The notes beneath the pieces were generated by a model, which was not told the DNA's origin, did no database searches, and was given only the letters and a program-made list of their open reading frames with translations. Positions 1-46,191 of a stretch of DNA of 46,191 bases are shown here, in pieces. Origin of the DNA: Nitrospirota bacterium (GTDB lineage Bacteria > Nitrospirota > Thermodesulfovibrionia > Thermodesulfovibrionales > Dissulfurispiraceae); contig JAJZPZ010000011.1 of the NCBI GenBank assembly GCA_021847795.1, positions 1 to 46,191 of the forward strand, read 5' to 3'. The translations under genes and the position numbers were made by a program. Position 1 is the first letter of the stretch. Each line of letters opens with the position of its first letter.

Positions 1-240
1 CCAGGGGTGGCAATGCGATCCGATTTCACATCTGCCTCCATCCAGGATACCTTTCAGCAGGGATATTGAAAAATCATCCGTCGCAACAGGATGAGTAACG
101 AGATAAGTGGGACTGACCCCGAATCCATCAAATATGTCCTGGAGCCCGGGGACCTTCCGGATGTTCTTCAGGGCATGGCCCGTTGGTACATAATTGCCCC
201 AGCCGTCTTCTTCCGTATCAATGGTGATAATAAGTTTCAT
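1..240 (-). CDS. Polysaccharide deacetylase family protein, N-terminal part, cut by the window edge
   Basis: NodB-type carbohydrate esterase start: MKLIITIDTEEDGWG has the metal-binding IDTEED, and EIGSHCHPW carries the histidine motif. Deacetylases of this kind are common in exosortase EPS loci, where they remove N-acetyl groups from the polymer or its precursors. An ATG at 240 is preceded by AAAGGAGC at good spacing, so independent initiation is plausible. However, it is in the same frame as the upstream aminotransferase with no stop between, so it could also be the C-terminal domain of a fusion. Only the first 80 residues are present. The family call is secure; independence as a gene is not. 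Confidence 0.65.
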   Translation of the reverse strand, partial: MKLIITIDTEEDGWGNYVPTGHALKNIRKVPGLQDIFDGFGVSPTYLVTHPVATDDFSISLLKGILDGGRCEIGSHCHPW

Positions 241-1461
241 GGGCGCTCCTTTCCGGGATGGGACATTCAGTTTGTTGAAAGCCGCTGCCCGGTCGACGTG
301 TCCGCAAATAGAGGCTTTGTCCTCTTTCCGAAGCAGGTGGTGGGTGGGCAAGGTGAGGAGGCATTCAGAAACCGCTTTTGCTGCCGGGAAGGTCTTCCCC
401 TGAAACCGGTTTTGAATTTCTCTGATTTCGTTTACAGGAGCAGGATACATACGGCTTATTCCCAGGCCTTTTACCTGTGATAAAGAGCAGAGCTTCTCCT
501 TTGCTTCCTTGTCTTTAGTCAGGAAGGGCAGCCGGAGGAAGGGAAGGGATTCCGCCGGTCCTGCCCGAAGGCCCAATTTTTCCTGGAAAAAAACGGCGTT
601 TTCAGTGCGGGTCCTGCCGGAGATCTCAAGCCTTTCCTGCCAGCCCCTCATGAGACCGGCCTGTACTCCCGAAAGCCTTTTCACCGGGAAATCCTTATGG
701 AATATCGTCTCTCCCAGTTTCAGAAAGGGAAGGCCCGCCGGCAGCCAATACAGTGAGGGGCGGATAAACAGGCCGAGCAGAACTGTTTTCAGGAGCTCCA
801 GGACGGACTCCGCCATTGCCGGTTCACCGATGGACGCATACACTTTCGCAATCTCTTCCGCAATGGTCCCGGAGTTCGTGACAATAATTCCCCCTGAGCC
901 GCAGGTGATGTTTTTACCTCTGCCAAGGCTGAAGAACCCGACATCCCCGATGGTCCCGAGCAGCCTCCCCTTGCCGCTTCCTCCCATTGCCTGTGCGGCA
1001 TCTTCGACGATAAAAATATCCTTGCCCCTGCAGAGCTCCTTGATTCTCTCCATGTCCGATGGGACCCCGAAGAGATGGCCCGGGATGACGCAGAGTGTTT
1101 TGTTGTGCAGCGCCTTCCGGAAAAGGCCGTAGTCAAAGTCCAGGTTTGCGGGATTGATATCACAGGGCGAGACTTTCAGTCCTGCCTTCACAATTGCCGA
1201 GGGCACGGAATAACAGGTATATGCAGGGATAAGCGCCTCGTCCTTTTCCGGGGAAATGGATTTCAGTGCAGTCAGTATAACCGCCAGCGCGGCCTTTCCG
1301 GATGACACCAAAAAGACATGTTTAACGCCGAAATGCCTCTTCAGTTCCTTTTCCAGGTTTCTTCTATAGCCTTTGCCCAAGAATACCCCGGCAAAGCCGT
1401 GCAGGAGGCTGACGGGGCTGATCGGCGCAGCGGCAGGCGGTATTGTCCTTTGGATTTTCAA
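1..1461 (-). CDS. DegT/DnrJ/EryC1-family aminotransferase, frame continuing into a polysaccharide deacetylase (partial)
   Basis: PLP-dependent sugar aminotransferase of the DegT/DnrJ/EryC1/StrS family, expected to make amino sugars for the EPS repeat unit. Visible signatures are VEDAAQAMG (about residues 152-160), GHLFGVPSD (128-136) and FFSLGRGKNITCG, whose Lys183 is the expected Schiff-base lysine. The start is a TTG at 1461, 15 bases after the stop of the upstream acetyltransferase, with GGGAGA ten bases before it. The aminotransferase part is about 407 residues, normal for the family. No stop codon separates it from the deacetylase that begins at 240. All codons from 300 down to 241 were checked and are sense, so the frame runs to the window edge as a potential fusion. 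Whether one or two proteins are made cannot be decided here. Confidence 0.8.
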   Translation of the reverse strand, partial: MKIQRTIPPAAAPISPVSLLHGFAGVFLGKGYRRNLEKELKRHFGVKHVFLVSSGKAALAVILTALKSISPEKDEALIPAYTCYSVPSAIVKAGLKVSPCDINPANLDFDYGLFRKALHNKTLCVIPGHLFGVPSDMERIKELCRGKDIFIVEDAAQAMGGSGKGRLLGTIGDVGFFSLGRGKNITCGSGGIIVTNSGTIAEEIAKVYASIGEPAMAESVLELLKTVLLGLFIRPSLYWLPAGLPFLKLGETIFHKDFPVKRLSGVQAGLMRGWQERLEISGRTRTENAVFFQEKLGLRAGPAESLPFLRLPFLTKDKEAKEKLCSLSQVKGLGISRMYPAPVNEIREIQNRFQGKTFPAAKAVSECLLTLPTHHLLRKEDKASICGHVDRAAAFNKLNVPSRKGAPMKLIITIDTEEDGWGNYVPTGHALKNIRKVPGLQDIFDGFGVSPTYLVTHPVATDDFSISLLKGILDGGRCEIGSHCHPW

Positions 1462-1476
1462 GCCGGCGGGTTCTCC

Positions 1477-2022
1477 CTATTCGATATAGGCAATGTGCTT
1501 GTCAAGGTACGCTGTCATTTCTTCCATGTCTTTCTTTGAGATGACGGATATTTCATACCGGCTGTACATGAAACACTTGCTTCCCGTCATTTTCTCCCTG
1601 TGTTTTTTAATGAATGCATCGACGGAGCACAGTACTCTTGCGGGGTTCCCGGCTGCAACGGAGTTGGGGGGGACATCGCGTGTCACTACTGAGCCTGCTC
1701 CGATTACGGCATCCGGTCCTATGGAAACGCCCGGCAGGATTATTGAAGACTCACCGATAAAACAGCGGTCGTGAATTCTGATTTTGCCTATCCTGGTGAA
1801 ATCCAGGAGCCTTTTCATGCTGGCGTCATGGGCTATGAGTTTGACGTTGGGGGCGAGGGTGCAATTGTTGCCGATCGATATCAAAAAACAGTGTGACGGG
1901 TCCAGGGAGGCCCCGATGTTGATAAAGGTGTTTTCCCCGACCCTCAAGCCCTGTTTTTTCAGCGCCGATAATTGCCTGTGAAATTTGTAGCGGCTTATTT
2001 GGGAAAGTATTGTGCCCAGCAT
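1477..2022 (-). CDS. Hexapeptide-repeat acyltransferase (left-handed beta-helix)
   Basis: A 181-residue acyltransferase of the LbH/maltose-acetyltransferase-like superfamily. Hexapeptide repeats run from about residue 45 to 125 (IGNNCTLAPNV, IHDRCFIGESSIILPG, SIGPDAVIGAGSVVTRDV). The PPNSVAAGNPARVL motif is typical of WbbJ/VatD-like sugar O- or N-acetyltransferases and would use acetyl-CoA in the cytoplasm. The C-terminal 55 residues after the helix are helical and charged. It lies 15 bases upstream of the aminotransferase in the same operon, so acetylation of an EPS sugar, possibly the amino sugar made next door, is the likely role. The exact acceptor cannot be inferred. Confidence 0.85.
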   Translation of the reverse strand: MLGTILSQISRYKFHRQLSALKKQGLRVGENTFINIGASLDPSHCFLISIGNNCTLAPNVKLIAHDASMKRLLDFTRIGKIRIHDRCFIGESSIILPGVSIGPDAVIGAGSVVTRDVPPNSVAAGNPARVLCSVDAFIKKHREKMTGSKCFMYSRYEISVISKKDMEEMTAYLDKHIAYIE

Positions 2023-2093
2023 ATTCGTCTTCTCTTTTCAACAGGTAACCGGTGTTGCTGCTGCTGATATGTTCGCTCCGGACCTGTTTCCTG

Positions 2094-3125
2094 TCAGGGG
2101 AGATTTTTGACGATAAGGGGTCCGATCAGTTTCGTCAAACCGACAGGCAGCTTCTTCCAGATAATTATTGCTATTTTGTACCTGGGGTTCTTCGGGTTGA
2201 GCTCAGGGAGTCCCTTTGCGCCTCTGAGCCAATACTGCCAGTAAAGCTGAATGGGCCTGGCGCCCCACTGCTCCTTAAATCTGTACGTCCCCTCCCCGGG
2301 CGTGGAACGGCCGAAATCAAAAACAGTGAAATTGTTTTCACAGGCGAATTTGAGGGAGGACCAGTAAAGGAGCATATTGGGGCTGTAGCGGTTATATCTC
2401 CTCAGGGAGGAAGCCCAGGGGATTTCAAGCTTGTCTTTAAACCCCACTAGAAATCCTGAAGCCACGGGCCGGCCGTTCTTCGTATACACGGTGCAGATAT
2501 TTGTTGTTTCAGGGAACTCCCGGAGAATGCTCCTGAAGAATTCCTTGGAGTACACGGGGGTCCCCAGGTCCCTCATGTTTAACGAAAAGGACGCGTAGAA
2601 ATTGTCCAGTTCCTCTTCTTTCCCCAGCCTCGGGTACATCCCTTCCCGTACCGGCCTCCGTATCTGGCTCCGCAATTTCGATGTAAAGGATTTCCATAAG
2701 TCGTCTGCGTTTGCAGGGAGTTTCAGGCACATGGAAACCTTTGCGGTTTTTACCGGGAAACCGTTATCCATGCGGTACGTGTGCCGTAATTCAATGTGCT
2801 CTGCATTTTCCCTTTTAGCGATATCTATGGCCTCATCCAGCAGCCGGCAGCCGATTTCCCGGCCCTCGCTGAATATTCCCCCATAGTTGAAGTAGGGAAG
2901 GGATATCATGAAATTTCCGAAAAGCACGCTTTTCAGCTGTACAAGAGGCAGTATGCCGTTTATTTCGCCTCTTCCCCCTTCGGACATCAGGTAATAGGTC
3001 TTGTGTCCGAACCCCTTCTCAATGATATTCTTCCAGCCTACCTGGTGATAGGCCGAAGCGCCTGATCCCGTAACGTATGCATCCCATCGTTCATGGTCTT
3101 TTTCGCTGAGCAGGCGGATGGACAT
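2094..3125 (-). CDS. FemAB family protein, exosortase/PEP-CTERM system-associated type
   Basis: A 343-residue protein of the FemAB/GNAT-fold superfamily, closely resembling the FemAB-like proteins found in XrtA exosortase EPS loci. Recognisable stretches are GSGASAYHQVGWKNIIEKGF near the N-terminus, YFNYGGIFSE, and the C-terminal VFDFGRSTPGEGTYRFKEQW, which matches the conserved second GNAT half. FemAB proteins transfer amino acids from aminoacyl-tRNA onto peptidoglycan precursors; the EPS-associated relatives are uncharacterised and may acylate or aminoacylate the polymer. I chose the ATG at 3125 over one at 3194 because it has an excellent AAAGGAGGAAGAA leader. It lies 72 bases downstream of the glycosyltransferase in the same direction. 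Confidence 0.85.
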   Translation of the reverse strand: MSIRLLSEKDHERWDAYVTGSGASAYHQVGWKNIIEKGFGHKTYYLMSEGGRGEINGILPLVQLKSVLFGNFMISLPYFNYGGIFSEGREIGCRLLDEAIDIAKRENAEHIELRHTYRMDNGFPVKTAKVSMCLKLPANADDLWKSFTSKLRSQIRRPVREGMYPRLGKEEELDNFYASFSLNMRDLGTPVYSKEFFRSILREFPETTNICTVYTKNGRPVASGFLVGFKDKLEIPWASSLRRYNRYSPNMLLYWSSLKFACENNFTVFDFGRSTPGEGTYRFKEQWGARPIQLYWQYWLRGAKGLPELNPKNPRYKIAIIIWKKLPVGLTKLIGPLIVKNLP

Positions 3126-3197
3126 TTCTTCCTCCTTTTGGCGGGACGGACAGTGTATAACAGCGGGATGAGCTTTCCCATGCTGCAGCCTCAATGC

Positions 3198-4547
3198 TTA
3201 TGCATATGCGGAAAATACATCTTCGAGCTTTCTGGCATTTTGTTTTATATCGAATTCCTTCCTGATCCGGTCCCGCGCGTTGCCCCCGAGCTTTTCGGAC
3301 AGCCTTTCATCCCTGAGGAGCTTTAATATCGCCCCGGTCAATTCCTGTACATCACCGACAGGAACGACATAGCCTGTAACACCGTCAAGAACGGCATCCG
3401 GCAGCCCGCCGTTGTCTGAAACAACGGAAGGTTTCCCCATTGCCATTGCCTCGAGGTTGGCTATTCCCAGACCCTCGAGAAATGTTGTAGGGCAATGCAC
3501 AAAGATATCAGTGGCGGCCAGAATACTTTGTATGTCATCCCTCCACCCGGTGAAAATGACGTGGTCTCCCAGGTTCAGCCTGTTTGCTTGTTCCTTAAGG
3601 GCGTCCATTGACTCCCCGTCTCCTACCATGAGAAAGACGACCTCCTGATAGCTCCTGATGATCATTGAAGCGGCTTGCAGAATTTCCGCCTGGCCTTTAC
3701 CCTCAACAAAACGGGAAATATTGCCCACCACCTTCCTGCTGTCCGGAATGTGCAATTCCCTTCTTACTGCGCTCCTGTGTGCCGGGACATCGGAATCGTT
3801 ATATATATCGAGGCTTATCCCTTCATAAATCGTCACGAGTCTTTTTGTCGCAGGGCTGTTTTTCACCTGGTCCTCGGTTGTTGCCCTGGAGACGGCAATA
3901 AACAGGTCTACATACGGTGTCAGGATTTTTTTGATTAACCCCCCCTCGTTGATCCCCCCTGCCTTGCGGCAGATGCACGGAATACCGGAAATGTGTGCAG
4001 CCACAGTTCCCGCCAGATGGTAATGGACATCGTTGTTGAGGATGACCAGCTCGACTCCTCCCCGCTTGATTAACTCTCTTGTTTTGCGGATCAGGGGAAT
4101 CTCGACGGTGATCATCCGCAGCAGCAATCTGAGGATGACTTTTATTTTCTGCAGGAGCCATGGCCCCGAGTTTTTTAAAAGCCATTTGAACGGCACATAA
4201 TCAGCCGGCTCAGGATAGCTGTTCAGGAAGAAAACAGGGATGCCGAGATCCGCAATCTTTCTTGTATAAGACATGTTGTTGAAGTAATAAAACGCAACTG
4301 AAGGCTCGAACTTTCTCATATCTATGCAGCCGAGCATGTAAAAGAGAAAGCTTGCCGTGCCTCCATATCCCTTCCCGCTGTCTATAAAGAGTGTTTTGAT
4401 CTTTTCACGATTTTTCTTCACAATTGCTGCCCTCCCCGGAAGAAAAGAGTTTCCGTATCCGACCAGGTTCTGGTTATTTCCGGTGATGCTGTCAGGCGGA
4501 AGCGTGACCGTGTTTGCCGGCCATGCAGGTCCTGATCTCTTAGCCAT
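3198..4547 (-). CDS. GT4-family glycosyltransferase
   Basis: A GT-B fold retaining glycosyltransferase (group 1, GT4). The N-terminal half starts with LFIDSGKGYGGTASFL. The C-terminal half contains GNISRFVEGKGQAEIL, VFLMVGDGE and VIFTGWRDD. EGLGIANLEAMAMGKP is the E-x7-E signature for binding the nucleotide-sugar donor. It should add a sugar to the lipid-linked EPS unit at the inner membrane. The start is uncertain. ATG 4547 lies just after the upstream stop but has a weak leader. An internal GTG (the IVKKNRE region, preceded by GGAAGGG) would also keep the whole domain. An ATG at 4640 would overlap the upstream gene by 79 bases and is less likely. Confidence 0.85.
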   Translation of the reverse strand: MAKRSGPAWPANTVTLPPDSITGNNQNLVGYGNSFLPGRAAIVKKNREKIKTLFIDSGKGYGGTASFLFYMLGCIDMRKFEPSVAFYYFNNMSYTRKIADLGIPVFFLNSYPEPADYVPFKWLLKNSGPWLLQKIKVILRLLLRMITVEIPLIRKTRELIKRGGVELVILNNDVHYHLAGTVAAHISGIPCICRKAGGINEGGLIKKILTPYVDLFIAVSRATTEDQVKNSPATKRLVTIYEGISLDIYNDSDVPAHRSAVRRELHIPDSRKVVGNISRFVEGKGQAEILQAASMIIRSYQEVVFLMVGDGESMDALKEQANRLNLGDHVIFTGWRDDIQSILAATDIFVHCPTTFLEGLGIANLEAMAMGKPSVVSDNGGLPDAVLDGVTGYVVPVGDVQELTGAILKLLRDERLSEKLGGNARDRIRKEFDIKQNARKLEDVFSAYA

Positions 4548-4561
4548 GTGAGGATGTCTTA

Positions 4562-5653
4562 TCAACGGAATATGACTTTCGCGGTATATTTCAGGAAGTT
4601 TTTGATAACAAAGAGTATAGGTATAATTTTCTTCCGGCAAAAAAGGATTTTAACGGAACTCCGCCCTCCATTTGCCCAGTGGAACTTGTATGATTCGCTC
4701 CCCTTCAGGAAATCATACGTGGAAATTCCTTCACCCCTTGTGCTGCTGATACAAAGCCCTACCAGGATGTTGCCTATGCTTATCTTGGGATTGAAGGCCT
4801 TATCGGTTGCCATGAGGTACAACGATAAAGTGTTCTGATACCGTAAATGGAGAATCCCGGCTATCGGATTGCCGCCGGATTTCAGCAAATCGACCCGGAT
4901 CGTCTTATCGTCCGTGCAGCGGGACGCAAAATTTTCGATGAACACGGGCAGCCGTCCGTCGTCCTGTTTTTTCTTCGCTTTGTAAAAAGAAAGGAACTCC
5001 TGAAGAGACGCCTGCTTATCGCGGGAGGGGAATGAGCAATAGTGCTCTGTTGCCCCGCTCCTGCCGAGCACATTGTAGTGCCGCCTGAACTGCTGCCTCC
5101 GGTTCGGCGAGAGGCTTGAAATGAAATCCGCGCCGCTTTCCGGCAGGAACACAATCGGGCAATAGGCCCCCTGGTTGACCTCTGCATACTTCCCCTCTGA
5201 GTTGATCCTGTTCAGGAGATGCAAAAGGAACAGCGAGTTCGAAGGTATGTCCGTTAATGAGAAGTAGTCCCAGAGTGTAGGCACATCTTTCAGGAGAAAA
5301 TCGTAGATGCACTCCGTAACCTCTCTTTCCTTGCCTCTTTTTATAAAAACATCGAGATAGTCAGACCCTGTTTCAGGTGTTCCTAAAAACTCGATCTGTT
5401 TCAGCGTAAAGGCCTTAAGGTCGATATGGCGGACGGACCAGGGTGCAATCCCTACCAGTTCGCCGTTGCTCGACACGGTTAATATAAAAAGGCTGCGGTT
5501 CCCGTTGAGGTAACACTCGGCCCAGGAGTAAAGCCATTCCCAGGTGAGGAAGAGGGTGTCCGAACCCGACTTCGAGAGGACATCATTCCAGGCCCCTGAT
5601 AATCCCTTCCAGTCTTCGAGAGAGCTTATGATGGACACTTTACAGTCACCCAT
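4562..5653 (-). CDS. CelD/BcsL-type GNAT acyltransferase
   Basis: A 363-residue protein of the CelD/BcsL acetyltransferase group (Acetyltransf_6), a double-GNAT fold related to FemAB. Support comes from FLTWEWLYSWAECY in the first 45 residues, the SPNRRQQFRRHYNVL segment, PIAGILHLRYQNTLSLYLMA and the late TYDFLKGSESYKFHWANGG. That order is typical of cellulose and EPS-linked acetyltransferases, usually cytoplasmic enzymes that decorate polysaccharide precursors. Its start overlaps the upstream GNAT gene by 8 bases, implying translational coupling. It is one of nine acyltransferase-fold genes in this locus and is not a close relative of the five tandem copies. Confidence 0.8.
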   Translation of the reverse strand: MGDCKVSIISSLEDWKGLSGAWNDVLSKSGSDTLFLTWEWLYSWAECYLNGNRSLFILTVSSNGELVGIAPWSVRHIDLKAFTLKQIEFLGTPETGSDYLDVFIKRGKEREVTECIYDFLLKDVPTLWDYFSLTDIPSNSLFLLHLLNRINSEGKYAEVNQGAYCPIVFLPESGADFISSLSPNRRQQFRRHYNVLGRSGATEHYCSFPSRDKQASLQEFLSFYKAKKKQDDGRLPVFIENFASRCTDDKTIRVDLLKSGGNPIAGILHLRYQNTLSLYLMATDKAFNPKISIGNILVGLCISSTRGEGISTYDFLKGSESYKFHWANGGRSSVKILFCRKKIIPILFVIKNFLKYTAKVIFR

Positions 5654-6314
5654 GGGTAAGTAGCCGGTTTCTGCAGTGCAGTTGTTTGTTTTCCCTGAAA
5701 AAGTTTTTCCCCAATACCCTTATCACGAGAATATTTTTAAAGGGGATGAAGCCGAACCGGAGATGCGTGTTCATCGAAATGCTGTTTTCGTAATCGATCA
5801 TGGTAATGATCCTGTGTCTTCCGAGTTGCCTCATCATCCCTGCCATGGCCATTTTGAATTTCAGCCAGAACCCGCACATGCGGTACTCGGGAGAGATGTA
5901 GGCATCGTAGGCATACACTGAATCAGCGGGGATATTTATCTTATAACGGTAGCGCTCCTCGATATGATAGGATTTGTCGGTAAACCACTCGTACCCTACT
6001 ATTTTCCCGTTCGCCACTGCAACGATACAATGGTCGTTGACAGAGAAGCGCCTGGAAAAAAGCTCTTTTTTGTTCTCAAACCCTGCCATCCCGTCGACAT
6101 CGGAAGACATGCCTTTTCGCACTTCTCCGGGACCTCTCGGGTTTCTTACTTCCGGGACCCCGTTATAGAACAGGAAGAAGAAGCGCCTGACCTGCAGGGA
6201 GCGCCATGTGGCCTTGTCGAGTATTGTCTGAAAGATGATAAAAGGAGGGTCCTTTCTGAGATTCATGATTCTGTTTATCAGTGTGCGGTCGTTGATCCGG
6301 CTTAGGGATTTCAT
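5646..6314 (-). CDS. GNAT-family N-acetyltransferase
   Basis: A GNAT-fold protein with a basic N-terminus, a central NDHCIVAVANGKIVGYEWF (beta 2-4) and YAYDAYISPEYRMCGFWLKF, which fits the acyl-CoA-binding strand and loop. RIITMIDYENSISMNTHLRFGF is the usual C-terminal 'partner residues plus neighbour with a shared reading' of single-domain GNATs. The ATG at 6314 is preceded by GCGAGG at good spacing. Upstream ATGs at 6335 and 6434 in the same frame lack a ribosome site, so the short form (222 residues) is preferred. It sits 210 bases downstream of the five tandem acyltransferases and overlaps the next gene. The substrate is unknown; EPS modification is inferred from context. Confidence 0.7.
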   Translation of the reverse strand: MKSLSRINDRTLINRIMNLRKDPPFIIFQTILDKATWRSLQVRRFFFLFYNGVPEVRNPRGPGEVRKGMSSDVDGMAGFENKKELFSRRFSVNDHCIVAVANGKIVGYEWFTDKSYHIEERYRYKINIPADSVYAYDAYISPEYRMCGFWLKFKMAMAGMMRQLGRHRIITMIDYENSISMNTHLRFGFIPFKNILVIRVLGKNFFRENKQLHCRNRLLTHG

Positions 6315-6488
6315 ATAGTGGACCTCGCTTTTCATGATATTCAGAAGCAGAGTAAAAGACATCCATCCAGGCCAGATGAAGGAATCTCCCGGATATCCCT
6401 TTCCATTTGTCACAGGTGTCACGGCGAACTCCAATGGCGCTGCAAGGTTCAGAGATAAGTGTACTCATGTGTTGCACTTGTTACCAGC

Positions 6489-6505
6489 CCCCTTTTCTCA
6501 AAGGG
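6489..6505. repeat. CCCCTTTTCTCAAAGGGG-type hairpin between EPS genes
   Basis: A short palindrome with C and G arms around TTTTCTCAAA lies in the 210-base gap between the GNAT gene and the first tandem paralog. The same arm type recurs near 25253 and 25331. It may be a weak attenuator inside the operon or a scattered repeat fragment. There is no following T-run on the minus strand. Confidence 0.4.
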
Positions 6506-6521
6506 GAAGATACTTCGTATG

Positions 6522-6850
6522 ATGTCAGGAAAAGGAGAACTCCAGCGGCGCAGTCGAGGAGGGCGAAAGCAGCAGCAGTCCCTTGAGTCCGGGGGCGGAG
6601 AAATGTTTGGCGAGGGCCTTCCCGGTCTCCTCCGAAAGCCCTGCGCCGTCGGTCACCCCTACCACCCCCTTCAAGCCTCCTTTGGTATGGATGATGACGG
6701 GGTTGTCTTGAAAAAAGCGCACGACCGCCTGCGTGTACCGGGGAATGAAGAAATAGACCCGGGACTGCGACTCGTCATCAGGGCAGACCTCGGCCCCCCA
6801 TTCCCGTTTGGTCTTATACACCCCGCCGTTAAGAAAAGGACGGCTTTTTA
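6522..6850. repeat. Near-identical DNA block shared with 10983-11311
   Basis: The 3' end of paralog A, including its stop codon, aligns without gaps to the 3' end of paralog E (offset 4461 bases) with only scattered substitutions. Similarity drops sharply upstream of about 6850. This is far closer than the paralogs are elsewhere and indicates recent duplication or gene conversion. Confidence 0.85.
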
Positions 6851-7592
6851 ATGCATCCACTTTCTCGAAATTCCGGTCCTTTGCGAAAATAAGCAGGAAA
6901 TAATAGAGGGCCATTTGCGCACCGTTCCTGACGTGGGTTGCATCTCCGTCAAGGACGCCTGTCCTGTGGAACAGCAGCACCCGGTCTTTAACAGAGCACA
7001 GGGCGCCGGCAACGGGCCGGCCACCGTCGAGTATGAGCAGGATGGAGCCGCTCAGGAACATTTTCCTCATGTCCTCGTAGGAAGTTATGTTTGCAAGATA
7101 CCCGAACTGCTTTCTCGTATGGGGCAGATGCATCCGCCGGTAATAGAATTCAAAGTCCTTCATATCCGTGGAAACCCGGTAGCTGTACTTTTTGGCCAGG
7201 CTGTTCGAGACCTGTTTCTTATTCTTATGGAAGCGTTTCCTGATCTCGTCCCACGTGCCCGAGGTGTTTATGACCTGCCGTACATACTCCTGCCCCCTGA
7301 AGGTATACAGGCCCCGGAACTCCGTTTCGTATTTTTGGGGGAGCACTGCAATGCAGAGGTCGATCTTATTCGGCTGCTGAATAATCCTCTTCAGGGCCGG
7401 TATCCAGATTTTCCATTCCCTGGCGATATGCACCGGTCCCTTGTACGCTTCTGCCATCAGACATTTTGTGAACAGGGAGTTGTCCACAAACAGGCGCCGG
7501 GACTGACCGGCGCCCCCGACCAGTGTGGCCCTGCTGAAATACCGGGAGGCTGCCGGATATATCCAGCATTTGATCGTCTTGAGCGGGTTCAT
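6525..7592 (-). CDS. Tandem FemAB/GNAT-fold paralog A
   Basis: Last-transcribed member (355 residues) of a five-gene paralogous array. It shares with the others: a basic N-terminus; LCIAVLP near residue 80; FRGLYTFRGQEYVRQ near 93-107; LPHTRKQFG near 155; PVAGALCSV; VYKTKREWGAEVCPDD near 260; and PGLKGLLLLSP near the C-terminus. The layout (PVAG strand, GAQMALYYFLLIFA helix, then K-rich loop with a WG) matches the C-terminal GNAT half of FemAB/CelD proteins. I do not recognise a named family. The start overlaps the end of paralog B as ATGA, so translation is coupled. Its last 96 codons match paralog E at 90 of 96 residues. Function is inferred only from fold and locus: acyl or aminoacyl transfer. 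Confidence 0.8.
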   Translation of the reverse strand: MNPLKTIKCWIYPAASRYFSRATLVGGAGQSRRLFVDNSLFTKCLMAEAYKGPVHIAREWKIWIPALKRIIQQPNKIDLCIAVLPQKYETEFRGLYTFRGQEYVRQVINTSGTWDEIRKRFHKNKKQVSNSLAKKYSYRVSTDMKDFEFYYRRMHLPHTRKQFGYLANITSYEDMRKMFLSGSILLILDGGRPVAGALCSVKDRVLLFHRTGVLDGDATHVRNGAQMALYYFLLIFAKDRNFEKVDALKSRPFLNGGVYKTKREWGAEVCPDDESQSRVYFFIPRYTQAVVRFFQDNPVIIHTKGGLKGVVGVTDGAGLSEETGKALAKHFSAPGLKGLLLLSPSSTAPLEFSFS

Positions 7593-8707
7593 GTACGCAC
7601 ATCCGGAGGGGCCTTGAATGAGAGTTCCACCGGGACAGCTGCATGCGGAGAAAGCAGCAGCAGGCCTTCCAGTCCCGGCGCATAGAACTGCTTGTGCAGT
7701 TCTTTTATTGTTTCAGCCGAGAGTCCTGTGTCGTTGCTCATACCCACGACCCCTTTCAGGCCTTTGTCCGTATAGATGATTACCGGGCTGCTTTCAAAGA
7801 AGCTCACCGCCCCTTCGGTGCAGCGGGGCAGAAAAAAATAAATCCAGGACTTGACATCGTCGTCCGGGTAGACTGCCGCTCCCCAGGAGCGTTTCGTTTT
7901 GTAAACGGAACTGTTGAGCAGCGCGTGGCTCTTCAATGTGTCTACCTTTTCCAGGTTCTGTTCTTTTGCGAAGAGCAGTGGATAATAATAAGGGGCCATC
8001 TGTGCGCCGCTTTTTATAAGTCCTGCATCCCCGCCCAGCACGCCTGAGCTGTAAGCTATCAATGTGCGGTCTTCTACCATGCAAAGTGACCCTGCCACGG
8101 GGTTGTTGTTTTCCATGAACACGAACAAAAAACCTTTCAGGAACTTCTCTCTCATGTCCTCATAGGAGGTTATCTTGGCAAGATCTCCGAACTTTTTCCT
8201 TGTATGGGGCAGATACATCAGGCGGTAGAAAAAATCGAAATCCTTTATATCGGCTGAGATGCGGTACCGGTATTTTCTTGCCAGGCTGTTCGAGATTTGC
8301 TTCCTGTTCTTATGGAAGCGTCTTCTGATCTCATCCCACGGGCCCGAGGTATCGATAATCTGCCGTACATACTCCTGCCCCCTGAAGGTGTACAGGCCCC
8401 GGAACTCCGGTTCGTACTTCCCGGGGAGCACTGCAATACAGAGGTCTATGTCCTCCGCGGAGGAGCGGATGGTCTTCCTGAGCGCCGGGATCCGGATCCT
8501 TCGTTTCCTTATAACGCGCACAGGCCCGTCGAACACTTTGTGCAGCAGGTATTTCGTAAAAGGGGTGTTGTCGGCAAAGAGGCCCCTGAAGGGTTTGCCT
8601 GAGCCTTTGAGAACCCCCTCGGCCAGTGTCGCCCATATAATGTAGCGGGACAGCGCCGGGTAGAGCCGGTATTTGAGACGCCTGATGAGATCCACGCCGG
8701 TTTTCAT
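7589..8707 (-). CDS. Tandem FemAB/GNAT-fold paralog B
   Basis: Second-to-last member (372 residues) of the array. The family landmarks are intact: LCIAVLPGKYE, FRGLYTFRGQEYVRQ, LPHTRKKFG, PVAGSLCMV, VYKTKRSWGAAVYPDD and PGLEGLLLLSP. The first roughly 127 residues after the initial MKTGV are identical to those of paralog E except for one Lys/Asn change. It carries a longer C-terminal tail (APPDVRT) whose stop overlaps the start of paralog A. It lies 30 bases downstream of paralog C. No signal peptide or clear membrane segment is seen, so a cytoplasmic or peripheral enzyme is likely. The substrate is unknown. Confidence 0.8.
   Translation of the reverse strand: MKTGVDLIRRLKYRLYPALSRYIIWATLAEGVLKGSGKPFRGLFADNTPFTKYLLHKVFDGPVRVIRKRRIRIPALRKTIRSSAEDIDLCIAVLPGKYEPEFRGLYTFRGQEYVRQIIDTSGPWDEIRRRFHKNRKQISNSLARKYRYRISADIKDFDFFYRLMYLPHTRKKFGDLAKITSYEDMREKFLKGFLFVFMENNNPVAGSLCMVEDRTLIAYSSGVLGGDAGLIKSGAQMAPYYYPLLFAKEQNLEKVDTLKSHALLNSSVYKTKRSWGAAVYPDDDVKSWIYFFLPRCTEGAVSFFESSPVIIYTDKGLKGVVGMSNDTGLSAETIKELHKQFYAPGLEGLLLLSPHAAVPVELSFKAPPDVRT
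8314..8694. repeat. Near-identical DNA block shared with 11690-12070
   Basis: The 5' third of paralog B matches the 5' third of paralog E gaplessly (offset 3376 bases), including silent positions, with a handful of substitutions. Identity begins abruptly at the GGAAGCGTCTTCTGATC segment and fades at the start codon. The sharp edges fit a gene-conversion tract or recombination joint. Confidence 0.85.
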
Positions 8708-8737
8708 GCGTCCGGGGTTTGCGGTATCGGACGCCTT

Positions 8738-9841
8738 CTATGCATGGAGTCCCCTGAATGAGAGTTCCACCGGCGCCGTCGCATTCGGGGTAAGCACCAG
8801 CAGGCCTTCCAGCCCGGGGGAATAGAACTGCCTGATCAGCTTTTTCCGGGTATCAGGGGAAAGCTCAAAGTCATCGCTCACTCCTGTTATGCCCTTCAGA
8901 CCGCTATCGGTGCTGATAATCATGGGGGTATTTTCAAAAAAGCCGGCTGCCCGCTCCGGGTGGTGCGGCATGAAAAAGTAGACCCAGGATGCAGCCCCGT
9001 CATCGGGATAAACAGCAGCTCCCCACTCCCGTTTTGTCCGATAGATGCCATTGTCAATAAGGGAAGGGATTTTCAACAGGTCCACTTTATGGAAATGCTG
9101 TTCTTTGGCATAGAGGATTTGAAAGTAGTAAAGAGCCATTTGCGCACCGGATTTAATGTTTTCCCCGACGCCGTCAAGGACGCCGAGTTTATAGGCAACC
9201 AGCACGCGTTCCCTTACCGTGCAGAGGAGTGCGGCAACGGGACATCTCCCTCTCATCACCATAAGCAGGAATCCTTTAGAAAAAGATTTTTTCATATCTT
9301 CATAGGGCACAATAAGAGAGGACTCCCCGAATTGCCTTTTTGTATGCGGCAGGTGCATCTGATGATAAAAGTGATCGAAGTCTTGCATATCAGTTGATAT
9401 GCGGTAGCTGAATCCGTATTTTGCAGCCAAATTGTTCGATATCTGACGCTTTTTTTTATGGAAACGGGCTCTGATCTCCTCCCATGAGCCGAATATATCG
9501 ACGGCCTGGCCGACATATTCCTGGGCCCTGAAGGCGTACAGGCCCCGGAGCGCCTGATCGTATTTCTTTGAGAGGACTGCAATGCAAATGTCCTGTGAAT
9601 CGGCCAGGCCCTTAATACTGTTTCCCACGGCCGGAAGCCACATTTTCCGCGTTCCTGCAACGCGTGCCGGCTCTGCATACACTTTTCTCATCAGGTAACG
9701 CATGAACAGTGAATTGCCGATAAAAAAACAACGCAAATGCCGGCCGGTCTTGCTCAGGGGGCCCTCCATCAGGGTGGCCCTGATAAGGTATCCGGAGACT
9801 GCGGGATATATCCTTTGTTTTATTTTTTTTATCAGGTCCAT
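8738..9841 (-). CDS. Tandem FemAB/GNAT-fold paralog C
   Basis: Third member (367 residues from the ATG at 9841, preceded by AGGGAGAAC). It is more divergent: ICIAVLSKKYD, LRGLYAFRAQEYVGQ, LPHTKRQFG, PVAALLCTV, IYRTKREWGAAVYPDD and PGLEGLLVLTP. The catalytic-looking core spacing is conserved, so it is probably functional. An in-frame ATG at 9946 would lengthen it by 35 residues into the preceding paralog and is not favoured. It sits 13 bases downstream of paralog D and 30 bases upstream of paralog B. No near-identical DNA block with the other copies was noticed, unlike paralogs A, B and E. Confidence 0.8.
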   Translation of the reverse strand: MDLIKKIKQRIYPAVSGYLIRATLMEGPLSKTGRHLRCFFIGNSLFMRYLMRKVYAEPARVAGTRKMWLPAVGNSIKGLADSQDICIAVLSKKYDQALRGLYAFRAQEYVGQAVDIFGSWEEIRARFHKKKRQISNNLAAKYGFSYRISTDMQDFDHFYHQMHLPHTKRQFGESSLIVPYEDMKKSFSKGFLLMVMRGRCPVAALLCTVRERVLVAYKLGVLDGVGENIKSGAQMALYYFQILYAKEQHFHKVDLLKIPSLIDNGIYRTKREWGAAVYPDDGAASWVYFFMPHHPERAAGFFENTPMIISTDSGLKGITGVSDDFELSPDTRKKLIRQFYSPGLEGLLVLTPNATAPVELSFRGLHA

Positions 9842-9854
9842 CGTGAAGTTCTCC

Positions 9855-10955
9855 CTAAGAATGCGGTCTGAAATTATCAAAGGCGAGTTCGATGATCTTT
9901 GATCTGCGCGGTGAAAGGAGCAGCAGGCCGTCCAGTCCCGGCGCATAGAACTGCTTGAGCAGCTTTTTTTCGGTTTCGGAAAAAGATCCGGGAGGGCCGC
10001 TTATCCCGACTACACCCTTCAGGCCGTTTTCCGTGTGGACAATTGCGGGATTGTTTTCAAAAAAACTTACAACTCCTTCGGTATAGCGGGGAATGAAGTA
10101 GTAGACCCAGGATTCGGCTTCATTATCAGGATAAACGGCAGATCCCCACTCTCGCTTGGTCCTGTAAACGCCATCACTGAAAAAGGAGCGGCTTTTCATA
10201 AAATTGACCTCGTGGAGACCTTGCTTTTTTGCGAAAACAATCATGAAAAAGTAGAGGGCTGATTGAGAATCTCTTTTAAGCGGGGCCTCTCTGCTGCGGA
10301 AGACCCCCATGTCCCTGAATATCAATGCATTATCTTCTATCAGGCAAATACTGCCCGAAACGGTCCTGCCCTCCTCTGTAACCAACAGGAGAAAGCCTTT
10401 CGAAAAAATGCCTTTCAGATATTCATGAGAGCTGATATGCGAGAAAATTCCGAACTGTTTTTGCGTATGAGGCAGGTACATCTGGTGGTAAAAAAAATCG
10501 AAGTCTTCCTGATCGGTTGAGATTCGGTAGCCGTACTTTTTCCCCAAAGTGTTCGTGAGCTGCCTTTTTCTGCTATGAAAGCGCTTCCTGACCTCACCCC
10601 AGGGGGCTGAAATGTCGAGGACCTGCCTGACCCATTCCCTGCTTTTAAAAGTATATGATCCTTTGATGTTCGCCTCATAGCACTGCGGGAGTATCGCAAT
10701 GCAGAGGTCCGTATCAGGTAACTGGTGGACCAGTTTTTTGAGGGCAGGCAGCCAGATCCTCCATTTCCGGACGGTATGTACCGGCTCTTCATACATTTTT
10801 CGTGCGAGATGTATTGTGAAGAGTGAGTTGTCGACGAAGAGGCACCGGAACGGCGTGCCGGTATTTTTCAGTGTCCCCTCAGCTAATGTCGCCCTGCTGA
10901 AGTATTTGGATGCGGTCGGATAAGCCCAGTGTTTTATGTTTTTCAGAAGATTCAT
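9855..10955 (-). CDS. Tandem FemAB/GNAT-fold paralog D
   Basis: Fourth member (366 residues). Its N-terminus (MNLLKNIKHWAYPTASKYFS) is closest to paralog A. Landmarks are LCIAILPQCYE, IKGSYTFKSREWVRQ, LPHTQKQFG, VSGSICLIED, VYRTKREWGSAVYPDN and PGLDGLLLLSP. The RGLYTFRGQEY block seen in A, B and E is replaced by KGSYTFKSREW, and the middle (GVFRSREAPLKRDSQSALYF) is unusually changed, so substrate preference may differ. It lies 30 bases downstream of paralog E. Same inferred role: acyl or aminoacyl transfer to an EPS component; not demonstrated. Confidence 0.8.
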   Translation of the reverse strand: MNLLKNIKHWAYPTASKYFSRATLAEGTLKNTGTPFRCLFVDNSLFTIHLARKMYEEPVHTVRKWRIWLPALKKLVHQLPDTDLCIAILPQCYEANIKGSYTFKSREWVRQVLDISAPWGEVRKRFHSRKRQLTNTLGKKYGYRISTDQEDFDFFYHQMYLPHTQKQFGIFSHISSHEYLKGIFSKGFLLLVTEEGRTVSGSICLIEDNALIFRDMGVFRSREAPLKRDSQSALYFFMIVFAKKQGLHEVNFMKSRSFFSDGVYRTKREWGSAVYPDNEAESWVYYFIPRYTEGVVSFFENNPAIVHTENGLKGVVGISGPPGSFSETEKKLLKQFYAPGLDGLLLLSPRRSKIIELAFDNFRPHS

Positions 10956-10982
10956 TATTCAGCCTGGTGGCCCCTGCCGCGC

Positions 10983-11311
10983 ATGTCAGAAAAAGGAGAA
11001 CTCCAGCGGAGCAGTCGAGGAGGGCGTAAGCAGCAGCAGTCCCTTGAGTCCGGGGGCGGAGAAATGTTTGGCGAGGGCCTTCCCGGTCTCCTCCGAAAGC
11101 CCTGCGCCGTCGGTCACCCCTACCACCCCCTTCAAGCCTCCTTCGGTATGGATGATGACGGGGTTGTCTTGAAAAAAGCGCACGACCTCCTGCGTGTACC
11201 GGGGAATGAAGAAATAGACCCAGGACTGCGACTCGTCATCAGGGCAGACCTCGGCCCCCCATTCACGTTTGGCCTTGTACACCCCGTCATTAAGAAAAGG
11301 AAGGCTTTTCA
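10983..11311. repeat. Copy of the 6522-6850 block (3' end of paralog E)
   Basis: Gapless near-identity to the 3' end of paralog A. The copy includes the stop codon and a few bases beyond it, so the exchange tract reached the intergenic side. Confidence 0.85.
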
Positions 11312-12071
11312 TCGTATCCACCTTTTGTATGCCCTGCTCCTTGGCAAAAAGGAGACGGCAATAGGAGAGGGCTGCCTGTGCCCCTCTCCTGATATGTTCC
11401 GGGTCCCCGTCCAGTACCCCGGCTCTGCGGGCGACCAGTACGCGGTTTTCAACCATGCAGAGCGAGCCTGCAACAATCCGTTCGTTGCTGCTGATCAGCA
11501 GCAGAAAGCCTTTTAAGAAAAAATGCTTCATCTCATCATAGGAATCTACCAGCGAGAAATCTCCGAAGCGTTTTTTTATGAGCGGCAGATGCATCCGGTG
11601 GTAGAAGAAATCGAAGTCTTTTATATCCACGGATACACGGTAATGGTAGTTCTCATGGAGGCTGTTTGAAAGCTTCCTCTTGTTACGGTGGAAGCGTCTT
11701 CTGATCTCATCCCACGGGCCCGAGGTGTCGATAATCTGCCGTACATACTCCTGCCCCCTGAAGGTGTACAGGCCCCGGAACTCCGGTTCGTACTTCCCGG
11801 GGAGCACTGCAATACAGAGGTCTATGTCCTCCGCGGAGGAGCGGATGGTATTCCTGAGCGCCGGTATCCGGATCCTTCGTTTCCTGATAACGCGCACAGG
11901 CCCGTCGAACACTTTGTGCAGCAGGTATTTCGTAAAAGGGGTGTTGTCGGCAAAGAGGCCCCTGAAGGGTTTGCCTGAGCCTTTGAGAACCCCCTCGGCC
12001 AGTGTCGCCCATATAATGTAGCGGGACAGCGCCGGGTAGAGCCGGTATTTCAGCCGCCTGATGAGATCCAT
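10986..12071 (-). CDS. Tandem FemAB/GNAT-fold paralog E (mosaic)
   Basis: First-transcribed member (361 residues from the ATG at 12071; longer in-frame starts would overlap the upstream CelD-type gene). The N-terminal 127-residue block is almost identical to paralog B (one substitution). The C-terminal 96 residues match paralog A at 90 positions. The middle, about residues 128-255 (RNKRKLSNSLHENYHYR, LPLIKKRFGDFS, RIVAGSLCMV, RRGAQAALSYCRLLFAKEQG), matches neither closely, and LPHT is replaced by LPLI. It is therefore a chimera of the neighbouring genes around a distinct core. The frame is intact, so it is likely expressed. It lies 2 bases after the stop of the upstream gene. Confidence 0.85.
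   Translation of the reverse strand: MDLIRRLKYRLYPALSRYIIWATLAEGVLKGSGKPFRGLFADNTPFTKYLLHKVFDGPVRVIRKRRIRIPALRNTIRSSAEDIDLCIAVLPGKYEPEFRGLYTFRGQEYVRQIIDTSGPWDEIRRRFHRNKRKLSNSLHENYHYRVSVDIKDFDFFYHRMHLPLIKKRFGDFSLVDSYDEMKHFFLKGFLLLISSNERIVAGSLCMVENRVLVARRAGVLDGDPEHIRRGAQAALSYCRLLFAKEQGIQKVDTMKSLPFLNDGVYKAKREWGAEVCPDDESQSWVYFFIPRYTQEVVRFFQDNPVIIHTEGGLKGVVGVTDGAGLSEETGKALAKHFSAPGLKGLLLLTPSSTAPLEFSFF
11690..12070. repeat. Copy of the 8314-8694 block (5' end of paralog E)
   Basis: Gapless near-identity to the 5' third of paralog B. The left edge is abrupt at GGAAGCG, where the flanking sequence becomes clearly divergent. Confidence 0.85.
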
Positions 12072-12073
12072 GT

Positions 12074-13261
12074 TCAGTTGCCCCTTCGGTCTAACCAGGA
12101 CTTGACCTTCCTGGCAGTCCGGAATTTCTTCAGAAAGTCCTTCCAGCCGTACTGGAACATGTATTCCCCCCAGCCCTGGAGTGACTTGGGATAGATTTTT
12201 ATGGACCCGTACCGGTTGCAAGTCTGGGTCCACTCCATTTTCCAGGCGTCGCAGGCGCCGAGGAAATCATAAGTTCTCAGTTCTTGTTTTTTGTAAAGGT
12301 AATCGAAGACCTCGAATCGGAGCAGATTCCCGGGGGAAATATAGTGAAAGGATTCGTTATAGCCCGGCTTCAACAGGAATACGGTGTGCCCGAAGCTGAG
12401 GCAGAAATCTGCCGCAATAGGGGAGTTGTCCAGATACAGGATGAACAGGAGGAGATGGTTACGGCCCATCGCCCAATGGGCGAGTTGCCGGTAGAACTGC
12501 TCAACTTCCGCCTGGCACTTTACCGCTGTCCCGTTCCTGCCTTTCCAGCTGTTATATTCGACATCGAAAACGATATTCAGGATATCGTCCAGCTTTTCGT
12601 TCCGCTCAATCGCCTCAAAGTGAAGCGTGCCCTGTGTTCCGGCTTTTTTGCGGTATCTCCGCAAGGTGTTCTTCAGACGCCCGGGCAGGTTATCATGAAA
12701 TGCCGTCCAATCCCCCGAGCATTTTGTCCAGGGCGCCCATGGCTGAGTATGGTGATAATAAGGAAACTTATGATGTTTCAGCTCAGATGTGAGCGTGCTT
12801 GCCGTGTCTCTGAACTCCGACAAATATTCCAGGCGCACCTGAGAATGGGGAGCGTACTTCAGCAATAGTTCAAGAAAACCGGACAGCGCTTCCCTGAGTA
12901 CAGATGGTTCGATAAGGAAACTGTAATAGCAGGTGTGGGTATTCGTCATGGATGAAATGGCGGCGCCTTCCGAACCGCCGGCAGCGGGGGCAGTGATACA
13001 GCATGGAAAGATCGCCTTGATGTCCTCCGCATTTTTTAAAATTACGAGAAAAAGCTGTTTCCCCGCGCCGAAGGCCCTCCACCAGAGATCAAACCAGCCA
13101 TAGCTGATGAAAATGCCTGTATCTCCAGGAGTCAGCGAGAGTGAGTCCCATTTCCGTATAAGTTCCGGGGGGAGCTTCCACTCGCGATATATCCAGCCCG
13201 TCCAGCCGTTGTGCAGATTTACACGCTCTGGTTTGTACACAGTGCCGATGGCAGTGTCCAT
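12074..13261 (-). CDS. CelD/BcsL-type GNAT acyltransferase
   Basis: A 395-residue protein of the CelD/BcsL group. FISYGWFDLWWRAFGAGKQL (about residues 51-70) is the classic opening motif. LPGRLKNTLRRYRKKAG is the central basic helix. SPIAADFCLSFGHTVFLLKPG and RTYDFLGACDAWKMEWTQTC form the second GNAT half. These proteins are cytoplasmic acyltransferases often tied to polysaccharide synthesis. It sits two bases upstream of the five paralogs and 33 bases downstream of the exosortase gene, so it heads the acyltransferase block. It shares the fold with the tandem copies but not their sequence landmarks. Confidence 0.8.
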   Translation of the reverse strand: MDTAIGTVYKPERVNLHNGWTGWIYREWKLPPELIRKWDSLSLTPGDTGIFISYGWFDLWWRAFGAGKQLFLVILKNAEDIKAIFPCCITAPAAGGSEGAAISSMTNTHTCYYSFLIEPSVLREALSGFLELLLKYAPHSQVRLEYLSEFRDTASTLTSELKHHKFPYYHHTQPWAPWTKCSGDWTAFHDNLPGRLKNTLRRYRKKAGTQGTLHFEAIERNEKLDDILNIVFDVEYNSWKGRNGTAVKCQAEVEQFYRQLAHWAMGRNHLLLFILYLDNSPIAADFCLSFGHTVFLLKPGYNESFHYISPGNLLRFEVFDYLYKKQELRTYDFLGACDAWKMEWTQTCNRYGSIKIYPKSLQGWGEYMFQYGWKDFLKKFRTARKVKSWLDRRGN

Positions 13262-13294
13262 AAGATGCCTGTATGCCGTAAACCCATGCCCTGC

Positions 13295-14842
13295 TTAGCG
13301 GGGATGCAGGTAATTGTTTAAAACGGGAATGAGTTGCCGGGAAAACTCCACCTCGTCGTTCAATGTCTTCCCCCTGGCGCCGGGGCCGGTAAGATTGCCG
13401 GAAATTATTATCGTAGCTCCGTTTGTCCGTTGATGGATAAGGCTTTCGATGATCGTAAAAAGCTTTATTTTGTAGCGGTCGGCAGTGATCCTGCCATTCA
13501 GGTCATGCCAGTAAAGAACGAGAGTGGGCATCATGCCTTTCCTGAGTACGGTCTTGTTTGCCCTGACAAAAGCAGGAGAAGCTGTCGGTATCTCCACTGC
13601 CCCGGCGTCTTTGTACAATTCCTGCAGCTCGGGATGGGCAAGCTCTTTTTCCTTACGCTGATATTCAAAATAGCCGATCTGCAACCTGATTTCCCGGCCC
13701 TGGTCGTTCCTGTATATTCTGTTGACTTCATCGTCGGCTCCGCAAATTTTCAAATTGAATGCAGGAGAGTTCGCGCTCTGTCCTCTCCAGTTTCCGATAG
13801 TAAGAGGCAGTTCGCTTAAGGGGGCTTGCAAGGGAACCGGATGGGGATTATGGAAACCCACAAAGCCCCCCAGGGTGACCAGGACGAGCATTGCCGTGGT
13901 CCACGCCTTGTTCTGATATTCTGAGTTGCCGGCTGCACATTGTTCTTCCTTCCGGGGTTTGTCTTTTGTTGCCGGGGTCGGGATTCGGGCGAGGACCCAG
14001 GCCCCGGCGAGCAGAAAGATAAAGCCGACTACGGACACGAAAATACCCTGGAAAATGTGAAGCGGCCCGTGCACATCCTGCCCGGTGTAATATGTCCAGA
14101 TCCCGATGAGGGTCACCCGGAGCGGGTTTGCAAGGACCCCGACAAGGACGGCAAAGGTTACGAGCAGTATTCTTCTGGCCCAGCTTTTCTGGGTGAAATA
14201 AGCCAGGGGGACCCCCAGCGCAATAATCGACAGGAGGTAGCGGACCCCGCTGCATGCATTGGCCACCTCGAGCGTGGCGCCGGGCAGTTCAATATACTGG
14301 ACATCCCGGAAGGCGGGAATGTCCAGTATCCTCAGGAGCTTTGTGGAGGCGGTTGCCGTAAAAAGCTGAAAGGGCCAGTGCAGCCTGGCGATAGCCAGGT
14401 CCAGGATGATGGGAAACATGAGGGTAAGATAGACCAGCGGAAGGGCGAGGCCCTTTGTGTAGCGCGTGCCGAGGAACAGGAGCGCCAGTCCCGGGATGAG
14501 TGTGAAGAGCGCTATTTGTTGGACCGTGGCTGTATTCCCGATTTCCCCGAAGATGAGCAAACTGCTGCTGATGAGGATCAAGGCCAGTCCGCCCGTTATA
14601 TTGGGCTGAATGGGAAGCCTCCTGAGCCTTTCCCGGTCTGCATATGCGAAATACATACTGATGAACGGCACAATGAAGCCGTGGGAGTACCCGTCGCGGT
14701 CCAGCCACGTCCTGACCATTAAGGACAGTGGGTTGAGATAGCAGTATACGAGAACCGCCGTAAGGATGCCTGCCTTGAGCCATGTCCTGGCCGGTATGGA
14801 CAGGGTATAGGGTAACAGGTGATTGTTCGTATCGTTGTGCAT
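13295..14842 (-). CDS. Exosortase with fused C-terminal EpsI domain
   Basis: A polytopic inner-membrane transpeptidase-like enzyme (515 residues). About eight hydrophobic segments lie between residues 22 and 285. The catalytic set is visible: Cys197 in ACSGVRYL, Arg242 in NPLRVTL and His262 in PLHIFQG. Exosortases cleave PEP-CTERM-type C-terminal sorting signals at the membrane. After residue ~290 comes a linker, another hydrophobic segment (AMLVLVTLGGFVGF) and an EpsI-type periplasmic domain (DUF3485-like: PLTIGNWRGQ, LQIGYFEYQRKEKELAHP, YWHDLNGRITADRYKIK). The two are separate genes in many genomes; here they are one. Because this is an EPS-type locus, an XrtA-like assignment is most likely, but the subtype was not tested. 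Confidence 0.92.
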   Translation of the reverse strand: MHNDTNNHLLPYTLSIPARTWLKAGILTAVLVYCYLNPLSLMVRTWLDRDGYSHGFIVPFISMYFAYADRERLRRLPIQPNITGGLALILISSSLLIFGEIGNTATVQQIALFTLIPGLALLFLGTRYTKGLALPLVYLTLMFPIILDLAIARLHWPFQLFTATASTKLLRILDIPAFRDVQYIELPGATLEVANACSGVRYLLSIIALGVPLAYFTQKSWARRILLVTFAVLVGVLANPLRVTLIGIWTYYTGQDVHGPLHIFQGIFVSVVGFIFLLAGAWVLARIPTPATKDKPRKEEQCAAGNSEYQNKAWTTAMLVLVTLGGFVGFHNPHPVPLQAPLSELPLTIGNWRGQSANSPAFNLKICGADDEVNRIYRNDQGREIRLQIGYFEYQRKEKELAHPELQELYKDAGAVEIPTASPAFVRANKTVLRKGMMPTLVLYWHDLNGRITADRYKIKLFTIIESLIHQRTNGATIIISGNLTGPGARGKTLNDEVEFSRQLIPVLNNYLHPR

Positions 14843-14843
14843 A

Positions 14844-15857
14844 TCAGATGCCCAGCTTTTCTTTTGCTTTTTCGATAAGGTCGGCCGGTTGTTCAGCGTA
14901 GATCTTTTCGTAGCCCTCTTTCCTCGTCATTACCCCATCTCTAATCATATTGGATATCTCCCAAACGTAAGGATTGAATTGGTATTTCCTGATATGGTCA
15001 TCATTGGCAAAGGCATTGAGGAGGCAATTGGTGGAATTGCTGTCGGTATCTTTCGGGGCGACCCACCCGATCTTCCCTATCTCTTCCAATATCATATTTT
15101 CGTTATAGTATTCCCATGCCATGGGATGTACGTTGTAGGGGAACTTTTCCGGGGCCTTGTAATGCCTGTCCTGGAGGAAATAGGCGTTTATCTCGTCTCC
15201 CAGGACCTCCCGGAGAGGAGTAAGGATTGCCTGCTGCGCCATTTTGACGAATGGCGGGTTGTTCCTCATTATTGAGGACTGCACCGGCGCCTGCCCCGGT
15301 GACCAGCCGTAGCCGATCATGGGGATGCCCAGGTCAATAGCAAACTTCAGGCACTGGGCCTTCACTATCCCCATGCACGAGGTGCATACAGTGCTTGCCC
15401 TTTCAAGCGTTTTCGGCGGAAAGAGTTCCCGCTCGGTTGCGGTTTTGAACATTTTTTTCAAAAGCTCCCATTTCGGTTTGAAGAAAATGTGGTCGATGCC
15501 GAGCGCGTCTGTTGCCTTTTTGATGTTTGTGACTGAGGTTTCGGACAGGAAGCCGTTGTCAAAGCTGAGCGCGAGGACGCGTAATTTGTACTTGTTTCTC
15601 AAAAGGCCCATTGTATAGGTCGAATCTTTGCCGCCGCTGTAGGCCATGAGGATGTCATAGGAGCGGCCGGCGTGCCCGCCGCCCTGGTCCAGCTGCCTGA
15701 GCAGGAGGTCAAAAAATTCCTTGCCGTATCTATTCTTGCCCTCAGCGATTTTTGCGGCCTTGCCATTGGACTTTTGGCAATGCTGGCAAATACCTTTGGA
15801 ATTAAAGGTGATGCCGGGAAAGGTTTCGGGTAAAATGCAATGTGAGCATATTCTCAT
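14844..15857 (-). CDS. PP-loop ATPase, N-acetyl sugar amidotransferase-like (WbpG type)
   Basis: A 337-residue adenine nucleotide alpha-hydrolase-fold protein. Two CxxC pairs at the N-terminus (Cys4/Cys7 and Cys24/Cys27) probably bind zinc. The PP-loop SGGKDST is at residues 74-80, and a further CTSC follows near 158. The match is to WbpG-like proteins that adenylate an acyl or amide carbonyl and replace it with ammonia in surface polysaccharide synthesis; related PP-loop enzymes carry out thiolation. Its stop and the exosortase start are one base apart, and it begins 3 bases after the acyl ligase. With the asparagine-synthase homolog nearby, it suggests amidation or amidine formation on an EPS sugar. 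Confidence 0.8.
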   Translation of the reverse strand: MRICSHCILPETFPGITFNSKGICQHCQKSNGKAAKIAEGKNRYGKEFFDLLLRQLDQGGGHAGRSYDILMAYSGGKDSTYTMGLLRNKYKLRVLALSFDNGFLSETSVTNIKKATDALGIDHIFFKPKWELLKKMFKTATERELFPPKTLERASTVCTSCMGIVKAQCLKFAIDLGIPMIGYGWSPGQAPVQSSIMRNNPPFVKMAQQAILTPLREVLGDEINAYFLQDRHYKAPEKFPYNVHPMAWEYYNENMILEEIGKIGWVAPKDTDSNSTNCLLNAFANDDHIRKYQFNPYVWEISNMIRDGVMTRKEGYEKIYAEQPADLIEKAKEKLGI

Positions 15858-15860
15858 TTT

Positions 15861-17396
15861 TCAGACCGCCTTAAGTTCATTTTTGCTGATTTTACCGGTC
15901 ATGGTTTTGGGCAGGGACTTCCGTATTTCCACGTACTTCGGTATCATTAAGGCCTCCAGATGCTCGGAGCAGTATCCCAGGATATCCTTCTCGGTCATAC
16001 TTGCGTTCTCTTCAAAGGCAACGTATGCTTTTATTGCCTGCCCCGTGATATCATCGTGCACCCCGACAACCGCTGCCTCAAGTACCCCATCTATGCTATA
16101 GAGTACATTTTCTATTTCCCTGGGGCTTACCTTCTCCCCCTTGCACTTGATGATGTCGTCTTTTCTCGATACAAAATAGAGGTATCCTTCCTCGTCCATC
16201 CTGAACAGGTCTCCGGTATGGAGGACTTTCTCTCCGGGATATTTCCCGGGCTTGAGGCATCGGGCCGTTTCATCCGGCAGTTCCCAGTACCCCATCATGA
16301 TGTTCGATCCCCTGATGACCAGTTCGCCGACCTCTCCCGGCCCGGCCCTTTCCCCCTTCTCATTGATGATGTAAACTTCCTCGTTGGGCATGCCCCTGCC
16401 GACAGAGGCCGGCCTGCTCTCGATCTCCTCAGGCGGCAGGTAGGAGACCCTCTTGCATTCCGTGAGACCGTACATTGAATAGAGCCTTGCATGGGGAAAC
16501 AGCTCCCGCAAGGCCCTGATATGGCTGAGCGGCAAAGCAGCCGCCGTGTTCGTGATATATCGAAGGGACCTGAAGTCATAGCCCCCTGCGCTTTTCATCC
16601 TGAGCAGGAGGGCAAAGATGGTCGGAACTCCGGGAAAACCTGTTGCCCTCTCCTGTATCATTGTTTCCGCCACCTGATGCGGATAGGCAAAGGATTTTTC
16701 GAGAATAACCGTGCCGCCTACCTGAAAGCCCATGAGTATCTGGTACAGGCCGTAGTCGAAAGACAGAGGGAGCACATTCATGATCCGGTCGCTTTCCGTA
16801 TTTTCCAGATAGGTTGTTATGGAATGCGCGGCCGAGACCATGTTGAGGTGGGAAAGCATGACCCCCTTGGGGCGGCCTGTAGAGCCCGAGGTGTATAGTA
16901 TGGATGCCAGGTCGAGATCGATGCAGGGTGACTGCACCATCTTCCTTGTCCCTGAAGCCACCGCATCCTCGTACCTTATGCAGGGCAGGGCGCCGTTATG
17001 GGAACCCGCCAGAATGATTGTTTCCAGGTGCGGGCAGGTGAGGCGTTTCAGCATATCAGCCCTGCTGCCCCGGGCCGTGATAACTTTCGCCCTGCTGTTG
17101 TTCATGATATATTCGAGCTTTTCCGCCTTCATGGTGTGATTGATTACCATGAAGGCCGCCCCTGCCTTCAATGCCGCGAAAATCGACACGACAGCCTCGA
17201 TCGAATTGTCCATAAAGACCGCGATCCTGTCGCCGCGCCTCACGCCCTGCTCCAGGAAGACCGTTGCCAGGCTGTTTGCCATAGAATCTATTTCGGCATA
17301 GGTGAAGCCCCTGCCCTGGTAGATGAGCGCCGCCTTTTCAGGGAGTCGCGCAGCGCTGTATTCGAGGAAATTATTGACGAGCGTATGTCTGGGCAT
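15861..17396 (-). CDS. Acyl-CoA/acyl-ACP ligase (AMP-forming), exosortase system-associated
   Basis: A 511-residue ANL-superfamily adenylating enzyme. The P-loop-like core ILYTSGSTGRPKGVMLSH is near residue 170. Also visible are GVPTIFALLLRM, MYGLTECKRVSYLPP (A5), HTGDLFRMDEEGYLYFVSRK (A7/A8), GEKVSPREIE and the final PKTMTGKISKNEL (A10 lysine). It activates a carboxylic acid as acyl-AMP and passes it to CoA or a carrier protein. Its start overlaps the end of the acyl carrier protein gene by 26 bases, so the two are almost surely made together and the carrier is the probable acceptor. Ligases of this type are recurrent in exosortase A EPS loci. The acid used is unknown. Confidence 0.9.
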   Translation of the reverse strand: MPRHTLVNNFLEYSAARLPEKAALIYQGRGFTYAEIDSMANSLATVFLEQGVRRGDRIAVFMDNSIEAVVSIFAALKAGAAFMVINHTMKAEKLEYIMNNSRAKVITARGSRADMLKRLTCPHLETIILAGSHNGALPCIRYEDAVASGTRKMVQSPCIDLDLASILYTSGSTGRPKGVMLSHLNMVSAAHSITTYLENTESDRIMNVLPLSFDYGLYQILMGFQVGGTVILEKSFAYPHQVAETMIQERATGFPGVPTIFALLLRMKSAGGYDFRSLRYITNTAAALPLSHIRALRELFPHARLYSMYGLTECKRVSYLPPEEIESRPASVGRGMPNEEVYIINEKGERAGPGEVGELVIRGSNIMMGYWELPDETARCLKPGKYPGEKVLHTGDLFRMDEEGYLYFVSRKDDIIKCKGEKVSPREIENVLYSIDGVLEAAVVGVHDDITGQAIKAYVAFEENASMTEKDILGYCSEHLEALMIPKYVEIRKSLPKTMTGKISKNELKAV

Positions 17397-17652
17397 GGTT
17401 ATTGCCGTTTCCTTTCTTTTTTGAAATAAAGGCCGAGAGCTTATTGATTGAATCGAAATTATCGGGGACCAGTTCCTCGTCTTCCACGAAAATGCCGTAT
17501 GTGCCCTCTACAAAGGAGACCAGTTCCAGGACCCCTGTCGAGTCTATGATCCCCTTTTCCAGGAAAGAGACATCATCGCTGAAATCATTGTCTTTCCTCC
17601 CGTAGAGAAAGTTTTCGGTTATAAAATTCCTGATCTCAAACTTTAGCCGCAT
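17371..17652 (-). CDS. Acyl carrier protein
   Basis: A 93-residue four-helix carrier protein. GIIDSTGVLELVSFVEGTYG contains the DS motif, with Ser38 as the expected 4'-phosphopantetheine site, followed by an acidic helix (VEDEELVPDNFDSINKL) typical of partner recognition. It overlaps the asparagine-synthase gene by 17 bases upstream and the acyl ligase by 26 bases downstream, the tightest coupling in the locus. It should carry acyl groups loaded by the ligase to one or more acyltransferases. It is not the fatty-acid-synthesis ACP, which normally sits with fabD/fabG genes and carries the GADSLD motif. Confidence 0.9.
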   Translation of the reverse strand: MRLKFEIRNFITENFLYGRKDNDFSDDVSFLEKGIIDSTGVLELVSFVEGTYGIFVEDEELVPDNFDSINKLSAFISKKKGNGNNHAQTYARQ

Positions 17653-19615
17653 AGCGCCCGTCCTCCATAGTTCGTTTTATCGCAATATTGTCGGTTGAAG
17701 TGAAATTATCTATAAAGATATCGTGCAGGAGCAGCGTGGAGATTATGCCGACAATGGCCATATTGTCTTTAAATCCGAGCACCTGGTTCCGGCTGCACTT
17801 TTTTGCGAGCAGGGAGACGACTTCCGGGTTGAAGTACCCGCTTTTTCTCAGGGAGCTTTCCGAGAGGATTTCCTGAACGTAATCGGGCGGGTTCTCGCAG
17901 AAAAAACTCTTTGAGTCCGGTGACATGTAGGGCTGTTTGGTCCTCTTTACAACGGAAGCGGGCAAAAGGTCCCTCATGCTCTCCTTCAGGATGTATTTTT
18001 CCGTGAGCGCCTTCATCCTCATTGCAGGGGGCAGCTTGCAGCAGAACTCCATGACCCTGTGATCGAGAAAGGGGTACCTGCCTTCCACGGAATGCGCCAT
18101 GGCAACCCTGTCCCCCTGGGAACTCAGGAGATAGCCCGAAAGAAGGGTCCTGATTTCGATATACTGCGCCCGCGACAGGCTGTCATACCTGCAGAAGTCC
18201 GCTGCAAGAAACGATGTCAGCTCATCTGTGCCCCGGTAACTGCGAAGGGCCTCCTTGAGGGCATCCGAGAAAAAAGGTTTGATCTTTGCCGTCGTGCTCC
18301 ACCTCGGCACATGCGACCGGTACATCGCCGGGTAGCCGTTTGTCCCGGCATTGAAGAATGCCTCTGCATAGGGGAGCGATTTTACCGGCGAGTTGTCAAG
18401 ATAGGGATAGAGCTTTTTGAGAATAAGGGGCCTGAAGCGGGAATCGGGGTATTTCGCGAGGAATTCCCGGATCTTCACTTCTTTGAAGATGTCATAGCCT
18501 GCAAGGACTTCATCGGCGCCCTCGCCGGTCAATACGACCTTATACCCGCTGTCACGCACCAGCTTTGAGAGCATATGGAGGGGGGCCGGGGCCGTCCTTA
18601 CCAAGGGTTTTTCCGTGTGGCGGATGACTTCCGGGAAAATCCTGCCGATGTCCGCATAAGAGCATCTGATCCCGCTGTGGTCCGTATCCAGGTGTTTGAC
18701 CATTTGCTCCTGGAAAGAGCTTTCGTCATACTTCGTGTCTTCAAAAGCTATGGAAAAGGTGCGCAGGGGCGTGCCCGTGAATTTCCTGATGAGCGCGGTT
18801 ATTATCGATGAGTCGAGCCCCCCGCTCAGGTAGGCGCCTACAGGAACATCGGCCCTGAGCTGCAGCCTCGTAGAGTCTATCAGGAGTTCCCTGAGTTCTT
18901 CAGCATATTCCGCTTCCTGTCTTGGGGCGGCATCCTGCAGGAAGTCCGGGTCCCAATATTTTTCTATGGCCAGTCTGCCCTTTGCCGCCGTCATGTAATG
19001 GCCTGCCGGAAGCTCGAAAACCCCCTGGAATGCCGTCCTAGGGGGCACGGTCATCCAGAAAGTGAATATCTGGTCCAGCCCGTAAATATCGATCTCCCGT
19101 CTCACCCTGCTGTCCGTGAACAGGGCTTTAATCTCCGAGGCGAAGAGCAGGGACCCGCCCGCCCGGGCATAGAACAGGGGCCTTATGCCGACCCTGTCGC
19201 GTGCGATGAAGAGCGTGTCCTGTTTCGCATCATGAATGGCCAAGGAGAACTGTCCGTTCAGGCGCCTGAGGCATTCAACGCCGTGGTCCTCGTAGAGGTG
19301 CACGATCACCTCCGTATCGGATTTCGTGTAGAAGGCATGCCCTTTCTTCTCAAGGCACTCTCTCAGTTCCTTATAGTTGAAGATCTCCCCGTTAAAGGTT
19401 ATCCATACGCTTTTATCCTCATTGTGGATCGGCTGCCGGCCGCCTTCGAGATCAATGATGCTCAGCCTGGCGTGGGCAAGGCCCGCGCTCTTGTCCCTGT
19501 AAAATCCGAACCCGTCAGGTCCCCGGTGGCGCAGGACGGAGATCATTTTTCCCAGGGATTCCATTGATATCTCCCTGTCGTTTTGAAGGTTATATATACC
19601 GGCTATTCCGCACAT
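17636..19615 (-). CDS. Asparagine-synthase-type amidotransferase, exosortase system-associated
   Basis: A 659-residue glutamine-dependent amidotransferase. The mature start MCGIAGIYNL puts the nucleophilic Cys at position 2. RHRGPDGFG and FNGEIFNYKELRE belong to the glutaminase domain; GAYLSGGLDSSIITALI is the PP-loop of the synthetase domain, followed by LTGEGADEVLAGYDIF. Homologs in XrtA EPS loci (amidotransferase 1 type) are thought to transfer ammonia to an EPS sugar or acyl carboxylate rather than make asparagine. The ATG at 19615 is required by the N-terminal cysteine; an in-frame upstream ATG lies in repeat sequence and is rejected. It is separated from the ATPase gene by 207 bases of palindromic repeat. 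Confidence 0.9.
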   Translation of the reverse strand: MCGIAGIYNLQNDREISMESLGKMISVLRHRGPDGFGFYRDKSAGLAHARLSIIDLEGGRQPIHNEDKSVWITFNGEIFNYKELRECLEKKGHAFYTKSDTEVIVHLYEDHGVECLRRLNGQFSLAIHDAKQDTLFIARDRVGIRPLFYARAGGSLLFASEIKALFTDSRVRREIDIYGLDQIFTFWMTVPPRTAFQGVFELPAGHYMTAAKGRLAIEKYWDPDFLQDAAPRQEAEYAEELRELLIDSTRLQLRADVPVGAYLSGGLDSSIITALIRKFTGTPLRTFSIAFEDTKYDESSFQEQMVKHLDTDHSGIRCSYADIGRIFPEVIRHTEKPLVRTAPAPLHMLSKLVRDSGYKVVLTGEGADEVLAGYDIFKEVKIREFLAKYPDSRFRPLILKKLYPYLDNSPVKSLPYAEAFFNAGTNGYPAMYRSHVPRWSTTAKIKPFFSDALKEALRSYRGTDELTSFLAADFCRYDSLSRAQYIEIRTLLSGYLLSSQGDRVAMAHSVEGRYPFLDHRVMEFCCKLPPAMRMKALTEKYILKESMRDLLPASVVKRTKQPYMSPDSKSFFCENPPDYVQEILSESSLRKSGYFNPEVVSLLAKKCSRNQVLGFKDNMAIVGIISTLLLHDIFIDNFTSTDNIAIKRTMEDGRYAAKV

Positions 19616-19629
19616 AATTGAACAAAAGC

Positions 19630-19800
19630 AAATTCTGAATCCTAAGCACGAAACTCTAAACACTAAATCCTAAACAAATTCCAATAACCAAAATTCAAAA
19701 TAGGTTTGAGCATTTGAATTTAGATATTGTTTAGAGTTTCGGATTTCGCATTTAGAATTTCTCCTTTTGTTTAGGATTTAGGTGTTAGGATTCAGAGCTT
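19630..19800. repeat. Palindromic intergenic repeat, copy 1 (TAAATCCTAAAC type)
   Basis: AT-rich sequence built of AATCCTAAGCACGAAACTC, CTAAATCCTAAAC and their complements around a centre near AAATTCAAAT. The same units form 31880-32042, and because the element is internally palindromic both strands match. It fills the gap between the AAA ATPase and asparagine-synthase genes. Its translated arms (FRVSCLGFRI-like peptides) create false ORF extensions. Function is unknown; it could form a long RNA hairpin within the operon. Confidence 0.8.
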
Positions 19801-19822
19801 GTCGCTTGCTTAGGATTTGTCT

Positions 19823-20989
19823 TTAATTGAATATCCTTTCCCATATGTTTCTTCGCTTTCTTGCAAGCGCTTTGCCTTCAGGCCGGTCCTGCCTTTCGAG
19901 GAGGGTGATTTTTTCTTTGAGCGCTTCCAGCTCCTTCATGACGTAGATGATCCGGTTGTCTGTCTGGTTGCCGCCCACCTCCGCTATTTTGGTTTTGAGT
20001 TCTGCGACCGTGTTTTCCGCAGCGGAGAGCCTTTCGAGTATCTCCTGCTTTTCTGCCGGTGGAATTGCTTCCTGATAGGGGATCCCCTCAAGCTTTTTCA
20101 GGCGGGCAAATATCTCTTTGAGCGTGCCCGGGCGGTTGCCTGAAGGGCCTTTGGCCGGGGCCTCATCCTGCCAGTAATTATTCTCAGTCTCGATTTGCCC
20201 GATGAGGTCTTTGACCAGATTAAGGGATATCTTTTTTGTTTTTTCGATAAAAGCGGAAAGCATGAGAAAGTCGCAAATGATATTGATGAGCCTTGGGGTG
20301 CCCCTGCTGAAGTTGTGAATGGCTTCGACTGCCCCGTCATCGAACTGAATGGCCTGCCGGTTCCCGGCAACTTCCAGCCTGTGGAATATATACTCTTCCG
20401 TCTCCTCTGCGGAGAGGGGCAGGATGTGGCAGCTTATATTGATGCGCTGCCGCAGCTGCCTGAGCTCCGCCAGGGCGAGGGTGTTCCTCAACTCCGGCTG
20501 GCCGACCAGTATTATCTGTATGAGCTTCGATTTGTCTGTTTCGAGATTCGAAAGGAGCCTTACTTCCTCCAGCATATCGGGAGAGAGGTTCTGGGCCTCA
20601 TCTATGATGATCATGGGCTTTCTCCCCCGTGCATACTCGTTTATGAGAAAGCTTGTGAGCTCTCCCAGCATCCGGGTTTTGTCTTTGCCCTTCACGTCAA
20701 GGCCGAAGTCCTCGTTCATCATAAGGATGAGCTGTTCCGAGGTCACCTTGGTATTGTCGATACGGGCAAGTTTTACATTCCCTCCCAATCCCCTCATGAG
20801 GTTCCTGATGAGGGTGGTCTTCCCGGCGCCTACCTCCCCGGTCACCAGGATGAACCCGGTATTGTTGTCGTTGATCCCGTAGTTGAGGTAGGTAATGGCC
20901 CTTTTATGGGCCTTGCTCATGAAGAGAAAATCAGGATCAGGCGTAAGCTGGAACGGCTTGCTTGTGAGCTCGAAGAATGAAGTATACAC
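19823..20989 (-). CDS. ExeA-like AAA ATPase, exosortase/EPS-associated
   Basis: A 388-residue P-loop ATPase of the ExeA/GspA-like group found beside Wzz and CpsD genes in exosortase EPS loci. MYTSFFELTSKPFQLTPDPD is the hallmark N-terminus. Walker A GEVGAGKT is at residues 51-58, Walker B MIIIDEAQNL is near 117-126, and sensor-like GQPELRN follows. After residue ~270 come a linker and a coiled coil (ERLSAAENTVAELKTKIAEV and the following heptads). It may energise polymer assembly or control chain length. It begins 75 bases after the kinase gene in the same direction. Confidence 0.88.
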   Translation of the reverse strand: MYTSFFELTSKPFQLTPDPDFLFMSKAHKRAITYLNYGINDNNTGFILVTGEVGAGKTTLIRNLMRGLGGNVKLARIDNTKVTSEQLILMMNEDFGLDVKGKDKTRMLGELTSFLINEYARGRKPMIIIDEAQNLSPDMLEEVRLLSNLETDKSKLIQIILVGQPELRNTLALAELRQLRQRINISCHILPLSAEETEEYIFHRLEVAGNRQAIQFDDGAVEAIHNFSRGTPRLINIICDFLMLSAFIEKTKKISLNLVKDLIGQIETENNYWQDEAPAKGPSGNRPGTLKEIFARLKKLEGIPYQEAIPPAEKQEILERLSAAENTVAELKTKIAEVGGNQTDNRIIYVMKELEALKEKITLLERQDRPEGKALARKRRNIWERIFN

Positions 20990-21064
20990 GGAAGCTCCTT
21001 AAACTCCAGGTCCAAAAGCGCAAAACGCAGAAACTTTTTCCCGGAGTTTTATTCCTGGAATTTG

Positions 21065-21967
21065 TTATTTGATGGTTGTGATCTGCGCGGTTGCCTGTTT
21101 AGGCTTTTGCCCGTACCGATATACTTTTACCGCCCCCTGCTGCCCGTACTCGTAATGGTAGGGATATATGGTGCTCGAGAGATACTGCGGCACTTTGTTG
21201 AAGATCACTCCCAGGATCGTGCGGTCCTTTAAAAGGGAGACCGCCTGTGATGCGGTTCTGGATGAAGTGCGGGCAGCCTGTATCAGGAGGATAATGCCGT
21301 CCATATAGCCGCTTAACGAGAGCGGGTCCGCTGTGACGAGCAGGGGGGATGAGTCGAAGATAACATACCTGTTTTTATACCTGAGCTTCATCTCGTGTAC
21401 GAGGCTCCTCATCCTTTCCGAAGAGAGGAGTTCCGACGGGTTAGCCGGGACATTGCCTCCCGGCAGGACAACGAGTTTCCCGATGCCGGTCTTGATGAGG
21501 ACATCGGGGAGTTTCACCCTGCCTTCCAGATAATCGCTGAGTCCGTATTGGGGCTCCATCCCGAGATACCTGTGTATTGAAGGGTTTCTCAGGTCGGCAT
21601 CTACGAGGAGTACGGTATAGTCGATTTCTTTTGCCAGGGTGATTGCGAGGTTCAATGCCGTTATCGACTTGCCTTCGCTCACGTCCGGACTTGTGACCAT
21701 AATCGTGTTCAGAAAACTCTTTGCAGTGCCTTTGATGATCCGCGCCCGGATTCTCTTGTACTGCTCCGCTGCAAGAGAATGGGGTTCCGTTATGCAGACG
21801 ACGTGTTTATCCACCCTTGCGGGGTCTATTGCGGTCTCCCCTGCTTCAAAACGGGGAAGGTCGGTCAGTTCCTCAACGGTCTCCTGCATGCCGCCGGCCG
21901 GAGCAGGCCCTTTCCCGGCCTCCCTTATTTTCAGCGCTTCCTCTAGTGCTGCCTCTCTTCTGCTCAT
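21065..21967 (-). CDS. CpsD/CapB-like tyrosine-protein kinase (EPS chain-length control)
   Basis: A bacterial tyrosine kinase (BY-kinase), 300 residues. The deviant Walker A TSPDVSEGKS is at about 92-101, Walker A' VLLVDADLR at 119-127 and Walker B-like YVIFDSSPLL near 203. A C-terminal tyrosine cluster (IYPYHYEYGQQ and VYRYGQ) is the expected autophosphorylation tail. It partners with the upstream Wzz-like membrane protein, whose C-terminal cytoplasmic end activates such kinases. It starts 14 bases after that gene. Phosphorylation cycling normally sets EPS chain length and export. Confidence 0.9.
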   Translation of the reverse strand: MSRREAALEEALKIREAGKGPAPAGGMQETVEELTDLPRFEAGETAIDPARVDKHVVCITEPHSLAAEQYKRIRARIIKGTAKSFLNTIMVTSPDVSEGKSITALNLAITLAKEIDYTVLLVDADLRNPSIHRYLGMEPQYGLSDYLEGRVKLPDVLIKTGIGKLVVLPGGNVPANPSELLSSERMRSLVHEMKLRYKNRYVIFDSSPLLVTADPLSLSGYMDGIILLIQAARTSSRTASQAVSLLKDRTILGVIFNKVPQYLSSTIYPYHYEYGQQGAVKVYRYGQKPKQATAQITTIK

Positions 21968-21981
21968 GATTGTTCCTCCGC

Positions 21982-23553
21982 CTAGAATTGGATGATGTTG
22001 ATCCCCATGAATTTATGGAGCATCTCTTTCGCCAGTATCAACCCTATAACAAGGAGGTATGCGCCGGCAAAGGTGAAAACCTTCTTGTCGAGCATTTTCC
22101 CCGCTGAATCGTCTTCCATGGTGAATATATCGGGGATCGAGGCCAGGACCGGGAGTTTGAGATCCGCTTCAATGGACTCCTCGTCTTTATACGAGCGGTC
22201 GAAATTCTCGAGCCCCAGGGCCGTACCGATACCTGATGCGATGCCGCACAGGATCCCCAGGAGTATGAAGGTGACCCTGTCGGGGCGGACCGGGGTGTTG
22301 GGGAGAATGGCGGAATCCACTACCCTGAAGCTGGCTGTCTTGTCGGTAAGTTCCAGGTTTTTAGAGACCTTTGCATTTTCGAGCTTTTGCAACAGGTCGT
22401 CATAGAGCCTCTGGTAAACGGTCCTGTCCCTCTGGAGTTTCGACCATTCCTCCTGCTCTTTCGGCATGCGCCCCAGCTCTCCCTGCGTTGCATTGCGCTG
22501 CCTTGAAAGTTCTGATGTCCTTGCCCTGAGCGACTCTATTTCCGCCTCTGTTTTTGACAGCTCCTCCTTGATCTGCTGGTATACCGGGTTCATGGCCGCG
22601 GTCTCCGAGCCTGCGCTGTTCTTTTGCGATGTCCTGGCCTGGGCGATCTGCTTTTTCAGTTCTTCTATCTCGACCTTTATCTTTATTATTTCAGGGTGTC
22701 TTTCAGTGTACCTGGTCATTAAGACCATGAGCTGGTTGTTCAGGGCGTCAAGCCTTGCCTGCGGCGAACCCTCCCTTGTTATAAATGCGACGGTAAGCTC
22801 TTTTTCACCTGAAAGCTGCTTCTTCAGGCTGTTCTTTTTCCTCAAAAGTTCCTTCAGCCTTATCTCTGTATCTATCCCCGCGGCCTTAAAGGACTCCAGC
22901 CTGCCGAGCAGCGTGGATTCGTTCTGCGGGACCATCTGCGGGTATTTTTCCCGGAATTCCCTGAGTTCTTTGTCTGATTCTTCGAGTTTGGCCCTGTATT
23001 CGGAAAGCTGGTTCTGGATGAAATCCACCGCCCCGTATGCGTCGCTCCTCCGGTAGCTGACGTTTTCCTCGATATACTCGCTTACAAGGGAATTGACCAT
23101 GTCCCTTACCATCCTGGGGTCGCTTCCTCTGTAAGAGATGGTGAACAGGTCGGTCTCGGTATCTCCCCGTGAACCTTTTACGGTCACCTTTATGTTTTTC
23201 CGCAAACCATCGATAAAGCCGTTATATTGCTCTGCTGTCCTGATCTTTGCGTCAAGGTTAAGTTTCTTGATGACCCTTTCGACGATATTCCTGCTTGTAA
23301 TGCTGTTCCTGAGGTTCCTCAGCCTGTCTTCCATACTGCCCTGCACCCCGACCCCTTGTATGAGCGGGTTGATGAGCGAACTCCGCTCGACAAACACCGT
23401 TGAGCTTGCCTCGTACGTTTTGGGCCAGAACAGGCTGCCCCAGGTAAACAGAGATACTACGGCAAGTGCTATTGAAAGGGCTGCATATCTTCTCCTCTGC
23501 AGTATTCCCCAGTAACGCCTGATGTCGAATTCCGGCAAACCACCTTCTGGCAT
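21982..23553 (-). CDS. Wzz/GumC-like polysaccharide chain-length determinant
   Basis: A 523-residue inner-membrane PCP-type protein. One membrane segment lies near the N-terminus (ALSIALAVVSLFTWGSLF, about 25-42), with a large periplasmic coiled-coil domain (ESDKELREFREKYPQ through the MPKEQEEWSKLQRDRTVYQRL block). A proline-containing segment and membrane span (VTFILLGILCGIASGIGTAL) lie near the C-terminus, then a final hydrophobic stretch. It lacks its own kinase domain, which is the next gene. It starts 9 bases after the export gene stop. The role is chain-length control and linking polymerisation to export. Confidence 0.9.
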   Translation of the reverse strand: MPEGGLPEFDIRRYWGILQRRRYAALSIALAVVSLFTWGSLFWPKTYEASSTVFVERSSLINPLIQGVGVQGSMEDRLRNLRNSITSRNIVERVIKKLNLDAKIRTAEQYNGFIDGLRKNIKVTVKGSRGDTETDLFTISYRGSDPRMVRDMVNSLVSEYIEENVSYRRSDAYGAVDFIQNQLSEYRAKLEESDKELREFREKYPQMVPQNESTLLGRLESFKAAGIDTEIRLKELLRKKNSLKKQLSGEKELTVAFITREGSPQARLDALNNQLMVLMTRYTERHPEIIKIKVEIEELKKQIAQARTSQKNSAGSETAAMNPVYQQIKEELSKTEAEIESLRARTSELSRQRNATQGELGRMPKEQEEWSKLQRDRTVYQRLYDDLLQKLENAKVSKNLELTDKTASFRVVDSAILPNTPVRPDRVTFILLGILCGIASGIGTALGLENFDRSYKDEESIEADLKLPVLASIPDIFTMEDDSAGKMLDKKVFTFAGAYLLVIGLILAKEMLHKFMGINIIQF

Positions 23554-23562
23554 GTTTTCCTC

Positions 23563-24378
23563 CTAAAAAATCCCGGTTTTAACTGAGACGAGGTCTCCCG
23601 GCCTGAGATGCAGGTTTTTGCTGTTGTCCTTGTTATTGATGACATCCTTCAACCTTACCTCTATATTCTTGGCCTCACTTCCTTCTTTCCTCACAACAAC
23701 GACATTGTTCTGGCTTGCAAACTCGGTAAAGCCCCCGGCGCTCAATACTGCATCGAGCGCGGTCATGCCCTCTGTGTAGGGGAGAATGCCCGGTGTTTTT
23801 ACAGCGCCTATGATCCTGATGCGCTGCTCGAAATTGTCGGGGATGAAGATGACGTCATTCCGCTGGAGTTGCATGTCCTGAGCGGCGTCCCCCTTTACCA
23901 GGAGCTTGAAAAAATCGACGTCGAGCCGTTTCCCGTCCCTCATGATATAGGCATCGTGGAGGTTGGCGTATTTAAAGGAGCCGAGCTGCGCAAGCAGCTG
24001 AACAAGGGTCGTCTCCCTCCTTAAAGAGATGGCCCCGGATGCTGCTATGCCGTCCCCGAGCACATAGATCTTGAAGCTGTTTATTGCCGTTACGAGCACA
24101 CTTACCGTCGGCGATTTAATGAACTTGGAAAGCTCCTTCTCCAGCACGGACTTGAGTTCCTGGGGAGTGAGACCTGCGGCTTTCAGATCGCCTATAAGGG
24201 GCACGGATATCATGCCGTCAGGCGCAACCGGTATATGGCTGCTCAGGTCCGGATTCCCCCAGACCGATATCTGGAGCATGTCCTCTTCACCTATAATATA
24301 GGCCTCGCCGGGCGATGCCCCGCATACGGCGCAAATGAACACAGCGGCTGCGAAGATTGAAAAGATATTACTCCTCAT
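23563..24378 (-). CDS. Wza-like polysaccharide export protein
   Basis: A 271-residue exported protein heading the EPS gene order. It has a signal peptide (FSIFAAAVFICAVCGASPGEA), then a Poly_export domain (YIIGEEDMLQISVWGNPDLS, VAPDGMISVPLIGDLKAAGL) and two SLBB segments (YVLGDGIAASGAISL and IRIIGAVKTPGILPYTEGMT). It ends in LRPGDLVSVKTGIF. Such proteins form the periplasmic and outer-membrane channel for EPS. A Cys near the cleavage region exists, but the lipobox is not canonical. ATG 24378 has GGAGGAGAA just upstream. A 1.1 kb upstream region precedes it with no gene, so the operon promoter probably lies there. Confidence 0.9.
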   Translation of the reverse strand: MRSNIFSIFAAAVFICAVCGASPGEAYIIGEEDMLQISVWGNPDLSSHIPVAPDGMISVPLIGDLKAAGLTPQELKSVLEKELSKFIKSPTVSVLVTAINSFKIYVLGDGIAASGAISLRRETTLVQLLAQLGSFKYANLHDAYIMRDGKRLDVDFFKLLVKGDAAQDMQLQRNDVIFIPDNFEQRIRIIGAVKTPGILPYTEGMTALDAVLSAGGFTEFASQNNVVVVRKEGSEAKNIEVRLKDVINNKDNSKNLHLRPGDLVSVKTGIF

Positions 24379-25130
24379 TTCTCCTCCTTGTTCTCCTGTG
24401 AAGAATTTTTTTGTACGGCATCGCCCCTTTCATGAAAGCGGAATGCCTTTTTGCGGTACAGGTCATGGGCGACCCCTGCGCGCAGGGGCAGTGCAGGGTG
24501 GCCGCTTCGGGCGGGGCGGCGTCCGGGATAAAAGGTCGCCGCACTGCAGGATAAGGTGTAGTGTTCAGGAGGAACAGCGTATCGCCACTCTTTCCGGCGT
24601 ATAGCTTCGCCCTTTCAGTTACAGTGCATATGACCAAAAGGTCTGTTGCATCTCAAACCGATCATTATTGGCCTATCAAGTGAGGTTTTAATTATCGACG
24701 TATTATCCCCGGGCCTTTTGTCCGCCCGGGAATGTACCTCAATTCTAAAAGCAATGATTATGCCAAGAGGGGGGCCGGCCCTTCGCCCTTTCCCGGGAGC
24801 CCGGGGAAAGGGGCGCTTGCCGGAGACCTGCAAAAAGGACAGTATTATCAAGCACGGAATGTCCGGCGGCGTACACAGCCTTAAAAGCTTACAGCCGGGC
24901 CCGGCCCCGGCAAAGCGGGGAGTTGTTCCCTTTGGATACACATTTGCAAAATGGCGGATTGAACCCGGAGGTGCTTGCAATGCAGGCGCGGACGGCAGCG
25001 GTTGGGGAAATGTATCTTTCGGCAACACTGAAAAGGCCCGGGTGTTTCCTTCGGATACAGTTAGGGCTTGTCTGCAAATAATACGATAACAACAAGTCCC
25101 TCTGTTGAGCATTTTTATATTCCCCTTAAC

Positions 25131-25429
25131 AAACTTATCATTACCCATATGGTAAGTTTTATTCAGAGAAAATAGAATATCTTACCAGTAAGTTACATTT
25201 TCCAAAGAAAGATTCCCGCAAAAAGATCGTCATCCCCGGGTGTCTTTATATTCCCCCCTAGTAAAGGGGGTGCAGGGGGTTGTTTCTTTGGGGCTCAAGG
25301 GGATTGTATCGTTCCAGTTGCATTTATAACAACCCCCTTAATCCCCCTTTTCTAAGGGGGAATTGCCGCAATACAACTATATCTTCCGCCCCTTCCATTC
25401 CCACTTGCGATGTGGGTAATGATAAGTTT
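25131..25429. repeat. MITE-like segment bounded by a 17-bp perfect inverted repeat
   Basis: AAACTTATCATTACCCA at 25131-25147 is exactly inverted at 25413-25429. Outside the arms, CTGTTG and T-rich blocks also correspond (25102-25130 versus 25430-25445). Inside lies a nested inverted pair of C-rich arms. The structure suggests a small non-autonomous element or a large cruciform upstream of the outer-membrane gene. Confidence 0.6.
25250..25362. repeat. Nested inverted pair of CCCCCTT/AAGGGGG hairpins
   Basis: TTCCCCCCTAGTAAAGGGGG followed by a G-rich stretch and TTGTT (25250-25284) faces AACAACCCCC and a CCCCCTTTTCTAAGGGGG hairpin (25328-25362). Each half is a hairpin, and together they can pair as one long stem. 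Similar arms occur at 6489. Confidence 0.6.
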
Positions 25430-25524
25430 ATAAAAGGGCAACAGGTAGTAAACGGGTACGGGATTTGCTTCCATGAACAGGAGTTTTGGTTGGAAAAAGC
25501 ATGCATTACAGTTAAGGAGGCAGG

Positions 25525-26697
25525 ATGAAAAAGCAGGTCCTGGTATTCATTATTGCTGTATGGTTTTCTTCTGTATTGACGGCCGGCGCCTATGAGTTCA
25601 GCCCCGGGGCCTCCCTCTCGCTTTCCGAGGAATACGACGACAATATACTGTTGAGCAAGACGAACCGTGAGAGCGATTTCGTTACGTCGGTCATCCCCAG
25701 GGTCAATCTTGCCCTGAGGTCCGCGGATTCCGAGCTGCGGGCCGATTACTCCCCGATTTTCAGTTATTACAACTCCCACGATGAACTGAACACGGTCTCC
25801 CAGGTGGCCGGCGCTCACGGCCGGCTCCAGGTGTCGGACAAGGTGAGCTTTGCCGCGGATGATATCCTGGTCATATCAAAGGAGTTGAGAGAACTGATCA
25901 TCGTTTCCGATCTGGGACCGGTAAGGAGGCGCGCTGAGCGGCTGGTGAACAGCCTTTCCGGAAGTCTGTCGTATAAGCCGGGCGGGCATTTCTCGTACAC
26001 GCTCGGCGGCTCTTATATCGACACCAGCAACAAGGAGTCGGACCTGAGCGATGTCAATTCCTACTCCGGCGATGCAGGCATTGCTTATACCCTGAGCGAA
26101 CGGAGCACGATTTCAGCGAATGCGAGGTTTACAGAGTATGATTACAGCGCCGGCAATGATGCGGATTCGCAGGAGTATGTCCTGGGAATAACCCACCGGC
26201 TCACCCCGACGCTGACCATGAGCGCCACGGGCGGGGCAGTGCTCGTAAACATAGAGCGGGACGTGAAACGGGACGTTTACTTCAGCGGCGGTCTGGATTT
26301 AACCAAGCGCTTTGCGCAGGGGAGCGCAACCTTTGCTTACAGGCAGGCTGTTGTACCGGGCCTTGAGGAGCAGAGTCCGCTCAAGTCACAGGTAATCAGT
26401 TTCCGGTTTGAAAAGCCTTTGACGCCCCGCTGGGCGCTCTCCATATCACCGGCATACAGCATGTTCAGATCAATAGGAAATTCCGGGTCTGATTCCGACG
26501 TGATAAGCATCAGCTCGGAGCTGACCTACAACATAAGGCGCTGGGCAGGCATTACCTTTTCCTATAATTATGCAAATTACCGTTATAAGAACAACAGCGC
26601 ATCCGACTATTACGACAACAGGATTGGTGTTGCCTTGCGGCTGTATTATGAGAAAGGTCGGAATACGAATAATGAGTGGGAGCCCCCGAAACCCTGA
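25525..26697 (+). CDS. Outer-membrane beta-barrel protein, probably exosortase/EPS system-associated
   Basis: A 390-residue exported protein. The signal peptide is VLVFIIAVWFSSVLTAGAYE. It is followed by SPGASLSLSEEYDDNILLS, the usual opening of the PEP-CTERM-system-associated outer-membrane family. The remainder is alternating amphipathic beta strands (SYTLGGSYIDTS, STISANARFTEYDYS, TMSATGGAVLVNIE, WAGITFSYNYANYRYKN), as in a 14-18-strand barrel. The start has AAGGAGGCAGG directly upstream. It is divergent from the EPS operon. A role in EPS secretion or as an outer-membrane anchor is inferred. A strong terminator follows, so it is a single-gene unit. Confidence 0.8.
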   Translation: MKKQVLVFIIAVWFSSVLTAGAYEFSPGASLSLSEEYDDNILLSKTNRESDFVTSVIPRVNLALRSADSELRADYSPIFSYYNSHDELNTVSQVAGAHGRLQVSDKVSFAADDILVISKELRELIIVSDLGPVRRRAERLVNSLSGSLSYKPGGHFSYTLGGSYIDTSNKESDLSDVNSYSGDAGIAYTLSERSTISANARFTEYDYSAGNDADSQEYVLGITHRLTPTLTMSATGGAVLVNIERDVKRDVYFSGGLDLTKRFAQGSATFAYRQAVVPGLEEQSPLKSQVISFRFEKPLTPRWALSISPAYSMFRSIGNSGSDSDVISISSELTYNIRRWAGITFSYNYANYRYKNNSASDYYDNRIGVALRLYYEKGRNTNNEWEPPKP

Positions 26698-26730
26698 GCA
26701 GCGCCTGCGCTGAAGCTTTTTTATAATGAA

Positions 26731-26776
26731 CCACAGGGCCGTGCGTTTGTGCAAAGGCACGGCCCTGTGGCCCTTT
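26731..26776 (+). terminator. Rho-independent terminator after the outer-membrane protein gene
   Basis: A perfect 14-bp stem (CCACAGGGCCGTGC and its complement) with a 12-base loop, followed by CCCTTT. Confidence 0.8.
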
Positions 26777-26820
26777 AGCGCCCAACGTCCGGTACTTCCG
26801 TTAAACCTGCAGCCCTGCCT

Positions 26821-26836
26821 GTGATTCCAATCACAG
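26821..26836. promoter_or_regulatory. CRP/FNR-type operator candidate
   Basis: TGTGATTCCAATCACA is a perfect TGTGA-N6-TCACA palindrome, the consensus for CRP-like regulators, centred about 84 bases before the ATG of the modular secreted protein. The position fits activation, but the -10/-35 elements are unclear. Confidence 0.5.
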
Positions 26837-26911
26837 CTTTCTCTTTCCATGTTCCTTCAGAATACAGGTCACAAGTTCCAGTTTTTCCGGATCAAAAAAA
26901 AGGAGTATGAG

Positions 26912-28852
26912 ATGAGAAAAAGAAAAGGGTTCCCATTTGGTAATAGGGTCGTATTTGTGGTCCTGATGCTCTCTCTGGTTTTCAATTCCGCCATTCTCTT
27001 TGCGGGGAGCGCCCAGCTTTCCTGGACCCCGCCGACCACAAACACGGACGGCACGGCGTTGAAGGACCTGGCGGGCTACAAACTATATTACGGCACAACA
27101 TCGGGTAAATATACCCAGTCCGTCAAGGCCGGCAATGTGACGAGCTATACTGTTCCCAACCTTACCGATGGGGCTACCTACTACTTTGCAGCCACCGCAT
27201 ACAACACGACAGGCACTGAAAGCGCCTATTCCAACGAAGTCAGCAAGACAACCGCTGCGCTGCAGTCCCTGACGATCAGCAAGGCCGGCACAGGGACCGG
27301 AACAGTGACAGGCACAGGGATAAGCTGCGGCGCCGCCTGTACGGGATCGTACAGCGCGGGCACAGTCGTGACATTGACAGCGACTCCTGCGACCGGCTCG
27401 ACATTCGCCGGGTGGTCAGGAGGGGGATGCTCTGGAACAGGGCAGTGCAGTACAACACTAAACTCATCACAAACCATTACCGCCGCCTTTAATCTCAACA
27501 CCACGACGGCGACCTCGTACACGATAACGGCCTCAGCAGGCAGCGGCGGAAGCATCAGCCCCTCAGGTACAGTGAAAGTGAATTCCGGAGCAAGTCAGGC
27601 ATTCACTATTGCTCCGGGCACAGGATATAGCATCACTGATGTGAAGGTGGATGGCGCTTCCGTTGGTGCGGTAAGCACATACACCTTCAGCAATGTCGTT
27701 GCCGCACATACGATAGCTGCATCGTTTTCTGCAACCTCCACAACTCCTGCGACAGCTGCATCCGCTTCCTTCGCGACGAATGCGGGAGGCGCACAGTATA
27801 CAAGCGCAGCGGGAACGGTTTACAGTGCCGACGCTGCATATTCGGGAGGATACGCCGCCTCGACCACCGCTGCGGTCGCGGGTACTTCCGACAGCACTCT
27901 CTATAAGAGCGAGCGCTACGGGAATTTCTCCTACAACGTCCCGCTGGCAAACGGCGCCTATAACGTTACGCTCAAGTTCGCGGAGATCTACTGGAGCGGT
28001 GCGGGTCGGAGAATCTTCAATGTGAGCTTCAACGGCACGCAGGTGATCAGCAATCTCGACATCTATGCAAAGGCGGGCAAGAATAATGCCTATGATGTCA
28101 CCCTGCCTGCCACCGTCAGCAATGGGCAGCTCACCATTGCTTTCCAATCAGTAGTCGACTACGCAAAGGTAGGCGCTATCTTGATATCTCCTGCAACCAC
28201 TACTACTACCCCGCCGTCTTCGACCTCCACTACCAAAACAGAGGAGTGGGGCAACACGGCGACAAGCAACCATCCGAATACGGTGCAGGACACCTTTGTC
28301 GGCCTTAACAGCTCCAATTACTCGGCGGGCACGCAGCTGAACACGTACACCTGGCCGGCGAACCAGCCTGCCAATACGATACTGATGAAGTGGGACCTGT
28401 CGTCAATCCCGGCCGGATCAACTATAGTCAGCGCAACCCTGTCGCTGTACATGCAGGGCGTCAGCGGGACAGGCGGAAAGAGCCTTTACAATATCTCCGC
28501 ACATAAGGTGATCAACAAAAACCCGGTGATTTCCCAGGCTACGGGTTACAACTACAGCAGCTCGGGGGCATGGGACGCCGTGACAGGGAAGACGTACAGC
28601 AACATTCCTCTTGGAGAGGGGGATGTTGCAACGGCTGATGATGTTCAGGCAATAGATCTGACCCAGGGATACAAGTCATGGAACGTGACCAACATGGTAC
28701 AGTCCTGGGTAAACAACAGCAGCACGAACTACGGACTGCTCCTGAACTCCGACAACTCGGCTGCTGCGGACAGCAACCGGTATTTCGGTTCCAGCAAGAA
28801 CGCCAATACGGGGCAGAGGCCGAAACTGGTCATCACCTATACCACACCATAA
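26912..28852 (+). CDS. Secreted modular protein: FN3, InlB-like repeats, malectin-like, DNRLRE (carbohydrate-binding)
   Basis: A 646-residue exported protein. The signal peptide is VVFVVLMLSLVFNSAILFAG. A fibronectin type III domain spans about residues 35-115. Next are two divergent InlB-type repeats: the first has TATPATGSTFAGWSGGGC with four cysteines, the second GGSISPSGTVKVNSGASQ. A malectin-like domain follows (YGNFSYNVPLANGAYNVTLK, FAEIYWSGAGRRIFNVSFNG). The C-terminal DNRLRE domain has ILMKWDLSSIPAGSTIVSAT, WNVTNMVQSWVNN and RPKLVITY. It has no PEP-CTERM tail, so it is released or held by other means. ATG 26912 is preceded by AGGAG. Binding to the organism's own EPS or to environmental glycans is a reasonable inference. 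Confidence 0.85.
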   Translation: MRKRKGFPFGNRVVFVVLMLSLVFNSAILFAGSAQLSWTPPTTNTDGTALKDLAGYKLYYGTTSGKYTQSVKAGNVTSYTVPNLTDGATYYFAATAYNTTGTESAYSNEVSKTTAALQSLTISKAGTGTGTVTGTGISCGAACTGSYSAGTVVTLTATPATGSTFAGWSGGGCSGTGQCSTTLNSSQTITAAFNLNTTTATSYTITASAGSGGSISPSGTVKVNSGASQAFTIAPGTGYSITDVKVDGASVGAVSTYTFSNVVAAHTIAASFSATSTTPATAASASFATNAGGAQYTSAAGTVYSADAAYSGGYAASTTAAVAGTSDSTLYKSERYGNFSYNVPLANGAYNVTLKFAEIYWSGAGRRIFNVSFNGTQVISNLDIYAKAGKNNAYDVTLPATVSNGQLTIAFQSVVDYAKVGAILISPATTTTTPPSSTSTTKTEEWGNTATSNHPNTVQDTFVGLNSSNYSAGTQLNTYTWPANQPANTILMKWDLSSIPAGSTIVSATLSLYMQGVSGTGGKSLYNISAHKVINKNPVISQATGYNYSSSGAWDAVTGKTYSNIPLGEGDVATADDVQAIDLTQGYKSWNVTNMVQSWVNNSSTNYGLLLNSDNSAAADSNRYFGSSKNANTGQRPKLVITYTTP

Positions 28853-28905
28853 CGGATATGGCCTGCAGGTGACCTGAAATCACCTGTATGGAAATGTCAC
28901 CAGGC

Positions 28906-28940
28906 GCCCCCCGCAGCGAAAGCTGCGGGGGGCCCTTTTA
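28906..28940 (+). terminator. Rho-independent terminator after the modular protein gene
   Basis: A GC-rich stem (CCCCCCGCAG and CTGCGGGGGG around CGAAAG), then CCCTTTTATT. Another small palindrome, CAGGTGA-N7-TCACCTG, lies just before it (28865-28885). Confidence 0.85.
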
Positions 28941-29201
28941 TTCTCGGAAATCCATTTTTAAGGAGAGATGTCTCTCCACTTCTTCAGGAGGAAGGGGTTT
29001 GCTGAAGAGGAACCCTTGTATCTCATCACAATTATTATCCCGAAGGAAAGATAACTGCTCATCGGTTTCCACTCCTTCGGCAATGACCTTCAGTTGCAGG
29101 TTGCACCCCATAGCGACCACCGCCTTGACAATCTCCCGGTCATCAGGGTCGGCTTCGGGGAGCAGGGGAGGCGCCTCGCCCCGACAGCAACGGTATGACA
29201 C
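28938..29201 (-). pseudogene. EAL-domain (c-di-GMP phosphodiesterase) C-terminal remnant
   Basis: The last ~65 codons encode an unmistakable EAL C-terminus: REIVKAVVAMGCNLQLKVIA, EGVETDEQLSFL, CDEIQGFLFSKPLPPEEVE. This includes the EGVET and QGFLFSKPL motifs. Upstream, the frame turns into unrelated sequence (MSYRCCRGEAPPLLPEA) and the EAL motif, the metal-binding residues and any GGDEF or sensor domains are absent. It is therefore a decayed or deletion-truncated gene, not a functional enzyme. The dUTPase promoter and gene face away on the other strand, so the loss of the 5' part may reflect a rearrangement here. Confidence 0.75.
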
Positions 29202-29214
29202 AACGGTCTCCGAC

Positions 29215-29243
29215 TTGTTTTTTCGCGTCTCCGGCTGTAGTAT
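29215..29243 (+). promoter_or_regulatory. Candidate sigma-70 promoter for dut
   Basis: TTGTTT and TAGTAT separated by 17 bases, 72 bases before the dUTPase start codon. Confidence 0.4.
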
Positions 29244-29314
29244 ACAACGGTATTTTTGCTTGCCGGAGAGGCAAAGAATTCAGCACGGCAAGGGGGACTG
29301 CAGGAGGGAATGCA

Positions 29315-29824
29315 ATGCTCGAAATTAAATGGTCAAAGGTAAGGGACACCGCGCAGGTCCCGAAGTTCGCCCATGACGGCGATGCGGGTTTTGACCTCGC
29401 AGCTGCAGAGGATGCAGTCATCTATCCTTTCCAAAAGAAGCTCGTCGCCACGGGACTCAAGGTGGAGCTGCCCGGGGGGTGCGAACTCCAGGTCAGGCCC
29501 AGAAGCGGACTGTCGCTGAAGACTTCTCTCTTCCTTGCAAACTCTCCAGGCACGATAGACAGCAACTATCGGGGAGAGATAGGCATTATCGTGTACCACG
29601 GTCCTACCCTGAACTATCGCGGCTTCTGGCAGTTCCTCCGGTCCTTTATCGGCATGGTGCGGACGCCCCTTGTTATCAGGACAGGCGACAGAATTGCCCA
29701 GGGCGTAATAAACATTGTCCCGGAACTGGCGTTCCGGGAAGTTCCGGAGGAAAAGCTGGCTGCAACGACAAGGGGCGAGGGTGGGTTCGGTTCCACCGGG
29801 GTAGCAGGCGGAGCAGCCGGGTGA
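29315..29824 (+). CDS. dut: dUTP diphosphatase family protein
   Basis: A trimeric-type dUTPase (169 residues) that hydrolyses dUTP to dUMP. Motifs in order: GDAGFDLAA (motif 1), RPRSGLSL (motif 2), GTIDSNYRGEIGIIVYH (motif 3), GDRIAQGVI (motif 4) and RGEGGFGSTG (motif 5, P-loop-like). Between motifs 3 and 4 is an extra segment (LNYRGFWQFLRSFIGMV) that usual dUTPases lack. A dCTP deaminase/dUTPase bifunctional role is not indicated by the motifs seen. The ATG at 29315 has GGAGGG upstream; earlier in-frame codons overlap the EAL remnant. The stop overlaps the next start as GTGA. Confidence 0.85.
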   Translation: MLEIKWSKVRDTAQVPKFAHDGDAGFDLAAAEDAVIYPFQKKLVATGLKVELPGGCELQVRPRSGLSLKTSLFLANSPGTIDSNYRGEIGIIVYHGPTLNYRGFWQFLRSFIGMVRTPLVIRTGDRIAQGVINIVPELAFREVPEEKLAATTRGEGGFGSTGVAGGAAG

Positions 29825-30153
29825 AAAAAAAGGCATGGGTCCTCTATCTGCTCACCTGCAGGGGGGGCCGCTTGTACACAGGCATCAGCAATGACCTGGA
29901 GGGCCGTCTCAGGGCACATCGCGAGGGCAGGGGCAGCAAGTTTGTCCGGGCGTTTTCTCCCTTCAGGCTGGCTGGAGTGGTTTCCTGCAAAGACGGGACA
30001 GAGGCAAGAAAGCTGGAGTGCAGGGTAAAGAAGATGAGAAGGGCCGGGAAACTGGAGTTTGTCGCATCCCTGAAAAAGGCGGGAACTGAAAAAGGGCAAG
30101 GCAGAAGAAGAGCAGGTAAGGATCAAAAATCAGGCAAAGAGCTGCGAAGCTGA
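29821..30153 (+). CDS. GIY-YIG nuclease-fold protein (UPF0213/YhbQ-like)
   Basis: A 110-residue small GIY-YIG domain: WVLYLLTCRGGRLYTGISND holds the two beta-strand motifs, Arg29 follows, and EARKLECRVKKM carries the conserved Glu helix. The C-terminal tail is Lys/Arg-rich. It begins with GTG at 29821, overlapping the dut stop by four bases, so the pair is translationally coupled. Family members are small DNA-binding or nuclease-like proteins of uncertain cellular role. Because the start is GTG, the coding region is easily missed or over-extended upstream. Confidence 0.8.
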   Translation: MKKKAWVLYLLTCRGGRLYTGISNDLEGRLRAHREGRGSKFVRAFSPFRLAGVVSCKDGTEARKLECRVKKMRRAGKLEFVASLKKAGTEKGQGRRRAGKDQKSGKELRS

Positions 30154-30175
30154 ACGCCCCCGCGGTTTTTTCCCT

Positions 30176-30214
30176 TTGACAAACAGGGTTATGTCATATA
30201 TCATACATATGACA
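30176..30214 (+). promoter_or_regulatory. Toxin-antitoxin promoter with overlapping operator
   Basis: -35 TTGACA (30176-30181), 17-base spacer, -10 TATCAT (30199-30204). A perfect 8-bp inverted repeat, TGTCATAT (30192-30199) and ATATGACA (30207-30214), straddles the -10, as expected for autorepression by the RHH antitoxin. The AGGAGGT ribosome site follows directly. Confidence 0.75.
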
Positions 30215-30224
30215 GGAGGTTGTT

Positions 30225-30455
30225 ATGAAAAGAACCACCATATTTGCCGACGACAGTTTGATGGATGAGATCAAGGAGATTTCAAAAGAAGAAAACAGGA
30301 GTGTGGCTGAAATTGTAAGGGAGGCCATGCAGAATTACATCAAGCAAAAAAGACATGGAAAAAAGAGATTGTCTTTTATCGGTATCGGTGACAGCGGCAG
30401 GAAAGATATCGCTGAAAAGCACGAGGAGTTGCTCTGGAAAAAGATTATAAAATAG
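30225..30455 (+). CDS. Ribbon-helix-helix antitoxin (CopG-like)
   Basis: A 76-residue RHH antitoxin: MKRTTIFADDSLMDEIKEIS is the N-terminal strand and helix 1, and NRSVAEIVREAMQNYI is helix 2 of the DNA-binding dimer. The charged C-terminal half (GIGDSGRKDIAEKHEEL) should wrap and inhibit the PIN toxin. It has an AGGAGGT ribosome site and a strong promoter with operator palindrome. The downstream PIN gene overlaps its last 22 bases. Confidence 0.85.
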   Translation: MKRTTIFADDSLMDEIKEISKEENRSVAEIVREAMQNYIKQKRHGKKRLSFIGIGDSGRKDIAEKHEELLWKKIIK

Positions 30456-30868
30456 AAGCGGTCGTTGTCGATACCGGGATCATTTATGCGCTGGCTGACA
30501 TAAAGGACTCATGGCACGGTAAAGCCGCGGATTTTGCAGGCGCTTTCAAGGGCAGGCTGATCATTCCTTCTCCGGTTATCCCTGAAGCATGCTATCTCCT
30601 CAACACATATCTGGGACAATCTGCCGAAGCCGGGTTTATCAGCTCGTTGGCAGGCAGGGAGCTTGCAGTTGAGCATTTCAACGCCGGTGATTTAAGCCGG
30701 TGTATCGAACTCTTGAAGAAGTATAAGGATTTTAATATCGGGTTCGTAGACGCATCCATAATCGCCATTTCCGAAAGATTGAAAATCCATAAAATACTGA
30801 CTACCGACAGGAGGCATTTTTCCGCGGTAAGGCCGAACCATTGCGAAGCCCTTACTCTGCTGCCGTAA
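30434..30868 (+). CDS. PIN-domain toxin (VapC-like), apparent CTG start
   Basis: A ribonuclease toxin of the PIN fold. The four acidic residues are in VVDTGIIYAL, PEACYLL, FVDASI and TTDRRHF, so the active site is complete. The frame opens after a stop at 30413 and contains no ATG, GTG or TTG until 30647, far too late (it would remove the first catalytic Asp and Glu). CTG at 30434 lies 5 bases after GAGGAG, giving 144 residues and a 22-base overlap with the antitoxin. Non-standard initiation would keep toxin output low. A sequencing error near the start is the main alternative. Confidence 0.75.
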   Translation: MEKDYKIEAVVVDTGIIYALADIKDSWHGKAADFAGAFKGRLIIPSPVIPEACYLLNTYLGQSAEAGFISSLAGRELAVEHFNAGDLSRCIELLKKYKDFNIGFVDASIIAISERLKIHKILTTDRRHFSAVRPNHCEALTLLP

Positions 30869-30983
30869 GCAATCCCAAGGCAAACGCTTCATAGTGCGTT
30901 CGCCCTGTCTTGTCTCCAGCGGATATATTCGCGGGATTTGTTATAATGTCAGGACGTTAAAATCAATCTTGAGGAGCGAAGCT

Positions 30984-31814
30984 ATGTCCGGAAAACTTTT
31001 GACAGGAATTCTTGCACTGTTTCTTATCAGTGGATGTGCGGGCAATACTAAAGAGCTGCAGATGAAAGATAAGACCATCGTGTTCCCCAATGGTACGCTG
31101 TTCGGCGGGGCATCAAAGGAACAGGCAAGCACACTGGCCCAGATATTCGTAGACTCCCACAACATGGCTTCCCGGGAAATGGGTGAGATCAGGGAAATCA
31201 GCAGCGAGTCTCTGAAGAACCGGAAGGAGTCCCTGAAGAGCCGGGAAGAGTTGAAAAAATCCATGCAAAAACTGGAAGACACAACGGAGCAGATGCTGGA
31301 GACAGACCAGAAAAATGCAGAGATTGCCCAGAGATCGCTCCAGAAGAACTACGAAACCGCACAGAGCGCGCTGCGCATGCTTGAGCAGTTGTCGAAGAGC
31401 CAGGGCACGGGCGAGATAACGATCTTTTTCCCCCTGGGAGCGAGCAGGGTAGGGAAGGGCTCTCTTGAATATGAAAGGCTGGTCAGATTTACGGATTACC
31501 TGGCACGGGAAAGCAGGGGAAGAAAGATATTGTTTATCTCCATAGGGAGCGCATCCGCCACCGGTGACAGGAAGACGAACCGGAAGCTGGCAAAGAACCG
31601 TTCCGAGTTCCCTGTTGAGACTATAGATAAGTACCTTGTGAACATCCCGCACGAATTTTACAAGGTGTACGGGACAGGCGACGTATACAGTCCGAAAAAT
31701 GTCACAATGAAGGAGCATGAGAGATACCAGAACACGAGGATCGTTGCCGTCTTTGAGACAGACCAGGCGCCTCCCCAGTTGCCTGCCCCGCCTGAGGGAC
31801 CGGCGGGAAAATAA
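30984..31814 (+). CDS. Lipoprotein with coiled coil and OmpA-like C-terminal region
   Basis: A 276-residue lipoprotein. The lipobox LISGC is at about residues 13-17 after a short hydrophobic stretch. Then comes a coiled-coil region (EEIRE-type heptads with KNRKESLKSREELKKSMQKL) and, from about residue 145, a region resembling OmpA-like peptidoglycan-binding domains (ITIFFPLGASRV, ISIGSASATGDRKTNRKLAK, NRSEFPVETI), though the usual NxxLSxxRA motif is altered. A Pro-rich tail follows. ATG 30984 has GAGGAG ten bases upstream; earlier in-frame starts have none. An envelope-anchoring role is inferred; I do not recognise a named family. Confidence 0.65.
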   Translation: MSGKLLTGILALFLISGCAGNTKELQMKDKTIVFPNGTLFGGASKEQASTLAQIFVDSHNMASREMGEIREISSESLKNRKESLKSREELKKSMQKLEDTTEQMLETDQKNAEIAQRSLQKNYETAQSALRMLEQLSKSQGTGEITIFFPLGASRVGKGSLEYERLVRFTDYLARESRGRKILFISIGSASATGDRKTNRKLAKNRSEFPVETIDKYLVNIPHEFYKVYGTGDVYSPKNVTMKEHERYQNTRIVAVFETDQAPPQLPAPPEGPAGK

Positions 31815-31879
31815 AGCTTTGCCGGGATTACCGAAGGCTTCCGCATATGGTATGCTCTAAGCAGAGGCACAGAGTTGGA

Positions 31880-32042
31880 AACACTAAATTCTAAACACGA
31901 AATCCTAAACAAAGGAGAATTTCTAAATCCTAAGCACGAAACTCTAAACAATATCTAAATTCAAAATTCAAATGCTCAAAACCGTTTTGGATTTCGGTTA
32001 TTTGAATTTGTTTAGGATTTAGTGCTTAGAATTTCGTGCTTT
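31880..32042. repeat. Palindromic intergenic repeat, copy 2 (TAAATCCTAAAC type)
   Basis: Same family as 19630-19800: AATCCTAAGCACGAAACTC and the TTTAGGATTTAGTGCTTAG arm around a centre near AAATTCAAAATTCAAAT. The flanks show no clear target duplication. Confidence 0.8.
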
Positions 32043-32061
32043 TCTTATAAGTGAGGTTGAT

Positions 32062-32418
32062 ATGCATTTCCTGATCCGTCTGCTTATTAATACGGTTGCT
32101 TTGTGGATTGCCACGCGGGTGATTTCGGGTATTACTTATACCGGTGAGCCTATGGCCTTCCTGCTTGTGGCCCTGGTATTCGGAGCGCTCAACGCGTTTG
32201 TGCGCCCGCTTCTGAAACTCCTGACTTTCCCTCTGCTCATACTGACACTGGGCCTGTTCACCCTTGTGCTGAACGGGGTTATGCTCTGGCTGACCAGTGC
32301 CGTGTCCGGGGCCTTGAAACTGGGGTTCCATGTTGCCGGGTTCAGCGCAGCCTTCTGGGGGGCGCTGGTGATCAGCGTTATCAGTATTGTCCTTTCCCTT
32401 TTTGTAAAAGGGGACTGA
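32062..32418 (+). CDS. Small membrane protein, phage-holin-4_2/YvlD-like
   Basis: A 118-residue integral membrane protein with four hydrophobic segments (IRLLINTVALWIATRVI, AFLLVALVFGALNAFV, LLILTLGLFTLVLNGVML and FWGALVISVISIVLSLF). RPLLKLLTFP between segments 2 and 3 is the family signature of the YvlD/Phage_holin_4_2 group. Despite the name, these are common chromosomal proteins with no proven holin role. GAGGTTGAT precedes the ATG. It lies 10 bases before mutS2 and may be cotranscribed. Confidence 0.85.
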   Translation: MHFLIRLLINTVALWIATRVISGITYTGEPMAFLLVALVFGALNAFVRPLLKLLTFPLLILTLGLFTLVLNGVMLWLTSAVSGALKLGFHVAGFSAAFWGALVISVISIVLSLFVKGD

Positions 32419-32428
32419 TTTTACCGAA

Positions 32429-34843
32429 ATGGAAACCCCCGGCCATTTCTTTCCTGCGGCAAAGCGGAACTCGATATCCGAAGCAACGCTCACCCTGCTT
32501 GAATTCCGCAAACTCCTTGCAGTGATCTCCGGGTTCGCGAACAGCGATGTCTCCGGGACAGCTGTTCTGGATATACGGCCCCTCGGCAGGAGAACGGACA
32601 TCGAGGAGAGACTGGGACTGGTTCATGAAGTCATGAGGATGATCCAGGAGGGCGATGCGCTGCGGATATCCCGGTTTTCCGATATCCATCCCCTGATTAT
32701 AAAATCGCGGCCTGAAGGCGCGGTGCTCGATTCGCAGGAGCTTTCGACCTTTATTCCCGTATTGAATATCATGTCCGAAATATCCCGGCAGATCAGCGAA
32801 CGGGAAGGCCTCCCCTTTCTCAGGGAGTTCACGGAATACCTGACCGGCTTTCCCGATCTCCTGAAAATCCTTGGGAGGTCTGTCGACAGCGAGGGCAATA
32901 TCCTCGACAGCGCGTCCTCCCTGCTCTCCGGGTTGAGGGCCCAGGTCAGAAGGCAGGAAAGCAGGATCAGGAAAAGGCTTGACGAGATCGTGAGGGATGA
33001 GCGCGTGGCTGTTTTCCTGCAGGACGACTTCATTACAAACAGGTCGGGCAGGTGGGTCATCCCTGTAAGGATGGATTCCAAGGGGCAGGTGCCCGGTGTT
33101 GTCCATGACGTATCCAAGTCCGGTGAAACCGCCTTTGTCGAGCCCCTTACCATTATCAGCCTTTCGAACGAACTCGAAAATCTCATCGCCGAGCAGAAGG
33201 CGGAGGAGATACGCATCCTGAGGAACCTCAGCAGCGAAATCAGGGGAGTCGCCGATGAAATGGAGAGCCGGTTTGCAACGCTTATCCACCTCGATGTCCT
33301 GAACTGCATTGCGCGGTTTGCCGACCAGTTGCAGATGCAGATACCCCGAATCAACGATTCAGGGATGATCAGCCTTGTGAACGGGCGGCATCCGCTCCTG
33401 CTGCTTGCATTCCGGAAGGGTGAGGGCCTGAGGCAGGTTGTTCCCCTCGATGCACAGTTGGGAGGAGACAAGACCGTGATGGTAATCACCGGATCGAATG
33501 CGGGCGGCAAGACCGTTTCGATCAAGACCATAGGTCTGCTCCTGCTTATGGCCTTGTGCGGTATGCCGGTGCCTGCGGATTCGTCCTCCAGCTTCCCGGA
33601 TATCCGCACCCTGCTTGTCGATATCGGCGATGAGCAGTCGATCGAGAATAGTCTTTCCACCTTCTCCGCCCATGTGTCGAATATCTCTGAAATCCTGAAG
33701 AGGGCCGACGACAAGGCCGTTGTCCTGATCGACGAACTCGGCACAGGCACTGATCCCAACGAAGGGGCCGCTCTTGCATGCGCTGTCCTGAAAGAGCTGA
33801 AGGACAGCGGGGCGCTTACGTTCGCCACAACGCATCTCACGGACATCAAGGGATTTGTGCACAGGACAGAGGGCATGCTCAATGCCTCCATGGAATTCGA
33901 CCAGAAGACCTTTACGCCCTTATACAGGCTGAGAATCGGCGAGCCGGGCCAGTCCCACGCACTTGAGGTCGCCAGGAAATACGGCCTGCCCGACAGTATT
34001 ATCGATTCTGCAAAGGGGATGCTGGGAGGTGTTAAGGTGGAATTCGACAACCTGGTCGCCGACCTGAATGAAAAGAGGGCCCGCTATGAGCAGATGCTCC
34101 GGGAACTTGAGCGGCAGAGGGTGGAAGCGGATGAAAAGAGCAGGCGTGCGGAGAAAGCGCTGTCCGAAGCTGAAATGCGCAGGAAAGAACTGCTTGAAGG
34201 CGCTTACCGGGAAGCGTCGGGCATTGTCTCCGATATCAAGCGGCAGGTATATTCCCTGCTTGAAGAGGCGAGGAAAAAAGACAAAGCTGCGCAGCGCGAG
34301 GCGATAAAGCAGGCAGAGGCAATGCAGGAGCAGGTCACGGGAAAGCTCAGGAAGTTTGATGCCGCGGCTGCGCCTTCCCTTGATGAAATAAAGGAAGGCG
34401 ATTCCGTATTTGTCATGACACTCGGGTACGATGCCGTGATTGCCGGGATCAGCAGAAAGCAGGGCAGGGTAAAAGTCAGGGCAGGGGGCAGGGAGATCGA
34501 AGTCCCTGCATCGGATATCAGGGGCAAGCGGGGCAAGCCGCTCGATGAGAAAAAAACAGCTGCATATACAGGCGCCTATTCCGGAGGCCATGACGCGACG
34601 GTCCCAACTAAGATAAACCTTGTGGGGTTGAGAGTTGATGAGGCCCTCTCAAGGCTTGAACCCTTTCTCAACCACGCCTCACTCGCAGGCCTCCGGGAGG
34701 TTGTGATTGTACACGGGATCGGCGCAGGCATCCTGCTCAAGGCAGTGCAGGAGCATCTGGAAGGACATCCCCTTGTCGAAAAGTTCAGAAGCGGCGAACT
34801 CAAAGAGGGAGGAAAGGGAGTAACCGTCGTGACCATGGCCTGA
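32429..34843 (+). CDS. mutS2: MutS2 family ATPase/endonuclease
   Basis: An 804-residue MutS2. The N-terminal clamp and lever region is followed by the ATPase: Walker A GSNAGGKT at about 355-362, NSLSTFSAHVSNI (MutS-type signature), Walker B VVLIDELGTGTDPNEG near 435. Then come a long coiled coil and a C-terminal Smr nuclease domain with VVIVHGIGAGIL. MutS2 proteins lack the mismatch-recognition domain. They act in suppressing recombination or, in Bacillus, as ribosome-collision sensors (RqcU). Length matches the family. The ATG has a weak leader, consistent with coupling to the upstream membrane-protein gene. No second mutS copy is visible here. Confidence 0.93.
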   Translation: METPGHFFPAAKRNSISEATLTLLEFRKLLAVISGFANSDVSGTAVLDIRPLGRRTDIEERLGLVHEVMRMIQEGDALRISRFSDIHPLIIKSRPEGAVLDSQELSTFIPVLNIMSEISRQISEREGLPFLREFTEYLTGFPDLLKILGRSVDSEGNILDSASSLLSGLRAQVRRQESRIRKRLDEIVRDERVAVFLQDDFITNRSGRWVIPVRMDSKGQVPGVVHDVSKSGETAFVEPLTIISLSNELENLIAEQKAEEIRILRNLSSEIRGVADEMESRFATLIHLDVLNCIARFADQLQMQIPRINDSGMISLVNGRHPLLLLAFRKGEGLRQVVPLDAQLGGDKTVMVITGSNAGGKTVSIKTIGLLLLMALCGMPVPADSSSSFPDIRTLLVDIGDEQSIENSLSTFSAHVSNISEILKRADDKAVVLIDELGTGTDPNEGAALACAVLKELKDSGALTFATTHLTDIKGFVHRTEGMLNASMEFDQKTFTPLYRLRIGEPGQSHALEVARKYGLPDSIIDSAKGMLGGVKVEFDNLVADLNEKRARYEQMLRELERQRVEADEKSRRAEKALSEAEMRRKELLEGAYREASGIVSDIKRQVYSLLEEARKKDKAAQREAIKQAEAMQEQVTGKLRKFDAAAAPSLDEIKEGDSVFVMTLGYDAVIAGISRKQGRVKVRAGGREIEVPASDIRGKRGKPLDEKKTAAYTGAYSGGHDATVPTKINLVGLRVDEALSRLEPFLNHASLAGLREVVIVHGIGAGILLKAVQEHLEGHPLVEKFRSGELKEGGKGVTVVTMA

Positions 34844-34949
34844 AAGCGCCGGAATGAGCTGAAGGCAAAAGATACGGCGCAAGCTGTCATTGCGCAAAAA
34901 TCCGGTAGAGAAATCGGGAGCGCCTATTAAAGGCAGGGCTGAGGTTCTG

Positions 34950-36149
34950 GTGAAAGAAAACAGGGGATTTTTCGGTTTTGGTAAAAACGTAACCATTGCC
35001 GGACTGGTGAGCTTCTTTATGGACATCAGTTCCGAAATGATTTACCCTCTCGTTCCGCTTTTCCTTGCAAATATTCTCGGAGTGAACAAATCCGTTATCG
35101 GTCTTATTGAGGGAATCGCCGAATCCACTGCAAGCCTTCTGAAGGTCTTCTCCGGTTGGTTTTCGGACACGATAGGCAACCGCAAATGGCTGATGGCGGC
35201 AGGCTACGGCATTTCGACCCTGAGCAGGCCCTTCATTGCTTCGGCGTATAGCTGGCAGCAGGTCATGGGTTTCCGCTTCATGGACAGGTTCGGGAAAGGG
35301 GTCCGCACTGCTCCCCGCGATGCCATCATTGCCGAATCAGCGGACATGACGGCACTCGGGAGGGCATTCGGCTTTCACCGTGCGATGGACACTATGGGCG
35401 CGGTGGCGGGGCCTGCGCTGGCCTTCTTCCTCCTCGGGATGCTTTCGAACGATTACCGCAAAGTTTTCCGGCTCTCCATGGTCCCCGGCATCATTGCTGT
35501 GCTGCTGATCATCTTTTTCATCACGGAAAAGAAGAAGGCCGTTGCCGCTTATGCGGAAAGGCCGAAGCTGACCATGAAGCATTTCGACTGGCGGTTCAAG
35601 TTCTTTGTCGCCATTGCCGGGTTGTTCGCCTTTGGAAATTCGAGCGATGTGTTCCTGATACTGAGGGCGCAGCAGATAGGGATTAAGCCGGTGATGATCC
35701 CTGTGATTTACCTGCTTTTCAATCTCGTCTATTCACTGTCGGCCCTTCCCGCCGGCATCGCAGCGGACAGGTTCGGGAAAAAGCGGCTCATCCTCCTGGG
35801 GTTCGTGTTGTTTGCCGTACTCTATTATGGGTTCGCCGTTGCGCCGGGTCCCCGCGCCGTCTGGATATTATTCGGTTTCTACGGCCTTTTCATGGGCCTT
35901 ACCGAGGGAATACAAAAGGCGTTTCTCAGCACCGTCATCCCCCCGGATTTCAAGGCCACCGCATTCGGTGTTTATAACACTGTGGTGGGCGTAGCGATGC
36001 TCCCCGCAAGCCTGATAGGAGGCTGGCTGTGGGACCAGGTGTCGCCGTCTGCAACGTTTTATTTCGGTGCGATAACGGCAAGCTTGTCCGCAGTATTGTT
36101 CATCGTGTTTATTGCCGTTATTAAAAGAAGCGGCTTCACAAAGCAGTAA
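34950..36149 (+). CDS. MFS transporter
   Basis: A major facilitator superfamily transporter of about 400 residues and 12 predicted membrane segments. The loop 2-3 motif (GWFSDTIGNRKWLM) and the matching second-half loop (GIAADRFGKKRLIL) are present. GVRTAPRDAIIAES near segment 4-5 is typical of a group of uncharacterised bacterial MFS proteins annotated as permeases of unknown substrate. GTG at 34950 has GAGG upstream and removes a poorly conserved 20-residue extension from a TTG at 34890; either is possible. The substrate cannot be inferred from the sequence. Confidence 0.85.
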   Translation: MKENRGFFGFGKNVTIAGLVSFFMDISSEMIYPLVPLFLANILGVNKSVIGLIEGIAESTASLLKVFSGWFSDTIGNRKWLMAAGYGISTLSRPFIASAYSWQQVMGFRFMDRFGKGVRTAPRDAIIAESADMTALGRAFGFHRAMDTMGAVAGPALAFFLLGMLSNDYRKVFRLSMVPGIIAVLLIIFFITEKKKAVAAYAERPKLTMKHFDWRFKFFVAIAGLFAFGNSSDVFLILRAQQIGIKPVMIPVIYLLFNLVYSLSALPAGIAADRFGKKRLILLGFVLFAVLYYGFAVAPGPRAVWILFGFYGLFMGLTEGIQKAFLSTVIPPDFKATAFGVYNTVVGVAMLPASLIGGWLWDQVSPSATFYFGAITASLSAVLFIVFIAVIKRSGFTKQ

Positions 36150-36200
36150 GCACATCCCCCGGGTCGGGCGCGGAAAGGACCTCCCGGATGAACATCGGAA

Positions 36201-36229
36201 TAAAAAAGGGAGCCGTTGTCGGGCTCCCG
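36201..36229 (-). terminator. Rho-independent terminator for hsp20
   Basis: Read on the minus strand: GGGAGCC, a 6-base loop region, GGCTCCC, then TTTTTTATT. It lies between the convergent MFS and hsp20 genes. Confidence 0.8.
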
Positions 36230-36251
36230 TTCCGGCCTGCGGTGTCTGCTG

Positions 36252-36737
36252 TTACTCAACCGTTACTTTCTGAGATTTCTTTTTGGCCTCTTCGGTTTTC
36301 GGGACCCTTATTTCAAGGATGCCGTCGTGGAATTTCGCCTTTGCCTTGTCGGTCTGCACTTCGGAGGGTATTTCAAGAGAGCGGGTGAATGAGCCGTATG
36401 AGCGTTCCACTCTGTAGTAGTTTTTGTCCTCGATCCTCTCCTCTTTTTTCTTTTCTCCGGAAATGGTCACCATATGATCGGTGAAATTCACCTCTATGTC
36501 CTCTTTCCTGATTCCCGGGAGTTCTGCTTTAACTACAACGTCGCCGTTTTCCTCGAAGATATCCACATCCGGGGCGACCTCTTCCATCTCAACCATTCTT
36601 CTCGGCCACCAGGATGGGCCCATCAATGAAAAGGGCCTCCGGATAAGGTCTTCAAACCTCCGCTCCATTTCATCAAAGGGCGAAATGGCCCTCGACGGCC
36701 TTGCTTTTTCCAGCTCTCTCGACTCTTTTTTTGCCAT
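36252..36737 (-). CDS. Hsp20/alpha-crystallin small heat-shock protein
   Basis: A 161-residue ATP-independent holdase chaperone. The N-terminal region carries FDEMERRFEDLIRRPFSLM. The alpha-crystallin domain runs from VAPDVDIFEENGDVVVKAEL to GILEIRVPKTEE, with the LPGIRKEDIEV and FTRSLEIP strands. It ends in KSQKVTVE, and the IXI-like anchor is weak. A leader with AGGAGGTGGACC precedes the ATG and a well-spaced sigma-70 promoter lies about 50 bases upstream. No heat-shock HrcA/CIRCE or ROSE element was noticed in the leader. Confidence 0.95.
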   Translation of the reverse strand: MAKKESRELEKARPSRAISPFDEMERRFEDLIRRPFSLMGPSWWPRRMVEMEEVAPDVDIFEENGDVVVKAELPGIRKEDIEVNFTDHMVTISGEKKKEERIEDKNYYRVERSYGSFTRSLEIPSEVQTDKAKAKFHDGILEIRVPKTEEAKKKSQKVTVE

Positions 36738-36786
36738 GGTCCACCTCCTGAAACACCAAGTTTCTTCTTGCCTGGCTTCTAATTAA

Positions 36787-36814
36787 ATTGTATAGCAACG
36801 GGGCCTTAAGTCAA
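36787..36814 (-). promoter_or_regulatory. Sigma-70 promoter for hsp20
   Basis: On the minus strand: TTGACT (36809-36814), 16-base spacer, TACAAT (36787-36792), about 50 bases before the start codon. Confidence 0.7.
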
Positions 36815-36894
36815 CTCCCGCGCGGGGGGAATTCCCGGGATCGTAATTCATAATCGTGGTCAGGGATGGACGGCAGAGGTGAAGGGGGAGGGAT

Positions 36895-37040
36895 GGTATG
36901 CCGAAAAGTCTTTCATTGCGATACCTTTATGCCGAACCCTCCCACCATATAAAGGCACTTACTGCACCACCTCTCCATGAAACAAAAAAACAGGCACTTA
37001 AAATAATTTTATCGCGTTATGAAAGGCTTTTCGGCATACC
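36895..37040. repeat. MITE-like element, 146 bp with ~28-bp terminal inverted repeats
   Basis: GGTATGCCGAAAAGTCTTTC at the left end is inverted at the right end (GAAAGGCTTTTCGGCATACC) with one mismatch, and the pairing continues through GCGATA. The interior (AAAGGCACTTACTGCACCAC and the following bases) recurs in inverted orientation at 44470-44553. It fills most of the 376-base gap between hsp20 and the ferritin-like gene. Confidence 0.75.
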
Positions 37041-37113
37041 GTCTCTCCCTGATTACGGATGGAGAGATTGCATTCCTGTGGTGAGATGATACAATATAGT
37101 CAGGAGGTGACCT

Positions 37114-37410
37114 ATGCTTTCAACGATACCGGTTTCACTGGAGAATGTCAGTAAAGTCAACCTGGACAAGGAGATACTGAGGGCCGCGATAATTGCGGAG
37201 CTTGATGCGGTCAATCTCTATGAGCAGATGGCTGCAATGACCGGCAGCGAGGACCTCAAAAGAGTTTTTATGGATGTAGCCAAAGAAGAAAAAACCCATG
37301 TGGGAGAATTCCAGGCGCTTTTATTGCGGTATGACCAGGAGCAGGCAAAGGAGCTGGAAGAAGGGAGAAGGGAGGTGGAAGAACTGACGGAAAGCAAGGC
37401 AGTATCCTGA
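37114..37410 (+). CDS. Small ferritin-like (demi-ferritin/EncFtn-type) protein
   Basis: A 98-residue two-helix ferritin-like protein. AIIAELDAVNLYEQMAAMTG provides Glu29, and VAKEEKTHVGEFQALL provides Glu59 and His62, the ExxH iron ligands. This is half a normal ferritin bundle, so it must dimerise or form larger rings, as encapsulated ferritins do. The C-terminal tail (EEGRREVEELTESKAVS) is acidic and helical. AGGAGGTGACC precedes the ATG. No encapsulin gene is in the window, so cargo status is only suggested. It is convergent with ftsH, 11 bases apart. Confidence 0.8.
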   Translation: MLSTIPVSLENVSKVNLDKEILRAAIIAELDAVNLYEQMAAMTGSEDLKRVFMDVAKEEKTHVGEFQALLLRYDQEQAKELEEGRREVEELTESKAVS

Positions 37411-37421
37411 CCCCTTTGCCC

Positions 37422-39326
37422 TTACACCACGCCTGCTTCAATTGTTTTTTCCGATTCCTTGATGATCTGTTCTACTTCGAGCCTGTCCAGTACCTCCTTT
37501 GTTATGAGGGCGGTAGCCAGATCATCAAGGGCCTGCCTGTGTTTTGCGAGGATATCTTCCGCCTTTGACTCCGCCTCGATGATCAGCTTGCGTATCTCCT
37601 GGTCCATAAGCCATGCCATTTCATCGCTGTAGCGCTTCGGCTGGCCGAGGTCTCTTCCCAAAAAGGGATGCTCCTCCGCCCTCCCGAGATTCAGCGGCCC
37701 GACCCTGTCGCTCATACCCCATTGGGCCACCATCTTTTCGGCCAGGGACGTGGCCTCTTTCAGGTCATTCTGTGAGCCGCTGCTTACATCCTTGAAAACG
37801 AGTTTTTCCGCAATTCTTCCGGCAAGGGCCACGCTTAACCTGTTCATGAGGTACTCCTTCGGGTAATAATGCCTGTCCTCTTCGGGGATGAGCTGTGTTA
37901 CCCCCATGGACATGCCCCTGGGTATTATGCTGACCTTGTGGATGGGGTCGGTATGCGGGAGTTCCCATGCGACAAGGGTGTGTCCTGACTCGTGGTATGC
38001 GGTTATTCTTTTTTCCAGGTCGCTGATGATCTCTTCCCGGGCAGAGCCCATGAGAATTATGTCCTTTGCCTCTTCGAAATCACTCATATCCACGCGGTCC
38101 TTGCCTTTCCTCAGGGCGATCAGCGTTGCCTCGTTCGTGAGATTCTCAAGGTCCGCGCCCGTCATGCCCGGTGTGCCCCGCGCGAGGCTTTCAAAATTTA
38201 TGTTCTCAGCCATCCTCTTCCCGCGCGAGTGGATCTCGAGAATTGCCCTGCGCTCCTCCAGTCCCGGGCGGTCTATCAGGATGTGCCTGTCAAAACGTCC
38301 GGGCCTGAGGAGCGCCGGGTCAAGGACATCGGGCCTGTTGGTCGCGGCCATCACGATAACTTCCTCATGGGGATCGAACCCATCCATTTCGCTGAGGAGC
38401 TGGTTCAGTGTCTGTTCCCTCTCATCATGTCCCCCCCCGAGCCCTGCTCCGCGCGTTCTGCCGACTGCATCGATCTCATCGATGAAAATGATGCTGGGGT
38501 GGGAAGCCTTGGCCTTCTGGAACATGTCTCTTACCCGCGATGCCCCGACGCCCACGAACATCTCGATAAATTCCGAGGCGCTGATGCTGTAAAAAGGGAC
38601 CCCCGCCTCGCCTGCAGTAGCGCGGGCGAGCAGGGTCTTCCCGGTGCCGGGAGGACCGACCAGGAGCACTCCCTTGGGCACCTTTGCGCCGATCTTTATA
38701 AATCTCTCCGGGTTTTTCAGGAATTCAATGGTCTCTCTCAACTCCTGTTTTGCATGCTTCATCCCTGCCACGTCTTTGAAGGCCACGCTTGTCTTCTTTG
38801 CAACAAATAACTTGGCCCTGCTTGCGCCGAACGAGAAGAGGCCTCCCGCTCCTCCCTGCATCTGGTGCTGGGCCCTCCTCATGATGAATATCCATGCGCC
38901 GATTATGACCACCCATGGCAGGATGCCGATTGCAAGCTGCCACAGAAGAGACCTTTCCTCTGCCGGCAGGACATTTATCTCGACGTTTTTGCTCCGCAGC
39001 ATTGTAAGAAGGTCTTCTCCCTGAAAAGCCGGCAGGAAGGTCTGAAAATACCTTGCCGGCTTGGTCTGACCGTCAGGGAAACGTATGGGTACTTCCTTTA
39101 CGAATTCCCCGTCCACCTGCAGTTTTTTAATAGTGACTGACTGTATGTTGTTCGCGTTCAGCTGTTCCATAAAGGTGCTGTAAGATACCTTTTGATACCG
39201 GGAATCCTGCTCAGGCGCAAACTGGCCCCACAAGGCGACAATAAGGATGATGAAAATGAAGATGAAGGCAAGGCTCCAGAGAGGATTTTTCGTCTTGTCG
39301 TCCGGATTGTCTTTATTGGTGTTCAT
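37422..39326 (-). CDS. ftsH: ATP-dependent zinc metalloprotease FtsH
   Basis: A 634-residue membrane-anchored AAA protease that degrades misfolded and regulatory membrane or soluble proteins. There is a membrane span at about 15-33 and a second near 130-150. The AAA domain has Walker A GPPGTGKT (224-231), Walker [13 protein letters not shown] and the [22 protein letters not shown]. The zinc protease motif HESGH is in [17 protein letters not shown] 39326 has GAGGG upstream and fits the family start. An in-frame ATG at 39428 lies at the predicted transcription start and is rejected. The protease domain and C-terminal helix are complete. Confidence 0.96.
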
Positions 39327-39442
39327 GTTTATCCCTCTGTTGGTTGAATAAGGCTTGTGGTTTTTTCGGCAGATGAATCGCAGAACAGCCAGGTATTCCA
39401 TCAGGATGCGCCGAAGCATGTGAAGCATCCTGTCTTAAAAGC

Positions 39443-39471
39443 AGTATATCGCTATAATATGGGGTTGTCAA
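39443..39471 (-). promoter_or_regulatory. Strong sigma-70 promoter for ftsH
   Basis: On the minus strand: TTGACA (39466-39471), 17-base spacer, TATACT (39443-39448), giving a leader of about 110 bases. Confidence 0.75.
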
Positions 39472-39661
39472 TGTTTCCGGCCCGAGGGTCTTCCGGGCAA
39501 AGGGGAGCGATAAATGCTTTTATAAGAGATTGATTTCTGATAGAATTATATATTCATAACGGCAGCAGCGAACACCCTTGTGAAGAGGTGAGGAATGTAT
39601 ATAGGCGAGGTAATGAGATGCTTTTCAAAGTAGCAGAAAGCGGGCTCATGCGTTTACGGTA

Positions 39662-41008
39662 ATGGCGACTTTCAAATATATCCTGGACCGCATTGAAAGT
39701 AAAAGGAATGATTTCAGGCAGTATAACTTTACGCAGACTGAGAGCAGCGCCCTCGCGACCTTTTTCGACCTTTCCCAGGAGTTTGACAGTATCGAGGATT
39801 TTTACAAGCTCTGCGTCGCTATCCCGAAGATATTTTTCAACCTGGAAACGCGCCTCTACATTATAGAACAGCGGACCACCAACATAACCCTTGTCGCGCA
39901 GACCGAAGGTCCTGACCAGGGCCTGCATGTCCCTCCCCCCCCGGAAGTGGGGCCCGCAGACCGCCCGTATCACGCGGACAACGACAGCCTTGTCCTGACC
40001 ATCCGCGGCAAGAAATTCCTGATTTCCCAGCTTCCCTTCAAGATCAGCAATGATGTGCTCGGCTTGCTTGAGGTGTATCCGGCCAAAGAGCTGGGGCCGC
40101 ACCACGAGCTTTTCTTCGAGAAGTATGCAAACAGGATCGGTTTCAATATCCATAACCGTTTTCTTGTGGAGAAAAATGTCGAGCACCTGCGGTTTATCCG
40201 GTCTCTCGTCGCTGATATCGAGCATAACGTAATCGTGCCCAACATGGTTTATAAGCTCTTTTTGAGGCGGCTGAAGGGAAAGATCGCAAAAAACGCTGAG
40301 ATCGAAAAAAATCTCGCTGAATGCGCCGGTAGAGAGGAATGCGACAGGGACCTTGTGAAGCGCATCCTGTCGGAGATGACCGATGTGAATCAAAGCCTGA
40401 ACGAGGAATTCGGGAACATAGAACGGCACTACCAGAATATGACACTGTTCCTTGAGACCCTGCTCCGCAGGAGCCATTTTGACCAGGGGCGGCTCACCCT
40501 GCGCACCAAGCCCTGCAATATGAAAAAGGACGTGGTGCAGCTTCAGCTTGAGCGTTATGCCGAGCAGTTCAGGGACATGGGGATCGCGATCGACGACAGG
40601 CTCAGCGGCATCCCGGACGAGGAAGTGATAAGCGTTGTGGATGTCGGCCTCATCTCCCAGGTATATGCCAACCTTTTTTCCAATGCCCTGAAGTATACCC
40701 AGGAGGTGGTCACCGATTCAGGCGAGAGGAAAAAATACATGTCCTATGGGAGGGAAGTCATCAGGGACTTTTTCGGCCCTGGCCGGAACGGGGTGAAGTA
40801 CAATGTTTTCACCACGGGGGCGCATATAAAACCGGAAGAGCGCGGGGAATTGTTTCAGGAGGAATACCGGGGGTCCAATTCCTTGAACAAGCCGGGTACG
40901 GGGCACGGACTTGCCTTTATCAGGAACGCAGTTGAAATACACGGCGGCGTGGTGGGGTATGAGGCGACCCAGTACGGAAACAATTTCTACTTTATATTCC
41001 CGGAGTAA
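39662..41008 (+). CDS. Divergent sensor histidine kinase (GAF-like plus HATPase domain)
   Basis: A 448-residue soluble kinase-like protein. Residues about 30-175 resemble a GAF-type sensor (AIPKIFFNLETRLYIIEQ, LLEVYPAKELGPHHELFFE). The dimerisation helix has His in SLVADIEHNVIVPNMVY, where Asn rather than Glu/Asp follows His. A coiled region with an unusual CAGREECDRD insertion follows. The ATPase has a good N-box (NLFSNALKYT) and G2 box (GTGHGLAFI), but the G1 Asp of DxGxG is replaced (VFTTGAHI). No membrane segment and no adjacent response regulator are present. It may be a degenerate or atypical kinase. Start chosen at ATG 39662. Confidence 0.75.
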   Translation: MATFKYILDRIESKRNDFRQYNFTQTESSALATFFDLSQEFDSIEDFYKLCVAIPKIFFNLETRLYIIEQRTTNITLVAQTEGPDQGLHVPPPPEVGPADRPYHADNDSLVLTIRGKKFLISQLPFKISNDVLGLLEVYPAKELGPHHELFFEKYANRIGFNIHNRFLVEKNVEHLRFIRSLVADIEHNVIVPNMVYKLFLRRLKGKIAKNAEIEKNLAECAGREECDRDLVKRILSEMTDVNQSLNEEFGNIERHYQNMTLFLETLLRRSHFDQGRLTLRTKPCNMKKDVVQLQLERYAEQFRDMGIAIDDRLSGIPDEEVISVVDVGLISQVYANLFSNALKYTQEVVTDSGERKKYMSYGREVIRDFFGPGRNGVKYNVFTTGAHIKPEERGELFQEEYRGSNSLNKPGTGHGLAFIRNAVEIHGGVVGYEATQYGNNFYFIFPE

Positions 41009-41013
41009 AGAAA

Positions 41014-41114
41014 TCAAAGGCTGAAGGTTGAGGGTTGAAGGTTGAAAAACGGCATGGACTCATTCTTTTTTTATTTTTTCTTCTTTAATTCAGCCCTCAA
41101 CCTTCAATCTTTGA
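41014..41114. repeat. Near-perfect 26-bp inverted repeat between convergent genes
   Basis: TCAAAGGCTGAAGGTTGAGG and following bases (41014-41039) are inverted at 41089-41114 with three mismatches. The middle is T-rich (CTTTTTTTTATTTTTTC). The right arm ends exactly at the stop of the HTH gene. Likely a bidirectional terminator or a REP-type repeat. Confidence 0.75.
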
Positions 41115-41321
41115 CTAGAGTGTTTCATCCTCATCAAGGATTTCCCGGACCTTGCTCTTTCTCTCGGAAAGCCAGGCATCAATATCAACCTTCTTAAAGA
41201 TATACACATTTGCCGGCGTCCTGACCGCCGGTATTTTGCCGCTTTCCACAAGTCGGCCTATGGCCCCTTCGGTAAGGTGCAGGTATTTTGCAAGCTGCTT
41301 TTTATTGAAAAACGATTCCAT
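41115..41321 (-). CDS. Excisionase-family helix-turn-helix DNA-binding protein
   Basis: A 68-residue single-domain protein. MESFFNKKQLAKYLHLTEGA followed by IGRLVESGKIPAVRTPANVY is the standard winged HTH of the excisionase/MerR-like type (helix, turn, recognition helix, wing). A charged C-terminal extension (LSERKSKVREILDEDETL) follows. Small genes of this type often regulate nearby genes or mobile elements; no integrase or element ends are seen here. It is convergent with the kinase-like gene and separated from it by a long inverted repeat. Confidence 0.85.
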   Translation of the reverse strand: MESFFNKKQLAKYLHLTEGAIGRLVESGKIPAVRTPANVYIFKKVDIDAWLSERKSKVREILDEDETL

Positions 41322-41562
41322 TCCGTAAAACCATTCCTTTCAAAGGCCGGTGAGGACATTCTAAAACACCCGGGTCGGAATACTCAACTACCGGCGGCAG
41401 GCGGACCATAACCTGCAGCGGGCCCGCTATCCGGGCTCTGGACAAAATGTACAAGGAATCTGCTACAATAAATATTGTTGGAAAAGGATTTTATTTTTAT
41501 TGCTTTTTTATGGGGCCACCACTGCGTAAGCCTGTGATGAAGAGCCCTGGGCGCCGGGACAA

Positions 41563-41814
41563 ATGGAACAACTTCTGCAAGAAGATATTGAGCGCTTTAG
41601 GGCGGCAATGAAGTGTCCGAAAGACTTCAGTTGCTGCGTATCCTCTTTCGAGAATATCTGCAAGGCAGAGGATATCGGGCTGGACGGCTCTGTAATCTGC
41701 CATGAAGAAAAGACGCAGGCCGCCCGGCAATGCGCATTCTCAGTGCCTTTCGGAGGGGCGCACTTCTGCAACTGCTCTCTCCGTATCTACATAGCCAAGC
41801 GATTAAAAAAATAA
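41563..41814 (+). CDS. Cys-rich small protein, function unknown
   Basis: An 83-residue protein with eight cysteines: KCPKDFSCC, ICK, VICHEE, QCAF and FCNC. The grouping hints at zinc or iron-sulfur binding. I do not recognise a named family. The N-terminus (MEQLLQEDIERFRAAMKCP) is helical and charged; the tail is basic. The start codon lacks a good ribosome site, and a possible promoter (TGGACA, then TACAAT after 19 bases) lies about 95 bases upstream at 41439-41469. The even spread of coding bases and the compact Cys pattern support a real gene. Confidence 0.55.
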   Translation: MEQLLQEDIERFRAAMKCPKDFSCCVSSFENICKAEDIGLDGSVICHEEKTQAARQCAFSVPFGGAHFCNCSLRIYIAKRLKK

Positions 41815-41866
41815 TACGTTGAAGGGCGGTTGCTGCTGCAGAAAGCGGCCCCCTGGATGCCCCGGT

Positions 41867-42382
41867 CTACTTTTGCAGTTCCTCGATAGTCTGCCTTATC
41901 TGCGCTGCATCCGGCGCATTCGGAGCAAGTTGAACGTACTTCTCGAATTCAGCAGCGGCCTGGGCCTTGTCTTTAAGGTCATAGGCAAGGACGACCGCGA
42001 GGTTCCTGTGTGCGTTGATGTGATTCGGGTTGATCTCGAGCGCCTTCCTGTATTCCTGCACAGCCTTGTCGGGCTTCCCTGAGTTCCTGTAGCACGTTCC
42101 CATATCCACTCTCACATCGACATTTTTAGGGTCAAGGGCAAGGGCCTGCTGATAGGCGTCAACTGCCTCCTGAAAACGGGCGGAATCCATCAGGACATTG
42201 CCGAGACTGGTCCATGCGCCGGCATTGGAAGGGTTGCTTTTTACGATGTCCTGGAGCTTTCTTACTTCTTCCGCAGTCTGCATAGGATTGGGCCCGAAGT
42301 TCTGCTGTCCTTTCGGCTCCTGCTTTTGCCGGCACCCGGCGGATATGACAATCAATAAAGCAATGATAAGCAACTTTTTCAT
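41867..42382 (-). CDS. TPR-repeat lipoprotein
   Basis: A 171-residue lipoprotein. MKKLLIIALLIVISAGC is a signal peptide with a lipobox (SAGC), followed by at least three tetratricopeptide repeats (AGAWTSLGNVLMDSARFQEA, VDVRVDMGTCYRNSGKPDKA, INAHRNLAVVLAYDLKDKAQ). TPRs of this sort act as protein-protein scaffolds at the inner face of the outer membrane or in the periplasm. GGAGGAGAAG precedes the ATG at 42382; the longer frame to 42520 has no ribosome site. No partner is evident; it stands alone between convergent or divergent genes. Confidence 0.85.
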   Translation of the reverse strand: MKKLLIIALLIVISAGCRQKQEPKGQQNFGPNPMQTAEEVRKLQDIVKSNPSNAGAWTSLGNVLMDSARFQEAVDAYQQALALDPKNVDVRVDMGTCYRNSGKPDKAVQEYRKALEINPNHINAHRNLAVVLAYDLKDKAQAAAEFEKYVQLAPNAPDAAQIRQTIEELQK

Positions 42383-42487
42383 TCTTCTCCTCCAATTGCA
42401 GATAAAGTAAATTATAATACCAAAACGGCGCTGTTCTTTAAAAGTCAAAGTAATGAGCAGCCGGGGCAAACGCATCAAAGCGGCAAA

Positions 42488-42589
42488 GGAGAGATTGCTT
42501 CGGGATACGGCCCCTCGCAATGACAGACTGAGGCCAAGCCGTTAAATTGTCCTTGCGAGTCCGGCTTTATCGGGCGCGGCAATCTCTCC
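42488..42589. repeat. GAGATTGC-type palindromic repeat, copy 1
   Basis: GGAGAGATTGC (42488-42498) is inverted as GCAATCTCTCC (42579-42589), with an inner CTCGCAATGAC facing CCTTGCGAG. It belongs to the family seen again at 44593-44690 and resembles the GTCATTGCGAGGAGCG-type repeats known from several bacterial phyla. It lies between the TPR lipoprotein and rnhA genes. Confidence 0.8.
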
Positions 42590-42671
42590 GTCGGTATTTT
42601 GATGCCCTTGCCCTGAATGAGAATCGTACTCTTGGAAATGAACGGTTTAAAACAGGTATTATAAGAGTCTT

Positions 42672-43151
42672 ATGGAACACGATAATAAACCCTTTGTCGA
42701 GATTTATGCTGACGGCGCCTGCAGCGGGAACCCCGGTGTCGGAGGATACGGGGCCATCCTGAGGGCCGGGGACAAGGAAAGGGAGCTGTCGGGCTGCGAG
42801 GAAATGACGACGAACAACAGGATGGAACTGCTCGGCGTCATATCGGCCCTTGAGGCGCTCAGGAGGCCCTGCAGGGTGCAGGTCACTACTGATTCGAACT
42901 ATATTGTAAAGGGCATGAACGAATGGATTGAGGGCTGGATAAACAAGAACTGGAAGAACTCTCAGAAAAAGGACGTGCTGAACAGGGACCTCTGGGAGCG
43001 GCTGCTGAGGGCCTCCAGGCAGCACGACGTGGAATGGTTATGGATAAAAGGGCATAACGGGCACCTGGAAAATGAGCGGTGCGACGAGCTTGCCAGGGAA
43101 GCGATCAAGAAATGCAGGCAAAGGATGCAGAAGAAGGATGAAAAAGACTGA
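42672..43151 (+). CDS. rnhA: Ribonuclease HI
   Basis: A 159-residue RNase HI that cleaves RNA in RNA-DNA hybrids. The catalytic set is Asp14 ([12 protein letters not shown]), Glu52 (NRMELLGVI), Asp74 ([11 protein letters not shown]) and a C-terminal Asp in [12 protein letters not shown], with KGHNGH providing the loop His. The basic handle region ([20 protein letters not shown]) is present, as in the E. coli enzyme. Its end overlaps the start of the U32 gene by 14 bases, so the two are co-translated. Confidence 0.95.
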
Positions 43152-44376
43152 ACTGCTTGCTCCGGCAGGTGACTTTGAAAAGCTCAGGACCGCGATACAT
43201 TATGGGGCGGATGCCGTCTACCTCGGGGATTCGAGGTTCAGCCTCCGGGGCAAGGCAGGGAATTTCGGCCCCGGCGAATTGGGGTCAGCCATCGCCTATG
43301 CGCACGGGCATGGGGCAAAGGCATATGTCACCGTTAACATATTCCCCCATAACCGTGACATCCCGGATATCGAGCGGCATATCGCGCTCCTCGGCGACAT
43401 CAGGCCCGATGCCGTTATCCTTTCGGACCCCGGACTGTTTGCACTTTTCAGAAAAAGGGCCCCCCACATCGATATCCACATCAGTACGCAGGCGAACATC
43501 ACCAATGCCGAATCCGCTCGGTTTTGGGAGTCGCTGGGAGCGACAAGGCTTGTGCTTGCGCGGGAGTTGTCGCTTGATGAGATCAGTGAGATACGGCACA
43601 GGACCGCTGTTGAACTCGAAGTCTTTGTCCACGGGTCGGTCTGCCTGTCCTATTCAGGCAGGTGCTACATAAGCAGCTTTCTTGCCTCGCGGAGCGCGAA
43701 CACCGGCGAGTGCGCCAACTCGTGCAGGTGGAAGTACTCCCTCATGGAAGAAAAAAGAAAGGGAGAATATTTCCCTGTGTTTGAGGATGACCGGGGCACC
43801 TATATCCTGAGTTCAAAGGACCTCTGCATGCTGCCTCATCTGCCGCGCCTGGTTGCTGCCGGGATAGACAGCTTTAAAATAGAGGGCAGGATGAAAGGCA
43901 TAAACTATGTTGCCGGCGTTGTGAAGACTTACAGGGAGGCCGTTGATTCCCTGGGAGGCGGCGCTGAATACAAGGTACGGGAACGGTGGCTTGCAGAACT
44001 CTCGATGTTCAGCAGCCGGGGATATACGACAGGGATGTTTTTCGGCAAACAGCCTGACAGCGACTACAATTTTGACGGGGAAAGCTACCGGATGAGCCAC
44101 GAGCTTGTCGGAGTTGTCCTTGAAGTGGATGGGACCCGTGCCAGGGTGGGACTGAGGAACAGGATCGATGCCGGGGATCCGGTGGAATATCTTGCCTCAG
44201 GCCTGGAGGGAAAGCTCTTCCCCATTGAGGGAATGAAAGACAAAGACGAAGCCGACATTGTTTCTGCGCGGAATGAAGATGTTGTCTTTATCGAGGCGCC
44301 TGAAGGCGTGAGGAAGCACGACCTGATAAGAAGAGCCAAGAATTTCAGGGCAGCAGCAGATCAACGGAGTAAATAA
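43138..44376 (+). CDS. Peptidase U32 family protein (tRNA/rRNA hydroxylation type)
   Basis: A 412-residue U32-family protein. [20 protein letters not shown] is the N-terminal signature. [20 protein letters not shown] is the family's Cys-containing motif, followed by CANSCRWKY with two more cysteines. A C-terminal beta domain ([20 protein letters not shown]) is present. Characterised relatives (TrhP, RlhA) make 5-hydroxyuridine in tRNA or 5-hydroxycytidine in 23S rRNA from prephenate; the protease label is historical. The start at 43138 overlaps rnhA and has AAGAAGG upstream. A terminator-like hairpin follows the stop. Confidence 0.9.
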
Positions 44377-44412
44377 GCGCTGTCACAGCGCTTAAAAAGA
44401 ACTTTTTCCATC
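44375..44412 (+). terminator. Terminator-like hairpin after the U32 gene
   Basis: AAGCGCTG-TCA-CAGCGCTT is a perfect 8-bp stem overlapping the stop codon, followed by AAAAAGAACTTTTT. Confidence 0.65.
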
Positions 44413-44469
44413 CCCGGACTTTCCCCCACTTGACTATCCTCTGTCATCAGGGGTGGAAGGCACGACTCA

Positions 44470-44553
44470 AAGCCTTTCACAATGCGATAAAATTATTTGA
44501 AGTGCCTGTTTTTCTGTTCATGGCAGAGGTGGTGCTGTAATTGCCTTTACAGG
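44470..44553. repeat. Inverted partial copy of the 36895-37040 element
   Basis: AAAGCCTTTCACAATGCGAT through GGCAGAGGTGGTGCTGTAAT and TGCCTTTACAGGG matches the reverse complement of about 36948-37030. The terminal repeat of the other end is missing or degraded. Confidence 0.7.
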
Positions 44554-44592
44554 GTAAACGCATGATAAGGTCGGGTGAACTTATAAGTCCTT

Positions 44593-44690
44593 GAGATTGC
44601 CGCGCGGAGTTTATCCCGGAGCGTATCGGGACTCGCAATGACTGTCATTCCACCCCGTCATTGCGAAGGGTCGTATCCTGAAGCAATCTC
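44593..44690. repeat. GAGATTGC-type palindromic repeat, copy 2
   Basis: GAGATTGC (44593-44600) is inverted as GCAATCTC (44683-44690), with inner CTCGCAATGAC and GTCATTGCGAAGG. It lies in the 480-base gap between the U32 and rubrerythrin-like genes, which holds only the hairpin and these two repeats. Confidence 0.8.
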
Positions 44691-44856
44691 GTTGTTCTTT
44701 ATTGAATTGCTATTTTGATGCAATTGCCCTGATTGCCTTTATATGGCGAAAGCAACTGTAACCGTTGAATGATATAATTTGAATAAGCGGTCTCTGCATT
44801 GCGGCGGGGACGATGATCCTTACGACCTATCGATCAATATACAAGGGGGCGCCGGT

Positions 44857-45342
44857 ATGGATATCTATGAGTATGCTATGCAAATGGAAAGGGACGGGGA
44901 GAGTTATTACCGCGAGCTGTCCGGCAAGGCGGCGAGTGCCGGATTAAAGAACATATTGACCATGCTGGCCGATGCGGAGGTTAAGCACTACGACATCTTC
45001 AGGAAGATGAAAGAGGGCGAGCCTGCACAGGTCCCTGATACGCCGATCCTGGAGGACGTGAAGAATGTATTTGTGAAAATGAAAGAGGAAAAGGACTCAG
45101 TAATTTCTGACGGTTCGGAAATAGACCTTTACAAGAGGGCCCAGGGGATCGAGGAGATGACACGGGATTTTTATCTCGAAAAGGCGGAGGAGATGAAAGG
45201 GCTGCCGCAGAGAGAAGTGTTCCTGAAGGTTGCCGATGAAGAGAAAAGGCATTATCTCATCCTTGAGAACATCATTGATTTTGTGTCCAGGCCCTTCAAC
45301 TGGCTCGAAAATGCGGAATGGTATCACCTCGAAGAATACTAG
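44857..45342 (+). CDS. Rubrerythrin-like ferritin-family protein
   Basis: A 161-residue four-helix bundle di-iron protein without a C-terminal rubredoxin domain. MERDGESYYRELS and ADAEVKHYDIFRKM give the first Glu and ExxH set; IEEMTRDFYLEKAEE and VADEEKRHYLILENI give the second. Proteins of this kind detoxify peroxide or store iron in anaerobes. The ATG at 44857 is preceded by AAGGGGGC; a longer in-frame start at 44779 is less likely. A GC-rich hairpin follows the stop. It is not next to rubredoxin or superoxide reductase genes. Confidence 0.8.
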   Translation: MDIYEYAMQMERDGESYYRELSGKAASAGLKNILTMLADAEVKHYDIFRKMKEGEPAQVPDTPILEDVKNVFVKMKEEKDSVISDGSEIDLYKRAQGIEEMTRDFYLEKAEEMKGLPQREVFLKVADEEKRHYLILENIIDFVSRPFNWLENAEWYHLEEY

Positions 45343-45956
45343 GCGCTGCGCTCTCTGTACCTGCCGGAATAGATAAGGGGAATGTGGCGTGGCCACATCC
45401 CCCCCTCCGGTTTCAGTTGAGATCGCATATCCTGGGAGGAGAGATATCCCTGGGGGTTAAAAACCTGCTGGACCCGGCATCATCTTTCATGAGGCCGAAA
45501 GTGCGCGTGGAATTCCGGTCGATTTCTGTGACCCCGCAGTGGTAGAGGAAGTCGAGGCTGAGCGTGAGGTTTGAGCTGGCAGGTATTTCCCAGGGATTTA
45601 TACTGAAACCCTGAAGGCATTTTGTAATTTTTCTGAAATGCCTTTGGTCACCGCTGCTCCTGTCTGCAGTCCGACTTGCCGGAGGCGCCACTGCAAGCAA
45701 AACCGGCAGGCCGGGCAGGGCAGGTTCGGCAATCGTAAGAAACAGGATTTTTGGTGCTGCATTTTTCATGTTCTGCAATTCCTTTTCCCGTAGTGGACTG
45801 ATCCCGGTTGAAGTGAAGCAAGTTTCCTGCCATGTGCTGATTCTCTCCTGTGCCCGGGAGAACGCCCGGGCCTCTGACTGTCTGCAGGCCCTTTTGTAAA
45901 ATTTGCTGACAGGAACTGTAGAGTAGCTTTACATACGCTTGCGTTTCTTTTCTCCC
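45343..45956. other. Gap with hairpins and one doubtful ORF
   Basis: A GC-rich hairpin (GGGGAATGTGGC facing GCCACATCCCC) lies at 45377-45402, just after the rubrerythrin-like gene. AAGGCATTT is inverted as AAATGCCTT near 45612-45643, and CCCGGG arms occur near 45854-45878. A minus-strand frame (45413-45778; ATG at about 45769, AAGGAA ten bases upstream) shows a hydrophobic N-terminus but no family motif, and the palindrome lies inside it. It may be a small exported protein or nothing. Confidence 0.4.
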
Positions 45957-46191
45957 TTATCCCTCCGGGTTCCACTTTGCGAGGTGCCTGAGGTATTTCC
46001 ATCTCCTCTGCACGTCAGCCTGGGCCTGTTCCCCCAGCGCATCCGCAAGCTCGGGCTTGCTCAGGCGCAGCATGCGATAGCGGTTCTCATGGGACGCATA
46101 CTCCTCAAAGGAGATCGTGGGCTCCCCGCTGTCAATCACTAGAGGGTTCTTCCCTTCCTTTTCAAGATCGGGGTTATAACGGTAGAGCGGC
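45957..46191 (-). CDS. nifJ: Pyruvate:ferredoxin (flavodoxin) oxidoreductase, C-terminal end (partial)
   Basis: The frame reads from the right edge with PLYRYNPDLEKEGKNPL and ends HENRYRMLRLSKPELAD...RRWKYLRHLA. This matches the conserved C-terminus of single-chain NifJ-type pyruvate:ferredoxin oxidoreductases (RYNP, a Y/E-N-RY helix, and the final AQxDVxRRW). NifJ converts pyruvate and CoA to acetyl-CoA with reduction of ferredoxin and is typical of anaerobes. Only the last ~77 codons are in the window; the catalytic domains lie outside. The apparent GTG start at 46139 is internal. Confidence 0.85.
   Translation of the reverse strand, partial: PLYRYNPDLEKEGKNPLVIDSGEPTISFEEYASHENRYRMLRLSKPELADALGEQAQADVQRRWKYLRHLAKWNPEG

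Follow-up and report, generated by a model that had tools for sequence, protein, structure and literature searches.

The window, i.e. the whole 46,191-nucleotide stretch of DNA that was analysed, contains an exosortase (XrtW) / XrtA-type EPS (slime-polysaccharide) operon. Inside it lie five consecutive, co-directional minus-strand genes, P1 to P5, which together span positions 6525-12071. An exosortase/EPS setting had already been proposed in a preliminary description of this DNA, and it was confirmed by the exosortase, the XrtA-type machinery and the FemAB of the XrtA system (Table 1); this FemAB is itself a sequence relative of FemX (E 3e-6). The PF13480 protein directly upstream of the array in the operon gave no significant match to the paralog family with hhalign.

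Table 1. Features of the EPS operon, the five-gene array and the conversion tracts in P5 (window coordinates)
Feature	Position	Strand	Details
FemAB of XrtA/PEP-CTERM system	2094..3194	-	TIGR03019, E 5.8e-112, 374 bits
GT4 glycosyltransferase	3198..4640	-	
PF13480 protein	4562..5653	-	E 2.4e-18
GNAT-like protein	5646..6434	-	PF00583 sub-threshold, E 0.011; syntenic in congener, 70% identity
P1, FemX-like double-GNAT paralog	6525..7592	-	355 aa
P2 paralog	7589..8707	-	372 aa
P3 paralog	8738..9841	-	367 aa
P4 paralog	9855..10955	-	366 aa
P5 paralog	10986..12071	-	361 aa; transcribed first in array
Conversion tract P5/P1	10986..11301	-	P5 nt 771 to end; 11 differences
Conversion tract P5/P2	11689..12071	-	P5 nt 1-383; 7 differences
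PF13480 acetyltransferase-like protein	12074..13261	-	E 8.6e-26
Exosortase W with EpsI domain	13295..14842	-	NF038142, E 1.1e-169
AMP-forming acyl-CoA ligase	15861..17396	-	related to TIGR03098, below TIGR03098 cutoff
Asparagine-synthase-type amidotransferase	17636..19663	-	related to TIGR03108 of XrtA system
XrtA-type EPS machinery	19823..24378	-	ATPase TIGR03015, tyrosine kinase TIGR03018-like, chain length TIGR03007, export TIGR03027

As had been claimed, the five genes are tandem paralogs. Their products (355-372 residues) are 46-66% identical to one another over their full length, and P4 matched the other four at E values of 1e-112 to 1e-126, far beyond chance. Since the copies differ at a third to half of their residues, assembly duplication of a single gene does not account for them. 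All five reading frames are full length, and each keeps K267, W270 and G271. Other details of the preliminary description held in part: the (L/I)CIA(V/I)L, PGLxGLL and K(T/A)KRxWG(A/S) blocks are present in 5/5 paralogs, but GLYTFRGQEYVRQ is exact only in P1, P2 and P5 (3/5), and LPHT occurs in four, P5 having LPLI instead. Similarly, the starts are coupled where P2 and P1 overlap by 4 nt (ATGA), but the remaining gaps in the array measure 13-30 nt. P2 has an alternative GTG start at 8695 that matches the start of P5; the longest ORF of P3 starts at 9946, but its ATG at 9841 agrees with the family start and has AGGGAG upstream.

The family is rare, being present in 5/176 genomes of the order, and the five copies here are the most in any genome searched; the congener has two at the syntenic place and the others have one or two, which bears out the tandem amplification suggested earlier. 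These relatives were found by a whole-genome profile search. When GTDB r220 contigs were scanned for patterns, using either one paralog or an alignment of the five copies, no relative was recovered, and since the profile search succeeded where they failed, this failure says nothing about absence. A search of plasmids found no family members. Relatives in the f29/f32 genomes and in genome G113 adjoin AsnB-type amidotransferase and AMP-ligase-like genes. In three genomes (G348, G309 and G372) the second copy is split by frame breaks, indicating that decay may happen in the family. The array could accordingly reflect a nearly neutral birth-and-death process among duplicates, some of them inactive, in an EPS locus that changes fast, but its five full-length frames with K267, W270 and G271, and a dN/dS well under 1 where measurable, make this quite unlikely.

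The low dN/dS between copies and their intact frames indicate that the copies are under purifying selection, and because dS is saturated outside the tracts described below, this is all that can be claimed. The comparison of dN/dS between copies that had been suggested at the outset therefore revealed constraint, but no positive or diversifying selection between the five copies was seen. A 'diversifying core' was unsupported, as core dN was not consistently above flank dN; there is thus no direct evidence here of specificity divergence.

Judged from DNA-level comparison, P5 is a gene-conversion mosaic, with a 5' third as in P2 and a 3' third as in P1, a feature that is absent from the preliminary description. 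Codons 1-127 of P5 are ~98% identical to the first ~127 family codons of P2, and its last ~105 codons (~257-361) are ~97% identical to P1, i.e. the ends of some copies have recently been overwritten by others (tract dS 0.05-0.06). The P5 core (codons ~128-256) is divergent and groups with the congener gene Q2 in the segment tree (support 93/93); P4 groups with congener Q1 in the core tree, with weak support. The sharing of both P5 ends with other copies, in a draft genome of 273 contigs, could also be produced by a chimeric contig join of P2 and P1. However, both tracts contain differences (7 and 11), the P5 core has its own affinity with Q2 and the locus is syntenic with that of genome G001, so that such an artefact is highly improbable. 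Of the two break points, the 5' one (codon 127) lies close to the junction of domains 1 and 2, and the 3' one (codon ~257) immediately precedes the Lys motif. We rejected the idea that the tracts end exactly at domain borders, as the 3' break sits inside domain 2, and two conversion events are too few for any claim of selection on break points. Conversion was also sought in other paralog pairs (G263, G422 and the congener) and none was found.

The two recent tracts, together with the low dN/dS and the short spacing within one operon, are also what would be expected if five equivalent copies, homogenised by gene conversion, served to raise the expression of one activity. We consider this dosage effect rather unlikely, as the cores are only ~43-77% identical between copies at the DNA level, with saturated dS, and P3, P4 and every core are untouched by homogenisation.

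The FemAB/GNAT fold assigned in the preliminary description was supported both by profile comparison and by structure. The 19-member family aligned with the operon TIGR03019 FemAB by hhalign (prob 97, E 6.7e-11), pairing the family motif GVYRTKREWGS with GTYRFKEQWGA; the equivalent position in S. aureus FemX reads GLWAFKKVWG. The best PDB matches of the P4 AlphaFold model (pLDDT 88.1) were aminoacyl-tRNA-dependent enzymes (Sba18/Sbb17, FemX, FemA and MprF), with Z 15.4-15.7 for Sba18/Sbb17 (207-215 aligned, rmsd 7.6-8.0), Z 14.5 for S. aureus FemX and Z 14.1 for W. viridescens FemX (domain 2 rmsd 2.7 over 162 residues). The FemX and Sba18 matches cover residues 7-295, i.e. two tandem GNAT domains, and the structure search, which also served as the test for an unrelated fold, did not refute GNAT. 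Placing model residues 108-278 on residues 145-316 of the W. viridescens FemX chain puts K267 at residue 305, and Lys305 is described as the catalytic residue of FemX (PMC12945691). K267 and G271 are invariant in 19/19 family members. K267 is the predicted equivalent of Lys305, the structural part of this assignment being read from the range-end offset.

At E<=1, P1-P5 matched neither PF02388 FemAB nor TIGR03019 (threshold 260 bits), and the family profile had no real match among PDB sequences, with one chance match. PF13480 Acetyltransf_6 scored 14-16 bits for P1, P3 and P4 over residues ~123-255, below its 22-bit gathering score, and did not match P2 or P5, whereas the relative in genome G056 passed the cutoff (26.8 bits vs 22).

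The GNAT fold alone does not fix the donor, since the model is also matched by acetyl-CoA enzymes such as VipF and RimI (Z 10-12). The canonical [QR]xxGx[GA] acetyl-CoA pyrophosphate loop (after beta-4, motif A) is absent from that place in 19/19 members, in which matches to the pattern fall elsewhere, and the pI of the family is 8.9-9.9; the basic pI and the missing loop are at most suggestive of an aminoacyl-tRNA donor. The paralogs could instead be acyl-CoA (or acyl-adenylate/ACP) dependent N-acyltransferases that place different short or fatty acyls onto EPS amino sugars, with donors from the TIGR03098-like ligase. That ligase is in the same operon and is a possible donor-activating enzyme, AMP-ligase-like genes adjoin several relatives, and acyl-CoA is the default chemistry of the GNAT superfamily. 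The missing CoA loop and the structural ranking, in which aminoacyl-tRNA enzymes stand above CoA enzymes, count against this alternative, and the ligase is common to XrtA-type loci (family name TIGR03098), so that as a general part of such loci it need not serve the five paralogs; we regard this alternative as somewhat less likely than not. The ligase, the loose full-length superposition on FemX (rmsd 7-11) and the location of the G056 relative outside any exosortase locus are observations that speak against the main reading proposed below.

Although the preliminary description knew of no characterised family with this layout, and the subfamily does seem to be undescribed in the literature as far as we found, it falls within the FemABX double-GNAT superfamily, and HfsK is an EPS analogue that has been studied experimentally. 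FemX, FemA, FemB and MurM have the same double-GNAT fold and the K-x-x-(W/F)-G motif with the catalytic Lys, but they are Gram-positive enzymes that act on peptidoglycan and differ at the C-terminus. Some FemABX paralogs are known to add residues one after another. The TIGR03019 FemAB shares the operon and a homologous domain 2 with the paralogs, but is present in one copy per genome where found. Sbb17/Sba18 and Orf11, aminoacyl-tRNA-dependent peptide synthases of streptothricin-type antibiotics, include the best structural match (Z 15.7), but have a small-molecule acceptor, a shorter chain and 16-19% identity. As judged from its published description, the closest experimental analogue is HfsK of the Caulobacter crescentus holdfast with its paralogs CC2278 and CC1244 (PMC5362036): HfsK has two tandem GNAT domains with FemX as the nearest solved relative, modifies an EPS adhesin and is needed for its properties, its orthologs are often in EPS clusters, and the paralogs contribute distinctly and do not cross-complement. 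In contrast to the present array, HfsK and its paralogs are not in tandem, and c-di-GMP binding by HfsK is aided by a C-terminal tail of 25 residues; the C-terminal stretch of P1-P5 is longer. Among the papers searched, none names both FemAB and exosortase; in one Rubrivivax paper, a PEP-CTERM EPS locus is listed with one femA.

We propose, with a probability of roughly 0.55, that the array encodes lineage-specific tandem FemABX-type double-GNAT N-acyltransferases which modify an amine of an EPS precursor. Their most likely site of action would be the cytoplasm, with an amine of the nucleotide- or lipid-linked EPS repeat unit as acceptor. As donor we favour aminoacyl-tRNA, at slightly better than even odds; the alternative would be acyl-CoA or some other activated acyl donor. 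Domain 2 would be the catalytic centre, with the invariant K267 in the role of FemX Lys305 in a substrate-assisted transfer, and the residues added by the copies may differ or follow one another. Two or more ancestral genes, one of the P5/Q2 lineage and another probably of a P4/Q1 lineage, would have given rise to the array by duplication. Gene conversion has since given P5 and P2 a common N-terminal third, and P5 and P1 a common C-terminal third, while the cores have remained distinct. In an extended version, which we think unlikely, the five paralogs would act in sequence, each adding its own residue from aminoacyl-tRNA, so that the EPS would come to bear a FemABX-style side chain, either an oligopeptide or a mixed acyl-peptide; conversion would then keep the common regions alike while the catalytic cores remain different. 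To our knowledge, tRNA-dependent peptide decoration of EPS occurs in no characterised system.

Annotation places FemAB-like proteins in exosortase EPS loci, but no substrate is known for them. With their distinct cores and common ends, the five copies would form a natural variant set for mapping the residues that determine donor and acceptor, and as the two congeners differ in copy number, their EPS is predicted to differ measurably in composition.

The tandem array of five paralogs proposed in the preliminary description is real: P1-P5 are intact open reading frames of 355-372 aa that are 46-66% identical to one another from end to end. Only P2 and P1 overlap (ATGA); the other genes of the array are separated by 13-30 nt, and 2 nt lie between P5 and the gene before it. 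No further family copy was found in the source genome, a 3.54 Mb draft in 273 contigs, of which the window is one 46-kb contig.

Coordinates of the five paralogs and the gene preceding them
Feature	Position	Strand	Remark
P5	10986-12071	minus	first of five in transcription order
P4	9855-10955	minus	second in transcription order
P3	8738-9841	minus	third in transcription order
P2	7589-8707	minus	fourth in transcription order
P1	6525-7592	minus	last in transcription order
PF13480 protein	12074-13261		last gene upstream of P5

Transcriptionally upstream of P5 lie XrtA/PEP-CTERM-type genes for export, chain length, a tyrosine kinase and an ATPase, then an asparagine-synthase-type amidotransferase and an AMP-forming acyl-CoA ligase, and then, before the PF13480 gene, an N-acetyl sugar amidotransferase relative and exosortase W. 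P1 is followed downstream by genes for a GNAT-like protein, another PF13480 protein, a glycosyltransferase of family GT4 and a TIGR03019 FemAB, so that nine of the ten consecutive genes in 2094-13261 are GNAT-fold or FemAB-like, the glycosyltransferase being the sole exception. A malectin/fn3 protein (26849-28852) adjoins the EPS operon; in its counterpart in the congener (L015:7905-10010) a C-terminal part of ~205 residues matches twice in succession.

Pfam PF13480 matched P1, P3 and P4 below threshold and P2 and P5 not at all. We aligned 19 family sequences, with relatives gathered from whole genomes, and compared the resulting profile with the operon's TIGR03019 FemAB (itself a match to Weissella FemX, E 3e-6). 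Using hhalign, domain 2 matched with probability 97 and E 6.7e-11, pairing family GVYRTKREWGS with GTYRFKEQWGA; S. aureus FemX has GLWAFKKVWG at the corresponding site. Structure modeling gave pLDDT 78.6 from 8 sequences and 88.1 (pTM 0.85) from all 19, and the top structural matches of both models were double-GNAT aminoacyl-tRNA-dependent enzymes. For the 19-sequence model these matches, which reach to about residue 295, were Sba18 (Z 15.7; rmsd 7.7 over 215 aligned residues), S. aureus FemX (Z 14.5), Weissella FemX (Z 14.1; domain 2 with rmsd 2.7 over 162 aligned residues), FemA (Z 12.4) and A-PGS/MprF (Z about 12), with acetyl-CoA enzymes mostly ranking below (Z 10-12). The FemAB/GNAT fold suggested earlier from the DNA was therefore correct, and the family is a FemABX-like subfamily that seems not to have been described before.

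In the 2.7-A alignment with Weissella FemX, model residues 108-278 lie on chain residues 145-316, and K267 therefore falls at FemX residue 305, the catalytic Lys (review PMC12945691). All 19 members are basic proteins and share K267 and G271 without exception, and the motif-A position lacks a canonical acetyl-CoA pyrophosphate loop in every one of them. We interpret P1-P5 as FemX-type transferases that would act on an amine of the EPS precursor. We favour aminoacyl-tRNA as the donor because of the structural-match ranking, the conserved Lys and the absence of a CoA loop. A serious alternative donor is acyl-CoA, since the same operon encodes an acyl-CoA ligase.

The family is present in 5 of 176 genomes of the order (five copies in the source genome, two in the one congener sampled, and a single copy in each of three genomes from other families). 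In an evenly drawn sample of 396 phylum genomes, 18 had matches at E<=1e-5, and in about 14 the match was stronger than expected of generic GNATs. With fragments joined and at most four candidates scored per genome, none of the 396 had more than two family places outside the source genome, and five is the highest copy number seen in these searches. Frame breaks that split some second copies (G348:C1:959156-960110, G309:C2:199978-200681, G372:C4:413414-413884) suggest decay or sequencing error. A separate tandem pair without conversion tracts occurs in another phylum lineage (G263, L053:8443-10841). Of the 176 genomes, 7 have TIGR03019, and three of these 7 also carry the family (Fisher p 3.8e-4, although two of the three are congeners and hence non-independent); in one genome, G083, the two genes are on separate contigs. 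Relatives in the f29/f32 genomes and in G113 adjoin AsnB-type amidotransferases, AMP-ligase-like proteins and methyltransferases, and the relative in G056 has no exosortase locus around it and a neighbour that reads as a UDP-sugar dehydrogenase. The G113 locus (L023) is a small polysaccharide locus combining a family member with CapK-looking, Mur-ligase-like and AsnB-type proteins and a DegT aminotransferase.

The congener locus is syntenic with the window (gene-by-gene identity 47-80%) and holds two family copies, Q1 and Q2, where the window has five. An extra GNAT gene (PF13527; L014:13412-14458) separates its PF13480 gene from the exosortase; the window has none at this point.

P5 is a mosaic. 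It differs from P2 at 7 sites over nt 1-383 (dS 0.06) and from P1 at 11 sites from nt 771 to the end (dS 0.05), whereas in its middle the identity to either is about 55-68% (dS >2). In trees built separately for the three segments, P5 grouped with P2 in the first (support 96/97), with Q2 and a gene from G345 in the second (93/93), and with P1 on very short branches in the third, where node support was weak (53/0). The simplest account is recent gene conversion. An assembly chimera would hardly explain P5, as the tracts carry differences of their own and the core groups with the congener. Among the copies dN/dS was low, with saturation, and supports no claim of positive selection.

The closest experimental precedent is HfsK of Caulobacter, a FemX-like double GNAT that alters the properties of an EPS adhesin; its paralogs showed no cross-complementation and may serve distinct surfaces (PMC5362036). 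P1-P5 may divide the labour between them rather than supply dosage, a reading that their divergent cores favour.
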